From contig NZ_FPIR01000003.1 in NCBI RefSeq assembly GCF_900119155.1, forward strand, positions 248,001 to 312,000: a stretch of 64,000 nt of DNA, in the 5' to 3' direction. Every line of letters begins with the position of its first letter. Positions within the stretch are counted from its first letter, which is position 1. The stretch comes from Ruminococcus sp. YE71. GTDB taxonomy: Bacteria; Bacillota; Clostridia; Oscillospirales; Ruminococcaceae. The notes under the pieces are model-generated. The model saw only the letters and a list, made by a program, of their open reading frames with translations. It did not search any database and was not told the origin of the DNA. The position numbers and the translations under genes are program-made. Positions 1-64,000 of the stretch are shown piece by piece.

Positions 1-122
1 CTTCCACAGAGATGTCCGTGGAGGATATCGCGGACGCGGTGGGATTCTGCAGCGGCAGCTACTTCTGCAAGCTGTTCAGCCGATATGAGGGCATGACCCC
101 TACCCAATTCCGAAATATCTGA
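1..122 (+). CDS. AraC-family transcriptional regulator, C-terminal end (partial)
   Basis: The frame read from base 3 to the TGA at 120-122 encodes about 39 residues ending a protein whose start lies outside the window. The fragment matches the second helix-turn-helix of AraC/XylS regulators: a short turn with 'VEDIADAVGFCSGSYFCKLF' followed by 'YEGMTPTQFR', the signature of that family. Such regulators bind DNA as dimers and usually control nearby carbohydrate or signalling genes. Neither the target nor the sensing domain can be seen here. A separate promoter at 172-200 lies between this gene and the next one, so the two are probably independent units. Confidence 0.85.
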   Translation, partial: STEMSVEDIADAVGFCSGSYFCKLFSRYEGMTPTQFRNI

Positions 123-171
123 CGGTATCGGATCTTTTGGCACAAATTGTAATAAATACGGCTCTGCGGTA

Positions 172-200
172 TTGACTAACTGCTGTCACTGTGCTATAAT
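172..200 (+). promoter_or_regulatory. SigA-type promoter for the sensor diguanylate cyclase
   Basis: TTGACT at 172-177 and TATAAT at 195-200 are separated by exactly 17 bases. This is a near-consensus housekeeping promoter about 97 bases upstream of the start at 297. Confidence 0.8.
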
Positions 201-296
201 AATGTGTGAACAATAAACAAACGAAATCGTAATTACAGATAAAGCATCACACGTTACCAAACATTTGTCACAGAACAAAACAGGAGGGGCTGCCGT

Positions 297-2468
297 ATGT
301 ATACAAAGCTCGCTGAGCATTCTATATTCAAGCGGATAACGGCTGTATTACTATGCCTTGTCATGATGACAGTGCTGATGCCGCAGCTTCCCGTCAGGGC
401 TCAGACCACAGGAAGGACCGTCCGCGTCGGATGGCACGAAGCGCCCTACTTCATCACCGATGAAAACGGCAGACATTCGGGTTATACATACGATTATCAG
501 CAGAAGATAGCCGCCTACACGGGCTGGAACTACGAGTACGTGGAGGGCAGCTGGACGGAACTACTGCAAATGCTCAAAAACGGCGAGATAGATATGATGG
601 GGAACATCTCCTACATGGAGGAGCGTGCGAAGGACATCCTTTACGCTTCCCTGCCGATGGGTACGGAGACCTACTATCTCTTCGTCGCGCCCGACAACAA
701 GGAGATACAGGCTGACGACACCGCCTCTCTCAACGGCAAGAAGATAGGCGTCGCAAAGGAGAGCATACAGTGTGCGCTCTTCAAGGAGTGGACAGCGTCC
801 CACGGGATAGACGCCGAGATAGTCGAGATGAGCGGAGCCGCGGAGGAATCCCTGCCCATGCTCGGCAACGGCATCGACGCTTACGTCACGATGGACGTTT
901 ATGCCAATCTGAAAAAGTATGTGCCCGTGTGGAAGATAGGCTCTTCCGACTACTTCTTCGCGGTCAGCAAGAAAAGCTCCGACCTGCTCAACGACCTCAA
1001 CTACGCGATGAACAGGATACAGGACGAGAACAAGTTTTTCAGTCAGGAGCTGAATGAAAAATACCTGCGGAATTCCGAGACGGCGCTGTTCCTCACCGAC
1101 AGGGAGCTTGAATGGCTGTCGGCTCACAGCACCATCCGCGTGGGCTATCAGGACAACCACCTTGCGTTCTGCGCAAAAGACCCGCGGACGGGCGAACTCA
1201 CGGGCGCTCTGAAGGACTACCTCGACTGCGCTTCGACGGCGCTCGAAAACGCGCAGCTGAGGTTCGAGCCTGTGGCATATCCCACGGTCAGCGAGGCTAT
1301 CGAGGCGCTGAAAAAGGGCGAGATAGACTGCGTTTTCCCTGCGAATATGTCCTATTCCGACAGCGAGTCCGAGGGGCTTGTCATCACGCCCGCGATGATG
1401 AGCACCGAGATGCACGCGGTAGTGCGTTCCTCCGACAAGAAGTCTTTTCTCCAGAAGAAGCGGGTAACGGCGGCGGTCAATCAGGGCAACACGAACTATG
1501 TGCTGTTCCTGAAAGAGAATTTCCCCGACTGGGATATGAAGTACTATGAGAACACCGACGCCGCCCTTGAAGCTGTTGCGGACAAGGAAGCGGACTGCAT
1601 CATCATCAGCAACTACCGTTTCGGCAACATCTCGAAGAAGTGTGAGAAGCTGCATCTTTCCACGGTCTACACGGGCGTGAACATGGACTATTACTTTGCC
1701 GTGCGAAAGGGCGACACCGACCTTTACTCCATCCTTTCGAGGATAACCGTAGCCGTCCCCGACGCGACCATCCACACAGCGCTGACCTACTATTCAGCCG
1801 AGGATGTAAAAACGGGCATCATCGACATCATCAAGGACAATATGCTGATCGTGATGACGGTGATCTCGGCAGTTCTGCTGGTCATCCTGTTACTGCTCCT
1901 GAGGAGCATCAAAGCCGAGAGGAAAGCGATGGCGAAGGAGAGCATGGTAAAGGCGCTGAACAGGAAGGTCTATGTAGACGCGCTGACATCGGTACGCAAC
2001 AAGGGTGCGTTTGCGGACTTCATCAATGACATACAGGAGCGTATCGAGAAGGGCGAGATAATCGAGCTTGCGATAGGGATACTGGACTGTGACGGTCTGA
2101 AATCGGTGAACGACATACACGGGCACGAGAAGGGTGACGAGTATCTGAAAGCGGCGAGCAGGCTGATATGTCGGATATTCCAGCACAGTCCCGTATTCAG
2201 GATAGGCGGCGACGAGTTTGCGGTAGTATTACAGAATATTGATTTCAGCAACAGAGACAAACTGATAGAGGAATTTGAAGCTGAGAAGAGAGCGATATGT
2301 GAAGCAGCGAAGAATCCGTGGGAAGAGGTAAGAGTATCGGCAGGAATAGCGGTATATGACAGTAAGAGGGACAATACCGTGAATGATACGGTACGCCGAG
2401 CGGATGAGATAATGTATGCGAATAAGAGCGCGGCGAAGAAAGCAAGAGAAGCGCAATCCGAACAATAA
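297..2468 (+). CDS. Membrane diguanylate cyclase with two extracellular SBP_bac_3-like sensor domains
   Basis: This 723-residue protein probably makes cyclic di-GMP from two GTP in response to an extracellular amino-acid-like ligand. A signal/anchor segment (about residues 12-35) is followed by two tandem periplasmic-binding-protein type 3 domains (about 40-255 and 270-500). A strong transmembrane helix (about 515-540) leads into a cytoplasmic GGDEF domain. The active-site motif 'RIGGDEFAV' lies near residue 637 and 'DCDGLKSVND' upstream is typical of the substrate loop. The usual inhibitory RxxD site before GGDEF is not present, so product inhibition may be weak. AGGAGGGG precedes the ATG. 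A large hairpin follows the stop. The HD-GYP protein at 42867 is a candidate opposing enzyme. Confidence 0.88.
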   Translation: MYTKLAEHSIFKRITAVLLCLVMMTVLMPQLPVRAQTTGRTVRVGWHEAPYFITDENGRHSGYTYDYQQKIAAYTGWNYEYVEGSWTELLQMLKNGEIDMMGNISYMEERAKDILYASLPMGTETYYLFVAPDNKEIQADDTASLNGKKIGVAKESIQCALFKEWTASHGIDAEIVEMSGAAEESLPMLGNGIDAYVTMDVYANLKKYVPVWKIGSSDYFFAVSKKSSDLLNDLNYAMNRIQDENKFFSQELNEKYLRNSETALFLTDRELEWLSAHSTIRVGYQDNHLAFCAKDPRTGELTGALKDYLDCASTALENAQLRFEPVAYPTVSEAIEALKKGEIDCVFPANMSYSDSESEGLVITPAMMSTEMHAVVRSSDKKSFLQKKRVTAAVNQGNTNYVLFLKENFPDWDMKYYENTDAALEAVADKEADCIIISNYRFGNISKKCEKLHLSTVYTGVNMDYYFAVRKGDTDLYSILSRITVAVPDATIHTALTYYSAEDVKTGIIDIIKDNMLIVMTVISAVLLVILLLLLRSIKAERKAMAKESMVKALNRKVYVDALTSVRNKGAFADFINDIQERIEKGEIIELAIGILDCDGLKSVNDIHGHEKGDEYLKAASRLICRIFQHSPVFRIGGDEFAVVLQNIDFSNRDKLIEEFEAEKRAICEAAKNPWEEVRVSAGIAVYDSKRDNTVNDTVRRADEIMYANKSAAKKAREAQSEQ

Positions 2469-2470
2469 CT

Positions 2471-2568
2471 CACAAACGTCCCGTCCTCGCCAGGGCAGAA
2501 AAAAGTTTAGGAGGGAGGGAGACCCCCCTAAACTTTTTTGGTCTCTGGCGAGGGCGGGACGTTTGTGC
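2471..2568. repeat. 98-bp near-perfect inverted repeat between convergent genes
   Basis: The outer arms CACAAACGTCCCG (from 2471) and CGGGACGTTTGTG (to 2568) continue through CCTCGCCAG/CTGGCGAGG and AAAAAAGTTTAGG/CCTAAACTTTTTT, with few interruptions. It lies between the convergent diguanylate cyclase and rsmE, so it may act as a bidirectional terminator. The inner part (GTTTAGGAGGGAGGGAGACC) recurs at 37213 and 37299, linking it to the dispersed repeat family. Confidence 0.8.
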
Positions 2569-2639
2569 GGTTTGGTTCAAAACCTTATTCCGAGGACGTG
2601 GATAAAATTTGCCCCGAGTTTCCTCGGGGCTGCTTTACT

Positions 2640-3359
2640 TTACATATTTCCTGTTAAATTCATGATTATACTCGCTGCTGCAAGCGGCGCTGTCTCACAT
2701 CGCAATATCCGCTTTCCCATGCCGATCGGCTTCATGCCCATCTCCATCAGCTTCTCAGCTTCTCCGTCCGAGAAACCACCCTCACTTCCGATAAGCAACG
2801 CTATGTCCGTTCCACTCTTCAGCCCAAGCGAACCAAAACTCGCTCCGCCTTTCTCATAACACCATACTACCGTGTCACTCTTCGACGCCTCTACGGCCGC
2901 TTCCTCAAGCGTGATAAGCCCCCTTACCTCGGGTACTATCCCACGCCCCGATTGCTTCGCCGCTTCCAGCGCTATGCGGTTGTATCGGTTCAGCTTCTTC
3001 CCGAAACTCTTGCCGTCAGGCCGCGAGATACACCGCTCGGTCAGCATGAACGTGATGTCGTATACCCCCAGCTCTACTGACTTCTGTACGATTATCTCCG
3101 CTTTCTCACCCTTAGGTACTGCTTGAAAAAGATGCAGCCGTATGTCCGCTTCGGCTTCGCACGGCTGCGAGGATACTACCCGACCCTCTACCGCGTCGGG
3201 CGTGATGCTCTCCAGCTCGCAGAGATAGTCGATGCCTTCCCTGCATACGATGATGCTCTCGCCTACCCTCATGCGCAGACTGAGCGCTATGTGCCGCGCA
3301 TCGTCTCCCGTGACCAGCACTCTGCCGTCCGCCACACTGCCGTTAAATGAACGTGTCAT
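2640..3359 (-). CDS. rsmE: 16S rRNA (uracil-1498-N3)-methyltransferase RsmE
   Basis: RsmE methylates N3 of U1498 in helix 44 of 16S rRNA using S-adenosylmethionine. The 239-residue protein has the N-terminal PUA-like beta domain and the C-terminal SPOUT knot. Recognisable are 'QSGRG' in the middle, 'LIGSEGGFSDGE' and the terminal 'LGxRILRxETA'-type block ('GKRILRCETAPLAAAS'). I chose the ATG at 3359, preceded by GGAGG with good spacing, over an upstream in-frame ATG at 3389 lying inside cbiG. The start lies one base past the cbiG stop, so it is translated from the cbiF-cbiG transcript. The pairing of a ribosome methylase with cobalamin genes is probably not functional. Confidence 0.93.
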   Translation of the reverse strand: MTRSFNGSVADGRVLVTGDDARHIALSLRMRVGESIIVCREGIDYLCELESITPDAVEGRVVSSQPCEAEADIRLHLFQAVPKGEKAEIIVQKSVELGVYDITFMLTERCISRPDGKSFGKKLNRYNRIALEAAKQSGRGIVPEVRGLITLEEAAVEASKSDTVVWCYEKGGASFGSLGLKSGTDIALLIGSEGGFSDGEAEKLMEMGMKPIGMGKRILRCETAPLAAASIIMNLTGNM

Positions 3360-3360
3360 A

Positions 3361-4377
3361 CTACCTCCGCTGCTCCTTTGCAAAGTCAATAACCGTTTTT
3401 CTTACCGCCGCAGCCGCCGTGACACCGTTGGATGCGGTCTTTTTTATCACTATCTCGCCGCCGCTCACCGCCGCGGCACTTCTCTCACATACGTTGTCTA
3501 CGCCCGTTATCTTCTCGACGAACTCCGAATGCCCGAAATCGCCGCCTACCGCTTTCAGCTCGTCCGCCGAAAAGGTCACGAAAGGCACCCCCAGCCGCTT
3601 GCAGAACTCCGTCAGTCCGCGCTCGCCCAGCTTTCGGTCGATGCTCGCCACCGTGTATATCCGCGCCGTGTCGATGCCTGCCGACTCCACCGCCTCCGCG
3701 ATGCTGTCGGCTGATATGCCCTTCCTGCACCCGATGCCCAGCACCAGATCCTTCGGCACCAGCGAAAGCGTCACCTCGAACGGATGAACGTCCTCGCTGC
3801 CGATGTAGATGCCGCACCTCGCCGCTCCGCGTGTTATCTCGGGCGGTATGTTCAGGCACTCGCAGTCGGTCATCAGCCCTATCTTCTCGCCGTCGAGGAC
3901 TGCCGCCGCTATCTCCTTCGCCGCCGCCATGTCGGTGATGTTCAGCCCGTTCGCCGCCGCGAAACAGTCGGGCGAGAACAGTCCTCCCGAATCCGTCGCG
4001 GTCGTCACCGCCGCCTGTGCGCCCGTCACCTCCGCAAGCCGCCTTGCAAGTGCGTTCGCACCGCCGATATGCCCCGAAAGCAGCGGCACCGCGAAACGTC
4101 CGCTGTCGTCTGTCGCCACCACCGCAGGGTCGGTGAGCTTTGAACGGATGTGCGGCGCGATAGCCCTCACCGCGATGCCGCAGGCACACACGAAGATAAG
4201 TGCGTCATACTCCCCGAACAGGCGCTCCGTCAGCTGCCCGATGTCGGAAAAACTCTCCGCCTTCGGGTCGGTGTGCTTGAAAAAACAGAACCGTCCGCAC
4301 TCGCACACGCCCGACTCGGCTATGCGCTCCGAAAGCAGTCTGCCGCGCTCCGTCAGCGAAATGACCGCCGCCGTCAT
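3361..4377 (-). CDS. cbiG: Cobalt-precorrin-5A hydrolase CbiG
   Basis: CbiG opens the delta-lactone of cobalt-precorrin-5A and releases acetaldehyde in the anaerobic (early cobalt insertion) cobalamin pathway. The 338-residue protein has the CbiG N domain ('DALIFVCACGIAVRAIAP', 'LLSGHIGGANALARRLA'), the middle domain and the C domain beginning near residue 215 ('LGIGCRKGISADSI', 'FSADELKAVGG'). It overlaps cbiF by four bases (ATGA), which implies translational coupling. Together with cbiF it catalyses consecutive steps. The remaining corrin-ring genes are not in this window. Confidence 0.94.
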   Translation of the reverse strand: MTAAVISLTERGRLLSERIAESGVCECGRFCFFKHTDPKAESFSDIGQLTERLFGEYDALIFVCACGIAVRAIAPHIRSKLTDPAVVATDDSGRFAVPLLSGHIGGANALARRLAEVTGAQAAVTTATDSGGLFSPDCFAAANGLNITDMAAAKEIAAAVLDGEKIGLMTDCECLNIPPEITRGAARCGIYIGSEDVHPFEVTLSLVPKDLVLGIGCRKGISADSIAEAVESAGIDTARIYTVASIDRKLGERGLTEFCKRLGVPFVTFSADELKAVGGDFGHSEFVEKITGVDNVCERSAAAVSGGEIVIKKTASNGVTAAAAVRKTVIDFAKEQRR

Positions 4378-5129
4378 GTCTTAGCCTCCCGAAACTCCGT
4401 CGAAAAGCCTGCGTCGTACAGCTTTGACAGCTCGTACTCGTTCCCGAGGAAACCGCCCACCGTGATGAGCGCGGTCTTGGTGATGCCGTTCGCCTTCGCC
4501 GTCTCTTCAAGCGTTCCCACCGTGCAGCGGCAGACCTTCTCGTCCTCCCACGTCGCCTTGTAGACGATCGCCGCAGGTGTTTCGGCAGAGTAGCCGCCCG
4601 CGATAAGCCGCCTTGAAAGCTCCCCCGTCATCGACGCGCTCAGAAACAGCACCATCGTTGCTCCGTGCGCCGCAAGACTCTCTATGCTCTCACGCTCGGG
4701 GACAGCCGTCCTGCCCTCCATCCTCGTGAGTATCACCGTCTGCGACACCGCAGGCAGCGTGTACTCCGCTTTCAGAGCCGCCGCCGCTCCGCAGAACGAA
4801 CTTACCCCCGGACATACGTCATACCCGATGCCCAGCCTGTCAAGCGCGTCCATCTGCTCCCGTATCGCTCCGTAAATGCTGGGGTCGCCCGTGTGCAGAC
4901 GCACAGACGTCAGCCCGCACGACTCTGCCCGCGCAAGCTCCGCGATGACTTCCTCAAGCGTCATCTTCGAGCTGTCAAATACCTCACAGCTCTCCTTCGT
5001 GTACCGCAAAAGCTCGGGATTGACCAGCGAGCCTGCATATATTACAAGGTCGGCAGCCTCCAGCAGCGCCTTCCCCCTCAGGGTTATAAGGTCAGCCGCT
5101 CCACAGCCTGCTCCGACAAAATGCACCAT
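4374..5129 (-). CDS. cbiF: Cobalt-precorrin-4 C11-methyltransferase CbiF
   Basis: CbiF transfers a methyl group from S-adenosylmethionine to C11 of cobalt-precorrin-4. The 251-residue length is normal for the family. The N-terminal 'MVHFVGAGCGAADLITLRG' is the first SAM-binding motif. 'VIYAGSLVNPELL', 'LHTGDPSIYGAIREQMD' and 'YDVCPGVSSFCGAAA' are characteristic of C11 methylases. It heads a cbiF-cbiG-rsmE run. The upstream stretch is occupied by a dispersed repeat element rather than a recognisable cobalamin riboswitch, and I see no B12-box there. Transcription may therefore come from the radical SAM gene further upstream or from a promoter carried by the repeat. Confidence 0.94.
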   Translation of the reverse strand: MVHFVGAGCGAADLITLRGKALLEAADLVIYAGSLVNPELLRYTKESCEVFDSSKMTLEEVIAELARAESCGLTSVRLHTGDPSIYGAIREQMDALDRLGIGYDVCPGVSSFCGAAAALKAEYTLPAVSQTVILTRMEGRTAVPERESIESLAAHGATMVLFLSASMTGELSRRLIAGGYSAETPAAIVYKATWEDEKVCRCTVGTLEETAKANGITKTALITVGGFLGNEYELSKLYDAGFSTEFREAKT

Positions 5130-5158
5130 ATTCTTACCTGCCCTTTCTCTCCGGGGGT

Positions 5159-5482
5159 TGAGTGCGGGTTTTGATTTGGGGAGACCCCCGCCTTAGCTAT
5201 ACACGGCTAAAAAAATGTTCTTCCCCTTGCCAAAATCAGATATGCGCCTCTATAAACGTCAAGGGACTATCTTTTAAACCACATCCATCAAACAACATAT
5301 TAAGGCAACACCGCACAACCACCGGCTCGCGCCTTTGCACGTCATATGCTTGCATATTTTCCGTCATATTGCCCAAATCCCCCTTGACTTGCTTAAAAAT
5401 TTTAGGAAGTGGGTTTGGGGGAGAACCCTTTTTTAAAAGGGTTTCCCCAAATAACTCACAGCACTCTCCCCCCGTCAAAGCA
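5159..5482. repeat. Dispersed intergenic repeat element, copy E1
   Basis: This fills the gap between cbiF and the radical SAM gene. The left end is GTGCGGGTTTT...GGGGAGACCCCCGCC plus one degenerate 19-bp unit (GCCTTAGCTATACACGGC). The middle holds ACCACATCCATCAAACAACATATTAA, whose second half resembles copy E2; it is followed by a stretch I do not see elsewhere in the window. The right end is TTTTAGGAAGTGGGTTTGGG...AGGGTTTCCCC and CACTCTCCCCCCGTCAAAGCAC. No gene was found inside. Confidence 0.7.
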
Positions 5483-6422
5483 CCGCACCCTGGAAACTGC
5501 CGCGGGAGAGGAGTTGTTTGTCGATGCTGTTGAGAACGCGTATCTTGTCGCGGCTCCATAGGGGGGCGAGGAGTTTTGAGCGGTCGCCGTCGCCTGTAAG
5601 GCGTGCTATGACCGTTTCGGGGGGCATCCGCTCTATCTGGGAGCAGACGACCGAGACGTACTCTTCGCAGGTCATGAGTCTGAGTTCTTGGCGGCGGTAC
5701 ATTTCGGCTATCGCCGTTCCCTCTTCGACGTAGAGCATATGGATCTTCACCATGTCGGGGCGGAGAGCCGCGAGGGTTGATGCGGTTTCGAGCATCATCT
5801 CGGGGGTCTCGCGGGGGAGACCGTTTATGATATGAACGCCCACTCTTATGCCGCGGCTTTTGAGCTTTCCGAAGCCTTCCCTGAACGCCGCGAAGCTGTG
5901 GCCGCGGCCGCAGAGGGCGGCTGTGCTGTCGTGAACGGTTTGCAGACCGAGTTCAACGGTCAGTTCGGTCTTCTGCGACAGTTCCGCGAGCATATCCACC
6001 GCTTCATCGGGAAGGCAGTCGGGACGGGTCGCGACGCTGAGTCCCACGACCCCTTCAAAGCTCAGCGCCGTTTCAAAAGCCTGACGGAACGCGCCGATGT
6101 CGCCGAAGGTATTGCTCCCCGACTGAAAATACGCGATGTAAAGACCGCTCTTGTTCTTGCGTGCGACCTTTTCCCTGCCCTCGGCGAAGCGCCGTGCCAG
6201 CTCATCGGGGGCTATCCCCGTGAACCTGCCGAGGGGTTCCCTGCCCGACGGACAGAATATGCAGCCGCCGCTGCCGCATTCTCCGCAGCGGTTGGGGCAG
6301 CCTGCGCCTATATCCAGCGACACGCGCTCGGCTCGCTGTCCGAACCTGTGCCGCAGGTAGTAGCTGTAGCTGTGATACCGCTTGTTGTCGTCCGAGAAAG
6401 CGAAGGGACTGCGGTTACTCAT
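5475..6422 (-). CDS. Radical SAM protein of the YhcC/YtqA (TIGR01212) family
   Basis: A radical SAM enzyme predicted to carry a [4Fe-4S] cluster and cleave S-adenosylmethionine; its substrate in the cell is not known to me. Starting at the ATG at 6422 it has about 315 residues, normal for the family. The motif 'CPNRCGECGSGGCIFC' near residue 33 holds the family's C-x9-11-C-x2-C pattern. 'YFQSGSNTFGD', 'SVATRPDCL', 'ELGLQTVHD' and 'GVHIINGLPRET' follow in family order. A longer frame runs upstream but its first 73 residues are proline/arginine-rich antisense of the neighbour, so I rejected it. The start overlaps the upstream gene by 8 bases. The last two or three codons and the stop lie inside repeat E1. 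Confidence 0.88.
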   Translation of the reverse strand: MSNRSPFAFSDDNKRYHSYSYYLRHRFGQRAERVSLDIGAGCPNRCGECGSGGCIFCPSGREPLGRFTGIAPDELARRFAEGREKVARKNKSGLYIAYFQSGSNTFGDIGAFRQAFETALSFEGVVGLSVATRPDCLPDEAVDMLAELSQKTELTVELGLQTVHDSTAALCGRGHSFAAFREGFGKLKSRGIRVGVHIINGLPRETPEMMLETASTLAALRPDMVKIHMLYVEEGTAIAEMYRRQELRLMTCEEYVSVVCSQIERMPPETVIARLTGDGDRSKLLAPLWSRDKIRVLNSIDKQLLSRGSFQGAVL

Positions 6423-7197
6423 CGGCAGTACTTTCGGTGGGTTCTTCGCTGTTGTCGGAGGATGAATCGGGTTCGGATTCGGGCGGCTCGGTATCGGGCG
6501 GCTCGGTCTCCGACTGGGAGGTATCCGAAGGCTCGGTCTCTGAGGGCTGCGAAGACTCAGGAGGAACGGTAGTGGTCGTGGTCGCTCCGGGAGGATTGTT
6601 GTTGGTAGTCGTGGAGGAGCCTGCCTGCGGACTGTCGTCATCGGCGGTGGTCGTCACCCACATGGTTATACCCGTAAGCTCCTTGTTCTTGCCGTCGTCG
6701 GTGGTCTCTGCCTTGCCGCCGCCGCCCTCGCCGTCAGAGGGTCTGTCGGGCTCGTTGGGGTCGGCGTCGGGAGAGTAGGAGTCGGTTATCGGAACGAACA
6801 TATTGTTGTCCTCGATGCTGTAGGGGTCATCGGCAGCCTTCTTGCCCTCGATGTCGATATATTCGCCGTCGCTGCCCATGCCGAAGCAGGAGGACAGGAA
6901 CACATCCGCATTGTGGATATAGTCCTGTAACGGCAGCGAGCTGTTGAACCGCTTTTCGACTTCCGAGAGGTACTGTCCCGAAAGAAAGCTCTTGACGGTC
7001 AGCTGTTTTTTCTCGGTGAAATCCTGATAGTTGGTGAGGGCGAGGAAAATGCTGCCGAAGAAAAGAATGACTATCGCAAGTATTATCACGTTGACGGTAT
7101 CCGAATGGAGCTTTTCGTCGGCTGCGGATATCTTCTCCGCCTCGCTGACGCAGTCTTCTTCGCCGAAAGCCGCGCTGTTCATTTCGTTTTCGTTCAT
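6415..7197 (-). CDS. DHHW-like membrane-anchored protein with long Thr/Ser/Pro/Glu tail, partner of the MBOAT-like gene
   Basis: This 260-residue protein has one transmembrane helix (about 37-58). A short segment, 'FLSGQYLSEVEKRFNSSLPL', resembles the beginning of DHHW/AlgJ-like proteins that work with MBOAT O-acyltransferases. The rest differs. The SGNH-like catalytic part is absent, and from about residue 120 it is low-complexity (TTTTTVPPE, ETEPSDTSQSETEPPDTEPP). The chain would be a wall-spanning or exposed linker. It lies 12 bases after the MBOAT-like gene. I infer a surface-polymer role from context only; the truncated domain makes an acylation function doubtful. Confidence 0.55.
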   Translation of the reverse strand: MNENEMNSAAFGEEDCVSEAEKISAADEKLHSDTVNVIILAIVILFFGSIFLALTNYQDFTEKKQLTVKSFLSGQYLSEVEKRFNSSLPLQDYIHNADVFLSSCFGMGSDGEYIDIEGKKAADDPYSIEDNNMFVPITDSYSPDADPNEPDRPSDGEGGGGKAETTDDGKNKELTGITMWVTTTADDDSPQAGSSTTTNNNPPGATTTTTVPPESSQPSETEPSDTSQSETEPPDTEPPESEPDSSSDNSEEPTESTADE

Positions 7198-7209
7198 ATC
7201 CGCACCCCC

Positions 7210-8565
7210 TTACGCTATCATGTCGCCCGCGAGCATCACGAAGCTGAGTATGAGCAGCAGAGCCGCCCACGCCGTCCTGAGCGCCCTGGCTCTCGTGTAG
7301 GTGCCGCCTGACGATGCTTCGGCACGCTTTGCGAGGAAGGGCACGATCGGCGTCACGCTTATGAAGCTGACTGCCAGCAGCCAGCAGTTGTTCACCAGAA
7401 GTTTTTTCATGGGCTTGGAGAGGATGTACAGGTCGCCCCTGCCTGCCAGCTGACCCAGCCAGCTCTTCCACTCGCCGAAGCTGCCGAAAGCCAGCCCCGA
7501 GAACACCAGCATAGCCAGCGCCGCCGTCACGATGACGCGGATGAACGCAGGTATCTTTTCGAGCCTCCCGAACCCGAACAGCGCTTCAACAGTCATGATG
7601 ACGCCTGCCGCAAGACCCACCAACAGGTACCTCGGCTCGGAGTAGTAGAAGGCGGTGGCCATCAGCGCCAGCGGAACGGTCAGCAGCGCCTTTGAAGCGG
7701 CGCCCTCGCCGCGGATGTCGGCGCAGAGGTCTATCATGCTCGTGTTGGCGCTTCTCACAAGGGAGCTGATGCCGTGCTTCGTGCATATCGGCGTGTAGTT
7801 CACGTCCACGCTGAAGCCGTTCATCCTCGCGATGCCCGTACCCATGTCGGAAAGCCCCATGAAGGTGAAGTAGGCGCTCCCGAAGAAGCATATCATGCCT
7901 ATCCACGCCCCTGCAAGGGTGGGCTCGTCATGGGAAAGACCCGTTTCGTACAGCTTTGTCAGCACGGGCACAGCCAGTATCGTCTTTGCGAAGCCGAAGG
8001 CGAACCTTGTCAGACCTTCGCTGAGAAGATGCACGTCCATGTGGCGCTCTCTCAGCTGAGGCTCGATGTCGGCATACCTCGTCACGGGGCCTGCCAGCAG
8101 GAAGGGATAAGCCGACGTGTAGGTGAACAGCACCGCGGGGTTCTTCTCGGCTCTGCACCGCCCCTTGAACACGTCGAAAACGTATGTGAAATTCCTCAGC
8201 GTATAGAACGCCGCGCCCACGGGCACGAGGGATTCGGCTATCTTGAACCTGCTGCCGTCGGCAATGGTGCCGTTACGCGCAAACAGGAAAAATATCGCCG
8301 CATTCCACGCAAGATCTGCGGCGACGAGGGCTGCCGCAGCGCCTTTGCTGCTCTCCCTGAGTTTCCCGACTCCGAGAGCCAGAAAGTAGTCGGCGAGCAT
8401 GGACAGAAGCACCAGAGCCGACAGCACCGAATGCCCCCACGAGATAAAGATGACCGACATTATGCAAAGGATAAGATTCTTATATTCCGCCGAGTGGTCG
8501 AAAAACAGCACCAGCACTGAGATCGGCAGGATAACAGATGCAAAGATCAGGGTCGAATAAGTCAA
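7210..8565 (-). CDS. MBOAT-like polytopic membrane protein, apparently without the catalytic histidine region
   Basis: A 451-residue protein with about ten hydrophobic segments. Its N-terminal half follows bacterial MBOAT O-acyltransferases (DltB/AlgI type): 'SALVLLSMLADYFLALGVG', 'GAAFYTLRNFTYVFDV', 'YPFLLAGPVTRYADIEPQL' and 'FMGLSDMGTGIARMNGF'. In active members the next part contains a W-H-x-S/T-L block and later a conserved 'WHG'. Here those positions read 'SLVRSANTSMIDL' and 'ATAFYYSEPRYLL', with no histidine. This suggests loss of acyl transfer or a changed role. The start is TTG at 8565, supported by AAGGAG eight bases upstream. It forms an operon with the DHHW-like gene. Confidence 0.65.
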   Translation of the reverse strand: MTYSTLIFASVILPISVLVLFFDHSAEYKNLILCIMSVIFISWGHSVLSALVLLSMLADYFLALGVGKLRESSKGAAAALVAADLAWNAAIFFLFARNGTIADGSRFKIAESLVPVGAAFYTLRNFTYVFDVFKGRCRAEKNPAVLFTYTSAYPFLLAGPVTRYADIEPQLRERHMDVHLLSEGLTRFAFGFAKTILAVPVLTKLYETGLSHDEPTLAGAWIGMICFFGSAYFTFMGLSDMGTGIARMNGFSVDVNYTPICTKHGISSLVRSANTSMIDLCADIRGEGAASKALLTVPLALMATAFYYSEPRYLLVGLAAGVIMTVEALFGFGRLEKIPAFIRVIVTAALAMLVFSGLAFGSFGEWKSWLGQLAGRGDLYILSKPMKKLLVNNCWLLAVSFISVTPIVPFLAKRAEASSGGTYTRARALRTAWAALLLILSFVMLAGDMIA

Positions 8566-8620
8566 GGTCTTGTCTCCTTCTAAACGAAAATATTTTTATA
8601 AAGAACAGAAAGAATATTAT

Positions 8621-8662
8621 TTGTACAATATATATTATAGCAATAAATTCACGCATTATAAA
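8621..8662 (-). promoter_or_regulatory. Promoter for the MBOAT-like operon with TTGTACAA palindrome at the start point
   Basis: On the minus strand TTTATA (8657-8662), a 17-base spacer and an extended TGCTATAAT (-10 hexamer at 8634-8639) form a plausible SigA promoter. The palindrome TTGTACAA at 8621-8628 falls at or just after the expected start point. The same octamer occurs near other promoters in this window. Confidence 0.5.
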
Positions 8663-8764
8663 GTATTTAAAATACCTGTATATCTAATTCTATCACATTT
8701 CACAAAATTAAGCAAGCGAATTTATGAAAGAATTCAAACTTTTGGGAAAAAAAACGAAAAACAC

Positions 8765-8793
8765 TTTTCAAAACCAAAGAAGTATGCTATAAT
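8765..8793 (+). promoter_or_regulatory. Extended -10 promoter for the epimerase gene
   Basis: TTTTCA at 8765-8770, a 17-base spacer and TGCTATAAT (hexamer 8788-8793) precede the epimerase gene by about 155 bases. The leader contains GC-rich short inverted repeats (GGCGGAGAAGTTCCGC and neighbours) in otherwise AT-rich DNA. Confidence 0.5.
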
Positions 8794-8949
8794 ATTTATA
8801 TAATATAAAAATATAAATATATATTAAAGGCGGAGAAGTTCCGCGTCGGCTCGCCGCGCAGGTCCGCGTCAAATAAAGCGGCGTCCGTACAGAGAAAGAT
8901 ATTTAAGGAAAATATTATCCTGCGGACTTTTATGGAAGGAGTGAACGGT

Positions 8950-9879
8950 ATGGCAAACGTATTCGTTACGGGAGCAAGCGGCATGATCGGCGTTGCACTG
9001 TGCGACAAACTGCTGCAAAAAAAGCACAAGGTCTTTGCGACTGACTTCAATTCAAATATGCTCGTCGGAACAGACCCCAACTACAATTTTACACAGTGCG
9101 AGATAACCGACTCGAAGACCCTCTCGGACGTGATCGAAAGTAATCAGATAGATACAGTAGTTCACCTTGCTTGTACCGTAGACAACGATTTCGACAACAT
9201 GGTCACCGACACCGAGATGAAGCGTGCGAAACAGACGGATAAATATATCTACTCCGCTGCCGACAAGGCGGGCGTGAAGAATATGATCCTCACCAGCACC
9301 ACCAGCGTCTACGGTATCCAGAAGGGCAGAGAGCCCATCAGAGAGACCACCGACGAAAAGGGCAACGGAAACTATGTGGACATGAAGCTCACCAGCGAAA
9401 AGCTGATGCTCAAGGCGTTCAAGAAGAGCGATACCATACCCGTTATCGCAAGGCTTGCGCCCATCTACACCGCAGAGTTCACCGACAACCTCAGAGAAAG
9501 GATCTTCGACAAGAAGGATAATGCGGCGTTCATCTTCAAGGAGGGCGAGTACGCATTCTCGTTCTGCTGTATGTACAACTATGTCGATTTCATCCTCGCC
9601 ATCGTGAATATCCCGAAGGGCAGGTATGAGGGTATCTTCAACGTTGCCGACAAGAGACAGATCACCGCAAAGGAGATCGTTGACTACGAGCGCGAACACC
9701 ACCGCATCGGCGCTGTTCTTCAGAGAAGCGCTCCCGCGGCTGTCAGCTACAACAAGAGCAAGGGCAAGATCGACTACAGATTTTTCGACCCCAACGCAAC
9801 TTTCGCAAACTGGAATATCGACGTTACCCGCGCGGGCAACATCTGCCCTCTGCGCTGGAACCTCGGCAACACAAAGTAA
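8950..9879 (+). CDS. NAD(P)-dependent epimerase/dehydratase (extended SDR family)
   Basis: A Rossmann-fold oxidoreductase of 309 residues. The glycine motif 'GASGMIG' lies at residues 8-14. The catalytic elements are a Ser/Thr run in 'LTSTTSVYG' and the YxxxK pair in 'YVDMKLTSEK'. Members act on nucleotide sugars or similar alcohols, but the sequence does not reveal the substrate. I chose the ATG at 8950, not the in-frame ATG at 8932, because GGAG lies eight bases before it and 'MANVFVTGASG' is a typical N-terminus. The gene stands alone with its own promoter. Confidence 0.8.
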   Translation: MANVFVTGASGMIGVALCDKLLQKKHKVFATDFNSNMLVGTDPNYNFTQCEITDSKTLSDVIESNQIDTVVHLACTVDNDFDNMVTDTEMKRAKQTDKYIYSAADKAGVKNMILTSTTSVYGIQKGREPIRETTDEKGNGNYVDMKLTSEKLMLKAFKKSDTIPVIARLAPIYTAEFTDNLRERIFDKKDNAAFIFKEGEYAFSFCCMYNYVDFILAIVNIPKGRYEGIFNVADKRQITAKEIVDYEREHHRIGAVLQRSAPAAVSYNKSKGKIDYRFFDPNATFANWNIDVTRAGNICPLRWNLGNTK

Positions 9880-10020
9880 AGCGAAAATACTGCACCGATT
9901 TTTTCGCTGATATGTGAGGTAAATGATTTACTAAATAGTCTATTGTGCTATTATTACTTCAAACACATTGTGCAGATTAAACAAAACGAGACTTTTGGAA
10001 ATTATTTTTTTGAAAAATAC

Positions 10021-10049
10021 TTGATTTACTGACAAAAATGTGATATAAT
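10021..10049 (+). promoter_or_regulatory. SigA-type promoter for the small acidic protein gene
   Basis: TTGATT at 10021-10026 and TATAAT at 10044-10049 with a 17-base spacer lie 65 bases before the start codon. Confidence 0.7.
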
Positions 10050-10114
10050 AATTAACAGTAAAAATAAACATCGGCGGTGATCGCCGAAAATAACTGAGTA
10101 AGGAGCTGTTTAAA

Positions 10115-10441
10115 ATGAGTGGATTTTTTAAGTTCGCAGCCGCAGCAGGTATCGCTGCTGTAGGTGTAGCCGCTGCTATCGCATACAAGAAGCGCAAGGA
10201 GCTGGAGGACTACGATTACGAGGAACTCGATGACGATTTCGAGGATTGCTTCGTAGACGAGACCCCTGCTGAGGACGCTGCTGATACTGTTAAGGAAGCA
10301 GTTGAAGACGTTGCAGAGGCTGCTGCTGATAAGGCAGAAGACGTTGCTGAGGAAGTTAAGGAAGCAGCTGAAGATGTTGTAGACGACATCAAGGAAAAGG
10401 CTGACAAGATCCTTGACAGCATCCAGAGCGACGAAGATTAA
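10115..10441 (+). CDS. Small acidic helical protein with N-terminal membrane segment
   Basis: A 108-residue protein that I do not recognise as a named family. A hydrophobic Ala/Gly/Val-rich stretch (residues 5-24) is followed by basic 'YKKRKE' and then a strongly acidic, alanine-rich region. There, units such as 'VKEAVEDVAEAAADKAEDV' repeat with about 11-residue spacing, predicting long amphipathic helices like those of YtxH/LEA-type stress proteins. AGGAG lies nine bases before the ATG. It is monocistronic with its own promoter and a strong terminator. Codon use resembles well-expressed genes of the window, so it is probably abundant. An envelope-stress or structural role is a guess. Confidence 0.75.
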   Translation: MSGFFKFAAAAGIAAVGVAAAIAYKKRKELEDYDYEELDDDFEDCFVDETPAEDAADTVKEAVEDVAEAAADKAEDVAEEVKEAAEDVVDDIKEKADKILDSIQSDED

Positions 10442-10491
10442 TTTTTCGCATTCCCGAAATTTTTTCTTTTTCATACTTTCCTTTTTGAGAG

Positions 10492-10517
10492 ACCGCTTAT
10501 GCGAATAAGCGGTTTTT
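10492..10517 (+). terminator. Rho-independent terminator after the small acidic protein
   Basis: ACCGCTTAT (10492-10500) pairs with ATAAGCGGT (10505-10513) across a 4-base loop and is followed by a T run. Confidence 0.9.
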
Positions 10518-10620
10518 CATTTTGCGTAATTAACAGAATCCACCCGACACCGCCTATTTTCCATTGGATTTCCACAGATAATGGTGTATATAAATGATTT
10601 GTCGGCTGATAAAGATCACA

Positions 10621-10652
10621 AAAAATACGGCAGAGGGATCGACCTCTGCCGT
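10621..10652 (-). terminator. Terminator of the D,D-carboxypeptidase operon
   Basis: CGGCAGAGG (10628-10636) pairs with CCTCTGCCG (10643-10651). On the minus strand it is followed by ATTTTTT. Confidence 0.85.
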
Positions 10653-10676
10653 TTTCGTTTTTTCGTTTTCGTAATA

Positions 10677-11972
10677 TCACATACCGAAGATGCTCAGTAT
10701 GCGCATCATTCCCGTGGAAAGATCGCTGTCGCTGCTGGTGCCGGGCTGTGTGACAACGGGGATAACGACGTTGGGGTCGTCGGTCTTGGAGCTGCTGTCG
10801 GTCTGGTCGTCCTTGGAAGCGGTCTGGTCAACAGCGCTGCTGTCCTGATTGGAGTCTACCGACGAAGACGAACCGCTCGAAAGGTCGCCGCCGATGAGGT
10901 CGTAGGTGGGCATATAACGCTCGGTTATCGAAACGTTGTCCATCGTAGCGTCTCCCGCGGTCGGGCTCTTCATGGTGATGCAGACAAAGTAGCTGCCCTC
11001 TTCAAGCTGGTAGATGGACGCCAGCGAGTACTGGCTCTCATCGGTAAAGCCCGTCTTTCCGCCGACCACATAGACATCCGACTTGCCGTCAGCGTCGCGG
11101 TCGATGAAGAAGCCGTCATATCTCTCGTGGAAGATGCTGGTCAGCTTGATGCCGTCCTCGTTCTTGTTGCTGGACTTGGTGGTATATTCCTTTGCGGACA
11201 TGACGTTCAGGAAATCCTGACTGATGGCAGGATTGTCGATAGCGTACTTGACTATCATAGCCATGTCGAGCGCTGTGGAGTAATGGTTCTCGTTGTGCAG
11301 ACCGCTGGCGTTGGTGAAGTGAGTACCTGTCAGACCAAGCTCCTCCACCTTGGCGTTCATCATCTCGACGAAAGCCGCCTCGGAACCTGCCACGTAGTTC
11401 GCAAGACCGAGGGTAGCGTCAGCGCCGCTGGGCAGGATAGCGCCGTAAAGCAGGTCGCGTACAGTCACCTTCTCGCCTGCAACGAAGCCTGCCACCGAAG
11501 CATTCTCGTCCGCGAGGGTCTTGATGTCAGCCTTCGTGAACTTGTAGGTATCGTTCAGGTTATCGCAGTTCTCAAGAGCCACGATTATGGTCATGATCTT
11601 TGTCAGCGAAGCGGGATAAGCCTTCTTGGTGTAGCTCTTTCCCGTGTATATCTTATTGTTGTCGCAGTCGAGCAGAACCGAATACTTAGCCGAAACGCTC
11701 TCCAGCTGCATCTTCATGAAGTCGAAGTCCTTCTCGGGGTATTCCATCTTCGGCTTTACTTCTTCCTGAACAGGCTCAGCCACCGAGCTGGATTCCGCCT
11801 CTTCAAAACTGTAGGTGTGCTGGGGCATATTCTGATTCTCTTCGATACCCTTTCTGCCCGTAACGACGAGCACCGCCGTTCCGACAGCAAGCAGCATTAT
11901 CATGATGAGGATAGCGCAAAGTGCCGCGTTACCCGTATGATTCGCCGCTATTCTGGTCATTCTCTTTCTCAT
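10677..11972 (-). CDS. D-alanyl-D-alanine carboxypeptidase, peptidase family S11 (PBP5-like)
   Basis: A penicillin-binding carboxypeptidase that trims the terminal D-alanine of peptidoglycan stem peptides outside the membrane. The 431-residue protein has an N-terminal transmembrane anchor (about 15-37). The catalytic 'SLTK' (SxxK) lies near residue 113, the second motif region is 'LPSGADATLGLANYVAGSEAA', and 'GGKTGFT' (KTG) lies near residue 295. The second motif reads S-G-A instead of the usual S-x-N. A Ser/Asp-rich C-terminal tail follows instead of the PBP5 amphipathic anchor helix, so it is anchored at the N-terminus only. It is downstream of the CBS and lipoprotein genes and probably shares their transcript. 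Confidence 0.87.
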   Translation of the reverse strand: MRKRMTRIAANHTGNAALCAILIMIMLLAVGTAVLVVTGRKGIEENQNMPQHTYSFEEAESSSVAEPVQEEVKPKMEYPEKDFDFMKMQLESVSAKYSVLLDCDNNKIYTGKSYTKKAYPASLTKIMTIIVALENCDNLNDTYKFTKADIKTLADENASVAGFVAGEKVTVRDLLYGAILPSGADATLGLANYVAGSEAAFVEMMNAKVEELGLTGTHFTNASGLHNENHYSTALDMAMIVKYAIDNPAISQDFLNVMSAKEYTTKSSNKNEDGIKLTSIFHERYDGFFIDRDADGKSDVYVVGGKTGFTDESQYSLASIYQLEEGSYFVCITMKSPTAGDATMDNVSITERYMPTYDLIGGDLSSGSSSSVDSNQDSSAVDQTASKDDQTDSSSKTDDPNVVIPVVTQPGTSSDSDLSTGMMRILSIFGM

Positions 11973-11994
11973 TACATTTCCTCCCTTATACTAC

Positions 11995-12459
11995 CTATGC
12001 TTTTCCCTCTTCAAGCTCGTATTCGGGCTGAGCCGAGAACATCTCGCTGTTTTTCAGCTCCGCATAGCAAGCCTGCAAAATGTCACGCCTTGTGACGATG
12101 CCGATGAACACTCCCCGTCCGTCAACAACGGGCACGAAGTTCTGGTTCATACTCAGCATGAACAGGTCTTCGATGGTAGAATCCACCGATACAGGCTCAC
12201 ACATGACCCTCTTCGGGACATCGCCGACCATATACGCTTCAAGACCCGTAATGTCCTTCACGCCGTTTTCCAGCATGAACCACAAAAAGTCCCCCTCAGC
12301 CATGGTCTTTACGTATTCGCCTGCCTTGTTTATCACGGGAACGGCAGTATAGCCGTGCCTGCGCATTATCTCCGCTGCCTGCCGAAGGGTCGCGCCGTCG
12401 CTGATGTACGCGGTCATGGCCTTCGGTCTAAGCAGCTGCAATATATTCAAGCTGCTCAT
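11995..12459 (-). CDS. Paired CBS-domain protein (CbpB/DarB-like)
   Basis: A 154-residue cytoplasmic protein made almost entirely of two CBS motifs: about residues 14-65 ('DGATLRQAAEIMRRHGYTAVPVI') and 80-140 ('SVDSTIEDLFMLSMNQNFVPVVD', 'IGIVTRRDIL'). Stand-alone CBS pairs bind adenine nucleotides, and in Firmicutes similar proteins (DarB/CbpB) sense cyclic di-AMP and regulate Rel or pyruvate carboxylase. That function is only possible here. The start overlaps the lipoprotein gene stop by four bases, showing translational coupling. Its position between two envelope genes might tie nucleotide sensing to wall growth. Confidence 0.8.
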   Translation of the reverse strand: MSSLNILQLLRPKAMTAYISDGATLRQAAEIMRRHGYTAVPVINKAGEYVKTMAEGDFLWFMLENGVKDITGLEAYMVGDVPKRVMCEPVSVDSTIEDLFMLSMNQNFVPVVDGRGVFIGIVTRRDILQACYAELKNSEMFSAQPEYELEEGKA

Positions 12460-13517
12460 TCTTTACTTGTATCCTCTTGGCTCTCCGAGTCCTTCTTTTC
12501 TTCGGACTCAGACGAGCTGTCGTCTTTATCTTTCTTGTCCTTGTCAGCCTTGCTGTCCTTTTTGTCCTTGTCCGACTTTTCGTCGGCAGCAGGCGCGAAC
12601 TTGTACACCAGTTCCCCGAACTTGTCGAAGTCTATGCGCTTCAGGTCGTCGGTGGTGATGCCCATGGAGTACATATCGTCGGTGGAAATGCCGTATTTTC
12701 CGCATATCTCCTGACAGAAGCCGAGTCTTTCGTCCTCGGTCATAGCGTCGAAATCCGTAAAGTCGGCAAGGAAATCCTTGTCGAAATATCCGCCCTCATA
12801 CTCCGCCGACAGCTTCTTCACAACAGCCGTTTCGATAAGCTGCTCCTCGCCCTCGATGTTATACGAAGCGGTGTATTTTTTCAGCGTGCCTTCCTCATCG
12901 AAGTAGAAATCGTACACGGTGATGAAGGTCTCACCCGTGTAGGTGTACTCCTCGACGGTCATCCCCTCGGTATCCTGGGGGATATGGGTATAGGTGCGCT
13001 CAAGCTGATTTTCGATCACGCTCCTGACAATGCTCATCTCGCCCGCGTCTTCGGTCGCCGCGTAAGCCTTGATGTTCATGTCCGCGCTCACTGCGCCGTC
13101 AGCCGTGCTGATGTAGGCGGTGTCGGAAGTGAGCGTCTCGCCGCCCTCTCTCCTGAAACCGACATACACGCTGCTGCCGTCGCTCGCCTGCGTCCTGTAG
13201 GTGACTATCTCGGGCTCATCCGAAAAGGTTATCTCCATTTCGTAGGTATACGCGCCCTCAAACAGAGCCGCCGTCCTGGTCAGGAGCTCCCCTGCCTTGT
13301 AATCCTCCGCAGAAGCGGTCGCAGAAACAGAAGCCGATCCGGTCTCTTCAACGCTCTCGGCAGGACTTTCCACAGCCGCCGCCGTAGTCACGGCAGGTTC
13401 GGTCTTCTTCGGCTCGGTGCCTTTCTTTTCCTTGTCCGAGCTGCCGCATCCGACAGCAGAGACCGCCAGAATGGCAGCCGTTATACATATGATAATTTTA
13501 TTTTTATTTCGGTACAT
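12456..13517 (-). CDS. Lipoprotein of unknown function with charged C-terminal tail
   Basis: A 353-residue secreted lipoprotein. Residues 8-23 form a hydrophobic signal and 'SAVGC' is the lipobox, with Cys near 24. A Ser/Thr/Glu-rich linker is followed by a globular region (about 75-300) dominated by alternating beta-strand-like segments ('TYEMEITFSDEPEIVTYRT', 'TVYDFYFDEEGTLKKYTA'). This resembles LolA/LppX-like lipid-binding folds in style, but I cannot assign a family. The last 45 residues are almost only Lys, Asp, Ser and Glu. It heads the lipoprotein-CBS-carboxypeptidase operon under a consensus promoter. Confidence 0.75.
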   Translation of the reverse strand: MYRNKNKIIICITAAILAVSAVGCGSSDKEKKGTEPKKTEPAVTTAAAVESPAESVEETGSASVSATASAEDYKAGELLTRTAALFEGAYTYEMEITFSDEPEIVTYRTQASDGSSVYVGFRREGGETLTSDTAYISTADGAVSADMNIKAYAATEDAGEMSIVRSVIENQLERTYTHIPQDTEGMTVEEYTYTGETFITVYDFYFDEEGTLKKYTASYNIEGEEQLIETAVVKKLSAEYEGGYFDKDFLADFTDFDAMTEDERLGFCQEICGKYGISTDDMYSMGITTDDLKRIDFDKFGELVYKFAPAADEKSDKDKKDSKADKDKKDKDDSSSESEEKKDSESQEDTSKE

Positions 13518-13560
13518 TCTGAGATTCCTTTCTTACATAAGCGCATACTGCGCCTTTATA

Positions 13561-13589
13561 ATTATACAACAATTATGCCCTATTGTCAA
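13561..13589 (-). promoter_or_regulatory. Consensus SigA promoter of the lipoprotein-CBS-carboxypeptidase operon
   Basis: On the minus strand TTGACA (13584-13589), a 17-base spacer and TATAAT (13561-13566) lie about 44 bases upstream of the start at 13517. Confidence 0.85.
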
Positions 13590-13634
13590 GAGCATTTTAC
13601 GTGTGCCTTGTGACGATAAAGTGAAAGTACCACC

Positions 13635-13663
13635 TTTACTTTTCCATCAGAATGTGCTATAAT
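13635..13663 (+). promoter_or_regulatory. Promoter of hydF, placing the tandem repeat in its leader
   Basis: TTTACT (13635-13640), 17 bases, then TGCTATAAT (hexamer 13658-13663). The expected start point is near 13670, so the 19-bp tandem array is transcribed as part of the hydF 5' leader. Confidence 0.65.
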
Positions 13664-13667
13664 TAAC

Positions 13668-13812
13668 TGGGGAGACCCGCCTCAGCTTCGCACGTCCGCC
13701 TTAGCTTCGCACGTCCGCCTTAGCTTCGCACGTCCGCCTTAGCTTCGCACGTCCGCCTTAGCTTCGCACGTCCGCCTTAGCTTCGCACGGCTAAAAAAGA
13801 GTTTCCCCCAAT
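13668..13812. repeat. Tandem 19-bp repeat (six copies) inside dispersed repeat copy E6
   Basis: The unit CCGCCTTAGCTTCGCACGT recurs with exact 19-base period. The AGCTTCG core begins at 13684, 13703, 13722, 13741, 13760 and 13779. Only the first unit differs (CCTCAG). It is flanked by GGGGAGACCC and by GGCTAAAAAAGAGTTTCCCCC, the edges seen in other dispersed copies. Confidence 0.95.
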
Positions 13813-13845
13813 AAAACAAACAGTCAGTTCAAGGAGTGAGCAAGT

Positions 13846-15048
13846 ATGAGCAGTATGAACAGCACGCCGTCGGGAGAGCGTGTACACATTGGGTTTTTCG
13901 GGTGCAGGAATGCGGGAAAGTCGAGTGTTGTGAATGCCGTCACGGGACAGGACATAGCGCTTGTTTCGGACGTTGCGGGCACGACCACCGACCCTGTAAG
14001 CAAAGCGATGGAGCTTCTTCCTGTCGGTCCCGTGCTCATCATCGACACGCCGGGCATCGACGACGTCGGGGGGCTGGGCGAGATGAGGGTACAGCGCACA
14101 AAGCGCGTACTGAACAAGACGGACTGTGCGGTCCTCATCGCCGACATCACAAAGGGTCTGAACGAGAGCGACCGTGAGCTCATCGCGCTTTTCAAAGAAA
14201 AGGGCATCCCCTACGTCATCGCGATGAACAAAAACGACCTGACCGCCGACAAAACCGAGCTTCCCGAGGGAGCCATCGCGGTCAGTGCGGTCACGGGGGA
14301 GAACATTTTCGAGCTGAAAGAGCTTATCGCCGCCGCCACGAAGGGCAGGGAGAATCCGCGCCGTCTGGCGGGCGACCTTGTGAGCGAGGGCGACCTCGTG
14401 GTGCTGGTCGTGCCCATCGACTCGGCGGCTCCGAAGGGAAGGCTGATACTTCCCCAGCAGATGACCATCCGCGACCTGCTCGAATCGGGCGCGATACCCG
14501 TGGTTTGTCGCGAGACCGAGCTTGCTCACACGCTGTCGGCGCTCGGCACTAAACCGAAGCTCGTCATCACCGACAGTCAGGCGTTCGCGAAAGTCGCCGC
14601 CATCGTCCCCGAGGACATCACGCTGACCTCGTTCTCGATACTGATGGCGAGGTACAAGGGCTTCCTCGAAAGCGCGGTGAAGGGCGCGGCGGCTATCGGC
14701 AGGCTCAAAGACGGCGACAAGGTGCTCATTTCCGAGGGCTGCACGCATCACCGTCAGTGCGGCGACATCGGTACGGTCAAGCTGCCCGCATGGCTGAAAA
14801 AACGCACCAGCGCCGAGCTCGACCTCGAATTCAGCTCGGGCACGGGCTTCCCCGAGGACTTGTCGAAGTTCGCACTGGTGATACACTGCGGCGGCTGTAT
14901 GCTCGGCGAGCGCGAAGTGACCTACCGCAGCAAGTGCGCCCAGGACGCAGGCATCCCCATGACCAACTACGGCACCGCAATAGCCTACATGAACGGCATC
15001 CTCAAACGCACCCTCGCCCCGTTCCCCGACCTGCAAGCCCTTGTTTGA
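13846..15048 (+). CDS. hydF: [FeFe]-hydrogenase H-cluster maturation GTPase HydF
   Basis: HydF is the scaffold on which HydE and HydG assemble the 2Fe subcluster before transfer to [FeFe] hydrogenase. The 400-residue protein has an N-terminal GTPase domain: G1 'GCRNAGKSS', G3 'DTPGIDD' and G4 'NKND'. The C-terminal cluster domain carries the family pattern C-x-H near residue 302 ('GCTHHRQCG') and 'HCGGC' near 345, which ligate a [4Fe-4S] cluster. AGGAG lies nine bases before the ATG. HydE and HydG are not adjacent. A GtrA gene follows without a clear terminator. The long repeat-filled leader is unusual. Confidence 0.96.
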   Translation: MSSMNSTPSGERVHIGFFGCRNAGKSSVVNAVTGQDIALVSDVAGTTTDPVSKAMELLPVGPVLIIDTPGIDDVGGLGEMRVQRTKRVLNKTDCAVLIADITKGLNESDRELIALFKEKGIPYVIAMNKNDLTADKTELPEGAIAVSAVTGENIFELKELIAAATKGRENPRRLAGDLVSEGDLVVLVVPIDSAAPKGRLILPQQMTIRDLLESGAIPVVCRETELAHTLSALGTKPKLVITDSQAFAKVAAIVPEDITLTSFSILMARYKGFLESAVKGAAAIGRLKDGDKVLISEGCTHHRQCGDIGTVKLPAWLKKRTSAELDLEFSSGTGFPEDLSKFALVIHCGGCMLGEREVTYRSKCAQDAGIPMTNYGTAIAYMNGILKRTLAPFPDLQALV

Positions 15049-15103
15049 GTGAGTGCGGGACTTAACCCAATAACGAAGCACTCTCCCCCCGTCAAGCGCG
15101 TGA
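15049..15103. repeat. Short remnant of the dispersed repeat family, copy E10
   Basis: GTGAGTGCGGG begins immediately after the hydF stop and is followed by CACTCTCCCCCCGTCAAGCGC. Both are terminal motifs of the full-length copies, with the middle deleted. Confidence 0.6.
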
Positions 15104-15128
15104 GGAATTATGGAAAAGGAAGTATGAC

Positions 15129-15641
15129 ATGGAAGAAAACAAACATCCCGACATTTTCGACAGGATAATGTCTGTGGGGTTTTTAAAGAGATTCGAGCCT
15201 TTTTACAAGGCTCACAAGGAAGTTCTGATGTATCTGTTTTTCGGCGGATGCACTACGGTGGTCAGTGTCGCCGCGTTTGCGCTGGGCACGAAGATGTTCG
15301 GGACGCACAGTGCGCATTTTGCGGGGTTATCCTTTGACGCGGGGGTCGTTGCCGCTAACGTTTTTTCGTGGGTGTGTGCGGTGACCTTTGCGTACATCAC
15401 GAACCGCATCTGGGTGTTCGAGGACAAGGCGCACGGCACGGGTGCGGTCGCGAAGGAGTGTGCGGCGTTCTTTGCGGGAAGGTTGTTCACGCTTGTTGTC
15501 GAGACTGTGCTCCTTGAGGTCAGCATCTCGAAATTCGGCATGAAGGACGTTATCGCGAAGATAATCGTTTCGGTGGTGACTATCGTGCTGAACTATGTTA
15601 TCAGCAAGCTGTTCGTGTTCAAGAGCAGGCAGGCTGTTTGA
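15129..15641 (+). CDS. GtrA-family membrane protein
   Basis: A 170-residue protein with four predicted transmembrane helices (about 35-55, 75-98, 115-135 and 142-162) and the family hallmarks 'FFGGCTTVVSVAAF', 'FAYITNRIWVF' and 'VLNYVISKLFVFK'. GtrA proteins are proposed flippases for polyprenyl-linked sugars and usually work with a GtrB-like glycosyltransferase. A GtrB-type enzyme is present at 25759. The start follows GGAAGT. A strong terminator follows. It is probably involved in cell-surface polysaccharide modification, by family inference only. Confidence 0.87.
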   Translation: MEENKHPDIFDRIMSVGFLKRFEPFYKAHKEVLMYLFFGGCTTVVSVAAFALGTKMFGTHSAHFAGLSFDAGVVAANVFSWVCAVTFAYITNRIWVFEDKAHGTGAVAKECAAFFAGRLFTLVVETVLLEVSISKFGMKDVIAKIIVSVVTIVLNYVISKLFVFKSRQAV

Positions 15642-15664
15642 AAGTATGGCTTTTGGCATTGATC

Positions 15665-15692
15665 AAAGGGGGTTTTTGAGCCCCCTTTTTTG
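15665..15692 (+). terminator. Rho-independent terminator after the GtrA gene
   Basis: AAAGGGGG and CCCCCTTTTTT pair across TTTTTGAG; a T run follows. Confidence 0.9.
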
Positions 15693-15716
15693 GTGCTGTT
15701 TTTTTATCTCCGGCGC

Positions 15717-16763
15717 TTACGGGGCGGTGGATGTTATCTTTTTTATGGCTTGGGTCAGCATTTCGTTTTCTTCGTGAGTTCTTACTGCTATGCGAAAATA
15801 TTCGTCTGTCAGACCCTCGAAATTCCCACAGTCACGTATCATTATACCCTCTTCCATCAACTGCTCCGCAAGTCCACTGTATGCCCTGAATAACACAAAA
15901 TTAGCATCCGACGGGAACGGCTCGAAACCGCTCTTCACAAGCTCCTCGGTGAGATATTCTCTCTCCGCACAGATATACTCCGCCGTCCTCTCCGCATACC
16001 CTTCGACCCTCAGAGCCGCTTCCCCTGCCGCCTGTGCAGGCGTCGAAACGCTCCAGTACTGACCGCTGCCGCGCACCTTCTCCACAAGCTCCGCACTCCC
16101 GAACAGCGCATACCCCAGCCGCAGTCCCGCCATCGCGTACAGCTTCGTGAACGCCCTCAGCACTATCACATTCCCGCTCATGAAACGCTTGGCGCTCATC
16201 TCCTCACCGTTCCTGACAAACCCCAGAAAACACTCGTCGATGACCAGCGTCACGCCACGCTCCCGACAGTTCTCCGCGATGCGTTTCAGCCGTTCGGGTC
16301 GGATGACCCTCCCCGTCGGGTTGTTCGGACTGCACAGGAATACGATGTCCGTGTCCTGCCCCCTGCCTAGCTCCTCCGCCGTCCTGTCGGTCAGCTCAAA
16401 GCCCTCCGCCGCCGAAAGATACCTCCGCACAGTCTCACAGCCGACCTCGCCGAGCGCCGCCCCGTACTCCGAGAACGCAGGCGCAGTCAGTTCCGCGCGG
16501 CGCGGTCTCAGGGCGTGGACTATTCGGTAGATGAGGTCAGCCGCGCCGTTTCCGCAGACGATGCGTTCGGTCGGCAGACCCTCGTGAGCCGACAGCGCCG
16601 CCGTCAGCCGCGTGCAGTACGGGTCGGGATAAGCGGCGCAGTCCGCACAGGCTTTTGCGGCGGCTTCCGTGACCTCTTTCGGCGTACCGAGGGGGTTTAT
16701 GTTCGCGGAAAAATCCGCCCTGACCTTATGAGCGTAGATGTTTCCGCCGTGAGCGTTCGTCAT
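15717..16763 (-). CDS. cobD: Threonine-phosphate decarboxylase (CobD/CobC type, PLP-dependent)
   Basis: It makes (R)-1-amino-2-propanol O-phosphate, the linker of the cobalamin nucleotide loop. The 348-residue protein belongs to fold-type I aminotransferases. The N-terminus 'HGGNIYAHK' with 'DFSANINPLGTP' distinguishes cobalamin enzymes from HisC. 'CSPNNPTGR' and 'VIDECFLGF' bind the cofactor and 'RAFTKLYAMAGLRLGY' holds the Schiff-base lysine. The start overlaps the cbiB stop by four bases. It ends the cobC-cbiB-cobD run, whose enzymes cover linked steps in side-chain and loop assembly. Confidence 0.92.
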   Translation of the reverse strand: MTNAHGGNIYAHKVRADFSANINPLGTPKEVTEAAAKACADCAAYPDPYCTRLTAALSAHEGLPTERIVCGNGAADLIYRIVHALRPRRAELTAPAFSEYGAALGEVGCETVRRYLSAAEGFELTDRTAEELGRGQDTDIVFLCSPNNPTGRVIRPERLKRIAENCRERGVTLVIDECFLGFVRNGEEMSAKRFMSGNVIVLRAFTKLYAMAGLRLGYALFGSAELVEKVRGSGQYWSVSTPAQAAGEAALRVEGYAERTAEYICAEREYLTEELVKSGFEPFPSDANFVLFRAYSGLAEQLMEEGIMIRDCGNFEGLTDEYFRIAVRTHEENEMLTQAIKKITSTAP

Positions 16764-17728
16764 GAGAATATCCCTCCGAAAATGAGCATACGCACCGCCG
16801 CCGAAATGAGCAGTATCACCACCGAAGCGGCGTACATCAGCCGATTCGCGCGGCGGATGTCGGCGGCTTCAATCGGGCGGCAGTCGTCGCCGATGTAAGG
16901 CTTTTTGTGCAGTTCCCCGAAGTAGACCGCATCCCCTGCCAGTCTGACGCCGAGTGCGCCTGCGCAGGCTGATTCGGTCTGTGCCGAGTTGGGGCTCGCG
17001 TGTTTTCTGCGGTCGCGCCGCCAGATGCGGAACGCTCCCGACCCGTCCAGCCCGATGAGGGGCGCAGTCAGGCACATAACGAGCGCGGTCAGCCGTGAGG
17101 GGATGAAGTTCAGCAGGTCGTCGAGCCTTGCGGCGAAGCGGCCGAGGTCGGCGTATTTCTCGTTTTTATAGCCTATCATCGAGTCCATAGTGTTGACCGA
17201 CTTATAGAAAAACGCCCCGACCGCGCCGCCGAGCGACATGAACATGATAGGCGCGGTCACGCCGTCCGAGCAGTTTTCGGCGACGGTCTCGACAGCCGCG
17301 CGCACTATCCCGTCGCGGTCGAGCACGGAAGTATCGCGCCCGACTATCATGGAGACAGCCTTTCGGGCGGCTTCGGTGTCCCCCGACTCGGCGGCGCGGC
17401 AGACCTTCATGCTCTCGCTGCACAGGCATCTTGCGGCGGTCATATAGCAGCAAAGCAGGGTCTCGGCGGCGATACCGAGGGCGATATGCACCTTATAGCA
17501 GACTATCAGCAGGACGGCAGGTATCAGCGTCGAAACGGCGATGACCGTCAGTGCCAGCAGAACGCCGCCTTTTCTGAGGTCTGTGAACCGTTCCCTGACC
17601 TTTTTTTCGAGGAAGGCGATGAACGTTCCTATCCAGCGAATGGGGTGAGGCAGGCTGTAGGGGTCGCCCACCGCGCAGTCGAGAGCGAACCCGAGCAGCA
17701 GCGGCAGTGCGGCGAGCAGGGGGCTCAC
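16760..17728 (-). CDS. cbiB: Adenosylcobinamide-phosphate synthase CbiB
   Basis: This integral membrane enzyme joins the aminopropanol (phosphate) linker to adenosylcobyric acid. About 322 residues with four to five hydrophobic segments and family motifs 'FALDCAVGDPYSLPHPIRWIG', 'RDTSVLDRDGIVRAAVETVAEN' and 'CSDGVTAPIMF'. I chose a GTG start at 17728, which overlaps the phosphatase stop as GTGA and has GGCGGTGAG just upstream. An in-frame ATG at 17764 would overlap the previous gene more. It uses the product of the adjacent decarboxylase, and the three-gene arrangement is functionally coherent. Confidence 0.92.
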   Translation of the reverse strand: MSPLLAALPLLLGFALDCAVGDPYSLPHPIRWIGTFIAFLEKKVRERFTDLRKGGVLLALTVIAVSTLIPAVLLIVCYKVHIALGIAAETLLCCYMTAARCLCSESMKVCRAAESGDTEAARKAVSMIVGRDTSVLDRDGIVRAAVETVAENCSDGVTAPIMFMSLGGAVGAFFYKSVNTMDSMIGYKNEKYADLGRFAARLDDLLNFIPSRLTALVMCLTAPLIGLDGSGAFRIWRRDRRKHASPNSAQTESACAGALGVRLAGDAVYFGELHKKPYIGDDCRPIEAADIRRANRLMYAASVVILLISAAVRMLIFGGIFS

Positions 17729-18309
17729 AGTCTCACCGCCTTTGTCAGCTTTTCCCCGTCCCACTCGCAGACCCAGCCGCAGCCGTTGTCGGTCATATAG
17801 TCGTAGTACCCTGCCTTCGGCACTGCGAACCGTTCGAGTATCGACATTATCGTACCGCCGTGAACGACGAAGGCGGCAGACTCCTGTTCCCCGAGTTTTT
17901 CCAGCGTTTCCGTGAACCCTTCGCAGCAGCGTTTCCTGAACTCCTCGGGCGGCTCACCCTCGGGGAAGGGCATCGTTCCGCCCGAATCTATCCACGCCTG
18001 ATAGTCGGGGTCGCCGTTCAGCTCGGCGTAATTATGCCCCTCGAACCTGCCGAAGTCGCACTCCCGCAGTTTTTCGCACACGAGCGTAACGTGTCCGAAC
18101 AGCAGTTCGGCGGTCTCGGTACAGCGTTTCATGGGGCTGCACACTACTGTTCCGCACGTCCCGACAGTCCCGACAGTCCCGATGTTCGGGAACTGCTTTT
18201 TCCCGAGCTCTGCTCTGCCCTGTTCGGAGAGCGGTTCGTCGGTGCGTCCTATATAGCGTTTTTCCGCGTTGCCTGCTGTTGCGCCGTGGCGGATGAGGTA
18301 GATCTTCAT
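17725..18309 (-). CDS. cobC: Histidine phosphatase family protein, probable alpha-ribazole phosphatase CobC
   Basis: A 194-residue phosphoglycerate-mutase-like phosphatase. The catalytic 'LIRHGATAGN' is at residues 4-13, 'RRCTE'-type 'SPMKRCTETAE' in the middle and 'FVVHGGTI' near residue 150. In this cobalamin context it most likely removes the phosphate from alpha-ribazole-5'-phosphate or the cobalamin-5'-phosphate product of CobS. The sequence alone would also fit a general phosphatase. The start is preceded by GGAG. It heads the cobC-cbiB-cobD run. Confidence 0.82.
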   Translation of the reverse strand: MKIYLIRHGATAGNAEKRYIGRTDEPLSEQGRAELGKKQFPNIGTVGTVGTCGTVVCSPMKRCTETAELLFGHVTLVCEKLRECDFGRFEGHNYAELNGDPDYQAWIDSGGTMPFPEGEPPEEFRKRCCEGFTETLEKLGEQESAAFVVHGGTIMSILERFAVPKAGYYDYMTDNGCGWVCEWDGEKLTKAVRL

Positions 18310-18404
18310 GGTGGGGTGCTCCTTTTGTTTTTTTGGGTGGGCTTCTGTCGCGGCTTTGCCGCGATGGGGGCTTTGACTCGAATCGCTTGCGCTCTCTCGT
18401 CAAA

Positions 18405-18497
18405 CTAAAATCGGCAAATCTTTTGTTCTTGACAGATGGAGTGGGCTTTTTTTGGGGGCGCCTTTCGGGATGTTTGTGGGGGATTTGCCGATTTTAG
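18405..18497. repeat. Perfect 16-bp inverted repeat with 61-bp spacer
   Basis: CTAAAATCGGCAAATC (18405-18420) and its exact reverse complement GATTTGCCGATTTTAG (18482-18497) lie in the non-coding stretch upstream of the cobC run. The stretch between 18310 and 18607 holds no gene that I can support. Confidence 0.8.
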
Positions 18498-18539
18498 GGC
18501 TGTGGGGATCGTTTTGTACGCTTACGGGGCGAAGCGATG

Positions 18540-18640
18540 ACTTGTGGGCGGGGGCTCCTCGCCCCCGAGCCCCTCGCCAGGACCCTTTGAAAAGGGTCTC
18601 TGGACCCCTAAACTTTTTTGGGCTCTGGCGTGGAACCTTC
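18540..18640. repeat. Decayed dispersed repeat, copy E9
   Basis: GCGGGGGCTCC/TCGCCCCCGAG, CCCTTTGAAAAGGG and CCCCTAAACTTTTTTGG with CTCTGGCG match modules found at 2471-2568 and 37209-37410. The right end runs into the 3' end of the cobU-like gene. Confidence 0.55.
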
Positions 18641-19009
18641 GTACTGCTTTATCTTCATCGGGATGCCGCTGAACATTCTTATCACTTCTTCAGCATTCTC
18701 GGCTATTATACAGCCGCATCTGCCTGCCGTTTCCCGATACTTCCGCTCCTCTTTCTCCATCGGGATTATCCCGCTCCCGACTTCATTCATCGTCACTATC
18801 GCCGTCGGATTCCTCTCACACATCTCCCTCGTGAAACTCTCCGCATCCGCGATCCTCTTTATCATCAGATGATAATCAACTATCAGCTCCGCCGAAAAAA
18901 CATCCTCGCTCGGACACTCCCCACAGTCCGCCGCCGTATACTCTCCCGTAAACAGACTCTCCGCATACGTCCGCTTTCCCTGCGCTTCACCGCCGATTAT
19001 AAGGGTCAT
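18608..19009 (-). CDS. Short CobU-like P-loop protein
   Basis: A 133-residue protein resembling a shortened CobU kinase/guanylyltransferase. The P-loop is 'GGEAQGKRTYAE' at residues 6-17. The terminal block 'NEVGSGIIPMEKEERKYRE' and 'IRMFSGIPMKIK' matches the end of true CobU proteins. The central part with the guanylated histidine region of CobU is missing or replaced, and the P-loop ends K-R-T instead of K-S. A complete CobU lies two genes upstream, so this may be a specialised or regulatory paralogue. GGAGGAG precedes the ATG. Its last codons lie at the edge of repeat E9, so the tail may have been altered by the repeat. Confidence 0.7.
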   Translation of the reverse strand: MTLIIGGEAQGKRTYAESLFTGEYTAADCGECPSEDVFSAELIVDYHLMIKRIADAESFTREMCERNPTAIVTMNEVGSGIIPMEKEERKYRETAGRCGCIIAENAEEVIRMFSGIPMKIKQYEGSTPEPKKV

Positions 19010-19021
19010 ATGAACTCCTCC

Positions 19022-19810
19022 TTATCCGAATGATATGAGCCGTATGTCCGTCAGCTTCGGGATGATGACAACCGCCGCCAGCATCCACAGCTCACACTTC
19101 TGCAAGAACCAGCCGCAGACATCCCCCGTGATGCCGTCTATCGTCTTGTACGCCTTGCGCTTGCAGACGAAAAAGACTGTCACCGCCGCCAGCACGCCCG
19201 AGAATCCGCCGCCGAAGTCGGGGACGTAGGAACACATCCCCACGCCCGAAGCCACGATGAACAGCGCCAGCATCACGATGACCGTCGCCTTGTGGGAGGG
19301 CTTCACGAAGCTCTGCAAACTGCCCTCCGACTTCGCCGAGCGGAAGGTCACAGCCGCAAGTCCGCTCAGACCCCTCGACAGCACGTAGCCGCAGGACACG
19401 CATACCACCGCCCACATCGAGGGCAGCTCCGCCAGCAGCGCCGTCTGCACGATAAGGTACAGACACGCCCTCATCACCGCAAAGGAGCCGATATGCGGGT
19501 CAGCCATTATCTCCAGCCGCTTTTCCTTGTCCGCATAGGACGACAGCGCATCGGTGAAGTCGCAGTAGCCGTCGAGGTGGATGCCGCCCGTCACGGCGAT
19601 GGGTATGACCGCGGCGACAGCCCCGAACAGCAGACTGCTCAGCCCGACGGACGTTGCCAGCTGATACCAGCCCGCCGTCAGCAGACCGATGACCGCCCCC
19701 ACCAGCGGAAAGAATCCCAGTGCGTATCGGCGGTTCTCCTCACGCCACTCGACGTGGGGCATGGGTATCCGCGAATACATCAGAAACGCGGAGAACAGTG
19801 ACTTTATCAT
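19022..19810 (-). CDS. cobS: Adenosylcobinamide-GDP ribazoletransferase CobS
   Basis: CobS joins adenosylcobinamide-GDP and alpha-ribazole (phosphate) to complete cobalamin at the membrane. The 262-residue protein has about six transmembrane segments. Diagnostic stretches are 'SRIPMPHVEWREEN', 'GGIHLDGYCDFTDALSSY' with the metal-binding D-x-x-D, and 'MADPHIGSFAVM'. I chose the ATG at 19810, preceded by AGGAG, in a four-base overlap with cobU. An upstream ATG at 19852 lies inside cobU. It uses the product of the coupled cobU gene. Confidence 0.94.
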   Translation of the reverse strand: MIKSLFSAFLMYSRIPMPHVEWREENRRYALGFFPLVGAVIGLLTAGWYQLATSVGLSSLLFGAVAAVIPIAVTGGIHLDGYCDFTDALSSYADKEKRLEIMADPHIGSFAVMRACLYLIVQTALLAELPSMWAVVCVSCGYVLSRGLSGLAAVTFRSAKSEGSLQSFVKPSHKATVIVMLALFIVASGVGMCSYVPDFGGGFSGVLAAVTVFFVCKRKAYKTIDGITGDVCGWFLQKCELWMLAAVVIIPKLTDIRLISFG

Positions 19811-20325
19811 AAGAGTTCTCCTTTCAGTACGATCGGTATGCCGAACACGCATTCGATAACGCGGTCGGCTTTTTCGGCGAGGGCGGCGTTTATCCTGCCT
19901 ATAGCACGGATATAATCTGCGGTCCCGGGCGAGTATTCATGCCCGTCCGCGCCCACCGTATTCGACACGATGATGACATCCGCGGCACGGCTTTCGACCG
20001 CTTCGATATCGCGCATCACGTACCCGAACGGGTCGCGGACGGTCTCCCCCGTGAACATCTCGTTGGCGGTAAGGTTCGCGATATCCTCTATCATCACGGC
20101 GCACCCCTCGGGTATCTGTTCGGGCGAGTAGCCGCTGAACAGTTCGAGCGTTTCAAAGCCCTTGCCCTCGCGCATTTTCCTGTGCCGTGCGATGGTCTCG
20201 GCGGCGGCTTCCCCGAAGGGCTGCATGGCGGCTATGTATATCTTCCTGCGGGGGGACGCGGACAAGATACTCTCCGCCAGCGAGGACTTGCCGCACTTCG
20301 AGCCGCCTGTTATCAGCGTTGTCAT
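19807..20325 (-). CDS. cobU: Adenosylcobinamide kinase / adenosylcobinamide-phosphate guanylyltransferase CobU
   Basis: This bifunctional enzyme phosphorylates adenosylcobinamide and transfers GMP to it. The 172-residue length is normal. The P-loop 'ITGGSKCGKSSLAE' is at residues 5-18. 'AMQPFGEAAAETIARHRKMR' holds the histidine that carries GMP, and 'VSNTVGADGHEYSPGTADY' and 'VFGIPIVLKG' complete the fold. It overlaps both the upstream membrane-protein gene and cobS by four bases. The five genes 21539-18608 are therefore probably one operon. Confidence 0.95.
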   Translation of the reverse strand: MTTLITGGSKCGKSSLAESILSASPRRKIYIAAMQPFGEAAAETIARHRKMREGKGFETLELFSGYSPEQIPEGCAVMIEDIANLTANEMFTGETVRDPFGYVMRDIEAVESRAADVIIVSNTVGADGHEYSPGTADYIRAIGRINAALAEKADRVIECVFGIPIVLKGELL

Positions 20326-20942
20326 ATGTCAGCCTCTTCCTCCTGCCCGTCATTTATCTCCTCCCATGTGGAAAGGTACAGCCCTTCCAGCCGTTCGGGA
20401 AGCAGTTTCCAGCTGCCGTCCTCCGTTTTGAACAGCAGCAGCTCCTGTTTTACAAGCTCGTCCTTGTCGCCCGAAAAATGCTCGCTGACCTTGACCCTGT
20501 ACCCCTTGACGAATCCGCCGAGCTGTGTGTTCACACTGCCGTATTTTTCAAGCTCGTCCTTGCCGAGCCTTTTTTTCGAGATGATGCGGTACTGAACGCC
20601 GAAATCACCATACTGCTTTTTCAGAGAAAGTGTCTCCTGCCAGTTGACAACGAGCACATAGTTCGCGATATCTTCGGTTTCCCACCCGGCTTCAGTGAGC
20701 TTTTGGTTTATATCGGGAGATACTGCGTGGCTTTCGGTCAGCCAAACCGTATTGCCGCTGTTAAGGAAACTGTAGTAGTTATCTATCTCCTGCTTGTAGC
20801 CGTTATCCTCAAAATGCTGTACCGCCGCAAGCAGCGCAAAGCCGACTATCACCGCCGCGAGGATGAGCACGTTCCTTATCCTGCGCCTGCGGTTTCGCTG
20901 ATAGGCTTCGTTATCTTTTCTCCAGTCGAGATTTTCTTCCAT
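20322..20942 (-). CDS. Single-pass membrane protein of unknown function, paralogue of the next upstream gene
   Basis: A 206-residue protein I do not recognise. A charged N-terminus ('NLDWRKDNEAYQRNRRRR') precedes one transmembrane helix (about 25-45). An extracellular domain follows with 'FGVQYRIISKKRLGKDELEK' and 'KGYRVKVSEHFSGDKDE'. The same blocks occur in the gene at 20946 ('FTVQYRIISSEKLTEEELEE', 'RAYRLTVKEHFVGDKDD'), so the pair arose by duplication. It is three bases from its paralogue and overlaps cobU by four, which places both in the cobU-cobS operon. A link to corrinoid handling is inferred from position only. Confidence 0.75.
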   Translation of the reverse strand: MEENLDWRKDNEAYQRNRRRRIRNVLILAAVIVGFALLAAVQHFEDNGYKQEIDNYYSFLNSGNTVWLTESHAVSPDINQKLTEAGWETEDIANYVLVVNWQETLSLKKQYGDFGVQYRIISKKRLGKDELEKYGSVNTQLGGFVKGYRVKVSEHFSGDKDELVKQELLLFKTEDGSWKLLPERLEGLYLSTWEEINDGQEEEADI

Positions 20943-20945
20943 CTG

Positions 20946-21539
20946 TCAGACCTCTCTGTTCCTTGCGTATTGTGTCCAGCGCTGAATGTCATACTGCCAG
21001 CCGTCCTCATCATTTTTGATGGCGATTATCGTCTGTTCCTCGTAGCCGTCATCCTTGTCCCCGACGAAGTGTTCCTTGACGGTCAGCCTGTACGCCCTGA
21101 CGTACCCGACCGTAGCGACCGACTTACTGTGGAGCTCTTCCAGCTCCTCCTCGGTGAGCTTTTCGGACGAGATGATGCGGTACTGCACCGTAAAGCCCTC
21201 GCCGTACTTTCCGCTGAGCTGTTCGATCTCGTAGCGCTGGATAGCCCTGTACCAGTCGTTCACCGAGGCATAGCCCGCCCCGTCGAGGAACGCCCTGCCG
21301 CCCTGTGTGACCTCCTGATCGTGGAATTTTGCCGCCTCGGCGCTGCCCTCGTTGAGGGTCTTGTAGTAGCCGTCGAGCCCTGCCGTGTAGGCGCGTTTGT
21401 CGGCGTCCAGCGCGTACATGACGATGAGCAGTATCAGCACCGCCGCGGCCGAAACCACAGCCGCTATAGTGATGACCTTGCGGCGGCGGTTCCGCTTGAA
21501 GGCTTCGTTGTTTTCTCTCCACTCGTTGTTCTCTTCCAT
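20946..21539 (-). CDS. Single-pass membrane protein of unknown function, first of a tandem pair
   Basis: A 197-residue paralogue of the gene at 20322. The N-terminal 'EWRENNEAFKRNRRRK' precedes one transmembrane helix (about 22-42) and an exposed domain. The shared core (about 115-175) contains 'VQYRIIS' and 'VKEHFVGDKDDGYEEQ', a beta-rich pattern ending in a tryptophan-containing strand. It has no cysteine cluster or recognisable enzyme motif. AGGAG precedes the ATG. It is the first gene of the operon running into cobU; a terminator-like hairpin at 21603-21630 lies just upstream. Confidence 0.75.
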   Translation of the reverse strand: MEENNEWRENNEAFKRNRRRKVITIAAVVSAAAVLILLIVMYALDADKRAYTAGLDGYYKTLNEGSAEAAKFHDQEVTQGGRAFLDGAGYASVNDWYRAIQRYEIEQLSGKYGEGFTVQYRIISSEKLTEEELEELHSKSVATVGYVRAYRLTVKEHFVGDKDDGYEEQTIIAIKNDEDGWQYDIQRWTQYARNREV

Positions 21540-21602
21540 TGTTTTCTCCTTATGTATCCGACTGCAAAACAGCCGTGAATGCGTCCGTTTTCCATATGAG
21601 CG

Positions 21603-21630
21603 AAAAAAACTCCCCTCGACGGGAGGGGAG
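21603..21630 (-). terminator. Strong minus-strand terminator upstream of the cob-linked operon
   Basis: CTCCCCTC (21610-21617) pairs with GAGGGGAG (21623-21630); on the minus strand seven T residues follow. It ends the yfhO-trmO transcript or acts as an attenuator in the leader of the gene at 20946. Confidence 0.88.
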
Positions 21631-21816
21631 CAAAAAATAAAAAATTATAGGGGAGAAGCCGACAGATCACTCTGTCGTGCTGTATATGAAGGCTTGGGGT
21701 AAAAGCCGACATATCAAAATATGATCGCCATACGCGATACATATACTATACAACATCTTTGTGATACCGATGTGAAAAAAAACGCTCTTATTTATGAAAT
21801 CATTAGATTATTTTTA

Positions 21817-22512
21817 TTAATGTATTCCAGTTTCTTCCACATCCGTAACGTACAGTACATCTTTTTCTACCCGAAATTTTATTTCGCACCCTCCGAAGGG
21901 AAAGCCGTATATGCGGTCGGGGTCGTCCTGATACGCAGGTCTCGGATCCTGCGACAGCACCGCTTTCAGCGCACCGAGCTTGCCCTGCGGCACCCTCTCG
22001 CCGAGCTCCTGCGGTATGACCACTTCGAGAGAGTAGCTCTCCCGCGCCCCCGCAAAACCGCTCTTCGCCTGCGGACGGCTGTCCGCATACGGCAGGTACG
22101 GCTTGATGTCGAGTATCGGCGTGCCGTCCATCAGGTCGGCGCCTGCGACCCTTATCACATCGCCGTACTCCTGCGTGTGCTCGACGCCTATCAGCCGCAC
22201 ACAGCTCAGCCCTATGGCGTTCGGGCGGAACGGCGACCTTGTGGCGAACACGCCCACGCGTGTATTTCCGCCCAGTCTCGGCGGTCTGACCGTGGGCGAC
22301 CATCCGTCGCGCACCGCTTCCGAGAACTGCCATATCAGCCACAGATGGCTCCAGCCCTCAAGCCCCCGAAGGGCTTCCTTCACGCGGTACTCGGGATCGA
22401 AAACTATCACGCCCTCAAGCTCGTCCGCCAGTCCGCTCTGCCGCGGTATCCCGAACTTCGTCGGGAAATCGGTGCGGATATGCGCTATCAGCTTTGTTTC
22501 ATACGTTTTCAT
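21817..22512 (-). CDS. trmO: tRNA (t6A37) methyltransferase TrmO (TsaA-like)
   Basis: TrmO methylates N6-threonylcarbamoyladenosine at position 37 of tRNA-Thr using S-adenosylmethionine. The 231-residue protein starts 'IAHIRTDFPTKFGIPRQSGL', the family's nucleotide-binding N-terminus. 'EGWSHLWLIWQF', 'TRVGVFATRSPFRPNAIGLS' and 'DLMDGTPILDIKPYLPYAD' follow, all diagnostic. I chose the ATG at 22512; the longer frame begins inside yfhO. It overlaps the yfhO end by 14 bases, so it is translated from the same mRNA. Confidence 0.93.
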   Translation of the reverse strand: MKTYETKLIAHIRTDFPTKFGIPRQSGLADELEGVIVFDPEYRVKEALRGLEGWSHLWLIWQFSEAVRDGWSPTVRPPRLGGNTRVGVFATRSPFRPNAIGLSCVRLIGVEHTQEYGDVIRVAGADLMDGTPILDIKPYLPYADSRPQAKSGFAGARESYSLEVVIPQELGERVPQGKLGALKAVLSQDPRPAYQDDPDRIYGFPFGGCEIKFRVEKDVLYVTDVEETGIH

Positions 22513-25408
22513 CGCTGTTCTCAGTCTCCTCAGCCTTTTTCGCCGCGGCAGCCGCTCTCTTCCTGCGCTCCGCATTCAGCACGAGGTCGGTTATCAGCCT
22601 TCCGTTCCTGAACTCCAGCAGGAATATGATGATGATGACCACAACGCCTGCTGCCGAGATCACCTTGCCGAGCGTGTAGTAGGTCGGCTCAAAGCTCATC
22701 TCTATCTTGTTCTTGCCCTTGTCGAGGGGGATGCTGATGAGCGAACCGAGGCTCTTGTCGGTGATGACCCTCTTGCCGTTGACCTTCACCACCCAGCCCG
22801 GTTCGTCGGGGATGGTGGTGAACAGGTACTCGCCGTCGTTGTCGGCGGTACATTCACCGCTGACCTTCGTATTGCCGAACTCGGTGACGTTCATCAGTCT
22901 CTGCTGTATCTTCTCGGCGCTCTTCTCGAACAGCTCGTGGTCGAAGGAGCAGAATATCGAGTCGCTCCAGTAAGCCTCGTTCTGGTCGTTGTCGATGGTG
23001 ACGCGGACGCGCACCGTCTCATTCTTCGCGAAATTGCCCAGTTTCAGTATTGAGAGATTGTCTCCCCCGAAGAACTGCCCTGCGAAATCCATCTTGCCGT
23101 CGCCGTTGATGTAAGCCTCTTCGTTGAGCACCCACACGTTGCAGTTGCGCTCGTAGCGGGTCGGGAAATACATATACAGGTCGCCGTCCCTGTCCATCTC
23201 GATAAGGTAGTCGATGTGGGATTCGCCCTGATTCGGGTCGGTGGGGTAGTACTTGATGGTATGCTCCTCGTCCGCGACACGGGCGGTGCTCATATTGAGC
23301 CGTTCGCTGTCCTTGGGCATGATGCGTGTGAAGTAGGACCGGATGGTGTCCTCGCCTGCCAGCACGCTGTATATCTGGTTCTGGTTCGAGAATGGGTCGG
23401 CATCCGACAGAACCAGCTGATTGATGCGGCTGTCGGTCACCATGCCGAGGCTTGTGGAGTAGGGGTTGCGGTAGAACTTGTACAGCGCCTTCACGCGGTC
23501 GTCCTCGAAACCGATGTGGGTCGCCAGCTTGTAGTCCTCGGGGACTTTGGTTCGGCTGTCGTTGTATCGCTTGGTAGGTTTCAGCTCGACGACTCCGCTG
23601 CTGTTCTTCTGTTTCAGCTGTTCCTCCTTGTACATGAGGTAGCGGATGTCAAATATCGAGTCGGTGATGAGGGTCGTGCCCTCATACTTGGTGTAGTGAC
23701 CGCCGTAAGCGTAGCCCAGCTGTTTGAGCATCTTCAGCGCAGGTGCGTTCATCACCGAGCTCGAATGGGATATGCCCATATAGTTCGTGCCGATAGGGTC
23801 GTTGACCGTGCGGTGGAAGGTCGCTTCCATGCGGTAGTACTTGTCCTCATCGAAGTTCTTGATATGCTTCACGGCGTTTATGGTGTTCTGCATATACGGC
23901 TCGTAGGAGACGTAGCTGCTATAGGAAACGTCGTCGTCTATCTTCTGGAGGGTGTCCATCGTGTTCGCCAGCATTTCAAGACCGAAACAGCTGACGGTTA
24001 TGATGCTGAGTATTATCTTCGTGTACTTGCGGTTCAGGTAGATGATGAGGAAGTACACCGCCAGCGCTATCATCGAGAACCATATGCCGCCGATGACCGC
24101 CTTCGACTTGCCTTCCTCGGTGACAGTGCGGAAGATCTCGAAGTGGGCGTAATTCTCGCGCTCGCACCAGAACAGGAACATCATCAGCCCCACGAACACG
24201 CCGCCTATCTCCTTCGGTGTGATGCCGTCCAGCGCTTCAAAGGCTTCGGCAGCCATCACCACCAGCAGGAACGAGAAGGCGAAGGAGTAGCGGAAAGGCA
24301 GCCAGTTCGGCACCTGAAATCCGTGCCACACTATATCCACGGGTCGGAGGTACATGAACACCACCATCAGCACCGTGAGGATACCGTTGGCAGCCTTCTT
24401 CTTGACTGATATCTTCGAGTTCATGAAGTAGAGGGGCACCAGCATCAGCACCGCCGCTCCGCAGCAGATTACGGGCAGACCCTCGGGATAAACGGTGTCG
24501 TAGCTCATTGGGAAGAGCTTCGTTAAGAAGGTCATGAAGTCGAACTGCGTCGCCATCGACCAGTCGGGGGTCGAGAATTCCAGCTTGCCGAGTTTCAGCG
24601 AGTTGTACACGGGCAGCAGCACACAGGACGCCGCCATTATCGCTGTCAGCGTCGCGCCGCCGAATTGCAGTATGCGTATGATGGATCTCTTCGGGACGAT
24701 GCGCCCGTCCTCGCCGAAAAAGCAGTACACAAAGTAGCAGAAGGTGAAAAATCCAACCATGTACCCGATGTAGAAATGCGCTATGAACATCAGCGCCAGC
24801 GGAACGATGTAGGGCAGCATCTTCCCCTCGTTGAGCAGACGCTTCACGCCGAGACATATGAGCGGCAGATATATCAGACCGTCCAGCCACATCGGGTCCA
24901 TCAGCTGTACCACCATGTAGCTCATCAAAGCGTAGCACATGGAGAATACTACCGTGGTGGTCTTCTTCGGCAGCTTCACAAAGGTCTTGCGCATGAAGTA
25001 CGCAAAGGTCACAGCGGCTGAACCTATCTTCATCAGCTGTATCGTCTCGATGGCTCCGCACATCGCCGTCCTCGGGAACAGACATACCAGTATCATAAAG
25101 GGACTCGCCAGATAGTAGGCAAATATGCCGAACATACTTCCCGACAGGTTCCTCGACCAGTCGTAGATGAGACTTCCGTCCCCCAAAAAGGCGTCGCGGT
25201 AGGCTTCGTAATAGTACACGTACTGCCCGTTCAGGTCAAGCACCAGCACCGACCCGTCGCCGTACGGATGTACCCCGAACAGCGCATAGGCTAAATACAT
25301 TATCCCGACGGGCAGCAGAAAGCACAGCAGATACAGAAAAAACGGTCTGCGCAGCTTGTCACAGAATCTGTGCCACTTCTTTGAAAAAGTTTTTCTCTCT
25401 CTGTCCAT
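22499..25408 (-). CDS. YfhO-family polytopic membrane protein
   Basis: A 969-residue membrane protein with about a dozen transmembrane helices in the first half and a large extracellular region (about 480-900). One more helix follows near 915-935, with a short Lys/Ala-rich tail. The N-terminal 'VLVLDLNGQYVYYYEAYRDA' and 'WSRNLSGSMFGIFAYYLASP' are hallmarks of YfhO, a GT-C-type fold implicated in glycosylation of lipoteichoic acid or similar polymers. It is consistent with the GtrB-like enzyme upstream and GtrA elsewhere in the window. The start is preceded by AAAGGAAAC. Substrate unknown. Confidence 0.88.
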   Translation of the reverse strand: MDRERKTFSKKWHRFCDKLRRPFFLYLLCFLLPVGIMYLAYALFGVHPYGDGSVLVLDLNGQYVYYYEAYRDAFLGDGSLIYDWSRNLSGSMFGIFAYYLASPFMILVCLFPRTAMCGAIETIQLMKIGSAAVTFAYFMRKTFVKLPKKTTTVVFSMCYALMSYMVVQLMDPMWLDGLIYLPLICLGVKRLLNEGKMLPYIVPLALMFIAHFYIGYMVGFFTFCYFVYCFFGEDGRIVPKRSIIRILQFGGATLTAIMAASCVLLPVYNSLKLGKLEFSTPDWSMATQFDFMTFLTKLFPMSYDTVYPEGLPVICCGAAVLMLVPLYFMNSKISVKKKAANGILTVLMVVFMYLRPVDIVWHGFQVPNWLPFRYSFAFSFLLVVMAAEAFEALDGITPKEIGGVFVGLMMFLFWCERENYAHFEIFRTVTEEGKSKAVIGGIWFSMIALAVYFLIIYLNRKYTKIILSIITVSCFGLEMLANTMDTLQKIDDDVSYSSYVSYEPYMQNTINAVKHIKNFDEDKYYRMEATFHRTVNDPIGTNYMGISHSSSVMNAPALKMLKQLGYAYGGHYTKYEGTTLITDSIFDIRYLMYKEEQLKQKNSSGVVELKPTKRYNDSRTKVPEDYKLATHIGFEDDRVKALYKFYRNPYSTSLGMVTDSRINQLVLSDADPFSNQNQIYSVLAGEDTIRSYFTRIMPKDSERLNMSTARVADEEHTIKYYPTDPNQGESHIDYLIEMDRDGDLYMYFPTRYERNCNVWVLNEEAYINGDGKMDFAGQFFGGDNLSILKLGNFAKNETVRVRVTIDNDQNEAYWSDSIFCSFDHELFEKSAEKIQQRLMNVTEFGNTKVSGECTADNDGEYLFTTIPDEPGWVVKVNGKRVITDKSLGSLISIPLDKGKNKIEMSFEPTYYTLGKVISAAGVVVIIIIFLLEFRNGRLITDLVLNAERRKRAAAAAKKAEETENSDENV

Positions 25409-25448
25409 GTTGTTTCCTTTCGGTCCTTATTCCGCCGCTCAGGTGGGT

Positions 25449-25755
25449 GAGTGCGGGTTTTGTCTTTTTGGAAGACCCTTTCCTAAAACTTTTAATACTT
25501 TTTTGGCAAGGGTGTTGTCTTCTATAGATAGTTTTGGTCGATGAGTTTGTGATTCTGCTTCTCGATAGTGTGCCCTTGCCAAAAAAGACGTTCATGAGTG
25601 CGTTACGCTTCATTCAGACAACATCTCTTGAAATGGAGAGAGTCTATCTTCCCGACCACATCCACCGAACGACATATTAAAAGTCTTTGGAATGGGGGCC
25701 GCCTTAGCTACGCACGGCAAGGGGAGAACCTTTCTTCGGAAAGGTTTCCCCCGGT
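25449..25755. repeat. Dispersed intergenic repeat element, copy E2
   Basis: The left end is GTGCGGGTTTTG and CCTAAAACTTTTAATACTTTTT; the right end is CATATTAAAAGTCTTTGGA, one 19-bp unit (CCGCCTTAGCTACGCACGGC) and AACCTTTC..GAAAGGTTTCCCCC. Between them is the conserved middle in inverted orientation (TTGCCAAAAAAGACGTTCAT ... GCGTTACGCTTCAT ... AGTCTATCTTCCC). It fills the yfhO-glycosyltransferase gap. No gene other than a shared short frame (25613 down to about 25450). Confidence 0.8.
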
Positions 25756-25758
25756 TAG

Positions 25759-26691
25759 TCAATCTCTCCTGTCGAGGTTGAGTTTTTCGCTGATGATGTA
25801 TCTGGGGCGTTGTTTTATTTCCTCGTAGATCTTGGAGAGGTAGTAGCCGATTATGCCGAGGCTGAACATTATTATTGCCGAGGTTATCAGCTGGAGAAGT
25901 ATTACTGTGGGGAAGCCTGCTTCGGAGTTTCCTGTGAGTTTATTATAGAGGGTGTTGATGCCGAAGATCATGGCTATTATAAAAGTTATTACGCCGAGGA
26001 CGGTCACCAGCTGCATAGGTGCCGAGGTGAACGAAGTTATGGAGGTCACCGCGTATTTGAGGGACGTTTTGGTATCAAAATCGCTCTTGCCCGACCTGCG
26101 TTCTGCCACGTCGAAGTACACCGTTTCGGTATTAAATCCGACCCAGCTGGACATCGCCCTGAAAAACGTAAGTCGTTCGGGCATTCTGAGCAGGGCGTCA
26201 ACGGCGCGTCTGTCGAGCAGTTTAAAATCCGAAGCGTCACTCATATCGAGACCCGAAACGCGGTTCATTATCCTGTAGAACAGTTTTGCGAAGAAACGGT
26301 AGCCGCCGCTTTCGGTGCCGCGGGAGCGTTTTTTCGCCTCAACGATGTCAACGCCGTCGCCGTCGCGCCAGACCTTATACATCTCCACGAGGGTCTCGGG
26401 GGGATGCTGCAAGTCGCAGTCCATCACGGCGCAGACGTCACCGCCCGCGTTTTCGAGCCCTGCGAAGATAGCGCTCTCCTTGCCGAAGTTGCGGCTGAGG
26501 CAGATCGCCTTGATGCGTTCGTCGCTCCGCGCAAGCTGTGTCAGCCGAAGCCATGTGCGGTCGGTGGAGCCGTCATCCACAAAGATAAGCTCGTAATCTA
26601 TATCATAAGAATCCAGCAGTCTGCTGACTGCCGAAGCGCAGGCAGGCGCATTGTCCTGCTCGTTATGCGCGGGGATTATCACGGAAAGCAA
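25759..26691 (-). CDS. Family 2 glycosyltransferase, GtrB/DPM1-like, with two C-terminal membrane helices
   Basis: About 310 residues. The GT-A domain starts 'LSVIIPAHNEQDNA' and contains 'FVDDGSTDRTW', 'LSRNFGKESAIFAGLENA' and the metal-binding 'VMDCDLQHPPE'. Two transmembrane helices (about 225-250 and 262-285 counted from this start) are typical of GtrB enzymes that load a sugar onto undecaprenyl phosphate. I favour a TTG start at 26691 because AGGAGG lies nine bases before it. The alternative ATG at 26715 overlaps the upstream gene by four bases but has a weak site. With YfhO and GtrA it fits a surface glycosylation pathway. Confidence 0.9.
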   Translation of the reverse strand: MLSVIIPAHNEQDNAPACASAVSRLLDSYDIDYELIFVDDGSTDRTWLRLTQLARSDERIKAICLSRNFGKESAIFAGLENAGGDVCAVMDCDLQHPPETLVEMYKVWRDGDGVDIVEAKKRSRGTESGGYRFFAKLFYRIMNRVSGLDMSDASDFKLLDRRAVDALLRMPERLTFFRAMSSWVGFNTETVYFDVAERRSGKSDFDTKTSLKYAVTSITSFTSAPMQLVTVLGVITFIIAMIFGINTLYNKLTGNSEAGFPTVILLQLITSAIIMFSLGIIGYYLSKIYEEIKQRPRYIISEKLNLDRRD

Positions 26692-26711
26692 GTTGTACGG
26701 CCTCCTGTCTG

Positions 26712-27389
26712 TCATTTTTTCTTCTTATCGGTCAGCCGAAAGCTCCTGCCGACAAGCTCCATCACCTCGTCATCCGCGAGGGAATCGTCGAGGGGGACGG
26801 ATATCCACATCCTGTGGTTCATGTGGTAGGCAGGGTAAACGCCTGCCGCCGCAGGTGAATCGGGGTCGGTCTTTAAGTTCAGCAGGTCAATGAGGGTGCT
26901 GTCGCCGTCCTTTGTCAGAACGGAGCGCTTCACGTTCATTATCAGCCCGAACCATTTGCCCGAATCGGTATGTCTGAACACCCCCGAATCGTCGTGCTTC
27001 GAGTTGCTCCAGGGGAAATCGGGCGCTGCGCCGTACTTTTCGGCTATCAGCGACGCGATGCGGCAGCCCTGTTCCGACGCGAAGGGCATCTCCTCACAGC
27101 AGACGCCTGCTATCTCCGCAAGCAGTTCCTCGTAAGCCGTCCTCACCGAAGTGACGTACGGACTGCCGAAATTCTCGCTGCGGATGCGTGTGTATTCCTC
27201 GGCGTTCATGTTGTCGATGACCCTGCCAGACACCGTCCCCTCATCGGAAACGGTCAGCACCGCGGTAAAATCGCCGTCCATGAACGTCCGTTCAAGACGG
27301 TATCCGCCGTCGGTGCGTTCAAAGCCGCGGGCGGTCATGAGCCCGCTCACGAAGCGCCGCCGAAGGAACGCTTTTTCTTCAATAGTCAT
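26712..27389 (-). CDS. MmcQ/YjbR-family protein
   Basis: A 225-residue cytoplasmic protein with an N-terminal helical part and a C-terminal YjbR domain (about 125-220). The domain is recognised by 'DFPWSNSKHDDSGVFRH', 'KWFGLIMNV', 'LLNLKTDP' and 'GVYPAYHMNHRMWISVPLDD'. The fold is CyaY-like, but no biochemical function is established for the family as far as I know. The start at 27389 is one base past the stop of the upstream membrane-protein gene; an earlier in-frame ATG lies inside that gene. Confidence 0.82.
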   Translation of the reverse strand: MTIEEKAFLRRRFVSGLMTARGFERTDGGYRLERTFMDGDFTAVLTVSDEGTVSGRVIDNMNAEEYTRIRSENFGSPYVTSVRTAYEELLAEIAGVCCEEMPFASEQGCRIASLIAEKYGAAPDFPWSNSKHDDSGVFRHTDSGKWFGLIMNVKRSVLTKDGDSTLIDLLNLKTDPDSPAAAGVYPAYHMNHRMWISVPLDDSLADDEVMELVGRSFRLTDKKKK

Positions 27390-27390
27390 A

Positions 27391-28005
27391 TTATGGTCTC
27401 TTTTCGGGTCGTTCAGACGGTTCCAGCGGATGCATGACGTTGTAGTCCGTGCGGACATCGTTGATGGCGCCGCCCAGATGCACGAGAAGGACATACTGCA
27501 CGATTATCGTGATGAAAAACAGCCCTCCCGCCGCTGCATGGACGGTGCCGCCCGAGACCGCCAGACGCATCACTATCTGACACAGCATGGTCACCGAAGA
27601 CGCAACAGCGTAGCCGCGCCACGCCCTGAACAGCTTCTCCAGCAGGGACGGGTCGTTGACCAGCGCCTTCATGGGGCGCATATGGGTGATGATGCGGTAC
27701 TGATGGAACAGCACCGAAACAAAAGTCAGCGTGCCTGCCGCCAGCGCCGCTGCCGCGCCTGCCTTTTCGGGGATGACCCTATGCCACGTCAGGAACGTCA
27801 GCACTGTGCCGATGACCGAACAGCCCAGCGTCAGCAGCACATCGCCGCGGAACTTCCCGAACCCCGAAGAATCCTCCGAGACCCTCGTTTCGCTGATGCC
27901 GCCCAGCATGAACAGCGCTCCCACCACACGGACGATGTAGTTCGCAGGATAGCCGATATTGAAGTTCATAGAGCAGAAAACAAAGCCTATCGTGAAAAAA
28001 TTCAT
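27391..28005 (-). CDS. Polytopic membrane protein of unknown function
   Basis: A 204-residue protein with about five hydrophobic helices (roughly 18-38, 55-73, 82-100, 128-148 and 158-178) and a charged, proline-rich tail. No catalytic motif or known family is visible to me. It heads a run with the YjbR gene and the glycosyltransferase under a consensus promoter. Confidence 0.7.
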   Translation of the reverse strand: MNFFTIGFVFCSMNFNIGYPANYIVRVVGALFMLGGISETRVSEDSSGFGKFRGDVLLTLGCSVIGTVLTFLTWHRVIPEKAGAAAALAAGTLTFVSVLFHQYRIITHMRPMKALVNDPSLLEKLFRAWRGYAVASSVTMLCQIVMRLAVSGGTVHAAAGGLFFITIIVQYVLLVHLGGAINDVRTDYNVMHPLEPSERPEKRP

Positions 28006-28045
28006 CGGCTCTCCCCTCTTTCCAAAAAAATAAGCGTCAACTATT

Positions 28046-28074
28046 ATTATACTATTTTTATAGGTTCATGTCAA
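28046..28074 (-). promoter_or_regulatory. Consensus SigA promoter of the membrane-protein/yjbR/glycosyltransferase run
   Basis: On the minus strand TTGACA (28069-28074), 17 bases, TATAAT (28046-28051). It is divergent from the rpmH promoter; the 318-base gap between the two genes otherwise holds only short hairpins. Confidence 0.88.
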
Positions 28075-28166
28075 TAATGCTCTCGGCGAAAAAACCGTGA
28101 GAGATATGTGATATATCTTTGTGTCGGTAAATATGAACAGAAAATGTAAAAAAACTGTTAACACGG

Positions 28167-28196
28167 TTGACAAAGAACTCCTTTATATAGTATAAT
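28167..28196 (+). promoter_or_regulatory. Promoter of the rpmH-rnpA-yidD-yidC-khpB cluster
   Basis: TTGACA (28167-28172), 18-base spacer, TATAAT (28191-28196). The leader of about 120 bases contains the hairpin GCCCTTAAAAAAGGGC at 28258-28273, close to the rpmH start. Confidence 0.85.
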
Positions 28197-28323
28197 AGAT
28201 AGGTGCAGGGCGTATTGTCTATATTTTCGGACTATTGCCCGTCAGAAGCAACATCAGCAGCCCTTAAAAAAGGGCGTTGATATACCACATCAACATGAAA
28301 AAGAAACGAGGAGGGATATTCAG

Positions 28324-28464
28324 ATGGCTATGAAGAGAACTTACCAGCCGAAGAAGCTTCAGAGAAAGAAGGTTCACGGCTTCATGAAGAGAATGTCTAC
28401 CAAGAACGGAAGAAAGGTTCTTGCAAGAAGAAGAGCAAAGGGCAGAGCAAGACTTACCTACTAA
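28324..28464 (+). CDS. rpmH: Ribosomal protein L34
   Basis: A 46-residue, very basic protein of the large ribosomal subunit. The sequence begins [11 protein letters not shown] and includes '[20 protein letters not shown]', matching L34 throughout. The start with MAM is favoured over the internal ATG because GAGGAGG lies nine bases upstream. Codon use is highly biased, as expected for a ribosomal gene. In Firmicutes rpmH often sits by dnaA and oriC, but no dnaA and no DnaA-box cluster is seen upstream here. Confidence 0.97.
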
Positions 28465-28483
28465 TAGACTCATTGAACTTTGT

Positions 28484-28561
28484 GACCGCAATATCGGGGA
28501 GCTGGTGAGCATATGACCTGCGGGTCGATATGTCTTTATAGGTTTGCCTCGATATTCGGTC
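28484..28561 (+). other. Structured rpmH-rnpA intercistronic region
   Basis: GACCGCAATATCG (28484-28496) pairs with CGATATTCGGTC (28550-28561) with one bulged base, enclosing the smaller hairpin GACCTGCGGGTC. It could be an RNA processing or stability element separating L34 from RnpA expression. Confidence 0.5.
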
Positions 28562-28604
28562 TTTCTCTTTATTAAAAGGAAAACACAAGCAAAGGGGCAC
28601 GGTC

Positions 28605-28985
28605 ATGCTTTTTTCGGAAGTGATGAAGGACAATAAGAAATTCAATTCCTGCTTCCGCAAGGGAAGGTTCTGCGCGTGCGGCTTTGTTACAGCATATTAC
28701 CTGCCTAACGGCACACCCGCAAACTCCGTCGGTATCAGCGTATCAAAAAAGATAGGCGGCGCCGTCGAGAGAAACAGGGCGAAAAGGATAATCCGCGCGG
28801 CTTACAGACTCAATGAACAGAGCTTCCCGATAGGATACGACATCGTGTTCGCGGCAAGACCTGCGATAAACGGTCTGAAAACGCAGGATATAGAGGGCTT
28901 CGTGAACAACAGGCTGCTCCCCGATATGGCGGATTCCGTCGGGGAAAACGGCGAATTCGTGAAAAAGCCCCGCAGGAAAACGTGA
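28605..28985 (+). CDS. rnpA: Ribonuclease P protein component
   Basis: RnpA assists the RNase P RNA in trimming tRNA 5' leaders. The 126-residue protein has '[19 protein letters not shown]' and the RNA-binding signature '[16 protein letters not shown]' near residue 50. The ATG at 28605 has AAGGGG seven bases upstream. It overlaps yidD by one base. The order rpmH-rnpA-yidD-yidC-khpB is the classic conserved arrangement. Confidence 0.95.
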
Positions 28986-29296
28986 TGGGACTCTTCGGAA
29001 AGGTCTCGCGGGCGATAGGTACCGTGTTCACGATACCGATAATATTGTACCGCAGGTTCATCAGTCCGCTGCTCCCGCCGACCTGCAAGTATTACCCCAC
29101 CTGCTCCTGCTACGCTATCGACGCGTACAAAAAGCACGGTGTATTCACAGGCACACTGCTCACGGTGTGGAGGCTTCTCAGGTGCAACCCCTGGAGTCTC
29201 GGAGGAGTTGACCACGTCCCCGAGGTGGTGACTCCGCAGTACTTCATACCGAAGAATATCGGGGATAAGGAAAGTAAGGAAAAGAAACACCGCTGA
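28985..29296 (+). CDS. yidD: Membrane protein insertion efficiency factor YidD
   Basis: A 103-residue protein that helps YidC-dependent insertion at the inner face of the membrane. An N-terminal amphipathic/hydrophobic segment is followed by the family core '[31 protein letters not shown]' (three conserved cysteines; residues about 20-50) and '[18 protein letters not shown]'. The ATG at 28985 overlaps the rnpA TGA. A GTG three bases earlier is possible but too close to AGGA. Confidence 0.95.
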
Positions 29297-29327
29297 GGGC
29301 GGTCAAAATGGGAAGGAAATAAACGCT

Positions 29328-30677
29328 ATGGGTATACTGGCTACGCCTCTGGGCTGGCTCATGAAAGGGCTCTATATGCTCGTAAAGAATTACGGCATCG
29401 CCCTGCTGCTGTTCACGGTCGTTACGAGACTTATCACTCTGCCTGTCAATATCAAACAGCAGAAAAGCACTCAGAGAATGGCTATGCTCCAGCCTGAATT
29501 AGAGAAGATAAAACAGAAGTACGGCAAGAATCAGGAAAAGGTCAACGAGGAAACGATGAAGCTCTACTCGGAGAACAACGTCAACCCGATGGCAAGCTGC
29601 CTGCCTATGCTGGTGCCGCTGATACTCCTCTATGCGATGATACCTGTAGTTTATCAGCCGCTGACTTACATCTCCAACGCGGATAAGGCAAACGTAAAGT
29701 CGGACGCCGTTTACGTGAAGAATGTCTACACCATCAGCGCTGAGATAGAAGACTCCGCAAGCTCCGTCGAGAAACTGCTCGATGGCGTTGCCGAGGACGA
29801 ACGCGCCGAAAAACTCGGCGAGATACTCTCCGATAAGGAGAAGTACAAGAACTCCGCAAAGGCTCTCTCCTCCATGACCGAGGATGAGAAGGACCGCATT
29901 CTGAACGACCTTGCGACTTATGAGGGTCTCGATACCTTCATCATCGACTCCGATAACTTCACCTCGAACCTCATGAAGTCCTCCTACGGACCCGAGGCGC
30001 TGCTGTTCAACTTCGAGACAAAGGCTGACGGCAGATATATCGGCGTGCTCCACGGCGACGTTCAGGAGGCTATACAGGACCTCGACTACACCGCTTTCGG
30101 GCTCAACCTCGGAAAGATACCTACCAAGAAGGACGCTACCGTGTTCATCCCGATAATATCTTTCGTGTTCCAGCTCATCAGCATGGTCATCGGTCAGGTC
30201 TTCCAGAGAAGAAACAACCCCGAGACCAAGATGCAGCCCGGCGTTCTCATGACTCTCTTCATGATGCCCCTGCTCTCTCTGTGGATCGGTTTCAAGTTCC
30301 CCTGCGGACTCGGTCTTTACTGGGTATACAGCTCGGTATGGGCTGCGTTCCAGGTGCTGTTCCTGAACCTCGTCTACACCCCCGATAAGATCAAGGAACT
30401 TGCAGCTAAGGACGCCGAAAAGGCTAAGGCAAAACGCAAGAAGAAAGGTCCTTCGTTCATGGAACGCGCCCTCGAAGTCAGAAACGAACAGGGCAGCACT
30501 CCCCCCAGCGTGAAGGACGCTAAGAAAAAGTATTCCGAGTTCGACGATGAGGACGATGACGATGAGGACGACAAGAAGCTGTCAAAGTCCCAGAGACGCG
30601 ACCGCGACCGTCAGAAACTCAATGAAGCAAGAAAACGCTACGCCGAAAAATACGGCGACGAATATAATGAGGACTGA
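29328..30677 (+). CDS. yidC: YidC/Oxa1-type membrane protein insertase
   Basis: It inserts and folds inner membrane proteins. Of 449 residues, the start 'LGWLMKGLYMLVKNYGIALLLFTVVTRL' and 'PVNIKQQKSTQRMAMLQPEL' identify the core with the hydrophilic-groove arginine. Helices lie near 18-40, 95-115, 265-290 and 305-345. Between the second and third core helices is a large charged insertion of about 130 residues (125-255), longer than in Bacillus SpoIIIJ. The C-terminal tail is rich in Lys and Asp (about 375-449). A signal peptide with lipobox is not apparent. Confidence 0.93.
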   Translation: MGILATPLGWLMKGLYMLVKNYGIALLLFTVVTRLITLPVNIKQQKSTQRMAMLQPELEKIKQKYGKNQEKVNEETMKLYSENNVNPMASCLPMLVPLILLYAMIPVVYQPLTYISNADKANVKSDAVYVKNVYTISAEIEDSASSVEKLLDGVAEDERAEKLGEILSDKEKYKNSAKALSSMTEDEKDRILNDLATYEGLDTFIIDSDNFTSNLMKSSYGPEALLFNFETKADGRYIGVLHGDVQEAIQDLDYTAFGLNLGKIPTKKDATVFIPIISFVFQLISMVIGQVFQRRNNPETKMQPGVLMTLFMMPLLSLWIGFKFPCGLGLYWVYSSVWAAFQVLFLNLVYTPDKIKELAAKDAEKAKAKRKKKGPSFMERALEVRNEQGSTPPSVKDAKKKYSEFDDEDDDDEDDKKLSKSQRRDRDRQKLNEARKRYAEKYGDEYNED

Positions 30678-30713
30678 TACCCCCGTATCCGTCCCGAAAG
30701 GAAGATGAATAGC

Positions 30714-31643
30714 ATGAAGGAAACCTTTACAGCCGCAACTGTTGAGGAAGCTAAGGCAAAGGCTGCCGAGAGCTTCGGAGTAAGTGAGGACAAGATCAAT
30801 TTCACAGTGCTGGAAGAACCTAAGAAGGGACTTTTCGGAAAGCTCAAGGGTGAAGCAAAGATCGAGGCGGAGTTTACTGCCGTATCGACCGAGACTATCG
30901 CAAAGACTGCCCCCGTTCAGGAGGCTGCTGAAAAGACCGTGGCCGCCGAGACCGCCGCAGCTGAGGAGACCGCTCCCGCTAAGGCTGCCGAGATCAGCGA
31001 ACAGGATAAGGCTAAGGCAGACGCTGCCGTTAATTACATCAAGGCTGTGCTCGTCCAGATGGGCATCGAGAACGCCGAAGTTACCGCTTCGCCAGCAGAG
31101 AGCGGCATCAATATCGAGATCAGCGGCGACGGCTTCTATGAGCTTATCGGCAAGAAGGGCGAACTGCTCGACGCTTTGCAGTACCTCTCTTCCCTCGTAT
31201 GCAACAAGATCGACAGAGAATATTTCAGGATCACTACCGACTGCGGCGGTTTCAGGGCTAAGCGCAAGGCTCAGCTCGAAAGACTCGCTCACAAGCTGGC
31301 TAACAACGTTAAGAAGAGCGGCAGAACTCACGCCCTCGAGCCTATGAATCCCTACGAGAGACGCATCATCCATGCGGCTGTTTCCGAGGTGGAAGGCGTT
31401 ACTTCCAAGTCCGTCGGCGAGGATCCCTTCAGAAAGGTAGTCATCAGCTCTACCGAAAAGCGCCCCTATAACGGCGGCTACAAGGGCAAGGGCGGCAAGC
31501 GCGGCGGCAACGGCAGACGCGGCGGCGGCAGACCCAAGCCTCACTACGACATCACTACCAGCTTCGAGAAGAACTACAAGAAGCCGAAGCCCGAGGACGA
31601 TATGGATCTCGGTTCGGGCGTTTACGGCAAGATCGATTTCTGA
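30714..31643 (+). CDS. khpB: RNA-binding protein KhpB/Jag (Jag-N, KH and R3H domains)
   Basis: A cytoplasmic RNA-binding protein partnered with KhpA and linked to cell elongation and sRNA biology in Firmicutes. The Jag-N domain covers residues 1-52 ('ETFTAATVEEAKAKAAESFG', 'KKGLFGKLK'). An Ala/Glu linker follows, then KH (about 105-180, 'ISGDGFYELIGKKGELLDAL') and R3H (about 185-250, 'NPYERRIIHAAV'). A Gly/Arg/Lys-rich stretch (about 258-285) is probably a second RNA contact. I chose the ATG at 30714, nine bases after AGGAAG; the ATG at 30705 abuts that site. Confidence 0.93.
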   Translation: MKETFTAATVEEAKAKAAESFGVSEDKINFTVLEEPKKGLFGKLKGEAKIEAEFTAVSTETIAKTAPVQEAAEKTVAAETAAAEETAPAKAAEISEQDKAKADAAVNYIKAVLVQMGIENAEVTASPAESGINIEISGDGFYELIGKKGELLDALQYLSSLVCNKIDREYFRITTDCGGFRAKRKAQLERLAHKLANNVKKSGRTHALEPMNPYERRIIHAAVSEVEGVTSKSVGEDPFRKVVISSTEKRPYNGGYKGKGGKRGGNGRRGGGRPKPHYDITTSFEKNYKKPKPEDDMDLGSGVYGKIDF

Positions 31644-31651
31644 TAAAACTC

Positions 31652-31681
31652 AAATGCGTTCCTTCGGGGACGCATTTTTTT
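31652..31681 (+). terminator. Terminator of the rpmH-khpB cluster
   Basis: AAATGCGT (31652-31659) pairs with ACGCATTT (31670-31677), followed by T residues. Confidence 0.88.
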
Positions 31682-31806
31682 GCTTTAACCTGTCAAAATA
31701 AAAAAGCAAATGAATCATGATTAGACTAAACTTGCAAAAAAGTCGTTTTCGTAAGGTATTTTTTTGGAAAATATGCAATTTTGCGCGTATTTTTTTCAAA
31801 AACCCG

Positions 31807-31835
31807 TTGACAAGGTCGGTTTTTTATGGTATAAT
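31807..31835 (+). promoter_or_regulatory. Perfect-consensus promoter of gdhA
   Basis: TTGACA (31807-31812), 17 bases, TATAAT (31830-31835). It lies 76 bases before the start and is preceded by AT-rich tracts that could be an UP element. Confidence 0.92.
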
Positions 31836-31910
31836 AGGTCTGTTCGATACCGAAACAGGGTTTGTGGGAACCCGTTTCGTTGAGCTATTAGTTTTAAGGA
31901 GGAGTTTCCT

Positions 31911-33263
31911 ATGGCATTCAAGAATCAGTACCTTGCAGACGTATACGCAAAGGTAGAGAAGAGAAATCCGGGCGAGCCCGAGTTCCTTCAGGCAGTAAAA
32001 GAAGTACTCATGACCATCGAGCCGGTCATCGAGCAGAGACCTGACCTCGTTGAGGCAGGCGTAGTTGAGAGAATCGTTGAGCCTGAGCGCCAGGTTATGT
32101 TCCGCGTTCCGTGGGTCGATGACAACGGCAAGGTCCAGGTAAACAGAGGTTACAGAGTACAGTTCAACTCTGCGATCGGACCTTACAAGGGCGGTCTCAG
32201 ATTCCACCCCACCGTTTGCGCTTCCGTTATCAAGTTCCTCGGCTTCGAGCAGATCTTCAAGAACAGCCTGACCACTCTGCCTATGGGCGGCGGCAAGGGC
32301 GGTTCCGACTTCGATCCTCAGGGCAAGTCGGACGCTGAGGTCATGAGATTCTGCCAGAGCTTCATGACTGAGCTCTGCAAGCACATCGGTCCTAACACTG
32401 ACGTTCCTGCTGGTGATATCGGCGTAGGCGGCAGAGAGATCGGCTACCTGTTCGGTCAGTACAAGCGCATCAGAAACGAGTTCTCGGGCGTTCTCACAGG
32501 CAAGAGCATGGAGTGCGGCGGTTCTCTTATCAGACCTGAGGCTACGGGTTACGGCGCTGTTTACTACCTCTGCGAGCTGCTTGAGCACTTCGGCGACAGC
32601 ATCAAGGGCAAGACCGTTGCAGTTTCGGGCTTCGGTAACGTTGCCTGGGGTACTATCAAGAAGGTCAACGAGCTTGGCGGTAAGGTAGTTACCATCTCGG
32701 GTCCTGACGGCTACATCTACGATGAGAACGGCATCAGCACCGATGAGAAGGTCGAGTACCTCCTTGAGATGAGAGCATCTTGCAGAAACAGAGTTCAGGA
32801 TTATGCTGATAAGTTCGGCGTTCCGTTCTTCGCAGGCAAGAAGCCTTGGGAAGTTAAGGCTGACATCTATATGCCTTGCGCTACTCAGAACGAGGTAGGC
32901 GTTGAGGACGCTAAGAACATCGTTGCAAGCGGCAGCAAGTACTATGTTGAGGTATCGAATATGCCTACTACTCTTGAGGCTGTTGAGTATCTCCGCGCTA
33001 ACAACGTAATCGTTGCTCCTTCTAAGGCAGTTAACGCAGGCGGCGTTGCAGTTTCGGGTCTCGAAATGAGCCAGAACTCCATGAGATACAACTGGACCGC
33101 TGAAGAGGTTGACCAGAAGCTCCACAGCATCATGAAGAACATCTTCGCTTCTTCTATCAAGGCTGCTAACGAGTACGGCCTCGGTGATGACCTCATCGCA
33201 GGCGCTAACATCGCAGGCTTCCTCAAGGTTGCTGAGGCTATGAAGTGGCAGGGCATCTGCTAA
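31911..33263 (+). CDS. gdhA: Glutamate dehydrogenase, hexameric NAD(P)-specific type
   Basis: It interconverts 2-oxoglutarate plus ammonium and glutamate, the main ammonium assimilation route in many rumen and gut Clostridia. Length of 450 residues is normal for the small-hexamer class. The substrate site 'GPYKGGLRFHP' and catalytic-lysine motif 'LPMGGGKGGSDFDPQGK' lie near residues 92-136, and the Rossmann motif 'SGFGNVAWG' near 240. AAGGAGGAG precedes the ATG. Strong codon bias, perfect promoter and terminator imply very high expression. Coenzyme preference cannot be settled by eye; NADP is most likely from similarity. Confidence 0.96.
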   Translation: MAFKNQYLADVYAKVEKRNPGEPEFLQAVKEVLMTIEPVIEQRPDLVEAGVVERIVEPERQVMFRVPWVDDNGKVQVNRGYRVQFNSAIGPYKGGLRFHPTVCASVIKFLGFEQIFKNSLTTLPMGGGKGGSDFDPQGKSDAEVMRFCQSFMTELCKHIGPNTDVPAGDIGVGGREIGYLFGQYKRIRNEFSGVLTGKSMECGGSLIRPEATGYGAVYYLCELLEHFGDSIKGKTVAVSGFGNVAWGTIKKVNELGGKVVTISGPDGYIYDENGISTDEKVEYLLEMRASCRNRVQDYADKFGVPFFAGKKPWEVKADIYMPCATQNEVGVEDAKNIVASGSKYYVEVSNMPTTLEAVEYLRANNVIVAPSKAVNAGGVAVSGLEMSQNSMRYNWTAEEVDQKLHSIMKNIFASSIKAANEYGLGDDLIAGANIAGFLKVAEAMKWQGIC

Positions 33264-33297
33264 TAGGCTGACAGGCTGACAAAAACCTGACATAAAA

Positions 33298-33340
33298 ACG
33301 AGGGGTACCTTTTTCCGGAGGGTACCCCTCGTGGTTTTTT
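33298..33340 (+). terminator. Terminator of gdhA
   Basis: A perfect 12-bp stem, ACGAGGGGTACC (33298-33309) with GGTACCCCTCGT (33321-33332), followed by GGTTTTTT. Confidence 0.95.
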
Positions 33341-33342
33341 GT

Positions 33343-33695
33343 GTGCGGGTCTATATTGGGGGAAACCCTTTTGAAAAAGGGTTCTCCCCCAAACCCCCTT
33401 CCTAAAACTTTTAATATGTCGTTTGTTTGGTGTGGTGGGGAAGATAGACTATCACCGCTTCAAGAGATAGCATATAATCCACCGAATGATGCGTATATCA
33501 CCATTGAACGTCTTTTTGGCAAGGAGCAAACAATCGAAGAGAAGAACTACAAACTTCCCGACCTGCACAACATACGGAAGAATCACCCAAAAGCCAAAAA
33601 GTATTAAAAGTTTTAGTGAGGGGGTTTGGGGGAAGACCCTTTTTCAAAAGGGTCTCCCCCAATACAAGACCCGCACTCTCCCCCCGTAAGCGCAC
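33343..33695. repeat. Dispersed repeat element, copy E3, best-preserved terminal inverted repeats
   Basis: Left arm: GTGCGGGTCTATATTGGGGG, AAACCCTTTTGAAAAAGGGTT, CCCCCAAACCCCCTT, CCTAAAACTTTTAATA. Right arm is its imperfect reverse complement: TATTAAAAGTTTTAG, GGGGGTTTGGGGG, GACCCTTTTTCAAAAGGGTC, CCCCCAATACAAGACCCGCAC. Arms are about 80 bases and enclose about 190 bases with the conserved middle (GAAGATAGACTATCACCGCT ... CGTCTTTTTGGCAAG). It fills the gap after gdhA. No conventional gene; a short shared frame lies at 33486-33689. Confidence 0.88.
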
Positions 33696-33730
33696 AAAAA
33701 AAGTCCGAAAGCGTTGTGCTCTCGGACTTT
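33696..33730 (-). terminator. Terminator of the zinc-ribbon membrane protein gene
   Basis: AAAGTCCGA (33700-33708) pairs with TCGGACTTT (33722-33730); on the minus strand a seven-T run follows. Confidence 0.9.
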
Positions 33731-33741
33731 GTGTTTTTTTA

Positions 33742-34560
33742 TTAGTCGTCGAAGTCTGCGTCGGACATATCAGCGATGCACCACTTGCCGTCTATCTTGT
33801 AGACTTTGATCCTCATGGTCTTTTCGTCCTTGTCCTCGGAGCCCTTGACCTTTACTTTGAGCTTGAGCTCGTAGCCCTTAGTTACGTTAACGTCGTCGTT
33901 ATCGTAAACGTCCTTAGCGTCATCTTCGAGGTCGTTGAGCGCCTTCTTCTTGAGGGTGGTCTTCTTCTTCACCTTGTAGGAGATCTTTACGTGCTCGCCG
34001 TACTCATCTTCGAGCGATTCCTGAACGCTTTCGAGGATGCCGTCCTCATAGAACTCGGAAACAGAATCATACTTCTTATCGGACTTATCCATTCTGTCTT
34101 CCATGTACTCGTTCATGTAATCGGGGAAAGCCTTTTCGAGAGCCGAGCCGTCAGCCTTAGTGAAAGCCTTGAACAGGTTATCGATAGGCTTGGTGTAGGG
34201 CTTGCCGACAGCGCTTACTGCGATGATGATAACGAGTATCAGCACGAGAACGGCAGCTGCAAGACCGATGATAACGTTCTTATCCTTAGTCTTGCCGACG
34301 TTCTTGATATTCTCGGCGTTCATAGCGTTCTTTACCGAGTTCAGGGAAACGCCGTCAAAAGTATTCTTGACTGCGTTAGCGGCGTTCTGAGCAGCTGCGC
34401 CTGCCGCCTCGGTAAAATTGTTCATGTTCATTCCGTTAGCAGGAGCCTGCTGAGCGTTTGCCGCGGGCTGCTGCGAGGGGTTCTGTGCTGCACCGCACGC
34501 TGTGCAGAATTCAGCGTCATCTCCTAGAGGTGCGCCGCAACTTGTACAAAATCTTGCCAT
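33742..34560 (-). CDS. Zinc-ribbon single-pass membrane protein
   Basis: A 272-residue protein of unknown function. The N-terminal zinc ribbon 'FCTSCGAPLGDDAEFCTACG' (residues 3-22) has two CxxC pairs. A Gln/Ala/Asn-rich linker precedes one transmembrane helix (about 95-118). The extracellular part (about 120-272) is charged, with a helical region and beta-rich end ('KVYKIDGKWCIADMS') like NTF2-like or DUF4878-type domains. I chose the ATG at 34560 because GGAGG lies eight bases before it; the earlier ATG at 34575 overlaps that site. It has biased codon use and its own promoter, so it is probably abundant. Confidence 0.82.
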   Translation of the reverse strand: MARFCTSCGAPLGDDAEFCTACGAAQNPSQQPAANAQQAPANGMNMNNFTEAAGAAAQNAANAVKNTFDGVSLNSVKNAMNAENIKNVGKTKDKNVIIGLAAAVLVLILVIIIAVSAVGKPYTKPIDNLFKAFTKADGSALEKAFPDYMNEYMEDRMDKSDKKYDSVSEFYEDGILESVQESLEDEYGEHVKISYKVKKKTTLKKKALNDLEDDAKDVYDNDDVNVTKGYELKLKVKVKGSEDKDEKTMRIKVYKIDGKWCIADMSDADFDD

Positions 34561-34621
34561 TTCCATATCCTCCATAGGTCATTTCTGTACGGAAAAAGAC
34601 CGCACATCGTTCATATTCCCA

Positions 34622-34649
34622 AAGCAAACGCCAACTTAAACGTTTGCTT
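34622..34649 (-). promoter_or_regulatory. Perfect 9-bp inverted repeat at the start point of the zinc-ribbon gene
   Basis: AAGCAAACG (34622-34630) and CGTTTGCTT (34641-34649) flank a 10-base loop. The element begins where transcription from the promoter at 34656-34684 should start, so it is either an operator or a 5'-end stem that stabilises the mRNA. Confidence 0.6.
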
Positions 34650-34655
34650 AATAAA

Positions 34656-34684
34656 ATTATATAACATATTTCCCGATTTGTCAA
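34656..34684 (-). promoter_or_regulatory. Consensus promoter of the zinc-ribbon gene
   Basis: Minus strand TTGACA (34679-34684), 17 bases, TATAAT (34656-34661). Confidence 0.9.
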
Positions 34685-34785
34685 TAGGTCACAGGACATT
34701 TTTAAAGAAATGACACATAATCGCACTTTTTCACAATAAATAAACAACCATTTTTACAAATACGCTTATTTGCGCGGGCTTATGA

Positions 34786-34980
34786 TGAGGGGAAAACCGC
34801 CTTAGCTTCGCACGTCCGCCTTAGCTTCGCACGTCCGCCTTAGCTTCGCACGGCTGGAAGAAAGGTTCTCCCCCCCAGACCCCCTTTCCAAAGGTCGTCT
34901 GATGGATGTGGTTGGGGAGACAGACTGTCACCGCTTCGTGAGATGCGGTCTTTTTTTGGGTGACGTTCTAAATTCAGACA
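34786..34980. repeat. Dispersed repeat, copy E7, with three 19-bp units
   Basis: Three tandem CCGCCTTAGCTTCGCACGT units (AGCTTCG at 34804, 34823, 34842) are followed by AAAGGTTCTCCCCCCCAGACC and part of the conserved middle (GTTGGGGAGACAGACTGTCA, CACCGCTTCGTGAGATG). The right terminal repeat is missing. With the promoter region of the zinc-ribbon gene it accounts for most of the 553-base gap. Confidence 0.8.
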
Positions 34981-34982
34981 GC

Positions 34983-35012
34983 AAAAAAAGCGGCGGGAGC
35001 AAGCCCCCGCCT
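34983..35012 (-). terminator. Probable terminator downstream of rubrerythrin
   Basis: Minus strand GGCGGGGGC, loop, then CCCGCCGC followed by seven T residues (plus-strand A run at 34983-34989). It is about 100 bases past the rubrerythrin stop. Confidence 0.6.
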
Positions 35013-35113
35013 ACAGTCAGACATTCTCTCTATAAATGGTGAAGCCTATCTTTAAAACTCCACGTCACTTTCCTGCTCCGACCGATCAGCCGAAGATCTT
35101 TGTCGTTTTTAGA

Positions 35114-35662
35114 TCACTTGAAGTATCTGTCGAGGAGACCCTTGAAAGCTCTGCCGTGGCGAGCCTCGTCCTTTGCCATCTCGTGAACGGTGTCGTGAAC
35201 GGCGTCGTAGCCGAGTTCCTTAGCCCTTATCGCGAGTTTGAGCTTGCCCTCGCAGGCGCCTGCCTCAGCGAGCACTCTCTTTTCGAGGTTCTCCTTCGAC
35301 GAAGCGGAAACCACGTCACCGAGCAGTTCAGCGAACTTAGCGGCGTGCTCAGCCTCTTCAAAAGCGGCCTTCTCGTAGTACATACCCACCTCGGGGTAGC
35401 CCTCTCTGAAAGCGGCTCTCGACATCGCAAGATACATACCGACCTCGCTGCACTCGCCCTCGAAATTCTCCTTGAGACCCTTAACTATCTCGGGGTCGAG
35501 ACCCTTAGCCGAGCCTACCTCGTGGTCGCAGGCCCAGTTGATAGCGCCCGATTCATCGACCTTGTTGAACTTCTCTCTGGGAGCCTTGCAGAGGGGACAT
35601 ACTTCGGGAGCTTCCTCACCCTCATAAACGTATCCGCATACGGAACATACAAATTTTGACAT
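35114..35662 (-). CDS. Rubrerythrin with N-terminal rubredoxin domain
   Basis: A cytoplasmic non-haem iron peroxidase that protects anaerobes by reducing hydrogen peroxide. Of 182 residues, the first 35 form a rubredoxin site with two CxxC pairs ('[20 protein letters not shown]'). The rest is a four-helix di-iron domain with '[16 protein letters not shown]', '[14 protein letters not shown]' and '[13 protein letters not shown]'. The domain order (rubredoxin first) is that of reverse rubrerythrins of Clostridia. AGGAGGATAAAATT precedes the ATG. Codon bias suggests high expression. Confidence 0.95.
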
Positions 35663-35732
35663 AATTTTATCCTCCTTTGGGTATAATATCAGCTGACGTT
35701 TGTCGGCTGTTTCTGATTTTTCTGCCTGCGTC

Positions 35733-37088
35733 TCAGCTTATCATCCAGCGCAGGATCTCGAACTTCTGACCGAGGGGAACGGAGACCGTAACGGTGTGTA
35801 TCTTCCGCTCGTCGGTGGCGAACAGCTCGGTATTGGTGGCGTAATCGCCCCATCCGCCTGTGAAATCGGCGTTCAGGCTCGTGAGTTCGGTGCCGTCAAC
35901 GGTGATGGTGGCAGTGCCGCTCTCGCCGTTGGTGGTCTTGTAGTAAAGCATACCGAGGTTCTTGCACTCGATCTCGAAGGTGATGGTACCGCCCGTGATG
36001 GTCCTCCAGCCGTTCTGGAAATTCCAGGGCGAGGATTCCATATCGAAGCCGTCGTTCTCGGTGATGTAGACCGCGGGGGAGCTGTTGTCCGCGAGGGTAG
36101 CGTCGTGATACTTGTCACCCGTCGGCGAAGGAGTGGTCTCCTTGAACTCGGTGGGTTCGGGCGCAGAATCCATCGTCTCCGCAACTCCCGTCAGGAAGTG
36201 TATCAGCATATCGCCCAGCATCCTGTGGCCGATGTCGTTCGGGTGGATGTTGTCGGGGGAGATCTCGCTCCACTCGATGTTGCCTGCCTGTATCTCGGGC
36301 AGGACTGCGTCGTGGTAGGAGATAACGGGCAGGTCGTAAGCCTCGGCGATCTGGGTGTGGACGTTCTGCGGGCAGGTGCCGTCCTCCATTGTCATCTCGA
36401 TGAGAACGACCGCGGGCTTGTTCGGCAGGGACAGGCACTTGCGCACAAGGCTGTCCATAGTGGTTTTGTAGAACTCGCTGTCCTGATCGTTGATGAACTC
36501 GATGAAGATGATGTCGGGCTGATCTGCCAGCACGTCGTTATCGACTCTGTGGACGGCGAGGTAGGAATCGGTAGCGCCGATGCCTGCGTTTGTCCACGAA
36601 GCGTAGAAGCTGAACCTGTCCTCCCACCATGTCTGGAGCACCTTGGTGTACTGATTGTCGCCCGTCGCCTGCGAACCTGCGGTGATGGAGTCGCCGAGGA
36701 ACGCGATCTTGGTCATGAGCTCAGCCTTTTCGGGGCCTTTGAGCTCCTTGTTGTTAGCGAGAGCGTCAGCCGCCTTGAGTTTCTCGGCGAGCCTTGAAGT
36801 GTCGCCCTCACGGTAAACGGAGCGGATGAGCATATTCTCGGTAACGCCCTTGGAAACGTCGATCTTGCCGTCGTTCACGGGAGCTTTGAGCCCGTCATCA
36901 GCAGGGGCTGTGCTTTGTGATTCGTCGGTATTGGAAGATTCATCGGTTTTAGATGCGGACTCCGAGCCTGTTGTTGAAGAAGCGGAGTCATTTGCGGACT
37001 GTGAGTTTTTATCGCCGCCGCCGCAAGCTGTGAGACAGCCTGCCGTGAGCAGAAAAGCAGTCAAAGCCGCCAGAATTTTTTTGTTCAT
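35733..37088 (-). CDS. SGNH/GDSL-family hydrolase lipoprotein
   Basis: A secreted esterase-like protein of 451 residues. A signal with lipobox 'LTAC' (Cys near 22) and a Ser/Thr/Asp-rich linker precede the SGNH domain (about 130-330). Block I is '[14 protein letters not shown]', block II/III include '[12 protein letters not shown]' and 'FIEFINDQD', and block V '[12 protein letters not shown]' carries the catalytic Asp and His. The C-terminal 120 residues look like a beta-sandwich, possibly carbohydrate-binding ('[20 protein letters not shown]'). It is plausibly a surface acetyl-esterase acting on plant polysaccharide or cell-wall sugars; the substrate is unknown. Confidence 0.85.
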
Positions 37089-37136
37089 AAAGATCGTCCT
37101 CTCAATAGTTACAAATTGCGTAAGTTTATTAACCCT

Positions 37137-37165
37137 ATTATACTACATTCTGCGAAATTTTGCAA
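37137..37165 (-). promoter_or_regulatory. Promoter of the SGNH hydrolase gene
   Basis: Minus strand TTGCAA (37160-37165), 17 bases, TATAAT (37137-37142), 49 bases upstream of the start. Confidence 0.75.
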
Positions 37166-37208
37166 TAGTTTTTTTAAAAAATAATGTAATTTTTCCACAC
37201 CATCTCCT

Positions 37209-37410
37209 TGAATACGTCAGAGACTAAAAAGTTTAGGAGGGGAAGGAGACCCCCGCCTTAGCTTCGCTCTACCCTAAAGCACGCCAGAGAATCAAAAAGT
37301 TTAGGAGGGAGGGAGACCCCCGCCTTAGCTTCGCACGGCTACAAAGGGTCCCCCAGCAGGGGCTCGGGGACAGAGTCCCCGTCCCCGACAGGTCGCTCTG
37401 ACCCGTAAGC
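37209..37410. repeat. Two partial dispersed repeats in tandem, copy E8
   Basis: AAAAAGTTTAGGAGGGGAAGGAGACCCCCGCCTTAGCTTCG occurs twice (from about 37228 and 37293) with single 19-bp units, followed by GGGTCCCCCAGCAGGGGCTCGGGGACAGAGTCCCC and CCCGTAAGCGCAC. These modules match 2471-2568 and 18540-18640. Sequence quoted in pieces: AAAAAGTTTAGGAGG, GAGACCCCCGCCTTAGC. Confidence 0.75.
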
Positions 37411-37488
37411 GCACAAACACCCCCACCACACAAAAACCAAAACAAAAACGAACTCCGCAGAAACCCGCAAAGCCCGTTTTCATCAATA

Positions 37489-37565
37489 TGGTACACCCGA
37501 TGCGATTCGAACGCACGACCTTCAGAGTCGGAGTCTGACGCTCTATCCAGCTGAGCTACGAGTGC
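37489..37565 (-). tRNA. tRNA-Arg (anticodon CCG)
   Basis: A 77-nt cloverleaf on the minus strand. The acceptor strands GCACTCG and CGGGTGT pair (two G-U/T wobbles), and the D arm is GTAGCTCAGCTGGATAGAGC. The anticodon stem TCAGA/TCTGA has loop CTCCGAC (anticodon CCG, codon CGG), and the T loop is TTCGAAT. Discriminator A and an encoded CCA are present. It lies 71 bases downstream of metG on the same strand and may be cotranscribed. Confidence 0.96.
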
Positions 37566-37569
37566 ATAG

Positions 37570-37595
37570 GACATGAACGCCGAAACGTTCATGTC
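37570..37595 (-). other. 10-bp hairpin between metG and tRNA-Arg
   Basis: GACATGAACG (37570-37579) and CGTTCATGTC (37586-37595) form a perfect stem with loop CCGAAA but no T run. It is probably a processing or partial termination structure immediately 5' of the tRNA. Confidence 0.55.
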
Positions 37596-37636
37596 GGCGA
37601 CGGGGCGTCCCCCGCCGCAAATGTTACACTTTACAA

Positions 37637-39619
37637 TTATCTGATCTTGCTTCCGCAGGGCAGGCTCTGGTCGGGGAATACCACCGCCGCGCCGCCGTCG
37701 GGAGTGTCGGCCGCAAGTATCATGCCCTGCGACTCAACGCCGCACAGCTTTGCAGGGGCGAGGTTCGCAACGATGATGACCTTCTTGCCTACAAGATCCT
37801 CGGGCGCATACCACTGTGCGATGCCCGATACTACCTGTCTGCCGCCGAATCCGTCGTCCAGCTGTAAGCAAAGCAGCTTCTTCGACTTCTTTACCTTCTC
37901 GCAGGACTTGACCAGCGCAACTCGCAGGTCTGCCTTCGCGAAATCGTCGATGGTCACTTCCGCCGCAAGGTCGTCGGGAGTGAACGCTTCCGCAGCTTCG
38001 TCAGCAGTCAGCTTCGCCTTCGCAGCCGCCATGTTCTTCTCGATGATGGCGTTCAGCTCGGCGATCTCCTTGTCCATGTCGATCCTCGGGAAGAGTATCT
38101 CGCCCTTGTGAACGGTCACGTTCACGGGCAGAACACCGAACTTCGCGGCGTTCTCGTAGGTGCATACGCCCTCGCCAGCGCCGATCTGCTCCCATACCTT
38201 CGGCATGGTGGTCGGCATGAAGGGCATCAGCAGAGTCGAGATGATGCGGATGGACTCCAGCAGATTGTAGAGCACGCTCGCCAGTCTCGGCTTGTCAGCT
38301 TCGTTCTTTCCGAGTTTCCACGGCTCGGTCTCGTCGATGTACTTGTTCGCTCTGTCAACCGCCACGAAGATCTCTTCGAGCGCGTTCTTGAGCCTTGTCT
38401 CGTCGATGCAGACATCCACCTTCTCACGGACAGCCGTCAGAACGCTGATGAGCGAATCGTCGATCTCCGCCGCCTGTCTCTCCTCGGGGAGAGTGCCGCC
38501 GAAGTACTTGTCAGCCATCGCAACGGTGCGGGAAACAAGGTTTCCGAAGCCGTTCGCAAGGTCGGAATTTATGCGGTTTATCATTATCTCGTTGGAGAAT
38601 CCGCTGTCCGCGCCGAGAGCCATCTCGCGCAGGATGTGGTAGCGGATAGCGTCAACGCCGTATCTCTCGCCCAGCATGAACGGGTCAACAACGTTTCCGA
38701 GGGATTTCGACATCTTCTGTGTCTCGCCCTTGTTGTTCTGGAAGGTGATCCAGCCGTGAACAGCCAGATGCTTCGGCAGAGGAAGCTCCAGAGCCATCAG
38801 CATAGCAGGCCAGATTATCGCATGGAATCTCATGATGTCCTTCGCAACCATGTGAACGTCGGCAGGCCAGAACTTCTCGAAGTCGCCGCCGAAACGGCCG
38901 TTCTGGTAGCCCAGCGCGGTGCAGTAGTTGGACAGCGCGTCAACCCACACGTAAACGACGTGCTTCGGATCGAAGGTAACGGGGATGCCCCATGTGAAGG
39001 ATGTTCTCGAAACGCACAGATCCTCAAGACCCGGCTTGATGAAGTTGTTGACCAGCTCGGTCGCTCTCGTCTTGGGACGAAGATAGTCGGTCTCGGTCAG
39101 CAGTTTCTCGATCCTGTCCGCGAAGGGAGACATCTTGAAGAAGTAAGCCTCTTCGGTCGCCTCAACAACAGGTCTGTGACATTCGGGACAGCAGCCGTGT
39201 TCATCCAGCTGGCTCTCAGTCCAGAAGCTCTCGCAGGGGGTGCAGTATTTGCCCTTGTACTCACCCTTGTAGATGTAGCCTCTGTCGTACAGCTCCTTGA
39301 AGATCTTCTGCACGCTCTCGACGTGGTAGTCGTCGGTAGTTCTGATATATCTGTCGTAGCTGATGTTCATGTAGCTCCACAGCTTCTTGAAGACAGCCAC
39401 GATCTCGTCAACATACTGCTGAGGAGTAACGCCCTGTGCCTTAGCCTTCTCCTCGATCTTCTGACCGTGTTCATCGGTACCGGTGAGGAACATGACGTCA
39501 TACCCCTGCATTCGCTTATACCTCGCTATCGAGTCGCAGGCGACTGTGGTATAGCAGTGACCGATATGCGGATCGCCCGAAGGGTAGTATATCGGCGTGG
39601 TGATGTAAAAATTAGGCAT
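37637..39619 (-). CDS. metG: Methionyl-tRNA synthetase with C-terminal tRNA-binding domain
   Basis: It charges tRNA-Met with methionine. The 660-residue protein has the class I 'PIYYPSGDPHIGHCYT' (HIGH) motif near residue 15 and 'KMSKSLGNVVDPF' near 300. The C-terminal EMAP/Trbp111-like OB domain (about 555-660, 'DLRVALVKSCEKVKKSKKLL') supports dimerisation and tRNA binding. A Zn knuckle is seen near 128-150 ('CTPCESFW', 'CCPEC'). I chose the ATG at 39619, eight bases after AAAGGGG; the ATG at 39625 is too close. No T-box leader is seen; a short hairpin sits at the transcript start instead. Confidence 0.97.
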   Translation of the reverse strand: MPNFYITTPIYYPSGDPHIGHCYTTVACDSIARYKRMQGYDVMFLTGTDEHGQKIEEKAKAQGVTPQQYVDEIVAVFKKLWSYMNISYDRYIRTTDDYHVESVQKIFKELYDRGYIYKGEYKGKYCTPCESFWTESQLDEHGCCPECHRPVVEATEEAYFFKMSPFADRIEKLLTETDYLRPKTRATELVNNFIKPGLEDLCVSRTSFTWGIPVTFDPKHVVYVWVDALSNYCTALGYQNGRFGGDFEKFWPADVHMVAKDIMRFHAIIWPAMLMALELPLPKHLAVHGWITFQNNKGETQKMSKSLGNVVDPFMLGERYGVDAIRYHILREMALGADSGFSNEIMINRINSDLANGFGNLVSRTVAMADKYFGGTLPEERQAAEIDDSLISVLTAVREKVDVCIDETRLKNALEEIFVAVDRANKYIDETEPWKLGKNEADKPRLASVLYNLLESIRIISTLLMPFMPTTMPKVWEQIGAGEGVCTYENAAKFGVLPVNVTVHKGEILFPRIDMDKEIAELNAIIEKNMAAAKAKLTADEAAEAFTPDDLAAEVTIDDFAKADLRVALVKSCEKVKKSKKLLCLQLDDGFGGRQVVSGIAQWYAPEDLVGKKVIIVANLAPAKLCGVESQGMILAADTPDGGAAVVFPDQSLPCGSKIR

Positions 39620-39680
39620 CGTCATAGCCCCTTTCTAAGTTTTTTCCGTTTTCAGCCGACTCACACGACCGAAAAGCAAA

Positions 39681-39737
39681 TTAGTACGGCAGATGACCGT
39701 ACTAATTAATTATACCCTATTTTATAACTTTTGTCAA
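39681..39737 (-). promoter_or_regulatory. metG promoter with palindromic stem at the start point
   Basis: Minus strand TTGACA (39732-39737, overlapping the rnfB stop), 17 bases, TATAAT (39709-39714). TTAGTACGG/CCGTACTAA (39681-39689 and 39697-39705) forms a perfect 9-bp stem right at the predicted start. Confidence 0.82.
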
Positions 39738-40561
39738 GACCCTTTCTCGGGCAGGGCGATAGCCATACCGTCGGGGATACGTCTTACCGCGCCCGTTCGG
39801 CACACTTCGGCGCATTTTCCGCAGTTATCGCAGACCTCGTAGTCGATGACCGCGTGATTGTCGATAACGGTTATGGCGCCGCTGGGGCAGTTTTTCTCGC
39901 AGAGGCGACAGCCCACACAGCCCTCGGGGCATTTCAGGTGGGTCATCCTCGCCGCTTCGCTTGACGAACAGCAAACGTCCACCGACTGGCTGATACGCCG
40001 CACCGAGATGAGGTCGTTGGGGCAGGCTTTCGCGCAGAGTCCGCACCCGATGCACCTCGCCTTGTTCACGACCGCCACCCTGTTGACCACCGAGATGGCG
40101 TTTTCGGGACAGACCTTAACGCAGTCGCCGTAGCCGAGACAGCCGCTGGTGCAGAGCTTCGACCCGTTGTAGAAGCGGTTGCAGTCAGCGCAGCTCTGGA
40201 GCCCCTCGAACACGTACTTGTGAGGGGTGACGGTGCAGTCGCCGCCGCACCTGACGAACGCCACCTGCGGTTCGCCCGCGGTGACCTCGACGCCCATGAT
40301 GCTGCCGATGGCCTTAGCGCTCTTTTCGCCGCCGGGTTTGCAACGGTCGCAGGGAGCTCCCCTGTTCACGATGGCGTCGGCGTAGTCGGCACAGCCCGAG
40401 AAACCGCACGCTCCGCAGTTGGCCTGCGGCAGTGCCTCGGCGATAAGCTCGACGCGCTCGTCCGTCCTGACCGCGAACACCTTTGAAGCGGCGGTCAGCA
40501 GAACGCCCGCGCCTGCGCCCAGCGCCGCGAACAGCGCGACGGGCATGATAACAGAACTCAT
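39734..40561 (-). CDS. rnfB: RnfB-like electron transport complex subunit
   Basis: A membrane-anchored ferredoxin-type subunit; in the Rnf complex it passes electrons from ferredoxin for Na+/H+ pumping. Of 275 residues, the N-terminal helix (about 5-28) is followed by the 4Fe-4S domain 'NCGACGFSGCADYADAIV'. Three CxxCxxCxxxCP ferredoxin clusters follow, near residues 165 ('CIGCGLCAKACP'), 213 ('CVGCRLCEKNCP') and 240 ('CDNCGKCAEVC'), plus 'CLGYGDCVKVCP' upstream. The other rnf genes (C, D, G, E, A) are not adjacent, unlike the usual operon, so this could be an isolated paralogue. It may be cotranscribed with the TraB gene. Confidence 0.88.
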   Translation of the reverse strand: MSSVIMPVALFAALGAGAGVLLTAASKVFAVRTDERVELIAEALPQANCGACGFSGCADYADAIVNRGAPCDRCKPGGEKSAKAIGSIMGVEVTAGEPQVAFVRCGGDCTVTPHKYVFEGLQSCADCNRFYNGSKLCTSGCLGYGDCVKVCPENAISVVNRVAVVNKARCIGCGLCAKACPNDLISVRRISQSVDVCCSSSEAARMTHLKCPEGCVGCRLCEKNCPSGAITVIDNHAVIDYEVCDNCGKCAEVCRTGAVRRIPDGMAIALPEKGS

Positions 40562-40605
40562 ACTGGTCTCCTTTCGGGTATCTGTAATATTGTATGCAGA
40601 AGCCG

Positions 40606-41652
40606 TCAGCCTATGCGCTCGACGGTGAAGCCGTCCTGTTCGAGCAGGCGGACGATGCCTTTTTCGCCGCCGAAATGCGCCGTTCCCACCGCGACGAGGA
40701 GAGTTTTTCCCTCGCCGAGCTGCTGTTCCGCGCGCTCGACCATGATCTTGTTGCGGTCAAAGATCGAGTGCTCGATGTATGCGTCCCAGACTGTCTTTTC
40801 CTCGTCCGAGAAGCCCTCACGCGTGACGGTCATGCCGAAAGCGGTCTCGTAATCGCCGCTTTTCCACGCCGCGAGCAACTTGTCATAGTCAACGGAGCGC
40901 CCGATGCAGGTGTTCTTGATGAGCAGACCCGCTTCCTCGTCGGTCAGTTTCTCTTTATTATCGTACTTTTCCTGCACGGTCTCAAGAGAAACTATCTCCT
41001 TGCCCTCCGCATTCGCAGATATCTGCAAGATCGAGTCGATGCCGAATTTATGGAAAACTTTCTTATCGCCGCTGTCATCGCCGTCGCTGATATAGGTCAG
41101 CTCATCGTATGCATACCACGGCATATACTCGTCGAAGGAATCCGCCGACTCGCCGTTCTCGGTGAGCTTTTTTTGCAGAAGTTCGTACTGCTCGGCGGTC
41201 AGGTGTTTGTCGATCGAGTCGCCATTGGGCAGAAACTGATCCATGTGCTCATAGGAGTCGGTCATTCTCGACGCGTCAACGTTGTATATCTCGACCGCGA
41301 GGGTGTCGCAGGCGGCAAAAGCCTCGCCGAGCGCCGCCGACATCGGGTAATCGCTCACCGACAGGGCGTGCATGGTGCCGACCATATACATCACCTTGCC
41401 GTCCGCGGAAGTCGCCTTCCAGACAGCGGGCGAGCTCGAAGCAGCAGCCCCGTTCTCTGCAAAAATGCTTTCTTTCGGCAGTTCCTCGGGGAGGTCGGTC
41501 TTGACCTTTGTGTTGTCGGGCAGCACGAATATCGAATCCGTCTCGACGTTCTCATCGATCTCGTTAGTCAGTTTGTTGATCTTATAGGCCGCTAACGCAA
41601 GAAGACCTGCGAGAAGCAAGAAGCAGACAACGGCAGCGATCTTTTTTTTCAA
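40606..41652 (-). CDS. TraB/GumN-family membrane-anchored protein
   Basis: About 348 residues: one N-terminal transmembrane helix (about 7-25) and an exocytoplasmic TraB/PrgY/GumN domain. The two metal-binding-like motifs are at the edges: 'YMVGTMHALSVSDYPM' near residue 85 and 'AVGTAHFGGEKGIVRLLEQDGF' near 325. Members are putative metalloproteases or erythromycin-esterase-like proteins, with the substrate unknown. The frame extends upstream to an ATG at 41697, but that ATG lies inside the pilin terminator. I therefore propose a TTG start at 41652 (AGGATG upstream). The start remains uncertain. Confidence 0.82.
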   Translation of the reverse strand: MKKKIAAVVCFLLLAGLLALAAYKINKLTNEIDENVETDSIFVLPDNTKVKTDLPEELPKESIFAENGAAASSSPAVWKATSADGKVMYMVGTMHALSVSDYPMSAALGEAFAACDTLAVEIYNVDASRMTDSYEHMDQFLPNGDSIDKHLTAEQYELLQKKLTENGESADSFDEYMPWYAYDELTYISDGDDSGDKKVFHKFGIDSILQISANAEGKEIVSLETVQEKYDNKEKLTDEEAGLLIKNTCIGRSVDYDKLLAAWKSGDYETAFGMTVTREGFSDEEKTVWDAYIEHSIFDRNKIMVERAEQQLGEGKTLLVAVGTAHFGGEKGIVRLLEQDGFTVERIG

Positions 41653-41666
41653 TATACCACATCCTA

Positions 41667-41697
41667 AAAAAGTGAGCTCTGCTTGCGCAGAGCCCAC
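41667..41697 (-). terminator. Terminator of the pilin gene
   Basis: GTGAGCTCTGC and GCAGAGCCCAC pair around TTGC; on the minus strand six T residues follow. Confidence 0.88.
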
Positions 41698-41740
41698 TCA
41701 AAATTATTTTTGATTAGCTAAGTTAAATGTACCCTTTAGA

Positions 41741-42307
41741 TCAGGAAATAGCCTCAGACTTCTTGCCGTAGTCCGAAACACCGATCTGGGTGATCTTGTT
41801 GTGGGTCGAGGAATCCTTCCACTCATCCCACTGGATAGCATCAGGATAACGTCCAACCATCTCGTCGCCGTTGGTCTTAGCCCAGAATACTACGAAGGAA
41901 GACTCGGTGTTGATCTTAGCCTTTACAACCTTCCATACGCCGGACTCCTCACCGTTCTCTGCGAGAACCTCAGCGATCTTCTTATCACCCTTCTTAGCGT
42001 TTTTGTCGGTAACAACATTCTTAACAACCATAGCGGTCTTGCCGGTAACAGCACCGGTCCAAGTGTCGGTAGATGCAGCTGCCTCATCCGTGATTACGTC
42101 GTCCTTAGCATAGCCCTGAGTCTCAGCGTCAGCGAGCAGCTCAGCAACAGCGTTGTAAGCGGTCTTAGCGTTCGAGTTAGCGGTCTTAAGTCTGGACTTC
42201 TTAACGTAGTTCAGCATCGAAGGAACGAGGATAGCAGCGAGAACGCCGATGATAGCGATAACAACTACCAGCTCAACCAGGGTAAAACCTTTCTGTGTCT
42301 TTTTCAT
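41741..42307 (-). CDS. Type IV pilin-like protein (prepilin with N-methylation motif)
   Basis: A 188-residue prepilin. The short basic leader 'MKKTQKG' is followed by 'FTLVELVVVIAIIGVLAAIL', the class III/type IVa signal cleaved after Gly by prepilin peptidase, with Glu at position 5 of the mature chain. The globular part has no cysteine and ends in a soluble beta region ('SSFVVFWAKTNGD'). GGAGGG and a consensus promoter with about 97-base leader imply strong expression, and codon use is biased. No assembly ATPase, platform protein or peptidase gene lies nearby, so this is a solitary major-pilin gene. In cellulolytic ruminococci such pilins mediate adhesion to fibre; that role is only suggested here. 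Confidence 0.92.
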   Translation of the reverse strand: MKKTQKGFTLVELVVVIAIIGVLAAILVPSMLNYVKKSRLKTANSNAKTAYNAVAELLADAETQGYAKDDVITDEAAASTDTWTGAVTGKTAMVVKNVVTDKNAKKGDKKIAEVLAENGEESGVWKVVKAKINTESSFVVFWAKTNGDEMVGRYPDAIQWDEWKDSSTHNKITQIGVSDYGKKSEAIS

Positions 42308-42410
42308 AGGAAAATCCCTCCATAAAATATTAATAAATTTTCGCGGCTTCTATAGGTCCGCATTCTACTCGTCTTGAAGATGTTCGCCGCATCTCCTTGA
42401 CTGTAATTAA

Positions 42411-42439
42411 ATTATACATCGTTTGTTCCGAATTGTCAA
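42411..42439 (-). promoter_or_regulatory. Perfect-consensus promoter of the pilin gene
   Basis: Minus strand TTGACA (42434-42439), 17 bases, TATAAT (42411-42416). Confidence 0.92.
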
Positions 42440-42801
42440 GGGGTTTTAAGCAATTTTTTTAACTTTGTATGTTTTCACAAAACAAGCATATATCTTTAGA
42501 CATTTTGTACAATAGTTTGACTAACTCCCAAACCCCTTGAAATTTCAAACGTTTTCGTTACTTTTCATCGCCGTGATAGTCATTTAAAGGGGCGCAGCAT
42601 AATTTCTGTGGATAATTTTTGGTAATTTTGACGTTTTGTACAATCAGTTTATCAATTTCATTTCTGCTAAAAACCTGCGGTATATGGTCATACTCTCACC
42701 CAAACCTCATCCCCCTCCCTTTTTCGGCAAGGTGCAGACTATATAAAAGAAGAAGCACACACTCTCCTGCGCGGAAAATGTGAGGTTTTTTCAAAAAACA
42801 C
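42440..42801. other. Non-coding divergent region between pilin and HD-GYP genes with repeated TTTTGTACAAT
   Basis: No gene is seen in the 559-base gap. Besides the two divergent promoters, the 11-mer TTTTGTACAAT occurs at 42503-42513 and 42634-42644. Its TTGTACAA core is palindromic and reappears near 8621 and, as TTGTACAC, in the palindrome at 62055. Confidence 0.5.
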
Positions 42802-42830
42802 TGGACAAACGGTGAAAAATATGGTATTAT
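42802..42830 (+). promoter_or_regulatory. Promoter of the HD-GYP/response-regulator genes
   Basis: TGGACA (42802-42807), 17 bases, TATTAT (42825-42830). Confidence 0.7.
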
Positions 42831-42866
42831 ATAACTATATATTTTAGATGTACGGAGGTGATCGTC

Positions 42867-44354
42867 TTGATAATCGACGCCGAAAATGCCATAATATGGA
42901 TCAGTGGTCTGATAAATATGCTTATTCCTGCCCTGATATTCCTTTTTCTGACGGATATTGTGTTCCTTTCCAAATACAACGCCAGCAAGGACAAGCGCTC
43001 GAAATGGGAACGCCGCAAGAAACTGCTGAAACTCATACCCGTTTCACCTATCGGGCTGTTCCTTATTCTCGTGCTGATGCTGGTCATCTTCCAGACGATC
43101 ATCGGTTCGGTGATGTCTCACCTCAATATAATAGAATACCAGTCGGAATTCACTATCATACCGCTGCTGACCGAAAAAGGCATCGTCATCGACGCCGACA
43201 CCTCAAACGGCGGAGCCGCTGCCGACGCGCTGCTCATACTGCTCGTTATCTCCTTCATCCTCGCGGTGCCGATAACCATGCTCGTCATTCGGCGCTACTG
43301 CAAGATCATCGGCTGTTCGCGTAATCTGGGCGTTTTCATCTACATGGCGGTACTTTTCATGTACGTCACCAGCACCCTCATCACGCTCCCGATAAACGAC
43401 GTGAACCCCACCGTCTCAAACCTCATCTCTATGGGCAGCTTCATCATCATGCTCATCATCTTCTACCTTCCCTCGAAGGACAGGATAGAACTGATGCGCC
43501 AGAAGGAGAACTCGGGTCTGCTTGTTCAGATCAACACCCTGCCAATCATCAACTTCATCATACTGCTGATACTGCTGGCTTTCGAGTTTATGCTGGACAA
43601 GAACGGCTACCTCGATATGGCGTACTACATCATCATCCTCGCATTCGCGCTGCTGCTCTACGCCGCTTCACAGCTCTCCTATAACATTCTGCTCAGACAC
43701 ATCGAAGAGAGCAACGAGATACTCGCCCTCTCCGAAGAGACCATAAAATCTCAGGAACAGGTCACCCTTGCATTCGCGGAAATCACCGAAGCAAAGTCGG
43801 GTCAGACAGGCAAGCACGTTAAGAGAGTGTCCGAGTACAGCCGCGTTATCGCCGAGGGTATGGACCTGCCGCCGAGCATGGTCAACAATATCCGCATAGC
43901 TTCGATGATGCACGACATCGGAAAACTGCTCATCCCCCCCGAAGTCCTCGAAAAGCCCGGACGCCTTACCGATGAGGAATTCACTATCATGAAGGAACAC
44001 GTTGTCATCGGCGAGAACCTGCTCTGCAACGCCCCCGGTGAGATAATGCACATGGCCTGCGTTATCGCTCACCAGCACCACGAATGGTGGGACGGCAGCG
44101 GTTACCTCGGCATCAAGGGCGAGGATATCGAAGTCCCTGCACGTATCTGTGCCGTGGCTGACGTTTACGACGCGCTCACCAGCGTCCGCTCCTACAAAAA
44201 GGCATGGACCGCTGAGGAAGCCTTCGAGATAATCACCAAGGAGGCAGGCACGCACTTTGAACCGCAGGTAGTATGGGCTTTCGCTAAACACTTTGACGAG
44301 ATCAAAAAGGTTCAGGAACTCTACAAGGACGAAAACGCAAACTATCAGCACTGA
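42867..44354 (+). CDS. Membrane protein with HD-GYP-type (GYL variant) phosphodiesterase domain
   Basis: Probably hydrolyses cyclic di-GMP. About 495 residues. Seven or eight hydrophobic helices fill residues 1-285, then a short helical linker, then the HD-GYP domain (about 300-480). It has 'GQTGKHVKRVSEYS', the metal site 'MMHDIGKLLIPPE', 'HVVIGENLL', 'IAHQHHEWWDGSGYLG' and 'ICAVADVYDALTS'. The signature third residue of GYP is Leu. A TTG start at 42867 is proposed: GGAGGTGATC ends just upstream, and the GTG at 42858 is part of that site. It is divergent from the pilin and followed by a response regulator. Confidence 0.87.
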   Translation: MIIDAENAIIWISGLINMLIPALIFLFLTDIVFLSKYNASKDKRSKWERRKKLLKLIPVSPIGLFLILVLMLVIFQTIIGSVMSHLNIIEYQSEFTIIPLLTEKGIVIDADTSNGGAAADALLILLVISFILAVPITMLVIRRYCKIIGCSRNLGVFIYMAVLFMYVTSTLITLPINDVNPTVSNLISMGSFIIMLIIFYLPSKDRIELMRQKENSGLLVQINTLPIINFIILLILLAFEFMLDKNGYLDMAYYIIILAFALLLYAASQLSYNILLRHIEESNEILALSEETIKSQEQVTLAFAEITEAKSGQTGKHVKRVSEYSRVIAEGMDLPPSMVNNIRIASMMHDIGKLLIPPEVLEKPGRLTDEEFTIMKEHVVIGENLLCNAPGEIMHMACVIAHQHHEWWDGSGYLGIKGEDIEVPARICAVADVYDALTSVRSYKKAWTAEEAFEIITKEAGTHFEPQVVWAFAKHFDEIKKVQELYKDENANYQH

Positions 44355-44365
44355 CAAACACACTC

Positions 44366-44400
44366 GGGATAACCTTTCAGCCGAGAGGTTATCCCTTTGT
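44366..44400 (+). terminator. Hairpin between HD-GYP and response regulator
   Basis: GGGATAACCT (44366-44375) pairs with AGGTTATCCC (44386-44395); the following T run is weak, so termination may be partial. Confidence 0.6.
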
Positions 44401-44438
44401 ATTATCCTGAAATTCACCCCACTACGGAGGACTGTCCA

Positions 44439-45071
44439 ATGAAGATAATCATCATAGATGACGACGCGCTTATCTCAGCGTCGCTCAAAATAATCCTTGA
44501 AAACGCAAGCTCGGCTCAGGTCGCCGCTATGGGCTGCTCGGGCGAAGAGGCTATCAGTCTCTACGACCAGCATCTGCCCGACGTGATGCTCATGGACATC
44601 CGCATGAACGGTATGACAGGTCTCGAAGCAGGCGAGAAGATACTCGCAAAACACCCCGACGCCCGACTGCTCTTCCTCACGACTTTCAACGACGATGAGT
44701 ATATCGTCAAGGCTCTCGCTATGGGCGCAAAAGGCTATATCATCAAACAGGACTTCGAGAGCATCGCCCCAGCCCTCGAAGCTGTCATGAAGGGTCAGAG
44801 CGTCTTCGGCTCTCAGGTCATGGACAGGATTCCCGAACTTATGAACGGCAGCGCAAAAAAGAAATTCGATTACTCCGAGTATGACATAAATGAGACCGAA
44901 CAGGACATCATAGCGAAGGTCGCCGAAGGCCTCAGCAACAAGGAAATAGCTCAGCTCCTCTACCTCAGCGAAGGCACCGTCCGAAACTACATGAGCGACA
45001 TCTTCCTCAAACTCGACGTCCGCGACCGCACCCAGCTCGCTATCTTCTACTTCAACAACGTCAAATGCTGA
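44439..45071 (+). CDS. NarL/FixJ-type response regulator
   Basis: A 210-residue two-component regulator. The receiver domain (1-120) starts 'MKIIIIDDDALISASLKIIL', the phosphoacceptor Asp is in 'VMLMDIRMNGMTG' (near 54), and Thr and Lys switch residues are 'LTTFND' and 'IIKQD'. The LuxR-type DNA-binding domain (about 145-210) has 'GLSNKEIAQLLYLSEGTVRN'. GGAGG lies eight bases before the ATG; an earlier ATG at 44397 has no such site. No histidine kinase is adjacent. It may be coexpressed with the HD-GYP gene by read-through of the hairpin. Confidence 0.92.
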   Translation: MKIIIIDDDALISASLKIILENASSAQVAAMGCSGEEAISLYDQHLPDVMLMDIRMNGMTGLEAGEKILAKHPDARLLFLTTFNDDEYIVKALAMGAKGYIIKQDFESIAPALEAVMKGQSVFGSQVMDRIPELMNGSAKKKFDYSEYDINETEQDIIAKVAEGLSNKEIAQLLYLSEGTVRNYMSDIFLKLDVRDRTQLAIFYFNNVKC

Positions 45072-45223
45072 GGTGAGTGCGGATTTTTGCTGGGGGAAAC
45101 CTTTCTGATGAAAGGTTCTCCCCCAGACCCCCTTCCAAAGACTTTTAATATGTTGGACGGTGGATTTGATTTGGGAGATGGGCTCTCGACATTTTTAGAG
45201 TGCGATTCTGAATAATTTTTTTT

Positions 45224-45248
45224 GGTGGGATTTTCCCACCGTTTTTTT
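45224..45248 (+). terminator. Intrinsic terminator inside repeat E4
   Basis: GGTGGGA (45224-45230), loop TTT, TCCCACC (45234-45240), then GTTTTTTT. It serves as terminator of the response-regulator transcript. Confidence 0.85.
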
Positions 45249-45286
45249 ATGCCTTCACTCGTATGTCAAACTATCGAACACGCAGA

Positions 45287-45409
45287 ATGAAGCGTAGACA
45301 ACTATCATCCGTCTTTTTGGCAAGGGGCAATCCATCTAAGAGAAAAAGAAAAAACTCCCCGACCTATACAAAGTCAGGGAGAACCACACCCCTTGCCAAA
45401 AAGCATTAA
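45287..45409 (+). other. Short open frame shared among repeat copies (40 codons), coding status unproven
   Basis: Reads MKRRQLSSVFLARGNPSKRK and continues with Arg/Lys/Thr-rich residues to TAA. Similar frames begin at 25613 (minus, MKRNALMNVFFGKG), 33486 (plus, MMRISPLNVFLARSKQSKRR) and about 47528 (minus, MKRYALMYVFLARR). No clear ribosome binding site is visible. It may be protein-like only by descent of the repeat. Confidence 0.3.
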
Positions 45410-45488
45410 AAATTTTAGGGAGGGGGTTTGGGGGAGAACCCTTTTTTAAAAGGGTTTCCCCCAAGAAAAACCACCCGTCAAAGCACGC

Positions 45489-45953
45489 TCAAGTGAAGGC
45501 TGAGAAGCCGAGGAGAGTCAGGATGGTGATTATTATTGCTGCGAGGATAACGCCGCACATTACGGCGAGGACGCTTTTTTTGAAGTCGAGGTCGAGCATA
45601 CTTGCTGCGAGGGTTCCTGTCCAGGCGCCTGTACCCGGGAGGGGGATACCTACGAAGAGCAGGAGAGCGACGAACATACCCTTGCCTGCCTTAGACTTTA
45701 GTTTATCGCCGCCCTTGTGTCCTTTTTCGAGACACCAGGAGAAGAACTTACCGATAACGGGCTTATCCTTGCCCCATTCGAGGACTCTTCTTGCGAAGAA
45801 GAAGATTATCGGCACGGGGATCATATTTCCTATCATGGAGATAGCCACTGCGGTCTGCCACTTAACGCCCATACCTGTTCCGATGGGGATCGCGCCCCTC
45901 AGCTCAATGAGCGGCACCATCGAGATCAGCAGGGTTATGAGATATTTTAACAT
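45489..45953 (-). CDS. Small multidrug export-family (COG2426) membrane protein
   Basis: A 154-residue protein with four hydrophobic segments. The N-terminal 'VPLIELRGAIPIGTGMGV' and central 'FVGIPLPGTGAWTGTLAA' with the repeated glycine/proline turns are characteristic of the Sm_multidrug_ex family. Despite the name, the substrate is not established. An amphipathic charged loop (about 58-90) links the two halves, which look like inverted repeats of each other. The stop lies at the end of repeat E4. Confidence 0.85.
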   Translation of the reverse strand: MLKYLITLLISMVPLIELRGAIPIGTGMGVKWQTAVAISMIGNMIPVPIIFFFARRVLEWGKDKPVIGKFFSWCLEKGHKGGDKLKSKAGKGMFVALLLFVGIPLPGTGAWTGTLAASMLDLDFKKSVLAVMCGVILAAIIITILTLLGFSAFT

Positions 45954-46052
45954 ATTACTTTCCTTTCGGTCACGGCCACGTATACCATATTATCTTAGCA
46001 TGATAGTTTTAACGCATAATGAACTTTTCACGAACAAATCATTATATTGCTG

Positions 46053-46844
46053 TTATTTTCCACCCAGCACCCAGAATGCGACCGCGCTTGCCGCCGCCAC
46101 GTTGAGCGAATCCACGCCGTTATCCATCGGTATCCTGACTGTGAAGTCGCAGTTTGCGATAGTCTCGGGGGAAAGTCCGTCGTTCTCATTTCCGAGCAGG
46201 ACTGCGAGCTTTCTGCCGCGCGGCTGATAATCCCTCAGGCTGATGCTCTTGTCGGTTAGCGCCATCGCCGCCGTCTCGAAGCCCAGACGCTTTATCTCCG
46301 AAATATCGTCATAAAACGTCCACGGGCACTGAAAGACCGTACCCATCGCGACCCTTGCGGCTCTTCTGCTGAGGGGGTCGGCGCAGCCTTTCGACAGCAG
46401 CACCGCCTGCATCCCGAGAGCCGCCGCCGAGCGGAACACCGCCCCGACGTTCGTCGGGTTGACCACCCGTTCGAGGACGGCTATCCTGTCGGCGTTTCGG
46501 CAGACTTCCCCGACGGTCGGCAAAGCCCTGCGGCGCATCGCGCACAGCACTCCCCTCACCAGCTTGAAGCCCGCGATCTCGGACAGCAGACCATCGTCGC
46601 CCACGTATACGTCAAGTTCATCAGAACCGCTGAAAAGCTCCGCCGACTGTTCAGCCTCGTCCGTCCCGACGAGCGCCCTCACAGGCTCATAACCTGCCGA
46701 CATCGCACGGGCGATGACCTTCGGGCTCTCGGCGATGAACAGCCCTTCCTGCGGCTCAAAATAGTGCCTCAGCGCATTTTCCCCGAGCCTGAAAACTTCA
46801 AGCTCGGGCAGGTCGATCGAATCTATTTTAATGATATTCGGCAT
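46053..46844 (-). CDS. SpoU/TrmH-family RNA 2'-O-methyltransferase
   Basis: A 263-residue SPOUT enzyme that methylates a ribose in tRNA or rRNA using S-adenosylmethionine. After an N-terminal substrate-binding domain come motif 1 'ERVVNPTNVGAVFRSAAALG' (near 122), motif 2 'VLLGNENDGLSPE' and motif 3 'IPMDNGVDSLNVAAASAV' at the C-terminus. The exact target (for example 23S rRNA or tRNA Gm18) cannot be decided from sequence. It is followed closely by nothing on the minus strand and preceded by a DUF3592 gene five bases upstream. Confidence 0.9.
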   Translation of the reverse strand: MPNIIKIDSIDLPELEVFRLGENALRHYFEPQEGLFIAESPKVIARAMSAGYEPVRALVGTDEAEQSAELFSGSDELDVYVGDDGLLSEIAGFKLVRGVLCAMRRRALPTVGEVCRNADRIAVLERVVNPTNVGAVFRSAAALGMQAVLLSKGCADPLSRRAARVAMGTVFQCPWTFYDDISEIKRLGFETAAMALTDKSISLRDYQPRGRKLAVLLGNENDGLSPETIANCDFTVRIPMDNGVDSLNVAAASAVAFWVLGGK

Positions 46845-46849
46845 AACTG

Positions 46850-47317
46850 TTACCTATTCCTCATCCGCGACAGCAGCGAAGCCGACGTCACCACCAGAAG
46901 CATTCCGCCAATGATGACATTGTGCAAAGCGCTGTCATACCTTCTCGTCGGCGCCGAACCTACATAGACCTTCGTGGGGTCGTCAGGGTCGTAGGTCACA
47001 TACGTCACCGAACCCACGGGGAACTCTGTCTTGCTGTTCTCCACGTACTGGTACTTCTTGCCGTCCACAATGTATTCGAGCTTTGAGTTGTACCACGTCG
47101 TGCGGTAGCTCGAATATCTCTGCCGCGTCGTCACTACATACGAGTCGCTGTCAATGCACACCGCGTCCGTCTGGACCGTGCAGTCCTTCATCAGTGTGTC
47201 GTAATCCCTCTTCTCCCTGAAATACCGAATCGCCCCGCTCACGCATAAAACAAGCGAAATGATCCCGATAAAGATCGTCGTAGGCAAACTCGCCTGCCTT
47301 CTCCTTCTGTAATACAT
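46850..47317 (-). CDS. DUF3592-like two-helix membrane protein
   Basis: A 155-residue protein with helices at about 12-30 and 132-150. A beta-rich loop between them contains 'KLEYIVDGKKYQYVENSK' and 'VGSVTYVTYDPDDPTKVYVG', the pattern of DUF3592 proteins. Function is unknown. It shares a transcript with the SpoU gene. A repeat element abuts its 5' end, so its promoter is either inside that element or very short. Confidence 0.75.
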   Translation of the reverse strand: MYYRRRRQASLPTTIFIGIISLVLCVSGAIRYFREKRDYDTLMKDCTVQTDAVCIDSDSYVVTTRQRYSSYRTTWYNSKLEYIVDGKKYQYVENSKTEFPVGSVTYVTYDPDDPTKVYVGSAPTRRYDSALHNVIIGGMLLVVTSASLLSRMRNR

Positions 47318-47336
47318 ATCTTCATCTCCTCTTTTT

Positions 47337-47680
47337 GTGTGCGGGTCTTTTCTGGGGGAAACCTTTCTGTCGAAAGGTTCTCCCCCAGACCCCTTTCCAA
47401 AGACTTTTAATACTTTTTGGCTTTTGGGTGCTTCTTCCGCAGGTAGTATTGGTCGGGAAGACTGTAGTTCTTCTGTGATATAGCCTGCGCCTCGCCAAAA
47501 AGACGTACATAAGAGCGTAACGCTTCATTTGCGGCATATATCAGATGGTCACTCTTGAAGCGGTGATAGTCTATCTTCTCCACCATAACTATCTGCCGAC
47601 ATATTAAAAGTTTTAGGAAAGGGGTTTGGGGGAGAACCCTTTTTTAAAAGGGTTTCCCCCAAGAAAAAAAAACCGTCCCG
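47337..47680. repeat. Dispersed intergenic repeat element, copy E5
   Basis: Left arm GTGCGGGTCTTTTCTGGGGG, AAACCTTTC..GAAAGGTT, CTTTCCAAAGACTTTTAATA; right arm CATATTAAAAGTTTTAGG, GGGGTTTGGGGGAGAACCC, AAAAGGGTTTCCCCC. The middle is in inverted orientation relative to E3 (CTTTTGGGTGCTTCTTCCG, GCCAAAAAGACGTACAT, GCGTAACGCTTCAT, GCGGTGATAGTCTATCTTC). Confidence 0.86.
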
Positions 47681-47765
47681 TGTTTCTCTGACATAATATG
47701 ATTATACCACTGCGGAGGGGTGTTGTCAAATAAAGAGTTCCATGAGACGGGTTATTGGTACCCTA

Positions 47766-47795
47766 TAAAAACAGCCGCTCCGAAGAGCGGCTGTT
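47766..47795 (-). terminator. Terminator of the large ABC/solute-binding operon
   Basis: AACAGCCGCT (47770-47779) pairs with AGCGGCTGTT (47786-47795); on the minus strand TTTTTAT follows. Confidence 0.92.
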
Positions 47796-47806
47796 GTGTG
47801 TTGATA

Positions 47807-48886
47807 TTACATACCTGTAAGACCCGAGCGTTCAACACCTTCTACGAAGTATTTCTGGAGGAAGGTGTACATTACAAGTATCGGCAGGATAGCGAGCAGG
47901 CAGCCCGATTCCAGCCACACGATGATCTGTCTGATGCTGACCGTCTGACCGTCGAACAGCTGCTGCTGGAGGGTCGCGTCGAGGTTTTTGAGCATCAGTG
48001 CCATCGTTCTGTTCTCGGTAAAGAACGAAGATGATACATAGAAGTCATTCCAGTACCACACGATGGAGAACAGGAAAACTGTAAGGAACGAAGTCTTGGC
48101 GTTAGGCACCATGATCTTGACGTAAGTCTCGAAAGGTCCGCAGCCGTCGAGGTAAGCGGCGTCTTCAAGTTCCTTCGGCAGTCCGCGGAAGAACTGACGG
48201 AAGATGTAGATAAACAGACCCGCCTTGATGCCGTTTGCGAAGATCGCGGGCAGATACATCGTAAGTCCGCTGTTGATGATCGAGAGCTGTTCACCGTTGG
48301 AGTACAGCGGGATGATACCGAACAGCTTGAAGTAAGCGTACTGCAAGTACAGCGGGATAGTTGTGATCTGCGGCGGAACGATTATCATGAGAAGCACGAG
48401 AGCGAAGAACGCGTTCTTGCCCTTGAACTTGAATCTTGCGAAGCCGTAGCCCGTGATGGAGCAGGTAATTACCTGAAGCACCGAAGCCACAACGTTCAGC
48501 ACGATGGTGTTAAGTACGGTATTGTCGAGCGGCTTGCCCCAATCCCAGTAGCTTACCTTCATTACCTGAGCCGTCTGAGTGATGTTGTCCATGGTCAGGC
48601 TTTTCGGGAGCCACACGATCGAGGGGTCGGTCATCTGGTCGTTAGGTCTGAATGCCGTAGAGAGCATGAACAGAAGGGGATACATGATAACAAATCCCAG
48701 ACCAAACAGTATCAGTCCGCGAAAGATAGGCCATACAGCACCGAGTATCTTCTGATTGCGGTTATAGCGTATCTGATCGGGCGTAAAGTAATTTTCAAGA
48801 CCTTCCGCCTTCATCTTCGCCATACGTGCCTTTATAGCCGCCTTGCGCTCTTTTTCAAACTGTCTTTCTTCTTTTTTAGTTGCCAA
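47807..48886 (-). CDS. Carbohydrate ABC transporter permease, MalG type (second pair)
   Basis: An inner-membrane permease of 359 residues with six transmembrane helices. The N-terminal cytoplasmic extension of about 55 residues is very charged ('KKEERQFEKERKAAIKARMAK'). The EAA loop that contacts the ATPase is 'LPKELEDAAYLDGCGPFETY'. Partner of the MalF-type gene 12 bases upstream and the last gene of the operon. MalG-type proteins import oligosaccharides with a solute-binding protein, but no sugar ATPase is encoded here; a shared MsmX/UgpC-type ATPase elsewhere would be needed. Confidence 0.9.
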   Translation of the reverse strand: MATKKEERQFEKERKAAIKARMAKMKAEGLENYFTPDQIRYNRNQKILGAVWPIFRGLILFGLGFVIMYPLLFMLSTAFRPNDQMTDPSIVWLPKSLTMDNITQTAQVMKVSYWDWGKPLDNTVLNTIVLNVVASVLQVITCSITGYGFARFKFKGKNAFFALVLLMIIVPPQITTIPLYLQYAYFKLFGIIPLYSNGEQLSIINSGLTMYLPAIFANGIKAGLFIYIFRQFFRGLPKELEDAAYLDGCGPFETYVKIMVPNAKTSFLTVFLFSIVWYWNDFYVSSSFFTENRTMALMLKNLDATLQQQLFDGQTVSIRQIIVWLESGCLLAILPILVMYTFLQKYFVEGVERSGLTGM

Positions 48887-48898
48887 TGTTATCCCCCC

Positions 48899-49924
48899 TT
48901 ACTCTACTTCGTAGTAAACGAATCTGTTCAGTATCAGCAGTGCGATGCCGAGTATTACTCCGACGATCAGGAAGTACGCCCACGCCAGCGCTGCGGAGTA
49001 GCCGTGTTCCCACTGTTTCGACTGATTGAGAACCAGAGTCATTACTTCGTTTCCGGGGTCAACGAATGAATCGACTATCGTGTAAACGAGAGCCGCGATC
49101 AGCATCGGGCTGATGTAAGGAACGGTTATCTTCCAGAAGTACTCCCATGCGGTAGCACCCTCCATGGAAGCCGCTTCCTTAGCGGAGTAGGGTATGCCCT
49201 GCAAAGCCGAGAGGAACAGCAGTATCTGGATACCGCACTTCCACACGAGGTTCATGATGTCGCTCGTCAGAGTGGAGATCACGTCTGTCAGCTTATCGCT
49301 GATGTTATAGATACCGAGGAAGTTCAGCAGGTCGTCAACGAGGTTGGTCTCGAACATGGTGCTGAACTGTTCGGAGCCGCCCGAATAGCCGCCCGTGCTC
49401 ATGTTACCGTTGATGATGTCGATAACGGGGCCCGTAGCGATGATTACAGGCAGGAAGAATATCGCTCTTGCGGCAGTCCTTCCCTTGAACTTCTGATTCA
49501 GGATAACTGCGATGAACACCGAGAACACGATGATGAGCGGTGTATTGAGCAGTGTATTCTTTATCATCGCGGTCAGAGCGGGTACATAGTACTGATCCTT
49601 TCTGAACGCGTTATAGTAGTTCTTGAAGCCAGGGTTGGTCATTTCCATACCGCCCTGCACGATCTTCGTCTGATGGAACGAATAGATCAGCGACTGTATG
49701 AGCGGTGCCACGAAGAAGTAGATGCTTCCCACGAACCAGAGCGCGATGAAACAGTAGCCGTACATCGCCTTTCTCTTCTCATAGGACATCTTGATACCCT
49801 TATACTTTTCGGGAGCAGAGGTCTCGGGCATGGGGGGGAGCTCGTTTGCGGTCTCCTCTACAGCAGTGTTATCTGCCTCTTCGATCTCTTCAACATTGGT
49901 GTTGTTATTTTCGATCTCGTTCAT
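48899..49924 (-). CDS. Carbohydrate ABC transporter permease, MalF type (second pair)
   Basis: A 341-residue permease. An acidic N-terminal tail of about 50 residues ('NNTNVEEIEEADNTAVEE') precedes six transmembrane helices. The EAA motif is 'AKEAASMEGATAWEYFWKI', and a long external loop between helices 3 and 4 (about 165-220) is unusual. The start overlaps the DUF5696-like stop by one base (TGATG). It pairs with the MalG-type gene downstream. Confidence 0.9.
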   Translation of the reverse strand: MNEIENNNTNVEEIEEADNTAVEETANELPPMPETSAPEKYKGIKMSYEKRKAMYGYCFIALWFVGSIYFFVAPLIQSLIYSFHQTKIVQGGMEMTNPGFKNYYNAFRKDQYYVPALTAMIKNTLLNTPLIIVFSVFIAVILNQKFKGRTAARAIFFLPVIIATGPVIDIINGNMSTGGYSGGSEQFSTMFETNLVDDLLNFLGIYNISDKLTDVISTLTSDIMNLVWKCGIQILLFLSALQGIPYSAKEAASMEGATAWEYFWKITVPYISPMLIAALVYTIVDSFVDPGNEVMTLVLNQSKQWEHGYSAALAWAYFLIVGVILGIALLILNRFVYYEVE

Positions 49925-52461
49925 CAGCCCTTGGCACCTCCTTTTTCTACTGCGCCGCTTGCCACAAGGTCGTAGGTCTTGCCCTTAGCCTTGACGGTGT
50001 AGTTCGCAGTGTCTACCTCAATGACCTCATCAGCCGCACCCGTCTTGGAGTAGGTGGTCCTGATGACGTCGCCGTCGATCTCGTAATCCGAGATGACGTA
50101 ATCGCTCACGGGAGCGAGTATCTCCTTGAGCAGCGAAGCCTGAGCGCCTGCCAGACCCGTCCAGCCCGAGTAGTGCGAATAGTAGTAGTCATCGTCTCTC
50201 GTATCGAGCAGTTCATCCGCATCCTCATAGATCATATCGTAGTTCACGTCCGAACCTGCCGCGATAGCTCTGAGGAAAGTCTTGTCGATAGTGGAGCTTC
50301 CGTTGACAGCCTCTGTAGCTATCGGAACGTAGCCGTGTACCACCATCTGATAGAACGGTATATCAACATCGGTGATGTTGAACGCGCTGGAGAAAACAGG
50401 AACATCGGTAACAGCCTGAACATACGGCAGTATGTAGGAGTTTGCTCCTGCCGCGATGATCTTCTGACCTGCGTCAACAGCGTTGCTGTAGCCGTTCACC
50501 ACGGTGTTCATGGTATCGTTTCTCGAAGACTTGTTCTTCTTCGAGAAGTCGCTGACCAGCTTTACCGAAAGGTCGCCGTAGCCCATCTGGCTCACGTTCG
50601 AGGACTTGAAGCTCGAAAGAGATTCCTTGAATATCTTCACGTAGGTATTCGGAGCGATGAGTGCGGGGGATACGCCCGAAACAGCCACGCCGAATGCAGG
50701 GCTGTATTCCGACTGTCTCGAATAGGCGCTGGAAACTCTGATAGCGGTATTCGAGAGCTGACCGTAGCCCATGATGCCCTTCTTCATCGTGAAGTTGTTC
50801 ACGGTGCCGTAAACGGTCACCTTATCGTTGTTAAGGTTTGTCAGTTCGCTGGTCTTGCCGAGCTTGCCGAGAGCCTTCGCCTTAGTGGAGACGAGCTCCT
50901 TGACATCGTTCTTTGTCCAGTCGTTGTAGTTGAGCACGATGTTGTCGGCACCTGCGTTCTGAAGGTCGCCCGTGATAGTTCTCGCCTGAGAGAATGTGGT
51001 GAGCTTCTTCTTCACGATAACGGGGATACCGATTATCGACTCTTTCTTGAGCACCGCGCCGTAGGTATCGACGTAAAGGTTCGAGGTGTTAGCCTCGGTC
51101 TTCTGGGTCAGACCCTTGTCGGAGATGAGGTAGTTTCTGTAAACCTCTGCGCATTCCGCGGGGGAAACGCCGTCATCCGACTCAACGGGCATGAATTCCA
51201 CCGCGAATTCGGGGGTCTTGATGCCGTACTTCTCGAACACGGTTATCTTGTTCGAGTCGGTACCGCTCATGAAGAATTCGTCGGTGCTCCTTGTCTCGAA
51301 CATGAACCAGCAGTTGTTGTAAGCCTGCTTGTTCTGACCGCTGACCTGAGCGTTGCAGAACACGTTCGCCTCGCCTGCGGTAGCCACCATCACGAGTCCC
51401 GAATTGCCCTGAACCGTCGCCATTACAGGCAGGTAAGCCTGCTCGGTAACTCTCGGAGCGTTCAGCGGAACTGCGGTGTAGTCTCTTCCGTAGACCTTCT
51501 GCGAGTAGCTTGCGTAGTTGGATTTTCCGTTGTTGTACTTTATCATAGCGCCGCTTCCGTCGGGGATTATCATGTATCCTTCGATGGGGGTGCCGTTCTC
51601 GTCAACGCTGGAAGCCGCGCCCATGTAGGGTGCGAACAGGAGCTTTGTGAGCACCTTGCCCTGTGCGCTGGTGCTGTCCTTCTCCTTGATCTCGTCGGTC
51701 TTTACGGACATTCTGAGACCTCTGTCAGTCAGCTCATAGTGAGCCGTCAGCGTTACGCCCTGAGTGCTGTAGGTATAGGTGCAGGCGAAGCCGTTGGACT
51801 CGTTCTTGTACTTGAGTCTTGCCTTCGAGGAGTAAGCGGGAGCGGGGAGCTCTGTTCTTTTCTCCTGTCTGAGGTCGCCGATGTTCACAGCGAGGCTCGA
51901 CTGGGACTGGTCTATCTGACCGCTCTTCATGGTGCTGCCCTTATCGTCGATGATAGTCGGGTCAGCCTCAGCGTTTATCGGGGACGACCACCAGCACTTG
52001 CCCGAGCTCTTTACTTTCAGGCAGAACCTGTTGTTTTCCTTATCGAGGTAAAGCTCGTACTTGTCGTTTTCAGTGACCTTCTCGCACATAGCGAGTGCCT
52101 GAGCGTCGGTGATAGGTTCAGCGGCAGGCTTTGCAGCCTCGCCGTCCTCGTCGCCGTCTTCTTCGCCGTCGGCAATTTCAGTTTCATCGGTACTGCTGTC
52201 TTCGTTGGTGTTATCCTCATCCGAAGTCTCTTCTGCGGAGTCTGTCTCAGCCTGAGACTCATCCTCAGCCGAGCTGTCCTCATCGGAAGACTCGGTATCT
52301 TCGGTATCGCCCGCGGTCTCTTCAGCGGCAGACTCTTCGGCAGCCGAAGAGCTGTCAGCCTCCGACTCAGCCATCGAATCGGCAGCTACCGAGCCGATAG
52401 GCATCATCATAGAAAGGATCAGCGCAAATGTCAACACTTTTTTGTAGTTTTTGTTTTGCAT
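49924..52461 (-). CDS. DUF5696-like secreted protein with acidic N-terminal linker
   Basis: An exported protein of 845 residues. The signal peptide covers about 1-27 (cleavage near 'SVAADS'). An acidic Ser/Glu/Asp/Thr-rich linker (about 30-105) is followed by beta-sandwich-like parts (about 115-400) and a C-terminal region (about 440-780) with alternating helices and strands. The latter suggests a TIM-barrel glycosidase-like fold ('DNIVLNYNDWTKND', 'SYILPYVQAVTDVPVFSSAF', 'MVVHGYVPIATEAVNGSS'). I assign it to the DUF5696 family with moderate confidence; its role, perhaps polysaccharide binding or hydrolysis, is not established. No wall anchor is apparent. AAAGGAG precedes the ATG. Confidence 0.72.
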   Translation of the reverse strand: MQNKNYKKVLTFALILSMMMPIGSVAADSMAESEADSSSAAEESAAEETAGDTEDTESSDEDSSAEDESQAETDSAEETSDEDNTNEDSSTDETEIADGEEDGDEDGEAAKPAAEPITDAQALAMCEKVTENDKYELYLDKENNRFCLKVKSSGKCWWSSPINAEADPTIIDDKGSTMKSGQIDQSQSSLAVNIGDLRQEKRTELPAPAYSSKARLKYKNESNGFACTYTYSTQGVTLTAHYELTDRGLRMSVKTDEIKEKDSTSAQGKVLTKLLFAPYMGAASSVDENGTPIEGYMIIPDGSGAMIKYNNGKSNYASYSQKVYGRDYTAVPLNAPRVTEQAYLPVMATVQGNSGLVMVATAGEANVFCNAQVSGQNKQAYNNCWFMFETRSTDEFFMSGTDSNKITVFEKYGIKTPEFAVEFMPVESDDGVSPAECAEVYRNYLISDKGLTQKTEANTSNLYVDTYGAVLKKESIIGIPVIVKKKLTTFSQARTITGDLQNAGADNIVLNYNDWTKNDVKELVSTKAKALGKLGKTSELTNLNNDKVTVYGTVNNFTMKKGIMGYGQLSNTAIRVSSAYSRQSEYSPAFGVAVSGVSPALIAPNTYVKIFKESLSSFKSSNVSQMGYGDLSVKLVSDFSKKNKSSRNDTMNTVVNGYSNAVDAGQKIIAAGANSYILPYVQAVTDVPVFSSAFNITDVDIPFYQMVVHGYVPIATEAVNGSSTIDKTFLRAIAAGSDVNYDMIYEDADELLDTRDDDYYYSHYSGWTGLAGAQASLLKEILAPVSDYVISDYEIDGDVIRTTYSKTGAADEVIEVDTANYTVKAKGKTYDLVASGAVEKGGAKG

Positions 52462-52479
52462 AGTATCAGCTCCTTTCTA

Positions 52480-53118
52480 TCAACCGCGTATTCTGTATGC
52501 GATCTCGGTATAGATCGTATATACGAATACATAGACCTGCTGGAACAGTGAGAGCAGCAGTATAGCGAGGAAGAGTATCAGCAGCATAGCCACGAGGGTA
52601 AGAACGATGGAGATGATCGTTTTGGTCAGGGAGTACTGATGGACCGCCTTCATAGCGGAGATCATGAGCACTACCGACCAGCCTATCCCGAGGTAGTAGA
52701 AGAAGTTGAACCAGATCTGTTCCTCAAGGATAAGGAAGTTCGAGAGCAATACTGCGGTACAGGTGCAGAGAATAAAGGGAACGAGTGCGTAAGCCGAGAA
52801 GATGCATATTCTTTTCAGCGTGCCCTCGCCGTCGAGCAGGGTGCAGATGCACCAGTTGCCGATGACCCATGTCGCGAAGTAGATTACGGACTGAACGATC
52901 AGCGGAACAACGTTGAATACCTTTACGGTATTGGTGTTGAATGCGAAGCCCACCATTCTGTTCTTGGCGACCATGGCCACGAACAGCAGAGCCACGATGA
53001 TGAACGAAAGACCTATCGAGCCTTTCTTTTTCCAGCGCAGATCCTCAAAGCCTTCGGTCGGATGGAAGCAAACGTGAGAGACCCAGCCAAGCGTGGAAAA
53101 ATTATACATTGAGTCCAT
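52480..53118 (-). CDS. YIP1-family membrane protein
   Basis: A 212-residue protein with five transmembrane helices (about 35-52, 68-90, 105-125, 135-155 and 165-195). The N-terminal 'VCFHPTEGFEDLRWKKKGSI' is the usual beginning of bacterial YIP1 proteins. Bacterial YIP1 proteins have no firm function. It overlaps the beta-propeller gene by 17 bases and lies 18 bases before the DUF5696-like gene, which binds it to this operon. The ATG at 53118 follows GGAGGAGGG. Confidence 0.8.
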   Translation of the reverse strand: MDSMYNFSTLGWVSHVCFHPTEGFEDLRWKKKGSIGLSFIIVALLFVAMVAKNRMVGFAFNTNTVKVFNVVPLIVQSVIYFATWVIGNWCICTLLDGEGTLKRICIFSAYALVPFILCTCTAVLLSNFLILEEQIWFNFFYYLGIGWSVVLMISAMKAVHQYSLTKTIISIVLTLVAMLLILFLAILLLSLFQQVYVFVYTIYTEIAYRIRG

Positions 53119-54754
53119 CTAATCCCTCCTCCCACTTCTTAGGCTTCTTGCCGAATATCTTTTTCAGCGTGAGTTTCTTCTTCTTCATTATCTTTCTGAT
53201 TATCCAGAGGACTGCCAGAACGATAACAACGACCGCGATACCTGTGAAGTGGCTCTGTAACCACTCTTCTCTGTAGTACTCGAAAGCCTTGTCGTAAGAC
53301 TTCTTGTCGTTCGCGATCTCGAAGCGCTTCATAGCCTTCTTGTATTCGTGATTTTTGAGGTCTGCCTTGCCGAGTCCGATGTGAGCGTAGGTGTAACCGC
53401 CGTCGCGCTTCACAACTTCCTGCCAGTAGGGCTTAGCCTCAACGTAGAGACCTGCGTCGAACAGCTCGAAAGCCTTGTGCAGATTCTCGCCGAATACGGT
53501 CTTTTCAAATACGGTTATGTCGTTTCTTGTCTTTGAGCCTTCAAGCACGATAACATCGTCGCCGAAGGTATCGACAGCGTTAGGTGTCGAGAATGTACCT
53601 CTCTGGTCAGCGGAGGAGTTCTCCGTACCGAAGATGCACATCAGGTTGCAGAGTCTGTCGTACTGGAACACACGGCCCGTCTCAAAGTCGAGCACGTTGA
53701 TGATGCCCTTGTCATCGACTGCGATGTCGGTGAGCTTTGTGGAGTATGTCTTTTTGGTAGCCATATCCCAAACAGCGTCGGTGTGGTCGCCGAAGGTGTA
53801 GTTATCACCGACCACGTTGTCCCAGATGTTGTAGCCTGCGGGGTTGATCTTCTTCACCGCGTCGGTATTTGTGGATACCTCGGTAACGGTGTAGATAAAG
53901 CCCTCGCTGTCCATATCGAAGTTTGCGTACTCAACAGGAACGTTACGGCTCATACCCTCGATCTGCTCATTGGAAGCGAGCTTTCTCCAGAGTTTCTGAG
54001 CGATCACCTTAGCGGTGACTTCAACGCGGTTCGCGCCGTAGAAGCCTGTGAAGGTACCGTCAGCCTTGAACTGTACCGAACCTGTATTTACCGACTTAAC
54101 TACCGCATACACGTTTTCCGCGTAGTCAACGGTGACCTTTGTCGGGTTGAAGGTCTTTGAGGTGTAGAGAGCCTCTTCGGGCTTCAGGTATTCCTGTTCG
54201 AGTCTGAGCTGAGTATCGCTCACGACCTCTGCCCTAACGACTCTCGCGTTGGAGTAGTCTGCGATGTAGATGGTCTGCTTGCCTGTGGAGGGGCTGTCTG
54301 TTACCCAGAGTCCCTGAGGCTCCTTGAAAGCAGTACCGTCGCCGAGCTGTTCAACTCCGCCCGCTTCCGACTGACCGCTCACGAAGTAGTATCTGCCCGT
54401 GATCTTGTAATCCGAGTCAAGGCGGAGGATCCTGTTATTTCCTGTGTCAGCTATCCACAGTTCGCTGTCTTTGTAAACGAAGAAGTCTCTTGCTTCACTG
54501 AGTGTAGCCGAAGCGTCCTCGCTGTAGAACAGCGGGTCGGCAGGATCGGAGAGTCTTTTCAGACCCATTTCCATACCGCTGACTGTTTTCTTTACCGTAT
54601 AGCCTGCCTGAGAGGGGATAGCCGCGTCCCAGTTATCGTATGTATACGGCTGATAAGGCTCGTCTGCGAACGCAGTGACGGACATCGTGAATGCCGTGCA
54701 TACCGCGAGCGACAGACTTACGAGCTTCCTTACGGAATTTTTAAATCCATTCAC
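53102..54754 (-). CDS. Secreted NHL-type beta-propeller protein with TPR and C-terminal membrane anchor
   Basis: A 550-residue protein. Signal peptide about 1-30 ('VCTAFTMSVTAFADE'). NHL-like repeats form a propeller over about 80-410 ('SELWIADTGNNRILRLDSDY', 'GLWVTDSP', 'IYIADYSNARVVR', 'TDIAVDDKGIINVLDFETGR'). A TPR-like helical pair lies near 430-490 ('YTYAHIGLGKADLKNHEYKK'). One helix (about 503-522) ends in a basic cytoplasmic tail ('KIMKKKKLTLKKIFGKKPKKW'). The propeller therefore faces outward. It may recruit or sense ligand near the permeases. No catalytic motif is seen. Confidence 0.78.
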   Translation of the reverse strand: MNGFKNSVRKLVSLSLAVCTAFTMSVTAFADEPYQPYTYDNWDAAIPSQAGYTVKKTVSGMEMGLKRLSDPADPLFYSEDASATLSEARDFFVYKDSELWIADTGNNRILRLDSDYKITGRYYFVSGQSEAGGVEQLGDGTAFKEPQGLWVTDSPSTGKQTIYIADYSNARVVRAEVVSDTQLRLEQEYLKPEEALYTSKTFNPTKVTVDYAENVYAVVKSVNTGSVQFKADGTFTGFYGANRVEVTAKVIAQKLWRKLASNEQIEGMSRNVPVEYANFDMDSEGFIYTVTEVSTNTDAVKKINPAGYNIWDNVVGDNYTFGDHTDAVWDMATKKTYSTKLTDIAVDDKGIINVLDFETGRVFQYDRLCNLMCIFGTENSSADQRGTFSTPNAVDTFGDDVIVLEGSKTRNDITVFEKTVFGENLHKAFELFDAGLYVEAKPYWQEVVKRDGGYTYAHIGLGKADLKNHEYKKAMKRFEIANDKKSYDKAFEYYREEWLQSHFTGIAVVVIVLAVLWIIRKIMKKKKLTLKKIFGKKPKKWEEGLDGLNV

Positions 54755-54820
54755 TGTATTATCACCTGTTTCCTTTTATAAATGTAGTTTTCTTAAATAA
54801 CGTACTAACTTATTATCCGA

Positions 54821-55720
54821 TCAGTCCTTCATACCGGAGTTCGCCATGGTTTCCATAACGTTGCCCTGTGCTACGAGGAATACGACCAGAGGAGGGATCA
54901 GGAGCAATACAGCCGACGCAAATGTTACGCCCTGTCTTGCAAGACCTGCAAGTGAGATCTGCTGAACGATGGTAGGCAGAGTCTTGTACTCTTCCGAGTA
55001 GATTACCGCACCGCCGTTGATGTTCCAGGCCTGCTGGAACGCGAAGATGATGATGGTCATGATCGCGGGCTTCTGGTTGGGAACAACTATCTGCCAGCAG
55101 ATCCTGAACAGTCCCGCGCCATCGACCTTTGCCGCCTCTACCATAGCGTCGTGTATAGTGGACATCGACTGTCTCATCAGGTAAAGGTTCATAGCCGTAG
55201 CGATGTAGGGGAGAATGAGTACTGCGTAGGAGTCGATCATGTTCAGCTTCGAGTAAACGAGGAAGGACATGATCCATGTTGCCTGCGACTGGAACAGAAG
55301 GGCGATAACGATGATCTTGTTGAGCAGCTTATCGCCTGGGAACTTGCACTTAGAGAGCACGAATGCCGCCATGCAGGTAACGAATACGTTCGTAACGCAG
55401 ATGATTATCGTGGTGAATACGCTGTTGAATACATATCTCGAAAGAGGTACGATGTATTCCGCCGCAACCTTTACCATGTCCGAGAAGTTCTTGGTTGTCG
55501 GACGCAGAACGTACAGCTTAGGCGGGAACACGAACAGCTCCTCAACAGGCTTCAGCGACTGTATTACCGAGTAGTACAGAGGGAAGACCATGAATACGCC
55601 GAGAAGCGAAAGGAAAATGAAGATGCAGACATCTCCGCCGACAGAGCCGTTTATCTTCTTACGCTTTTCCTTGACTTTAAGCTGTTCGATAGACTTCTTT
55701 TTTCTTCTTTTCTTTGCCAT
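54821..55720 (-). CDS. Carbohydrate ABC transporter permease, MalG type (first pair)
   Basis: A 299-residue permease with six helices after a short basic N-terminus ('KKRRKKKSIEQLKVKEKRKK'). The EAA loop is 'IHDAMVEAAKVDGAGLFRI', near residue 190. It is 15 bases after the MalF-type partner and 66 bases before the propeller gene. It differs enough from the permease at 47807 that the two pairs are not recent duplicates. Confidence 0.93.
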   Translation of the reverse strand: MAKKRRKKKSIEQLKVKEKRKKINGSVGGDVCIFIFLSLLGVFMVFPLYYSVIQSLKPVEELFVFPPKLYVLRPTTKNFSDMVKVAAEYIVPLSRYVFNSVFTTIIICVTNVFVTCMAAFVLSKCKFPGDKLLNKIIVIALLFQSQATWIMSFLVYSKLNMIDSYAVLILPYIATAMNLYLMRQSMSTIHDAMVEAAKVDGAGLFRICWQIVVPNQKPAIMTIIIFAFQQAWNINGGAVIYSEEYKTLPTIVQQISLAGLARQGVTFASAVLLLIPPLVVFLVAQGNVMETMANSGMKD

Positions 55721-55735
55721 TGATGCCGCACCCCC

Positions 55736-56680
55736 TTAGTCAACAAATTTTCCGAGCAGTGCGTTTACGCCCTTATTGGCAAGAAGCATTGACAGGAAGA
55801 GTACAAAGCATATTGCCGAAGCGTAGCCCATCTCGTATCTCAGATAACCGTAGTCGGTCGCGTGGTTCATGATGGTGTGTGCGGCGTAGTCGGTCGAAGG
55901 AAGACCCACGAGCATCTGACCTACGTTACCTACCGTGAAGGAACCTGCGATCTGGTTTACTGCCGCGAACAGAAGCTGCGGACCCATCGAGGGGATGGTT
56001 ATCATGAAGAGCTCCTGCCATCTGTTCTTGATACCCTCGATAGCGCCTGCCTCATACATCGACTTGTCGATGTTCTGGAAGCCTGCTCTGATAGCAAGGA
56101 AGCCTGCACCCATGGACATCCAGAGCTGTACGATGATGCACACGCCGAGGATGTAGGTGGTATCGGTGAGCCACTGTACGGGTTTGTGGATGAATCCGAG
56201 GTCAAGCAGGATAGCGTTCAGGTAGCCGTACTGGTCGCCCGAAAGGATCAGCTGCCATGTTACGTATACCGAGGTGGTCATTGAAGGAGCGTAGAAAACG
56301 AAGGTGAAGAATGTCTTGAGGAACGGGTTCATCTCGTTTATGAGCCACGCTACCATGAAGCTCAGTATGTAAGCGAAAGGTCCTGTGAACACCGCAAAGA
56401 TAAGAGTATTTCTTATCGCGATGAGGAAGGTGCTGTCGTTTAAGAACAGCGTGTAGAAGTTTGACAGTCCCACCCACTTTGGCGACTGTATCATGTTGAA
56501 GTTTGTAAAGCTCATAGGGAGAGACATTACAACGGGAACGATGGTAAAGATGGTGAACAGTATCATGAACGGAGCGATGAGCCCGTAGCATCCCTTGTTC
56601 GCCTTTATCATGTGCCATGTGTAGTTCCAATAACCCGTTTTATTGGCAGGCACATTTTCCATTTCGGTATTTTTAGCCAT
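55736..56680 (-). CDS. Carbohydrate ABC transporter permease, MalF type (first pair)
   Basis: A 314-residue permease with six transmembrane helices; EAA loop 'DKSMYEAGAIEGIKNRWQEL' near residue 215. It lies 20 bases after the solute-binding protein gene and 15 before its MalG-type partner, so these three form a classical importer core. Its C-terminus 'LLGKFVD' is short. Confidence 0.93.
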   Translation of the reverse strand: MAKNTEMENVPANKTGYWNYTWHMIKANKGCYGLIAPFMILFTIFTIVPVVMSLPMSFTNFNMIQSPKWVGLSNFYTLFLNDSTFLIAIRNTLIFAVFTGPFAYILSFMVAWLINEMNPFLKTFFTFVFYAPSMTTSVYVTWQLILSGDQYGYLNAILLDLGFIHKPVQWLTDTTYILGVCIIVQLWMSMGAGFLAIRAGFQNIDKSMYEAGAIEGIKNRWQELFMITIPSMGPQLLFAAVNQIAGSFTVGNVGQMLVGLPSTDYAAHTIMNHATDYGYLRYEMGYASAICFVLFLSMLLANKGVNALLGKFVD

Positions 56681-56700
56681 TTAAGACGCTCTCCCCTTTC

Positions 56701-59700
56701 TTACTTATTATCGTTGTACAGAGCAAGATCCTCGTTCTTACGTGCGATCTCCTCATTGATATCCTTGTCGAACCAGAACAGGGTATCTCTTGCGTTCTCA
56801 TACTTGTTTACAGTCTCTCTGAACGCGTTGTTCAGGTTTCTTGTAACGCCGTAGGAAGCAGGGATGATCGGAATCTCTACCTGTGCTTCAAGCTGCTGAG
56901 TGAGCTTGTTTACCTCGGTCTGAGTCCAGGACAGGTTGTGCAGAGCCTCGATATTCGCGGTGTTGTAGCGTCCAAGAGTACCGAGCACCGACTCGATGTC
57001 CTGACCGTATGCGATCTGGGTGTCGTTGGAAGTGAACCACTTGATGAACTCCCATGCGCCTTCCTTATCGGGGCAGCTGTTGAAGATGATAGCACCCGAA
57101 CCTGTGGAGCAGGCGGAGATGTTGATCTTTCTTCCGTCGGGGAGAGTCACCTGACCGTTCTCGCTCTCAGTGCCGGGAACGTGCATGAAGTTCCAGCAGC
57201 CCCTGATCTCGGGAGCGGTAACAGACAGTGTATTATAGAAGGTATAGTTCTGGATCACCACAGGCATATCGCCCTGTCTGAATCGGGTCAGAGCGTCATA
57301 TGTCTGGCTGAAGCTGTACTTGGTATAGAACTCTGTCCACTGCTCGAAAGCATTTACAGCCTCGGGTCTGTCGAAGTTGGTCTTGGTCAGGTCATCCGAG
57401 TAGTAGTTGATGCCCTGCTGCAAGAGCAGCATCGCGAAGGTGTTGCCTGCCTCGGTAACGGGTGAAACGGTGGTAACGCCCGAAGTACCGCCCATTACGG
57501 GAAGGATCAGACCCACTTCCATGTAGCTTCTCTGAAGTACGGGAAGCACGTTCATCAGACCGTCCCATGTGGAGAGGTCGTTCTCGGGGTCAACGCCCAG
57601 CTCGTTCAGAACGTCGCTTCTGTAGAACAGCATCGGGAAGTCCTGAGTAACAGGCAGGCCGTAGATGCCGTTGTTGTACATATACAGTGTCTGCGCGTCG
57701 GGCGAGAACTGTTTGATCACTTCTTTATAGTCGGGGAACTGTGTCAGGTCTGCCAGCACTCCACGGGAAGCCAGCTGTATCGTGAAGTCACCGCCCACGA
57801 ACAGTACCAGGTCGGGGCCCTTACCTGCGAAGGTAGCCTCGATGATACCGCCCTGTACGAGCTTCATGTTGACCTTGGTCTTGACGTCGTCCCTTACGTT
57901 GAATTCGTTGTTTACGAGGTTTGTAACGACGGTAGCGTTATCACGTCCGAGGGTGATCCAGCAGGTCATTACGTCATCGCCGTCCTCCAGATCCGTCAGA
58001 GAATTGTAATCCTCAAAGAAGGAGCCGATGAAAGAGTCAAAGCCGAACTTCATGGACTTGAAGAATCTTGAGTCGGCAGAGGTGAATTCCTGATCTGCCG
58101 AGCAGATCTCGATAAGGTCGATCTCCAGCGGCTGTTCACGGTAGGTGTTTACCCACGCGGACAGCGAGGTGATGTTATCCTTGATCTGGCTCATCATTTC
58201 AGGTATTCTGTCGGGCTTTTCGGTACACTCGTCGAGTACGAGCGCCATCTTCTCCAGCGTTACCGCCTCGGAACCGCCCTGATTTGAAAGGCTCTCGATC
58301 TCTTTCTTAAGATCTCTGAGCGTCTGTGCATAGGTCTTGAAGTCGGGCACTATCGTAGGGATAGTGTGGTCGATCATGTAGTTGTTGTACTCATCGGGAT
58401 CAGGACCCGTGATCTGTCTTATTCTTCTGTAGTAGTTGTTGATGCTGTAAGTCAGATCGTCGAGCTCGCCCATGATCTGTCCGATCTCACCGGGGACAGC
58501 TTCAAGAGTAAGCGAGTGGCTGCCTGCTGTCAGATAGTAGTAAACGGGATCGCTTATCTCGTCATCGGTAACGGTAGGCGTTACCACGTTCCACTCGGTA
58601 TTGTAGTAGAACTTGATCTGTTCGCTGCGTGCATCGGGCACAACGCCGTCGATGTACAGTCTGCGGTTGGAGTACATACCTCTCATCTGATCCTGCTTAG
58701 CTCTGATACCGATCTTGTACCAGCCGTCAGCGTCAACAGTGAAATTCCATGTAGCTGCCTGAGTAGACTTGTTCCAGCTTCCCTTTCCTATGGAGTTGTA
58801 CCTTGTCTTTGTGGGGCTCTCGCCGTTCACGCAGGAGGTGATATAGGAATGTTTGTCGCTGGTCGGGAACAGTGTTCTCGCGCTCTTTTCATCTGCAAGC
58901 TCGCCTTCAAGAGTTATCCTCTTGCCCGAGATGCTGTTTATCTCACTGTCAGTCGGCTGCGAGTAAGCACCGGGAGCCTGATACTGGAACAGTGTGATCT
59001 CCTTCACCGCGAACTGTGCCTTTTCGGAGGTGATGGAAACGATGTTCTTTCCCTTCTCGAAGTAGAACAGCAGCGGCTCGGCGGAAAGTCCGTCAATATC
59101 CTTCAGGGGGGTCAGCTGCCATTTCGCAACAGACTCCTGACCCGGACGGATGTCGTTTCCTCTCGAATCCATGTCGATGCCCGAGGGATTGCTGGTCTGC
59201 TCGTTCACCCATACTTTCGAGAGGGTTATTCTGCCTGCGGTAGGGTACTGCACCTCACCGTTGACTGCAAGAGAAAACTCCACGTCGTTAGTGTTAGATT
59301 CCTGCGGAACGTAGTAGTCGAGCATTATGCTGTATACGCCCTCTTGCGGAACGTCTACCCCGAACTCGAAGCCGCCCTCCTGGTTTGCCCAGCTGAGCAC
59401 CCCGCTCTCGCCGCCCACATCCGTAAAAGCGATCTCAGTCCCGTCGTAGACCTTGAAATCTGCGCTTGACTGTATATCCTTGGATGTGATGACGATCTCA
59501 CCGTCTGCGCCCTTCTGCTCCGAATACTTCGCGTAGAAATCTCTGTAAGAGTTCTCAACGCGCTTGCCCGAAGCCGCAGAGCCCGTGCCCGACAAAGCCG
59601 ATGTCAGGAGAGGATCTGCACCCGAATAAACGTCAGCAGCAGTATTATCCGCTGCATCCGCAAATGCGGGCAGAGCCGACGATGTCAGCATTATCGCCGC

Positions 59701-59754
59701 GACCGCAGATGATATAACACGTCTTAATATTGTGTTATTCACTATGAAATCCAC
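56701..59754 (-). CDS. Giant extracellular solute-binding protein with N-terminal carbohydrate-binding-like domains
   Basis: A 1017-residue secreted protein. The signal peptide ends near 'SALPAFADA' (about residue 33) and lacks a lipobox cysteine, unusual for a Gram-positive binding protein. Two beta-sandwich-like domains follow (about 85-255, 'EGVYSIMLDYYVPQES'; and 275-440, 'DADGWYKIGIRAKQDQM'), then a helical linker (about 445-540). A SBP_bac_1 domain covers about 545-1000 ('CWITLGRDNATVVTNLVNNE', 'TIQLASRGVLADLTQFPDY', 'GIYGLPVTQDFPMLFYRSDV'). Ordinary members are about 450 residues. It probably captures an oligosaccharide or glycoconjugate for the adjacent permeases. Confidence 0.88.
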   Translation of the reverse strand: MDFIVNNTILRRVISSAVAAIMLTSSALPAFADAADNTAADVYSGADPLLTSALSGTGSAASGKRVENSYRDFYAKYSEQKGADGEIVITSKDIQSSADFKVYDGTEIAFTDVGGESGVLSWANQEGGFEFGVDVPQEGVYSIMLDYYVPQESNTNDVEFSLAVNGEVQYPTAGRITLSKVWVNEQTSNPSGIDMDSRGNDIRPGQESVAKWQLTPLKDIDGLSAEPLLFYFEKGKNIVSITSEKAQFAVKEITLFQYQAPGAYSQPTDSEINSISGKRITLEGELADEKSARTLFPTSDKHSYITSCVNGESPTKTRYNSIGKGSWNKSTQAATWNFTVDADGWYKIGIRAKQDQMRGMYSNRRLYIDGVVPDARSEQIKFYYNTEWNVVTPTVTDDEISDPVYYYLTAGSHSLTLEAVPGEIGQIMGELDDLTYSINNYYRRIRQITGPDPDEYNNYMIDHTIPTIVPDFKTYAQTLRDLKKEIESLSNQGGSEAVTLEKMALVLDECTEKPDRIPEMMSQIKDNITSLSAWVNTYREQPLEIDLIEICSADQEFTSADSRFFKSMKFGFDSFIGSFFEDYNSLTDLEDGDDVMTCWITLGRDNATVVTNLVNNEFNVRDDVKTKVNMKLVQGGIIEATFAGKGPDLVLFVGGDFTIQLASRGVLADLTQFPDYKEVIKQFSPDAQTLYMYNNGIYGLPVTQDFPMLFYRSDVLNELGVDPENDLSTWDGLMNVLPVLQRSYMEVGLILPVMGGTSGVTTVSPVTEAGNTFAMLLLQQGINYYSDDLTKTNFDRPEAVNAFEQWTEFYTKYSFSQTYDALTRFRQGDMPVVIQNYTFYNTLSVTAPEIRGCWNFMHVPGTESENGQVTLPDGRKINISACSTGSGAIIFNSCPDKEGAWEFIKWFTSNDTQIAYGQDIESVLGTLGRYNTANIEALHNLSWTQTEVNKLTQQLEAQVEIPIIPASYGVTRNLNNAFRETVNKYENARDTLFWFDKDINEEIARKNEDLALYNDNK

Positions 59755-59893
59755 CTTTCCAGTAAATTTGCTGAACTATAAACGGATCTTTTCCTTCTGC
59801 GGGACGGATCTTTCCCCCCGAAGTCCATATCCGATTACATTGCTTATATATTATCCCGACGCATCACATCGGTATAACAATCATATTTTCTCC

Positions 59894-59912
59894 GCTTAAA
59901 CTAAGTTTAAGC
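59894..59912. promoter_or_regulatory. Palindromic operator candidate upstream of the solute-binding operon
   Basis: GCTTAAACTAAGTTTAAGC is a perfect palindrome with one central base. It sits about 140 bases before the start at 59754, close to a TATAAT on the minus strand at about 59919-59924. No good -35 box was found, as expected for an activator-dependent promoter. Confidence 0.6.
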
Positions 59913-59942
59913 TCCCTACATTATAATAAAGAGCAGAACGGA

Positions 59943-60863
59943 TCAGCCCGATCTCACGATATAGATCCTGCCCGTCTCCTCGTCCATCTCGACCTTTACC
60001 TTGTCGCCGCCCTTGAGCTTCATGGCGTCCATGTAGTCCTTCGGCAGCTGCAACCGTCCCGAGCGGTCGAGCACCACGAGTTCCTCGTGGGTGATCTCCT
60101 CGTCCTCTTCCGACGCCGCCTGTTCCGCGCCGCCTCCGAAGCTTCCGATCTCTTTCAGCTCCTCGCTGTATGACCGTTTCCGCACGATCTCCGAGCTGGT
60201 TCGTCCGTCGCGTATCGCCACGACTCTGTCGATATGTTTAGCGAGCTTCACGTCGTGGGTAACGATGACTATCGTTATCTCCTCCGACTTGTTCAGCTCC
60301 TTGAAGATGTCGAGTATCACATTTGAAGTGCGCGTGTCCACCGAGCCTGTCGGCTCGTCCGCCAGCAGCAGCTTCGGTCGGTTGGCAAGGGCGATCGCGA
60401 TGGCGACTCTCTGCTGTTCGCCGCCCGACATCTGGTCGAGCCGTGAGTTCTTCCGTTTGAGAAGCCCCACCTTGTCCAGCAGTTCGAGAGCCCGTTCTCT
60501 CCGCGCCCTTCTTCCGCCCACGCCGCCGTCGAGCAGCATCGGCAGCTCAACATTCTGAACGGCGGTCAGATATGGCACAAGGTTTCTGGCATTGTTCTGC
60601 CACACGAACCCTACGGTATTGCGCTTGTATTCAACATAGTCCTTGTCGGTAAATTTCAGCAGGTTCTTCCCGTCCACGAAGAGCTGTCCCGCGCTCGGTC
60701 TGTCGAGACCGCCGAGCATATTCAGCAGTGTCGATTTACCGCTGCCCGAGTTGCCGACTATCGCCATCAGCTCGCCCTTTTCGACGTTGAGATCAAGTCC
60801 CTGAAGCGCCACGACCTCAACTTCCGAGGTCTTGTATATCTTCACGAGGTTCTCGCAGCGTAT
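59943..60863 (-). CDS. MacB/LolD-type ABC ATPase with C-terminal AbrB-like domain
   Basis: A soluble ATPase of about 306 residues (from the ATG at 60863; a TTG at 60929 overlapping the upstream stop is the alternative). Walker A is 'GNSGSGKSTLLNMLGGLD', signature 'QMSGGEQQRVAIA', Walker B 'LLLADEPTGSVD' and H-loop 'VTHD', typical of LolD/MacB/FtsE efflux-type ATPases rather than MalK. After about residue 225 an acidic linker leads to 'VVLDRSGRLQLPKDYMDAMK', matching the swapped-hairpin AbrB/MazE fold. An FtsX-like permease is not adjacent. It is coupled to the ATPase upstream. Confidence 0.85.
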   Translation of the reverse strand: MRCENLVKIYKTSEVEVVALQGLDLNVEKGELMAIVGNSGSGKSTLLNMLGGLDRPSAGQLFVDGKNLLKFTDKDYVEYKRNTVGFVWQNNARNLVPYLTAVQNVELPMLLDGGVGGRRARRERALELLDKVGLLKRKNSRLDQMSGGEQQRVAIAIALANRPKLLLADEPTGSVDTRTSNVILDIFKELNKSEEITIVIVTHDVKLAKHIDRVVAIRDGRTSSEIVRKRSYSEELKEIGSFGGGAEQAASEEDEEITHEELVVLDRSGRLQLPKDYMDAMKLKGGDKVKVEMDEETGRIYIVRSG

Positions 60864-60921
60864 CATGCTGCCCTCGCCGTTGTCCTCCACGCTCTCTCCG
60901 TAGAGCCTGCTGTACGGTTCG

Positions 60922-61602
60922 TTACTCAATGATCTCACCGTCCTCAAGCGTGTAGACCCTGTCTGCCACATCCATCATGCTGGGGTCGTGGGTGGTCATG
61001 ACGATTGTCATTCCCCTCTGCTCCACCAGCTCTTTAAACAGCTTCACAACGTGCAGAGCCGTCGCCGTGTCGAGCTCCGCGGTCGGTTCGTCCGCGAACA
61101 CCAGCTGCGGCTCGTGAGCTATCGCCCTTGCTATCGCCGTTCTCTGCTGTTCACCGCCCGACATCTCGCTCGGTCGGTGGTGCATTCGCTTGTCGAGCCC
61201 CACGTCGGTCATCACCTGCGTGACCCTATCCTTCCGCTTCGCGTAGGGGTACCCCGCGAGCCTCAGCCCGAACTCAACGTTCTCGAACGCCGTCAGCCCG
61301 CTCATCAGCGCCACCGACTGAAAGACGAACGCCATGTCGCGCCTTCGCAGGTCGTCCTGCTTCTTGTCGGAGAACCGCGTGATGTCCTTGCCGTTGAACA
61401 CGACCTTGCCCTTCGTCGGCCTGTCGAGCGCCCCCAGGATATTGATGAGCGTCGTCTTGCCGCTTCCCGAGCGCCCTCTCAGCACCGTCAGCCTGCCCTT
61501 CTCGATCTCGATATTGATGTCCTTGAGGGCGTGGACGACGCTTCCGTCGCCTATCTTGAAGTCGCGGCTGACATTCTCCGCCGATAAGATTATCTCGCCC
61601 AT
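60922..61602 (-). CDS. MacB/LolD-type ABC ATPase
   Basis: A 226-residue ATPase: Walker A 'GRSGSGKTTLINILGALD', Q-loop 'FVFQSVALMSGLTAFENVEF', signature 'EMSGGEQQRTAIARAIA', Walker B 'LVFADEPTAELD' and H-loop 'TTHD'. This is the LolD/MacB class, usually paired with FtsX-domain permeases in lipoprotein or peptide export. I chose the ATG at 61602 (GAGGTGATGTG upstream). It is the first gene of the minus-strand run 61602-47807, overlaps the next ATPase, and has a consensus promoter with about 175-base leader. Confidence 0.9.
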   Translation of the reverse strand: MGEIILSAENVSRDFKIGDGSVVHALKDINIEIEKGRLTVLRGRSGSGKTTLINILGALDRPTKGKVVFNGKDITRFSDKKQDDLRRRDMAFVFQSVALMSGLTAFENVEFGLRLAGYPYAKRKDRVTQVMTDVGLDKRMHHRPSEMSGGEQQRTAIARAIAHEPQLVFADEPTAELDTATALHVVKLFKELVEQRGMTIVMTTHDPSMMDVADRVYTLEDGEIIE

Positions 61603-61782
61603 CACATCACCTCGAGACCCTTTGTACAAATTGCATATACCAAACTCAGTCAACAATATATGGTGTGGAGCCGTAAATTGCCGACGATATCTTGAAACAG
61701 ATGATTTTTATTAGTAAAATGAACATTGTATCTACACGTTTTTCGTTAAGATTGTCCAAAAAAGACAAATTGACTTATTATA

Positions 61783-61811
61783 ATTATACTAAAATTTCAC
61801 CTGTTTGTCAA
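61783..61811 (-). promoter_or_regulatory. Consensus promoter of the ATPase pair
   Basis: Minus strand TTGACA (61806-61811), 17 bases, TATAAT (61783-61788). Confidence 0.88.
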
Positions 61812-62234
61812 GTGTGTCAAAAAAGAAAAATGCCGCCTTTCAGCCCGTTTTCCGATTCGTTGTAATTAACAATATTGAACCGAAATTTTTGTGTATTTTT
61901 CTTTGTGTAAATCAACATATAGAAAAATATTAAAATGTACACGATTACATTTTCTCCGCGATTACGTTGGCTATCAATAAGTATATCAATTTTATATACA
62001 AGCATATTATCATCATAATATAATTTTAACAAGAATTTTCCGAAAACGATTTCAAAGTGTACAATATATTGTACACTTAATCATTTGTGTAACATTTTTT
62101 ACCTCATTTTGCAATAAACCCCAGTCATATATTTTTTATATACCACATTCCATATACTACATATGCACACTTTCCGACACCATCCGCGACATATCTGTGC
62201 TATCATCATCTCACAGGATCATTTACTGCTTTAC
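61812..62234. other. AT-rich non-coding region upstream of the sigma-F operon
   Basis: No gene that I can support. The DNA is markedly richer in A and T than its surroundings and has no ribosome binding site followed by a plausible frame. It contains the 24-bp palindrome at 62055. A SigH promoter for spoIIA was sought but no convincing AGGAATT/GAAT pair was found. Confidence 0.6.
62055..62078. promoter_or_regulatory. 24-bp perfect palindrome
   Basis: AAGTGTACAATA (62055-62066) followed by its exact reverse complement TATTGTACACTT (62067-62078), without spacer. This has the symmetry of a dimeric repressor site; the core TGTACAATATATTGTACA is shared in part with TTGTACAA motifs elsewhere. Confidence 0.75.
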
Positions 62235-62264
62235 TGCGGGTCTTCCCCCAGGGCAAGACCCGCA
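62235..62264. repeat. Minimal terminal-repeat remnant, copy E11
   Basis: TGCGGGTCTT (62235-62244) and AAGACCCGCA (62255-62264) are perfect inverted arms around CCCCCAGGGC, equal to the outermost ends of full-length copies (compare 33343 and 33688). It lies in the spoIIAA leader. Confidence 0.65.
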
Positions 62265-62297
62265 CACACAAAGCCTCAAAGAGAAGGAGTGACGAAA

Positions 62298-62651
62298 ATG
62301 GTGACACTGTCACTGAGAGAGGGGACGCTGACGGCGGTGCTGAGGGGCGACATCGACCACCACAGTGCGTCGCAGATGCGGACTGAGATCGACAGGGCTG
62401 TGAGGGGGGCGGCTGTAAGGCTGCTGGTGCTTGATTTTTCGCAAGTGACCTTCATGGACAGCTCGGGGATCGGGCTGGTGATGGGCAGGTACAAGCTCAT
62501 GAGCGAGCTGGGTGGAGAGGTCGCAGTCGCCGATCCGCCCGCGTACATCGCGAGGGTCATGCGGCTGTCGGGGCTGGACAGGCTCTGCCGAATCGTCAGC
62601 ATCGCGCAGCCGATCGTTCAGACGGAGGTGATACACAATGCCGAAAAGTAA
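62298..62651 (+). CDS. spoIIAA: Anti-sigma F factor antagonist SpoIIAA
   Basis: A 117-residue STAS-domain protein that releases sigma F by binding SpoIIAB when dephosphorylated. The phosphorylated serine is in 'FMDSSGIGLVMGRYK' near residue 57, as in Bacillus SpoIIAA. AAGGAG lies eight bases before the ATG at 62298; the longer frame from 62163 has no such site and unrelated residues. It overlaps spoIIAB by 14 bases. First gene of a complete sigma-F switch. Confidence 0.95.
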   Translation: MVTLSLREGTLTAVLRGDIDHHSASQMRTEIDRAVRGAAVRLLVLDFSQVTFMDSSGIGLVMGRYKLMSELGGEVAVADPPAYIARVMRLSGLDRLCRIVSIAQPIVQTEVIHNAEK

Positions 62652-63150
62652 GCTGGCCTGTCTCAGCGAAACGACCGTCACATTCACGGCGGTCAGCGAG
62701 AACGAAGCCTTTGCGCGGGCGTGCGTTTCGTCCTTCATCTCGCGGCTCGACCCCCTCGTGTCGGAGCTGGCGGAGGTAAAGACCGCGGTCTCGGAGGCGG
62801 TCACGAACTGCGTCGTCCACGCCTACCGCGGCGTCCCCGACGGCAGGATCACTATGCTCATCCGACTTTTCCCCGACCGCCGCATCTACATCAGGATACG
62901 CGATTTCGGGTGCGGTATCGCGGACGTTCCCCGCGCGATGCAGCCGCTTTTCACCACCGCCCCCGAGGAGGAACGGGCAGGGCTGGGCTTTGCGGTGATG
63001 GAGAGCTTCACCGATCGGCTCACGGTCAAAAGCACCGTCGGGCGGGGGACGACTCTCGTGATGGTGAAAACGCTTCGTGAAAGAGAAGCCGCCGAACCTT
63101 CACCAAAAAGCCGACGCAAGCTCCGCACAGGTGAACCAATGCTCCGTTAG
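62638..63150 (+). CDS. spoIIAB: Anti-sigma F factor / serine kinase SpoIIAB
   Basis: It binds sigma F and phosphorylates SpoIIAA. The GHKL ATPase fold shows the N box 'EAVTNCVVHAY' (near 54), G1 box 'RDFGCGI' and G2 box 'ERAGLGFAVMESF'. The protein is 170 residues, about 25 longer than Bacillus SpoIIAB, with a basic C-terminal tail ('PKSRRKLRTG'). It is translated by overlap with spoIIAA and lies 44 bases before sigF. Confidence 0.94.
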   Translation: MPKSKLACLSETTVTFTAVSENEAFARACVSSFISRLDPLVSELAEVKTAVSEAVTNCVVHAYRGVPDGRITMLIRLFPDRRIYIRIRDFGCGIADVPRAMQPLFTTAPEEERAGLGFAVMESFTDRLTVKSTVGRGTTLVMVKTLREREAAEPSPKSRRKLRTGEPMLR

Positions 63151-63194
63151 CATCCCACTCCCATTTTCTACATATTCGACAAAGGAGAATGAAA

Positions 63195-63860
63195 ATGGAA
63201 GCATTGAAACCAACTGCCCAGCAGCGCGCCGAGGAAAATCTCGGGCTCGTACACCTCTGCGCCAACAAATTCCGCGGCCGCGGCATCGAGTACGACGACC
63301 TGTTCAGCGCGGGCTGCATCGGGCTGATGAAGGCGGCGCACGGGTTCGACGACGGGCGAGGGGTGCGGTTTTCGACCTACGCCGTGCCTGTCATCCTCGG
63401 GGAGATCAAGCGGCTTTTCCGCGACGGGGGCGCTGTTCATGTCAGCCGAAGTCTGAAGGAGCTGTCGCTGAAAGCTGCTCGTGCGAAGGACGATTTTGCC
63501 GCCTCCGAGGGGCGCGAACCGACGGTCAGCGAGCTGAGCGAGATACTCGGCGAGCCGCCCGAACTCGTCACCGAAGCGATCTCCGCGGGGCTTGCCCCCG
63601 TCAGTCTTACCATCTGCACCGAGGACGGCGTTGACGAAGCCGACGTGCCTGTCCCCTCCTCCGAGGAGCGGATCCTTTCGATGATGGCGCTGCGAAGTGC
63701 CCTCAAAACGCTGTCCGTCAAGGATCGAAAGCTGATCTATCTCCGCTATTTCCGCGACAAGACCCAGTCGGAGACCGCCGCCGCCCTCGGAATGACGCAG
63801 GTGCAGGTCTCGCGCCGCGAAAAGAAGCTGCTCGCCGCCATGCGAACTCAGATGGAATAA
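63195..63860 (+). CDS. sigF: RNA polymerase sigma-F factor
   Basis: The forespore-specific sigma factor that starts compartmental gene expression after asymmetric division. The 221-residue protein has region 2 ('YDDLFSAGCIGLMKAAHGFD', 'FSTYAVPVILGEIKRLFRD'), region 3 (about 85-150) and a region 4 helix-turn-helix ('KTQSETAAALGMTQVQVSRR'). The ATG at 63195 has GGAG seven bases upstream; the ATG at 63189 is too close. Together with spoIIAA-spoIIAB it indicates that the organism, or a recent ancestor, can form endospores. Confidence 0.95.
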   Translation: MEALKPTAQQRAEENLGLVHLCANKFRGRGIEYDDLFSAGCIGLMKAAHGFDDGRGVRFSTYAVPVILGEIKRLFRDGGAVHVSRSLKELSLKAARAKDDFAASEGREPTVSELSEILGEPPELVTEAISAGLAPVSLTICTEDGVDEADVPVPSSEERILSMMALRSALKTLSVKDRKLIYLRYFRDKTQSETAAALGMTQVQVSRREKKLLAAMRTQME

Positions 63861-63867
63861 GAAAAAA

Positions 63868-63901
63868 CAGCCATTTGCCGCGTGCGAATGACTGTTTTTT
63901 T
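63868..63901 (+). terminator. Terminator of the spoIIA operon
   Basis: CAGCCATT (63868-63875) pairs with AATGACTG (63887-63894; one wobble), followed by seven T residues. Confidence 0.88.
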
Positions 63902-63905
63902 GCGC

Positions 63906-63936
63906 AAAAAAACACGCTCCATCGAAACGGAGCGTG
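63906..63936 (-). terminator. Terminator after the CAT-anticodon tRNA
   Basis: CACGCTCC (63913-63920) pairs with GGAGCGTG (63929-63936); on the minus strand a seven-T run follows. Confidence 0.9.
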
Positions 63937-63939
63937 TCG

Positions 63940-64000
63940 TGGTGGTTCCTCGGGGACTCGAACCCAGGACCATCCGGTTATGAGCCGGGAGCTCTAACCA
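63940..64000 (-). tRNA. tRNA with CAT anticodon (Met elongator or Ile2), 3' part, cut by window end
   Basis: The minus strand gives an anticodon loop CTCATAA (anticodon CAT), T loop TTCGAGT, acceptor 3' strand AGGAACC, discriminator A and encoded CCA. The 5' acceptor and most of the D arm lie beyond base 64000. Loop CTCATAA occurs in both elongator tRNA-Met and tRNA-Ile2, so identity needs the missing 5' part. Confidence 0.9.

Follow-up and report, generated by a model that had tools for sequence, protein, structure and literature searches.

The order of eight genes on the minus strand of the window (the whole 64,000-nucleotide stretch of Ruminococcus sp. YE71 DNA analysed here) is conserved far beyond chance, and the explanation that we consider best, at a confidence just short of even, is that they encode a glycan-import machine of two maltose-type (CUT1) ABC importers, the second of which would be served by binding proteins encoded elsewhere. 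Module A (S-F1-G1) would be an importer equipped with an oversized binding protein of its own, and module B (N-Y-D-F2-G2) a shared import port, in which F2-G2 would take small lipoprotein binders encoded singly elsewhere, each presumably for a different oligosaccharide; in some lineages one such binder would be encoded close after G2. N, a membrane-tethered protein with an extracellular propeller and TPR, would be joined to the Yip1 domain of Y, N-Y and D would form a docking and assembly platform, and a separately encoded MsmX/MalK-type ATPase would hydrolyse ATP. We infer the docking of orphan binders to F2-G2, the platform role and the ATPase used from the gene arrangements described below, of which the downstream second binder in distant relatives and its permease-less single-gene relatives are new here.

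Gene order, transcription signals and conservation

The genes and their flanking signals, in the order of transcription, are as follows:
61783..61811, minus strand: sigma-70 hexamer pair (TTGACA, 17 bases, TATAAT) 5' of A1, consensus match only
60922..61656, minus strand: A1, LolD/FtsE-type ATPase, neighbour assigned to an FtsX-type exporter
59943..60971, minus strand: A2, LolD-type ATPase with a weak MazE/AbrB-like C-terminal tail, neighbour assigned as A1
56701..59754, minus strand: S, giant solute-binding protein (SBP), 1017 aa as called, likely start GTG 59742
55736..56680, minus strand: F1, MalF-type permease of module A (Pfam BPD_transp_1)
54821..55720, minus strand: G1, MalG-type permease of module A (Pfam BPD_transp_1)
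53102..54754, minus strand: N, NHL beta-propeller/TPR protein of module B (Pfam NHL and weak TPR)
52480..53118, minus strand: Y, Yip1-domain membrane protein of module B (Pfam Yip1)
49924..52461, minus strand: D, DUF5696 exoprotein of module B with a GH129-like predicted fold (Pfam DUF5696)
48899..49924, minus strand: F2, MalF-type permease of module B with a long loop (BPD_transp_1, 20.2 bits)
47807..48886, minus strand: G2, MalG-type permease of module B, TTG start (Pfam BPD_transp_1)
47770..47795, minus strand: intrinsic terminator 3' of G2 (stem/energy computation)

The original prediction described a tightly packed eight-gene run ended by one strong terminator, with families named from motifs, and this description holds: all eight ORFs lie on the minus strand at the predicted coordinates with spacings, from S to G2, of +20, +15, +66, -17, +18, -1 and +12 bases, and the families agree with Pfam (SBP_bac_8, BPD_transp_1, NHL, TPR, Yip1, DUF5696). 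The terminator (47795-47770) has an 11-pair stem of -20.7 kcal/mol (z -4.95) and is absent from the list of a consensus scan; among 12 genus loci read, no codirectional ORF of at least 90 aa occurs within 400 bases 3' of G2. S probably starts at GTG 59742, which is preceded by a conserved AAAGGTGG, rather than at 59754.

The hexamers at 61811-61783 are a perfect sigma-70 consensus upstream of two more codirectional ATPase genes, A1 and A2, so the operon transcript may begin there, making them a candidate promoter of the whole run. A short palindrome spotted by eye in the A2-S gap was rejected as an operator, since it is not conserved. That A1-A2 are the missing ATPases of the importer is unlikely, as they appear to belong with an FtsX-type exporter. 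At three loci (L210, L211, L212) the pair lies 3' of a gene encoding a large permease of FtsX type (assigned by Pfam FtsX in L211, to which the L210 and L212 genes are related), itself preceded by a lipoprotein-like gene that lacks a Pfam match in L210 and L211, and in Ruminococcus bicirculans (L143) the eight genes of the operon lie between A1-A2 and an HlyD-like protein with an FtsX permease. The FtsX partner expected for a LolD/MacB-type exporter was found in 17 of 61 genomes, all of which carry A2, itself present in 19 of the 61.

Gene order in relatives had been proposed as a check on the claim of one coherent unit, and the order S, F1-G1, N, (Y), D, F2-G2 is kept at 80 of the 84 D loci whose flanks are long enough to judge it. 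The suspicion of something beyond a plain sugar importer is borne out as well. Among 299 genomes searched, S is present in all 28 that bear D, and the three D-negative genomes with S carry it on contigs of 3.1-4.3 kb; most of the genomes compared are in fragments, and G047 reaches 85% completeness. D occurs once in each of the 13 genomes of the genus. In other genomes the operon splits into modules A (S-F1-G1) and B (N-Y-D-F2-G2), which mirror-tree correlations over 30 loci, high throughout (0.58-0.81), separate only weakly (0.80 within A, 0.68 within B and 0.65 between them).

Permeases, S and the orphan binding proteins

Pfam BPD_transp_1 matches all four permeases (F2 at 20.2 bits, under the cut-off), and 434 of the 435 permeases aligned keep the glycine of the EAA loop. 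The two MalF/MalG pairs, F1-G1 and F2-G2, both with EAA loops, are unlike each other (F1/F2 24% identical, G1/G2 22%). A sugar-type binding protein, as in CUT1 systems, is found in S and in five of the seven proteins of the second binder type (SBP2, see below) in the window's genome, the remaining two having no Pfam match at E <= 0.001. The operon contains no MalK/MsmX-type ATPase; two OB_MalK proteins are encoded elsewhere in the same genome, one of them standing alone (at C18), and G041, G047 and G057 have one each. In permease pairing, EAA loops and SBP fold the system resembles CUT1 importers (MalFGK2/MalE type; UgpABCE, GlcTUV), and in having no ATPase gene in the operon it resembles MsmX-dependent systems, but it differs from CUT1 importers in its two unlike pairs, the giant size of S, the constant company of N, Y and D, and the surplus of orphan SBPs.

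S consists of a signal peptide, beta domains with weak CBM35-like similarity, a helical region and a maltose-type SBP domain (aa 594-1013; Pfam SBP_bac_8). Both the best sequence match and the top structural match of this domain is Listeria Lin1841 (5YSB; Z 35.9, 372 residues, 20% identity), a beta-1,2-glucooligosaccharide-binding protein whose solved chain, 397 residues long, lacks anything corresponding to the first 590 residues of S. As the lead of Lin1841 over other sugar SBPs is only about 1 Z unit, and many of them lie within a few Z units, the substrate of S, whether beta-1,2-glucan or another glycan, cannot be inferred from this match. Neighbouring genes were rejected as a guide as well, because the enzymes beside relatives (GH95, GH127, GH2, GH78-type rhamnosidase, GH3, GH31, GH29, GH35, GH106, GH26 and pectate lyase, from 20 neighbours scanned, several without an enzyme match) share no common theme. 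The available part of a transcriptomic study of Ruminococcus albus 7 lists cellulose-induced SBPs and permeases (PMC4300822), and those listed there could not be tied to the present operon.

A second binder is encoded close 3' of G2 in several distant families. Within the next four codirectional genes, an SBP was found at 10 of 19 loci across the phylum and, at order level, at 5 of 27 loci, among them L070, where the SBP is S itself; for loci with more than 1.8 kb after G2, no SBP2 follows at any of 7 genus loci or 63 named loci. Relatives of the G2-linked binder, detected with a profile seeded with G2-linked SBPs, occur as permease-less single genes scattered over the chromosome, numbering at least 28 in G041, 24 in G057 and 16 in G047; six of the seven in the window's genome lack a permease. 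Among all PF00528 matches, the operon encodes the only MalFG-type permeases of G041 and G047, and G057 has one more pair with its own SBP and ATPase, the other matches in these three genomes being of amino-acid, Dpp/Opp, Pot, Pst or similar types. Since some MalF-type proteins, F2 itself among them, score poorly with PF00528, further permeases may have been missed. Inspection of 55 of about 100 SBP2 proteins counted, in seven D-positive genomes chosen by hand, several for their high counts, found no MalFG-type permease within 5 kb of 54; for 41 of these, at least 4 kb of flank was present in each direction.

In a tree, the orphans form supported lineage-specific expansions, with some weak deep nodes, and the G2-linked SBPs are not one group. 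SBP2 counts are higher in 32 D-positive genomes than in 29 D-negative ones (P 5e-8; P 5e-6 with the window's genus collapsed), the latter taking in three genomes with weak DUF5696 matches. Ten of these 29 have at least one SBP2 (G032 has eight), and three D-positive genomes (G050, G054, G060) have no match. As a D-negative control, both SBP2 genes inspected in G032 adjoin permeases; this control is thin, with one SBP2 in G017 lying near a contig end and others judged by position only. One SBP2 of the window's genome (C36, L247) has a MalFG pair of its own, which it precedes by two genes, and in the tree it falls within the clade formed by the orphans of this genome (support 100/99). The C36 pair, or other sugar permeases encoded there, might therefore be the partners of these orphans in place of F2-G2.

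These arrangements bear on a suggestion of the original prediction, staged uptake of one polymer with a single binding protein serving both pairs, which is supported in part. The families, coherent unit and gene order stand; the single binder for both pairs is not supported, given that the pairs belong to separable modules, that an SBP gene lies close after G2 in several distant families, and that orphan binders occur in genomes with no or one other maltose-type pair found. A dedicated two-stage importer, in which S captures a polymer or large oligosaccharide, D trims it and the two pairs import products of different size, is unlikely. It would fit the weak CBM35-like similarity of S, the strict co-occurrence of S and D, the single D in each genome of the genus, the glycosidase fold of D and the genus and named loci that lack an SBP2 after G2, but it conflicts with modules that come apart, SBPs that do follow G2 and a D family without a conserved acid pair, and leaves the surplus of orphan SBPs over permeases unexplained.

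Several SBPs share one permease in the case of HisJ/ArgT with HisQMP and of the OppA paralogues of Borrelia. Orphan SBPs, suspected of similar sharing, are also described in bifidobacteria (PMC8110962, available part). The shared port preferred here would differ from such systems in having up to 28 or more candidate binders, one conserved port and three accessory proteins. Its boldest form, which we put forward more tentatively, is a universal docking port, one permease pair plus a propeller/pseudo-glycosidase platform for dozens of lineage-specific orphan lipoprotein binders, by which diet would be extended by duplicating binders only. Clostridia with few sugar permeases could then handle many glycans, Gram-positive bacteria would have a modular scheme in place of one transporter for each substrate, substrate prediction would shift from the transporter operon to the scattered binders, and DUF5696, NHL-TPR and Yip1 proteins would gain a testable job in an import setting.

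The proposed platform proteins D, N and Y

D matches Pfam DUF5696 (484 bits), a word not found in the literature searched, and no other family, including Glyco_hydro_129, at E <= 0.1. The best structural matches of its predicted model are GH129 enzymes (Z 25-26 over 546-568 residues), followed by GH101 enzymes and a Flavonifractor galactosaminidase (Z about 17). D thus has a predicted GH129 fold, like NagBb and ZgGH129, but differs from them in its low identity (11-12%), separate Pfam family and lack of a conserved acid pair. Pfam PF11308, sought for GH129 relatives to align, matched none of 149 genomes and no control, so catalytic mapping relied on counting residues, without residue-level superposition. 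When residues are counted back from the point where the aligned ranges end at the C terminus, D638 falls about where ZgGH129 D486 would; no more than 122 of 136 sequences have Asp at this position, and among them all no second conserved barrel acid was found (position 682 is acidic together with D638 in 58), and by this mapping no GH129 catalytic acid pair is conserved across the family. The predicted model and these counts suggest that D is probably a GH129-fold surface protein no longer cleaving. An alternative in which D works at the surface as a glycosidase of the GH129/GH101 kind, and the operon as a whole serves as a Gram-positive polysaccharide utilization locus dedicated to a single type of bond, seems unlikely: the structural matches, the position of D638 and the varied GH and PL genes adjoining relatives speak for it, but D638 is not invariant, no second barrel acid is conserved, and the flanking enzymes, of many families, indicate no common bond.

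N has a signal peptide, an NHL beta-propeller, TPR (a weak Pfam match) and one C-terminal membrane helix, and in many relatives it is fused with Y into a single protein. A device mainly for sensing or regulation, with SBPs (S or orphans) as ligand receptors whose state N-Y-D would relay in a CuaD-like manner, is improbable, for although CuaD is a precedent for an SBP working with a two-component system (PMC10384115, in the part available), N is built of interaction domains and orphan SBPs lack permeases, the four permeases are conserved with intact EAA loops and Pfam finds no kinase or regulator among the eight genes. The docking and assembly platform proposed here has a possible parallel in YknW, a Yip1 protein that modulates the assembly of another ABC transporter, according to the accessible portion of that report (PMC4887032). 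Like YknW, Y has a Yip1 domain by Pfam and is tied to an ABC transporter, but YknWXYZ is a MacB-type exporter, whereas Y accompanies importers of MalFG type and in many relatives forms one protein with N.

Operon layout and gene order

All eight open reading frames of the original prediction were recovered at their positions on the minus strand, in the order S, F1, G1, N, Y, D, F2 and G2, as tightly packed as claimed (spacings of -17 to +66 bases) and ended by a strong intrinsic terminator, and Pfam and NCBIfam matched the family named for every gene. The giant solute-binding protein (SBP) S matches sugar binding proteins, F1, G1, F2 and G2 match MalF/MalG-type (MalFG) permeases, N matches NHL plus a weak TPR, Y matches Yip1 and D matches DUF5696. 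Identity between the permease pairs is 24% for F1/F2 and 22% for G1/G2. The flanks of the operon hold the following features:

47350-47730, minus strand: small ORF between two inverted GGTTCTCCCCCA-like repeat copies (by eye), directly past the downstream end of the operon, with a perfect promoter consensus ahead at 47729-47701
59943-61656, codirectional with the operon and upstream of it: the LolD-type ATPase genes A1 and A2, preceded by a perfect sigma-70 consensus
62163-63150, plus strand: divergent genes that resemble, in our own reading of the sequence, an anti-sigma-factor antagonist and an anti-sigma kinase

In loci of the genus (e.g. L031, L032, L036 and L041), an anti-sigma-kinase-like gene again lies upstream of the operon, with a sigma-factor-like gene after it.

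The conserved gene order that the original prediction proposed to look for was found: S-F1-G1-N-D-F2-G2 is kept in 80 of the 84 loci with enough flank (8.2 kb or more upstream, 2.6 kb or more downstream), scored on codirectional profile-matching genes near D with Y and unrelated ORFs skipped. By group, the order is kept in 8/8 loci of the genus, 10/11 of other relatives, 6/9 of the phylum sample and 56/56 named loci, many of which are close relatives and hence not independent in these counts. The exceptions are L070 (F2-G2 ahead of S), L185 (N-Y-D-F2-G2 alone), L193 (G1 split in two pieces) and L195 (N-D-F2-G2-S-F1-G1). Counting all 139 annotated D loci (40 from relatives, comprising 12 of the genus and 28 others, 80 named and 19 from the phylum sample), 108 keep the order; many of the genomes compared are fragmented. 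DUF5696 is present at ≥90 bits in 32 of 61 relatives, including 13/13 of the window's genus, and 35 have a match at E ≤ 0.001. Among 299 phylum genomes, D (>300 bits) occurs in 28, all 28 of which also carry S (>400 bits), and S occurs without D in three further genomes, there on contigs of 3.1-4.3 kb. No earlier description of this operon was found in searches of open-licence papers.

Two separable modules

Families f66 and f80 of the phylum sample have N-Y-D-F2-G2 without an adjoining S-F1-G1, and in f80 S-F1-G1 also stands alone in the same genomes (including G118, G183 and G209); complete operons are found in both families too. The two permease pairs therefore belong to separable modules. 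An importer that takes up one polymer in two stages is, on present evidence, a weaker explanation of the operon than the proposed use of F2-G2 as a port shared by many binding proteins, and so is a sensing device. Five lone S-F1-G1 modules of one distant family (L227, L231, L234, L236 and L242) have a similar gene run further downstream, of about 233, 179, 360, 178 and 159 aa, respectively.

In the 112 annotated loci with a full set of the other seven genes, Y has its own ORF in 93 and is part of N in 15, and no Y was called in the remaining 4. N and Y form a single polypeptide in 21 N genes (order-level 11/26, phylum 9/19, named 1/78, genus 0/10). Both NHL and Yip1 exceed the Pfam cut-offs in all four fused proteins scanned for both; a fifth has Yip1 below the cut-off and no NHL by Pfam. 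The nearest functional precedent for Y is YknW, which shares the Yip1 domain and is described as modulating ABC exporter assembly (PMC4887032).

Orphan binding proteins and a candidate shared port

Within the four codirectional genes that follow G2, an SBP is encoded at 10 of the 19 phylum loci and 5 of the 27 order-level ones; at L070, one of those five, it is S itself, the operon there being rearranged. A profile (A6) built from seven of the SBPs found after G2 defines a type, SBP2; at E ≤ 1e-10 the window's genome has seven matches to it. At E ≤ 1e-15, relatives carry 16 (G047), 11 (G022) and 10 (G055), with at least 28 in G041 and at least 24 in G057, lower bounds since not all candidates were scored. 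PF00528 permease matches at E ≤ 0.001 number 15 in G041, 12 in G057 and 8 in G047. In G041 and G047 this operon's four permeases are the only MalFG-type matches, G057 has one further pair with an SBP and an ATPase of its own, and everything else is of the amino-acid, Dpp/Opp, Pot, Pst or a similar type (nine permeases, including the G057 pair, checked against NCBIfam, the rest judged from sequence and neighbours).

Neighbourhoods were inspected for 55 SBP2 proteins of ≥400 aa, of about 100 counted, in seven D-containing genomes chosen by hand, several for their high SBP2 counts. No MalFG-type permease lies within 5 kb of 54 of these, 41 of which have at least 4 kb on both sides. In genomes without D, both inspected SBP2 genes of G032 (8 counted) adjoin permeases and one inspected in G017 is near a contig end; judged by position, one more in G017 and one of two in G044 have a MalK-type ATPase 1-3 kb away. 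SBP2 is present in 29/32 relatives with D versus 10/29 without, and is more numerous in the former. A lipobox-like motif occurs in 52/58 SBP2 proteins. On contig C5 of G022 (L278), at about 6-18 kb, SBP2-type genes stand in a row, six of them ≥400 aa, with no permease in the 20 kb read.

In the window's genome, six of the seven SBP2 genes are such orphans amid genes reading as housekeeping, one adjoining a LacI-type regulator. The seventh, on contig C36, is followed by a further gene with weak SBP similarity and a MalFG pair; its clustering with two of the orphans (support 100/99) makes this pair a competing candidate partner for the orphans of this genome. In a tree of 74 sequences, orphans form strongly supported lineage-specific expansions with G2-linked SBPs scattered among them, some deep nodes being weak.

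Precedents exist for several SBPs sharing one permease. In bifidobacteria, orphan SBPs have been suggested to use membrane parts from other loci (PMC8110962). The simplest account is that many membrane-tethered binders would share F2-G2 as their port, with N-Y-D as its docking and assembly platform and S-F1-G1 as a dedicated importer beside it. We infer the binder pairing from sequence, and favour this account because binders outnumber permeases, expand by lineage and, in other families, lie near G2.

Surface proteins and ATPases

The predicted model of D (pLDDT 81) has its best structural matches in GH129 enzymes (Z 25-26 over 546-568 residues), compared with Z near 17 for GH101 enzymes and a Flavonifractor galactosaminidase. 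Among the best-conserved positions are a PDGSG loop (D301, 132/136) and N720 (136/136). The acid closest to the GH129 nucleophile, counted from the C-terminal end, is D638 (Asp in 122/136), and no second conserved barrel acid was found across 136 sequences; with D638 not invariant, D is therefore read as probably a pseudo-glycosidase, its site mapped by residue counting alone. An active surface glycosidase with its own importer is, on present evidence, a weaker explanation than the shared port. Lipobox-like motifs (11/117) and, by eye, N-terminal anchors in some other D sequences suggest that D probably works at the outer face. A 2887-aa open frame in G097 (L229), holding a D-type match of 240 bits, may encode a giant DUF5696 protein. 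A maltose-type SBP domain occupies aa 594-1013 of S; its top structural match is Lin1841 (Z 35.9), with others close behind, and the first part of S shows weak similarity to CBM35 (24.5 bits, under the Pfam cut-off).

A1-A2 are probably not the engine of the importer: in three other genomes their relatives adjoin an FtsX permease. This partner occurs in 17/61 genomes, all with A2, which itself occurs in 19/61. Of MsmX/MalK-type ATPases, the window's genome has two: a solitary gene on contig C18 and a second within a different sugar operon on C34. The apparent FtsX-type exporter comprises A1, A2 (with a weak MazE/AbrB-like tail), an HlyD-like protein and an FtsX permease of about 990 aa, and is split in the window's genus, where the permease lies elsewhere (G000:C20:24993-27968, in the window's own genome). 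In R. bicirculans (L143), the eight-gene importer is embedded between A1-A2 and the HlyD-like protein and FtsX permease of this exporter, for which the interval noted there is L143:14656-18702.
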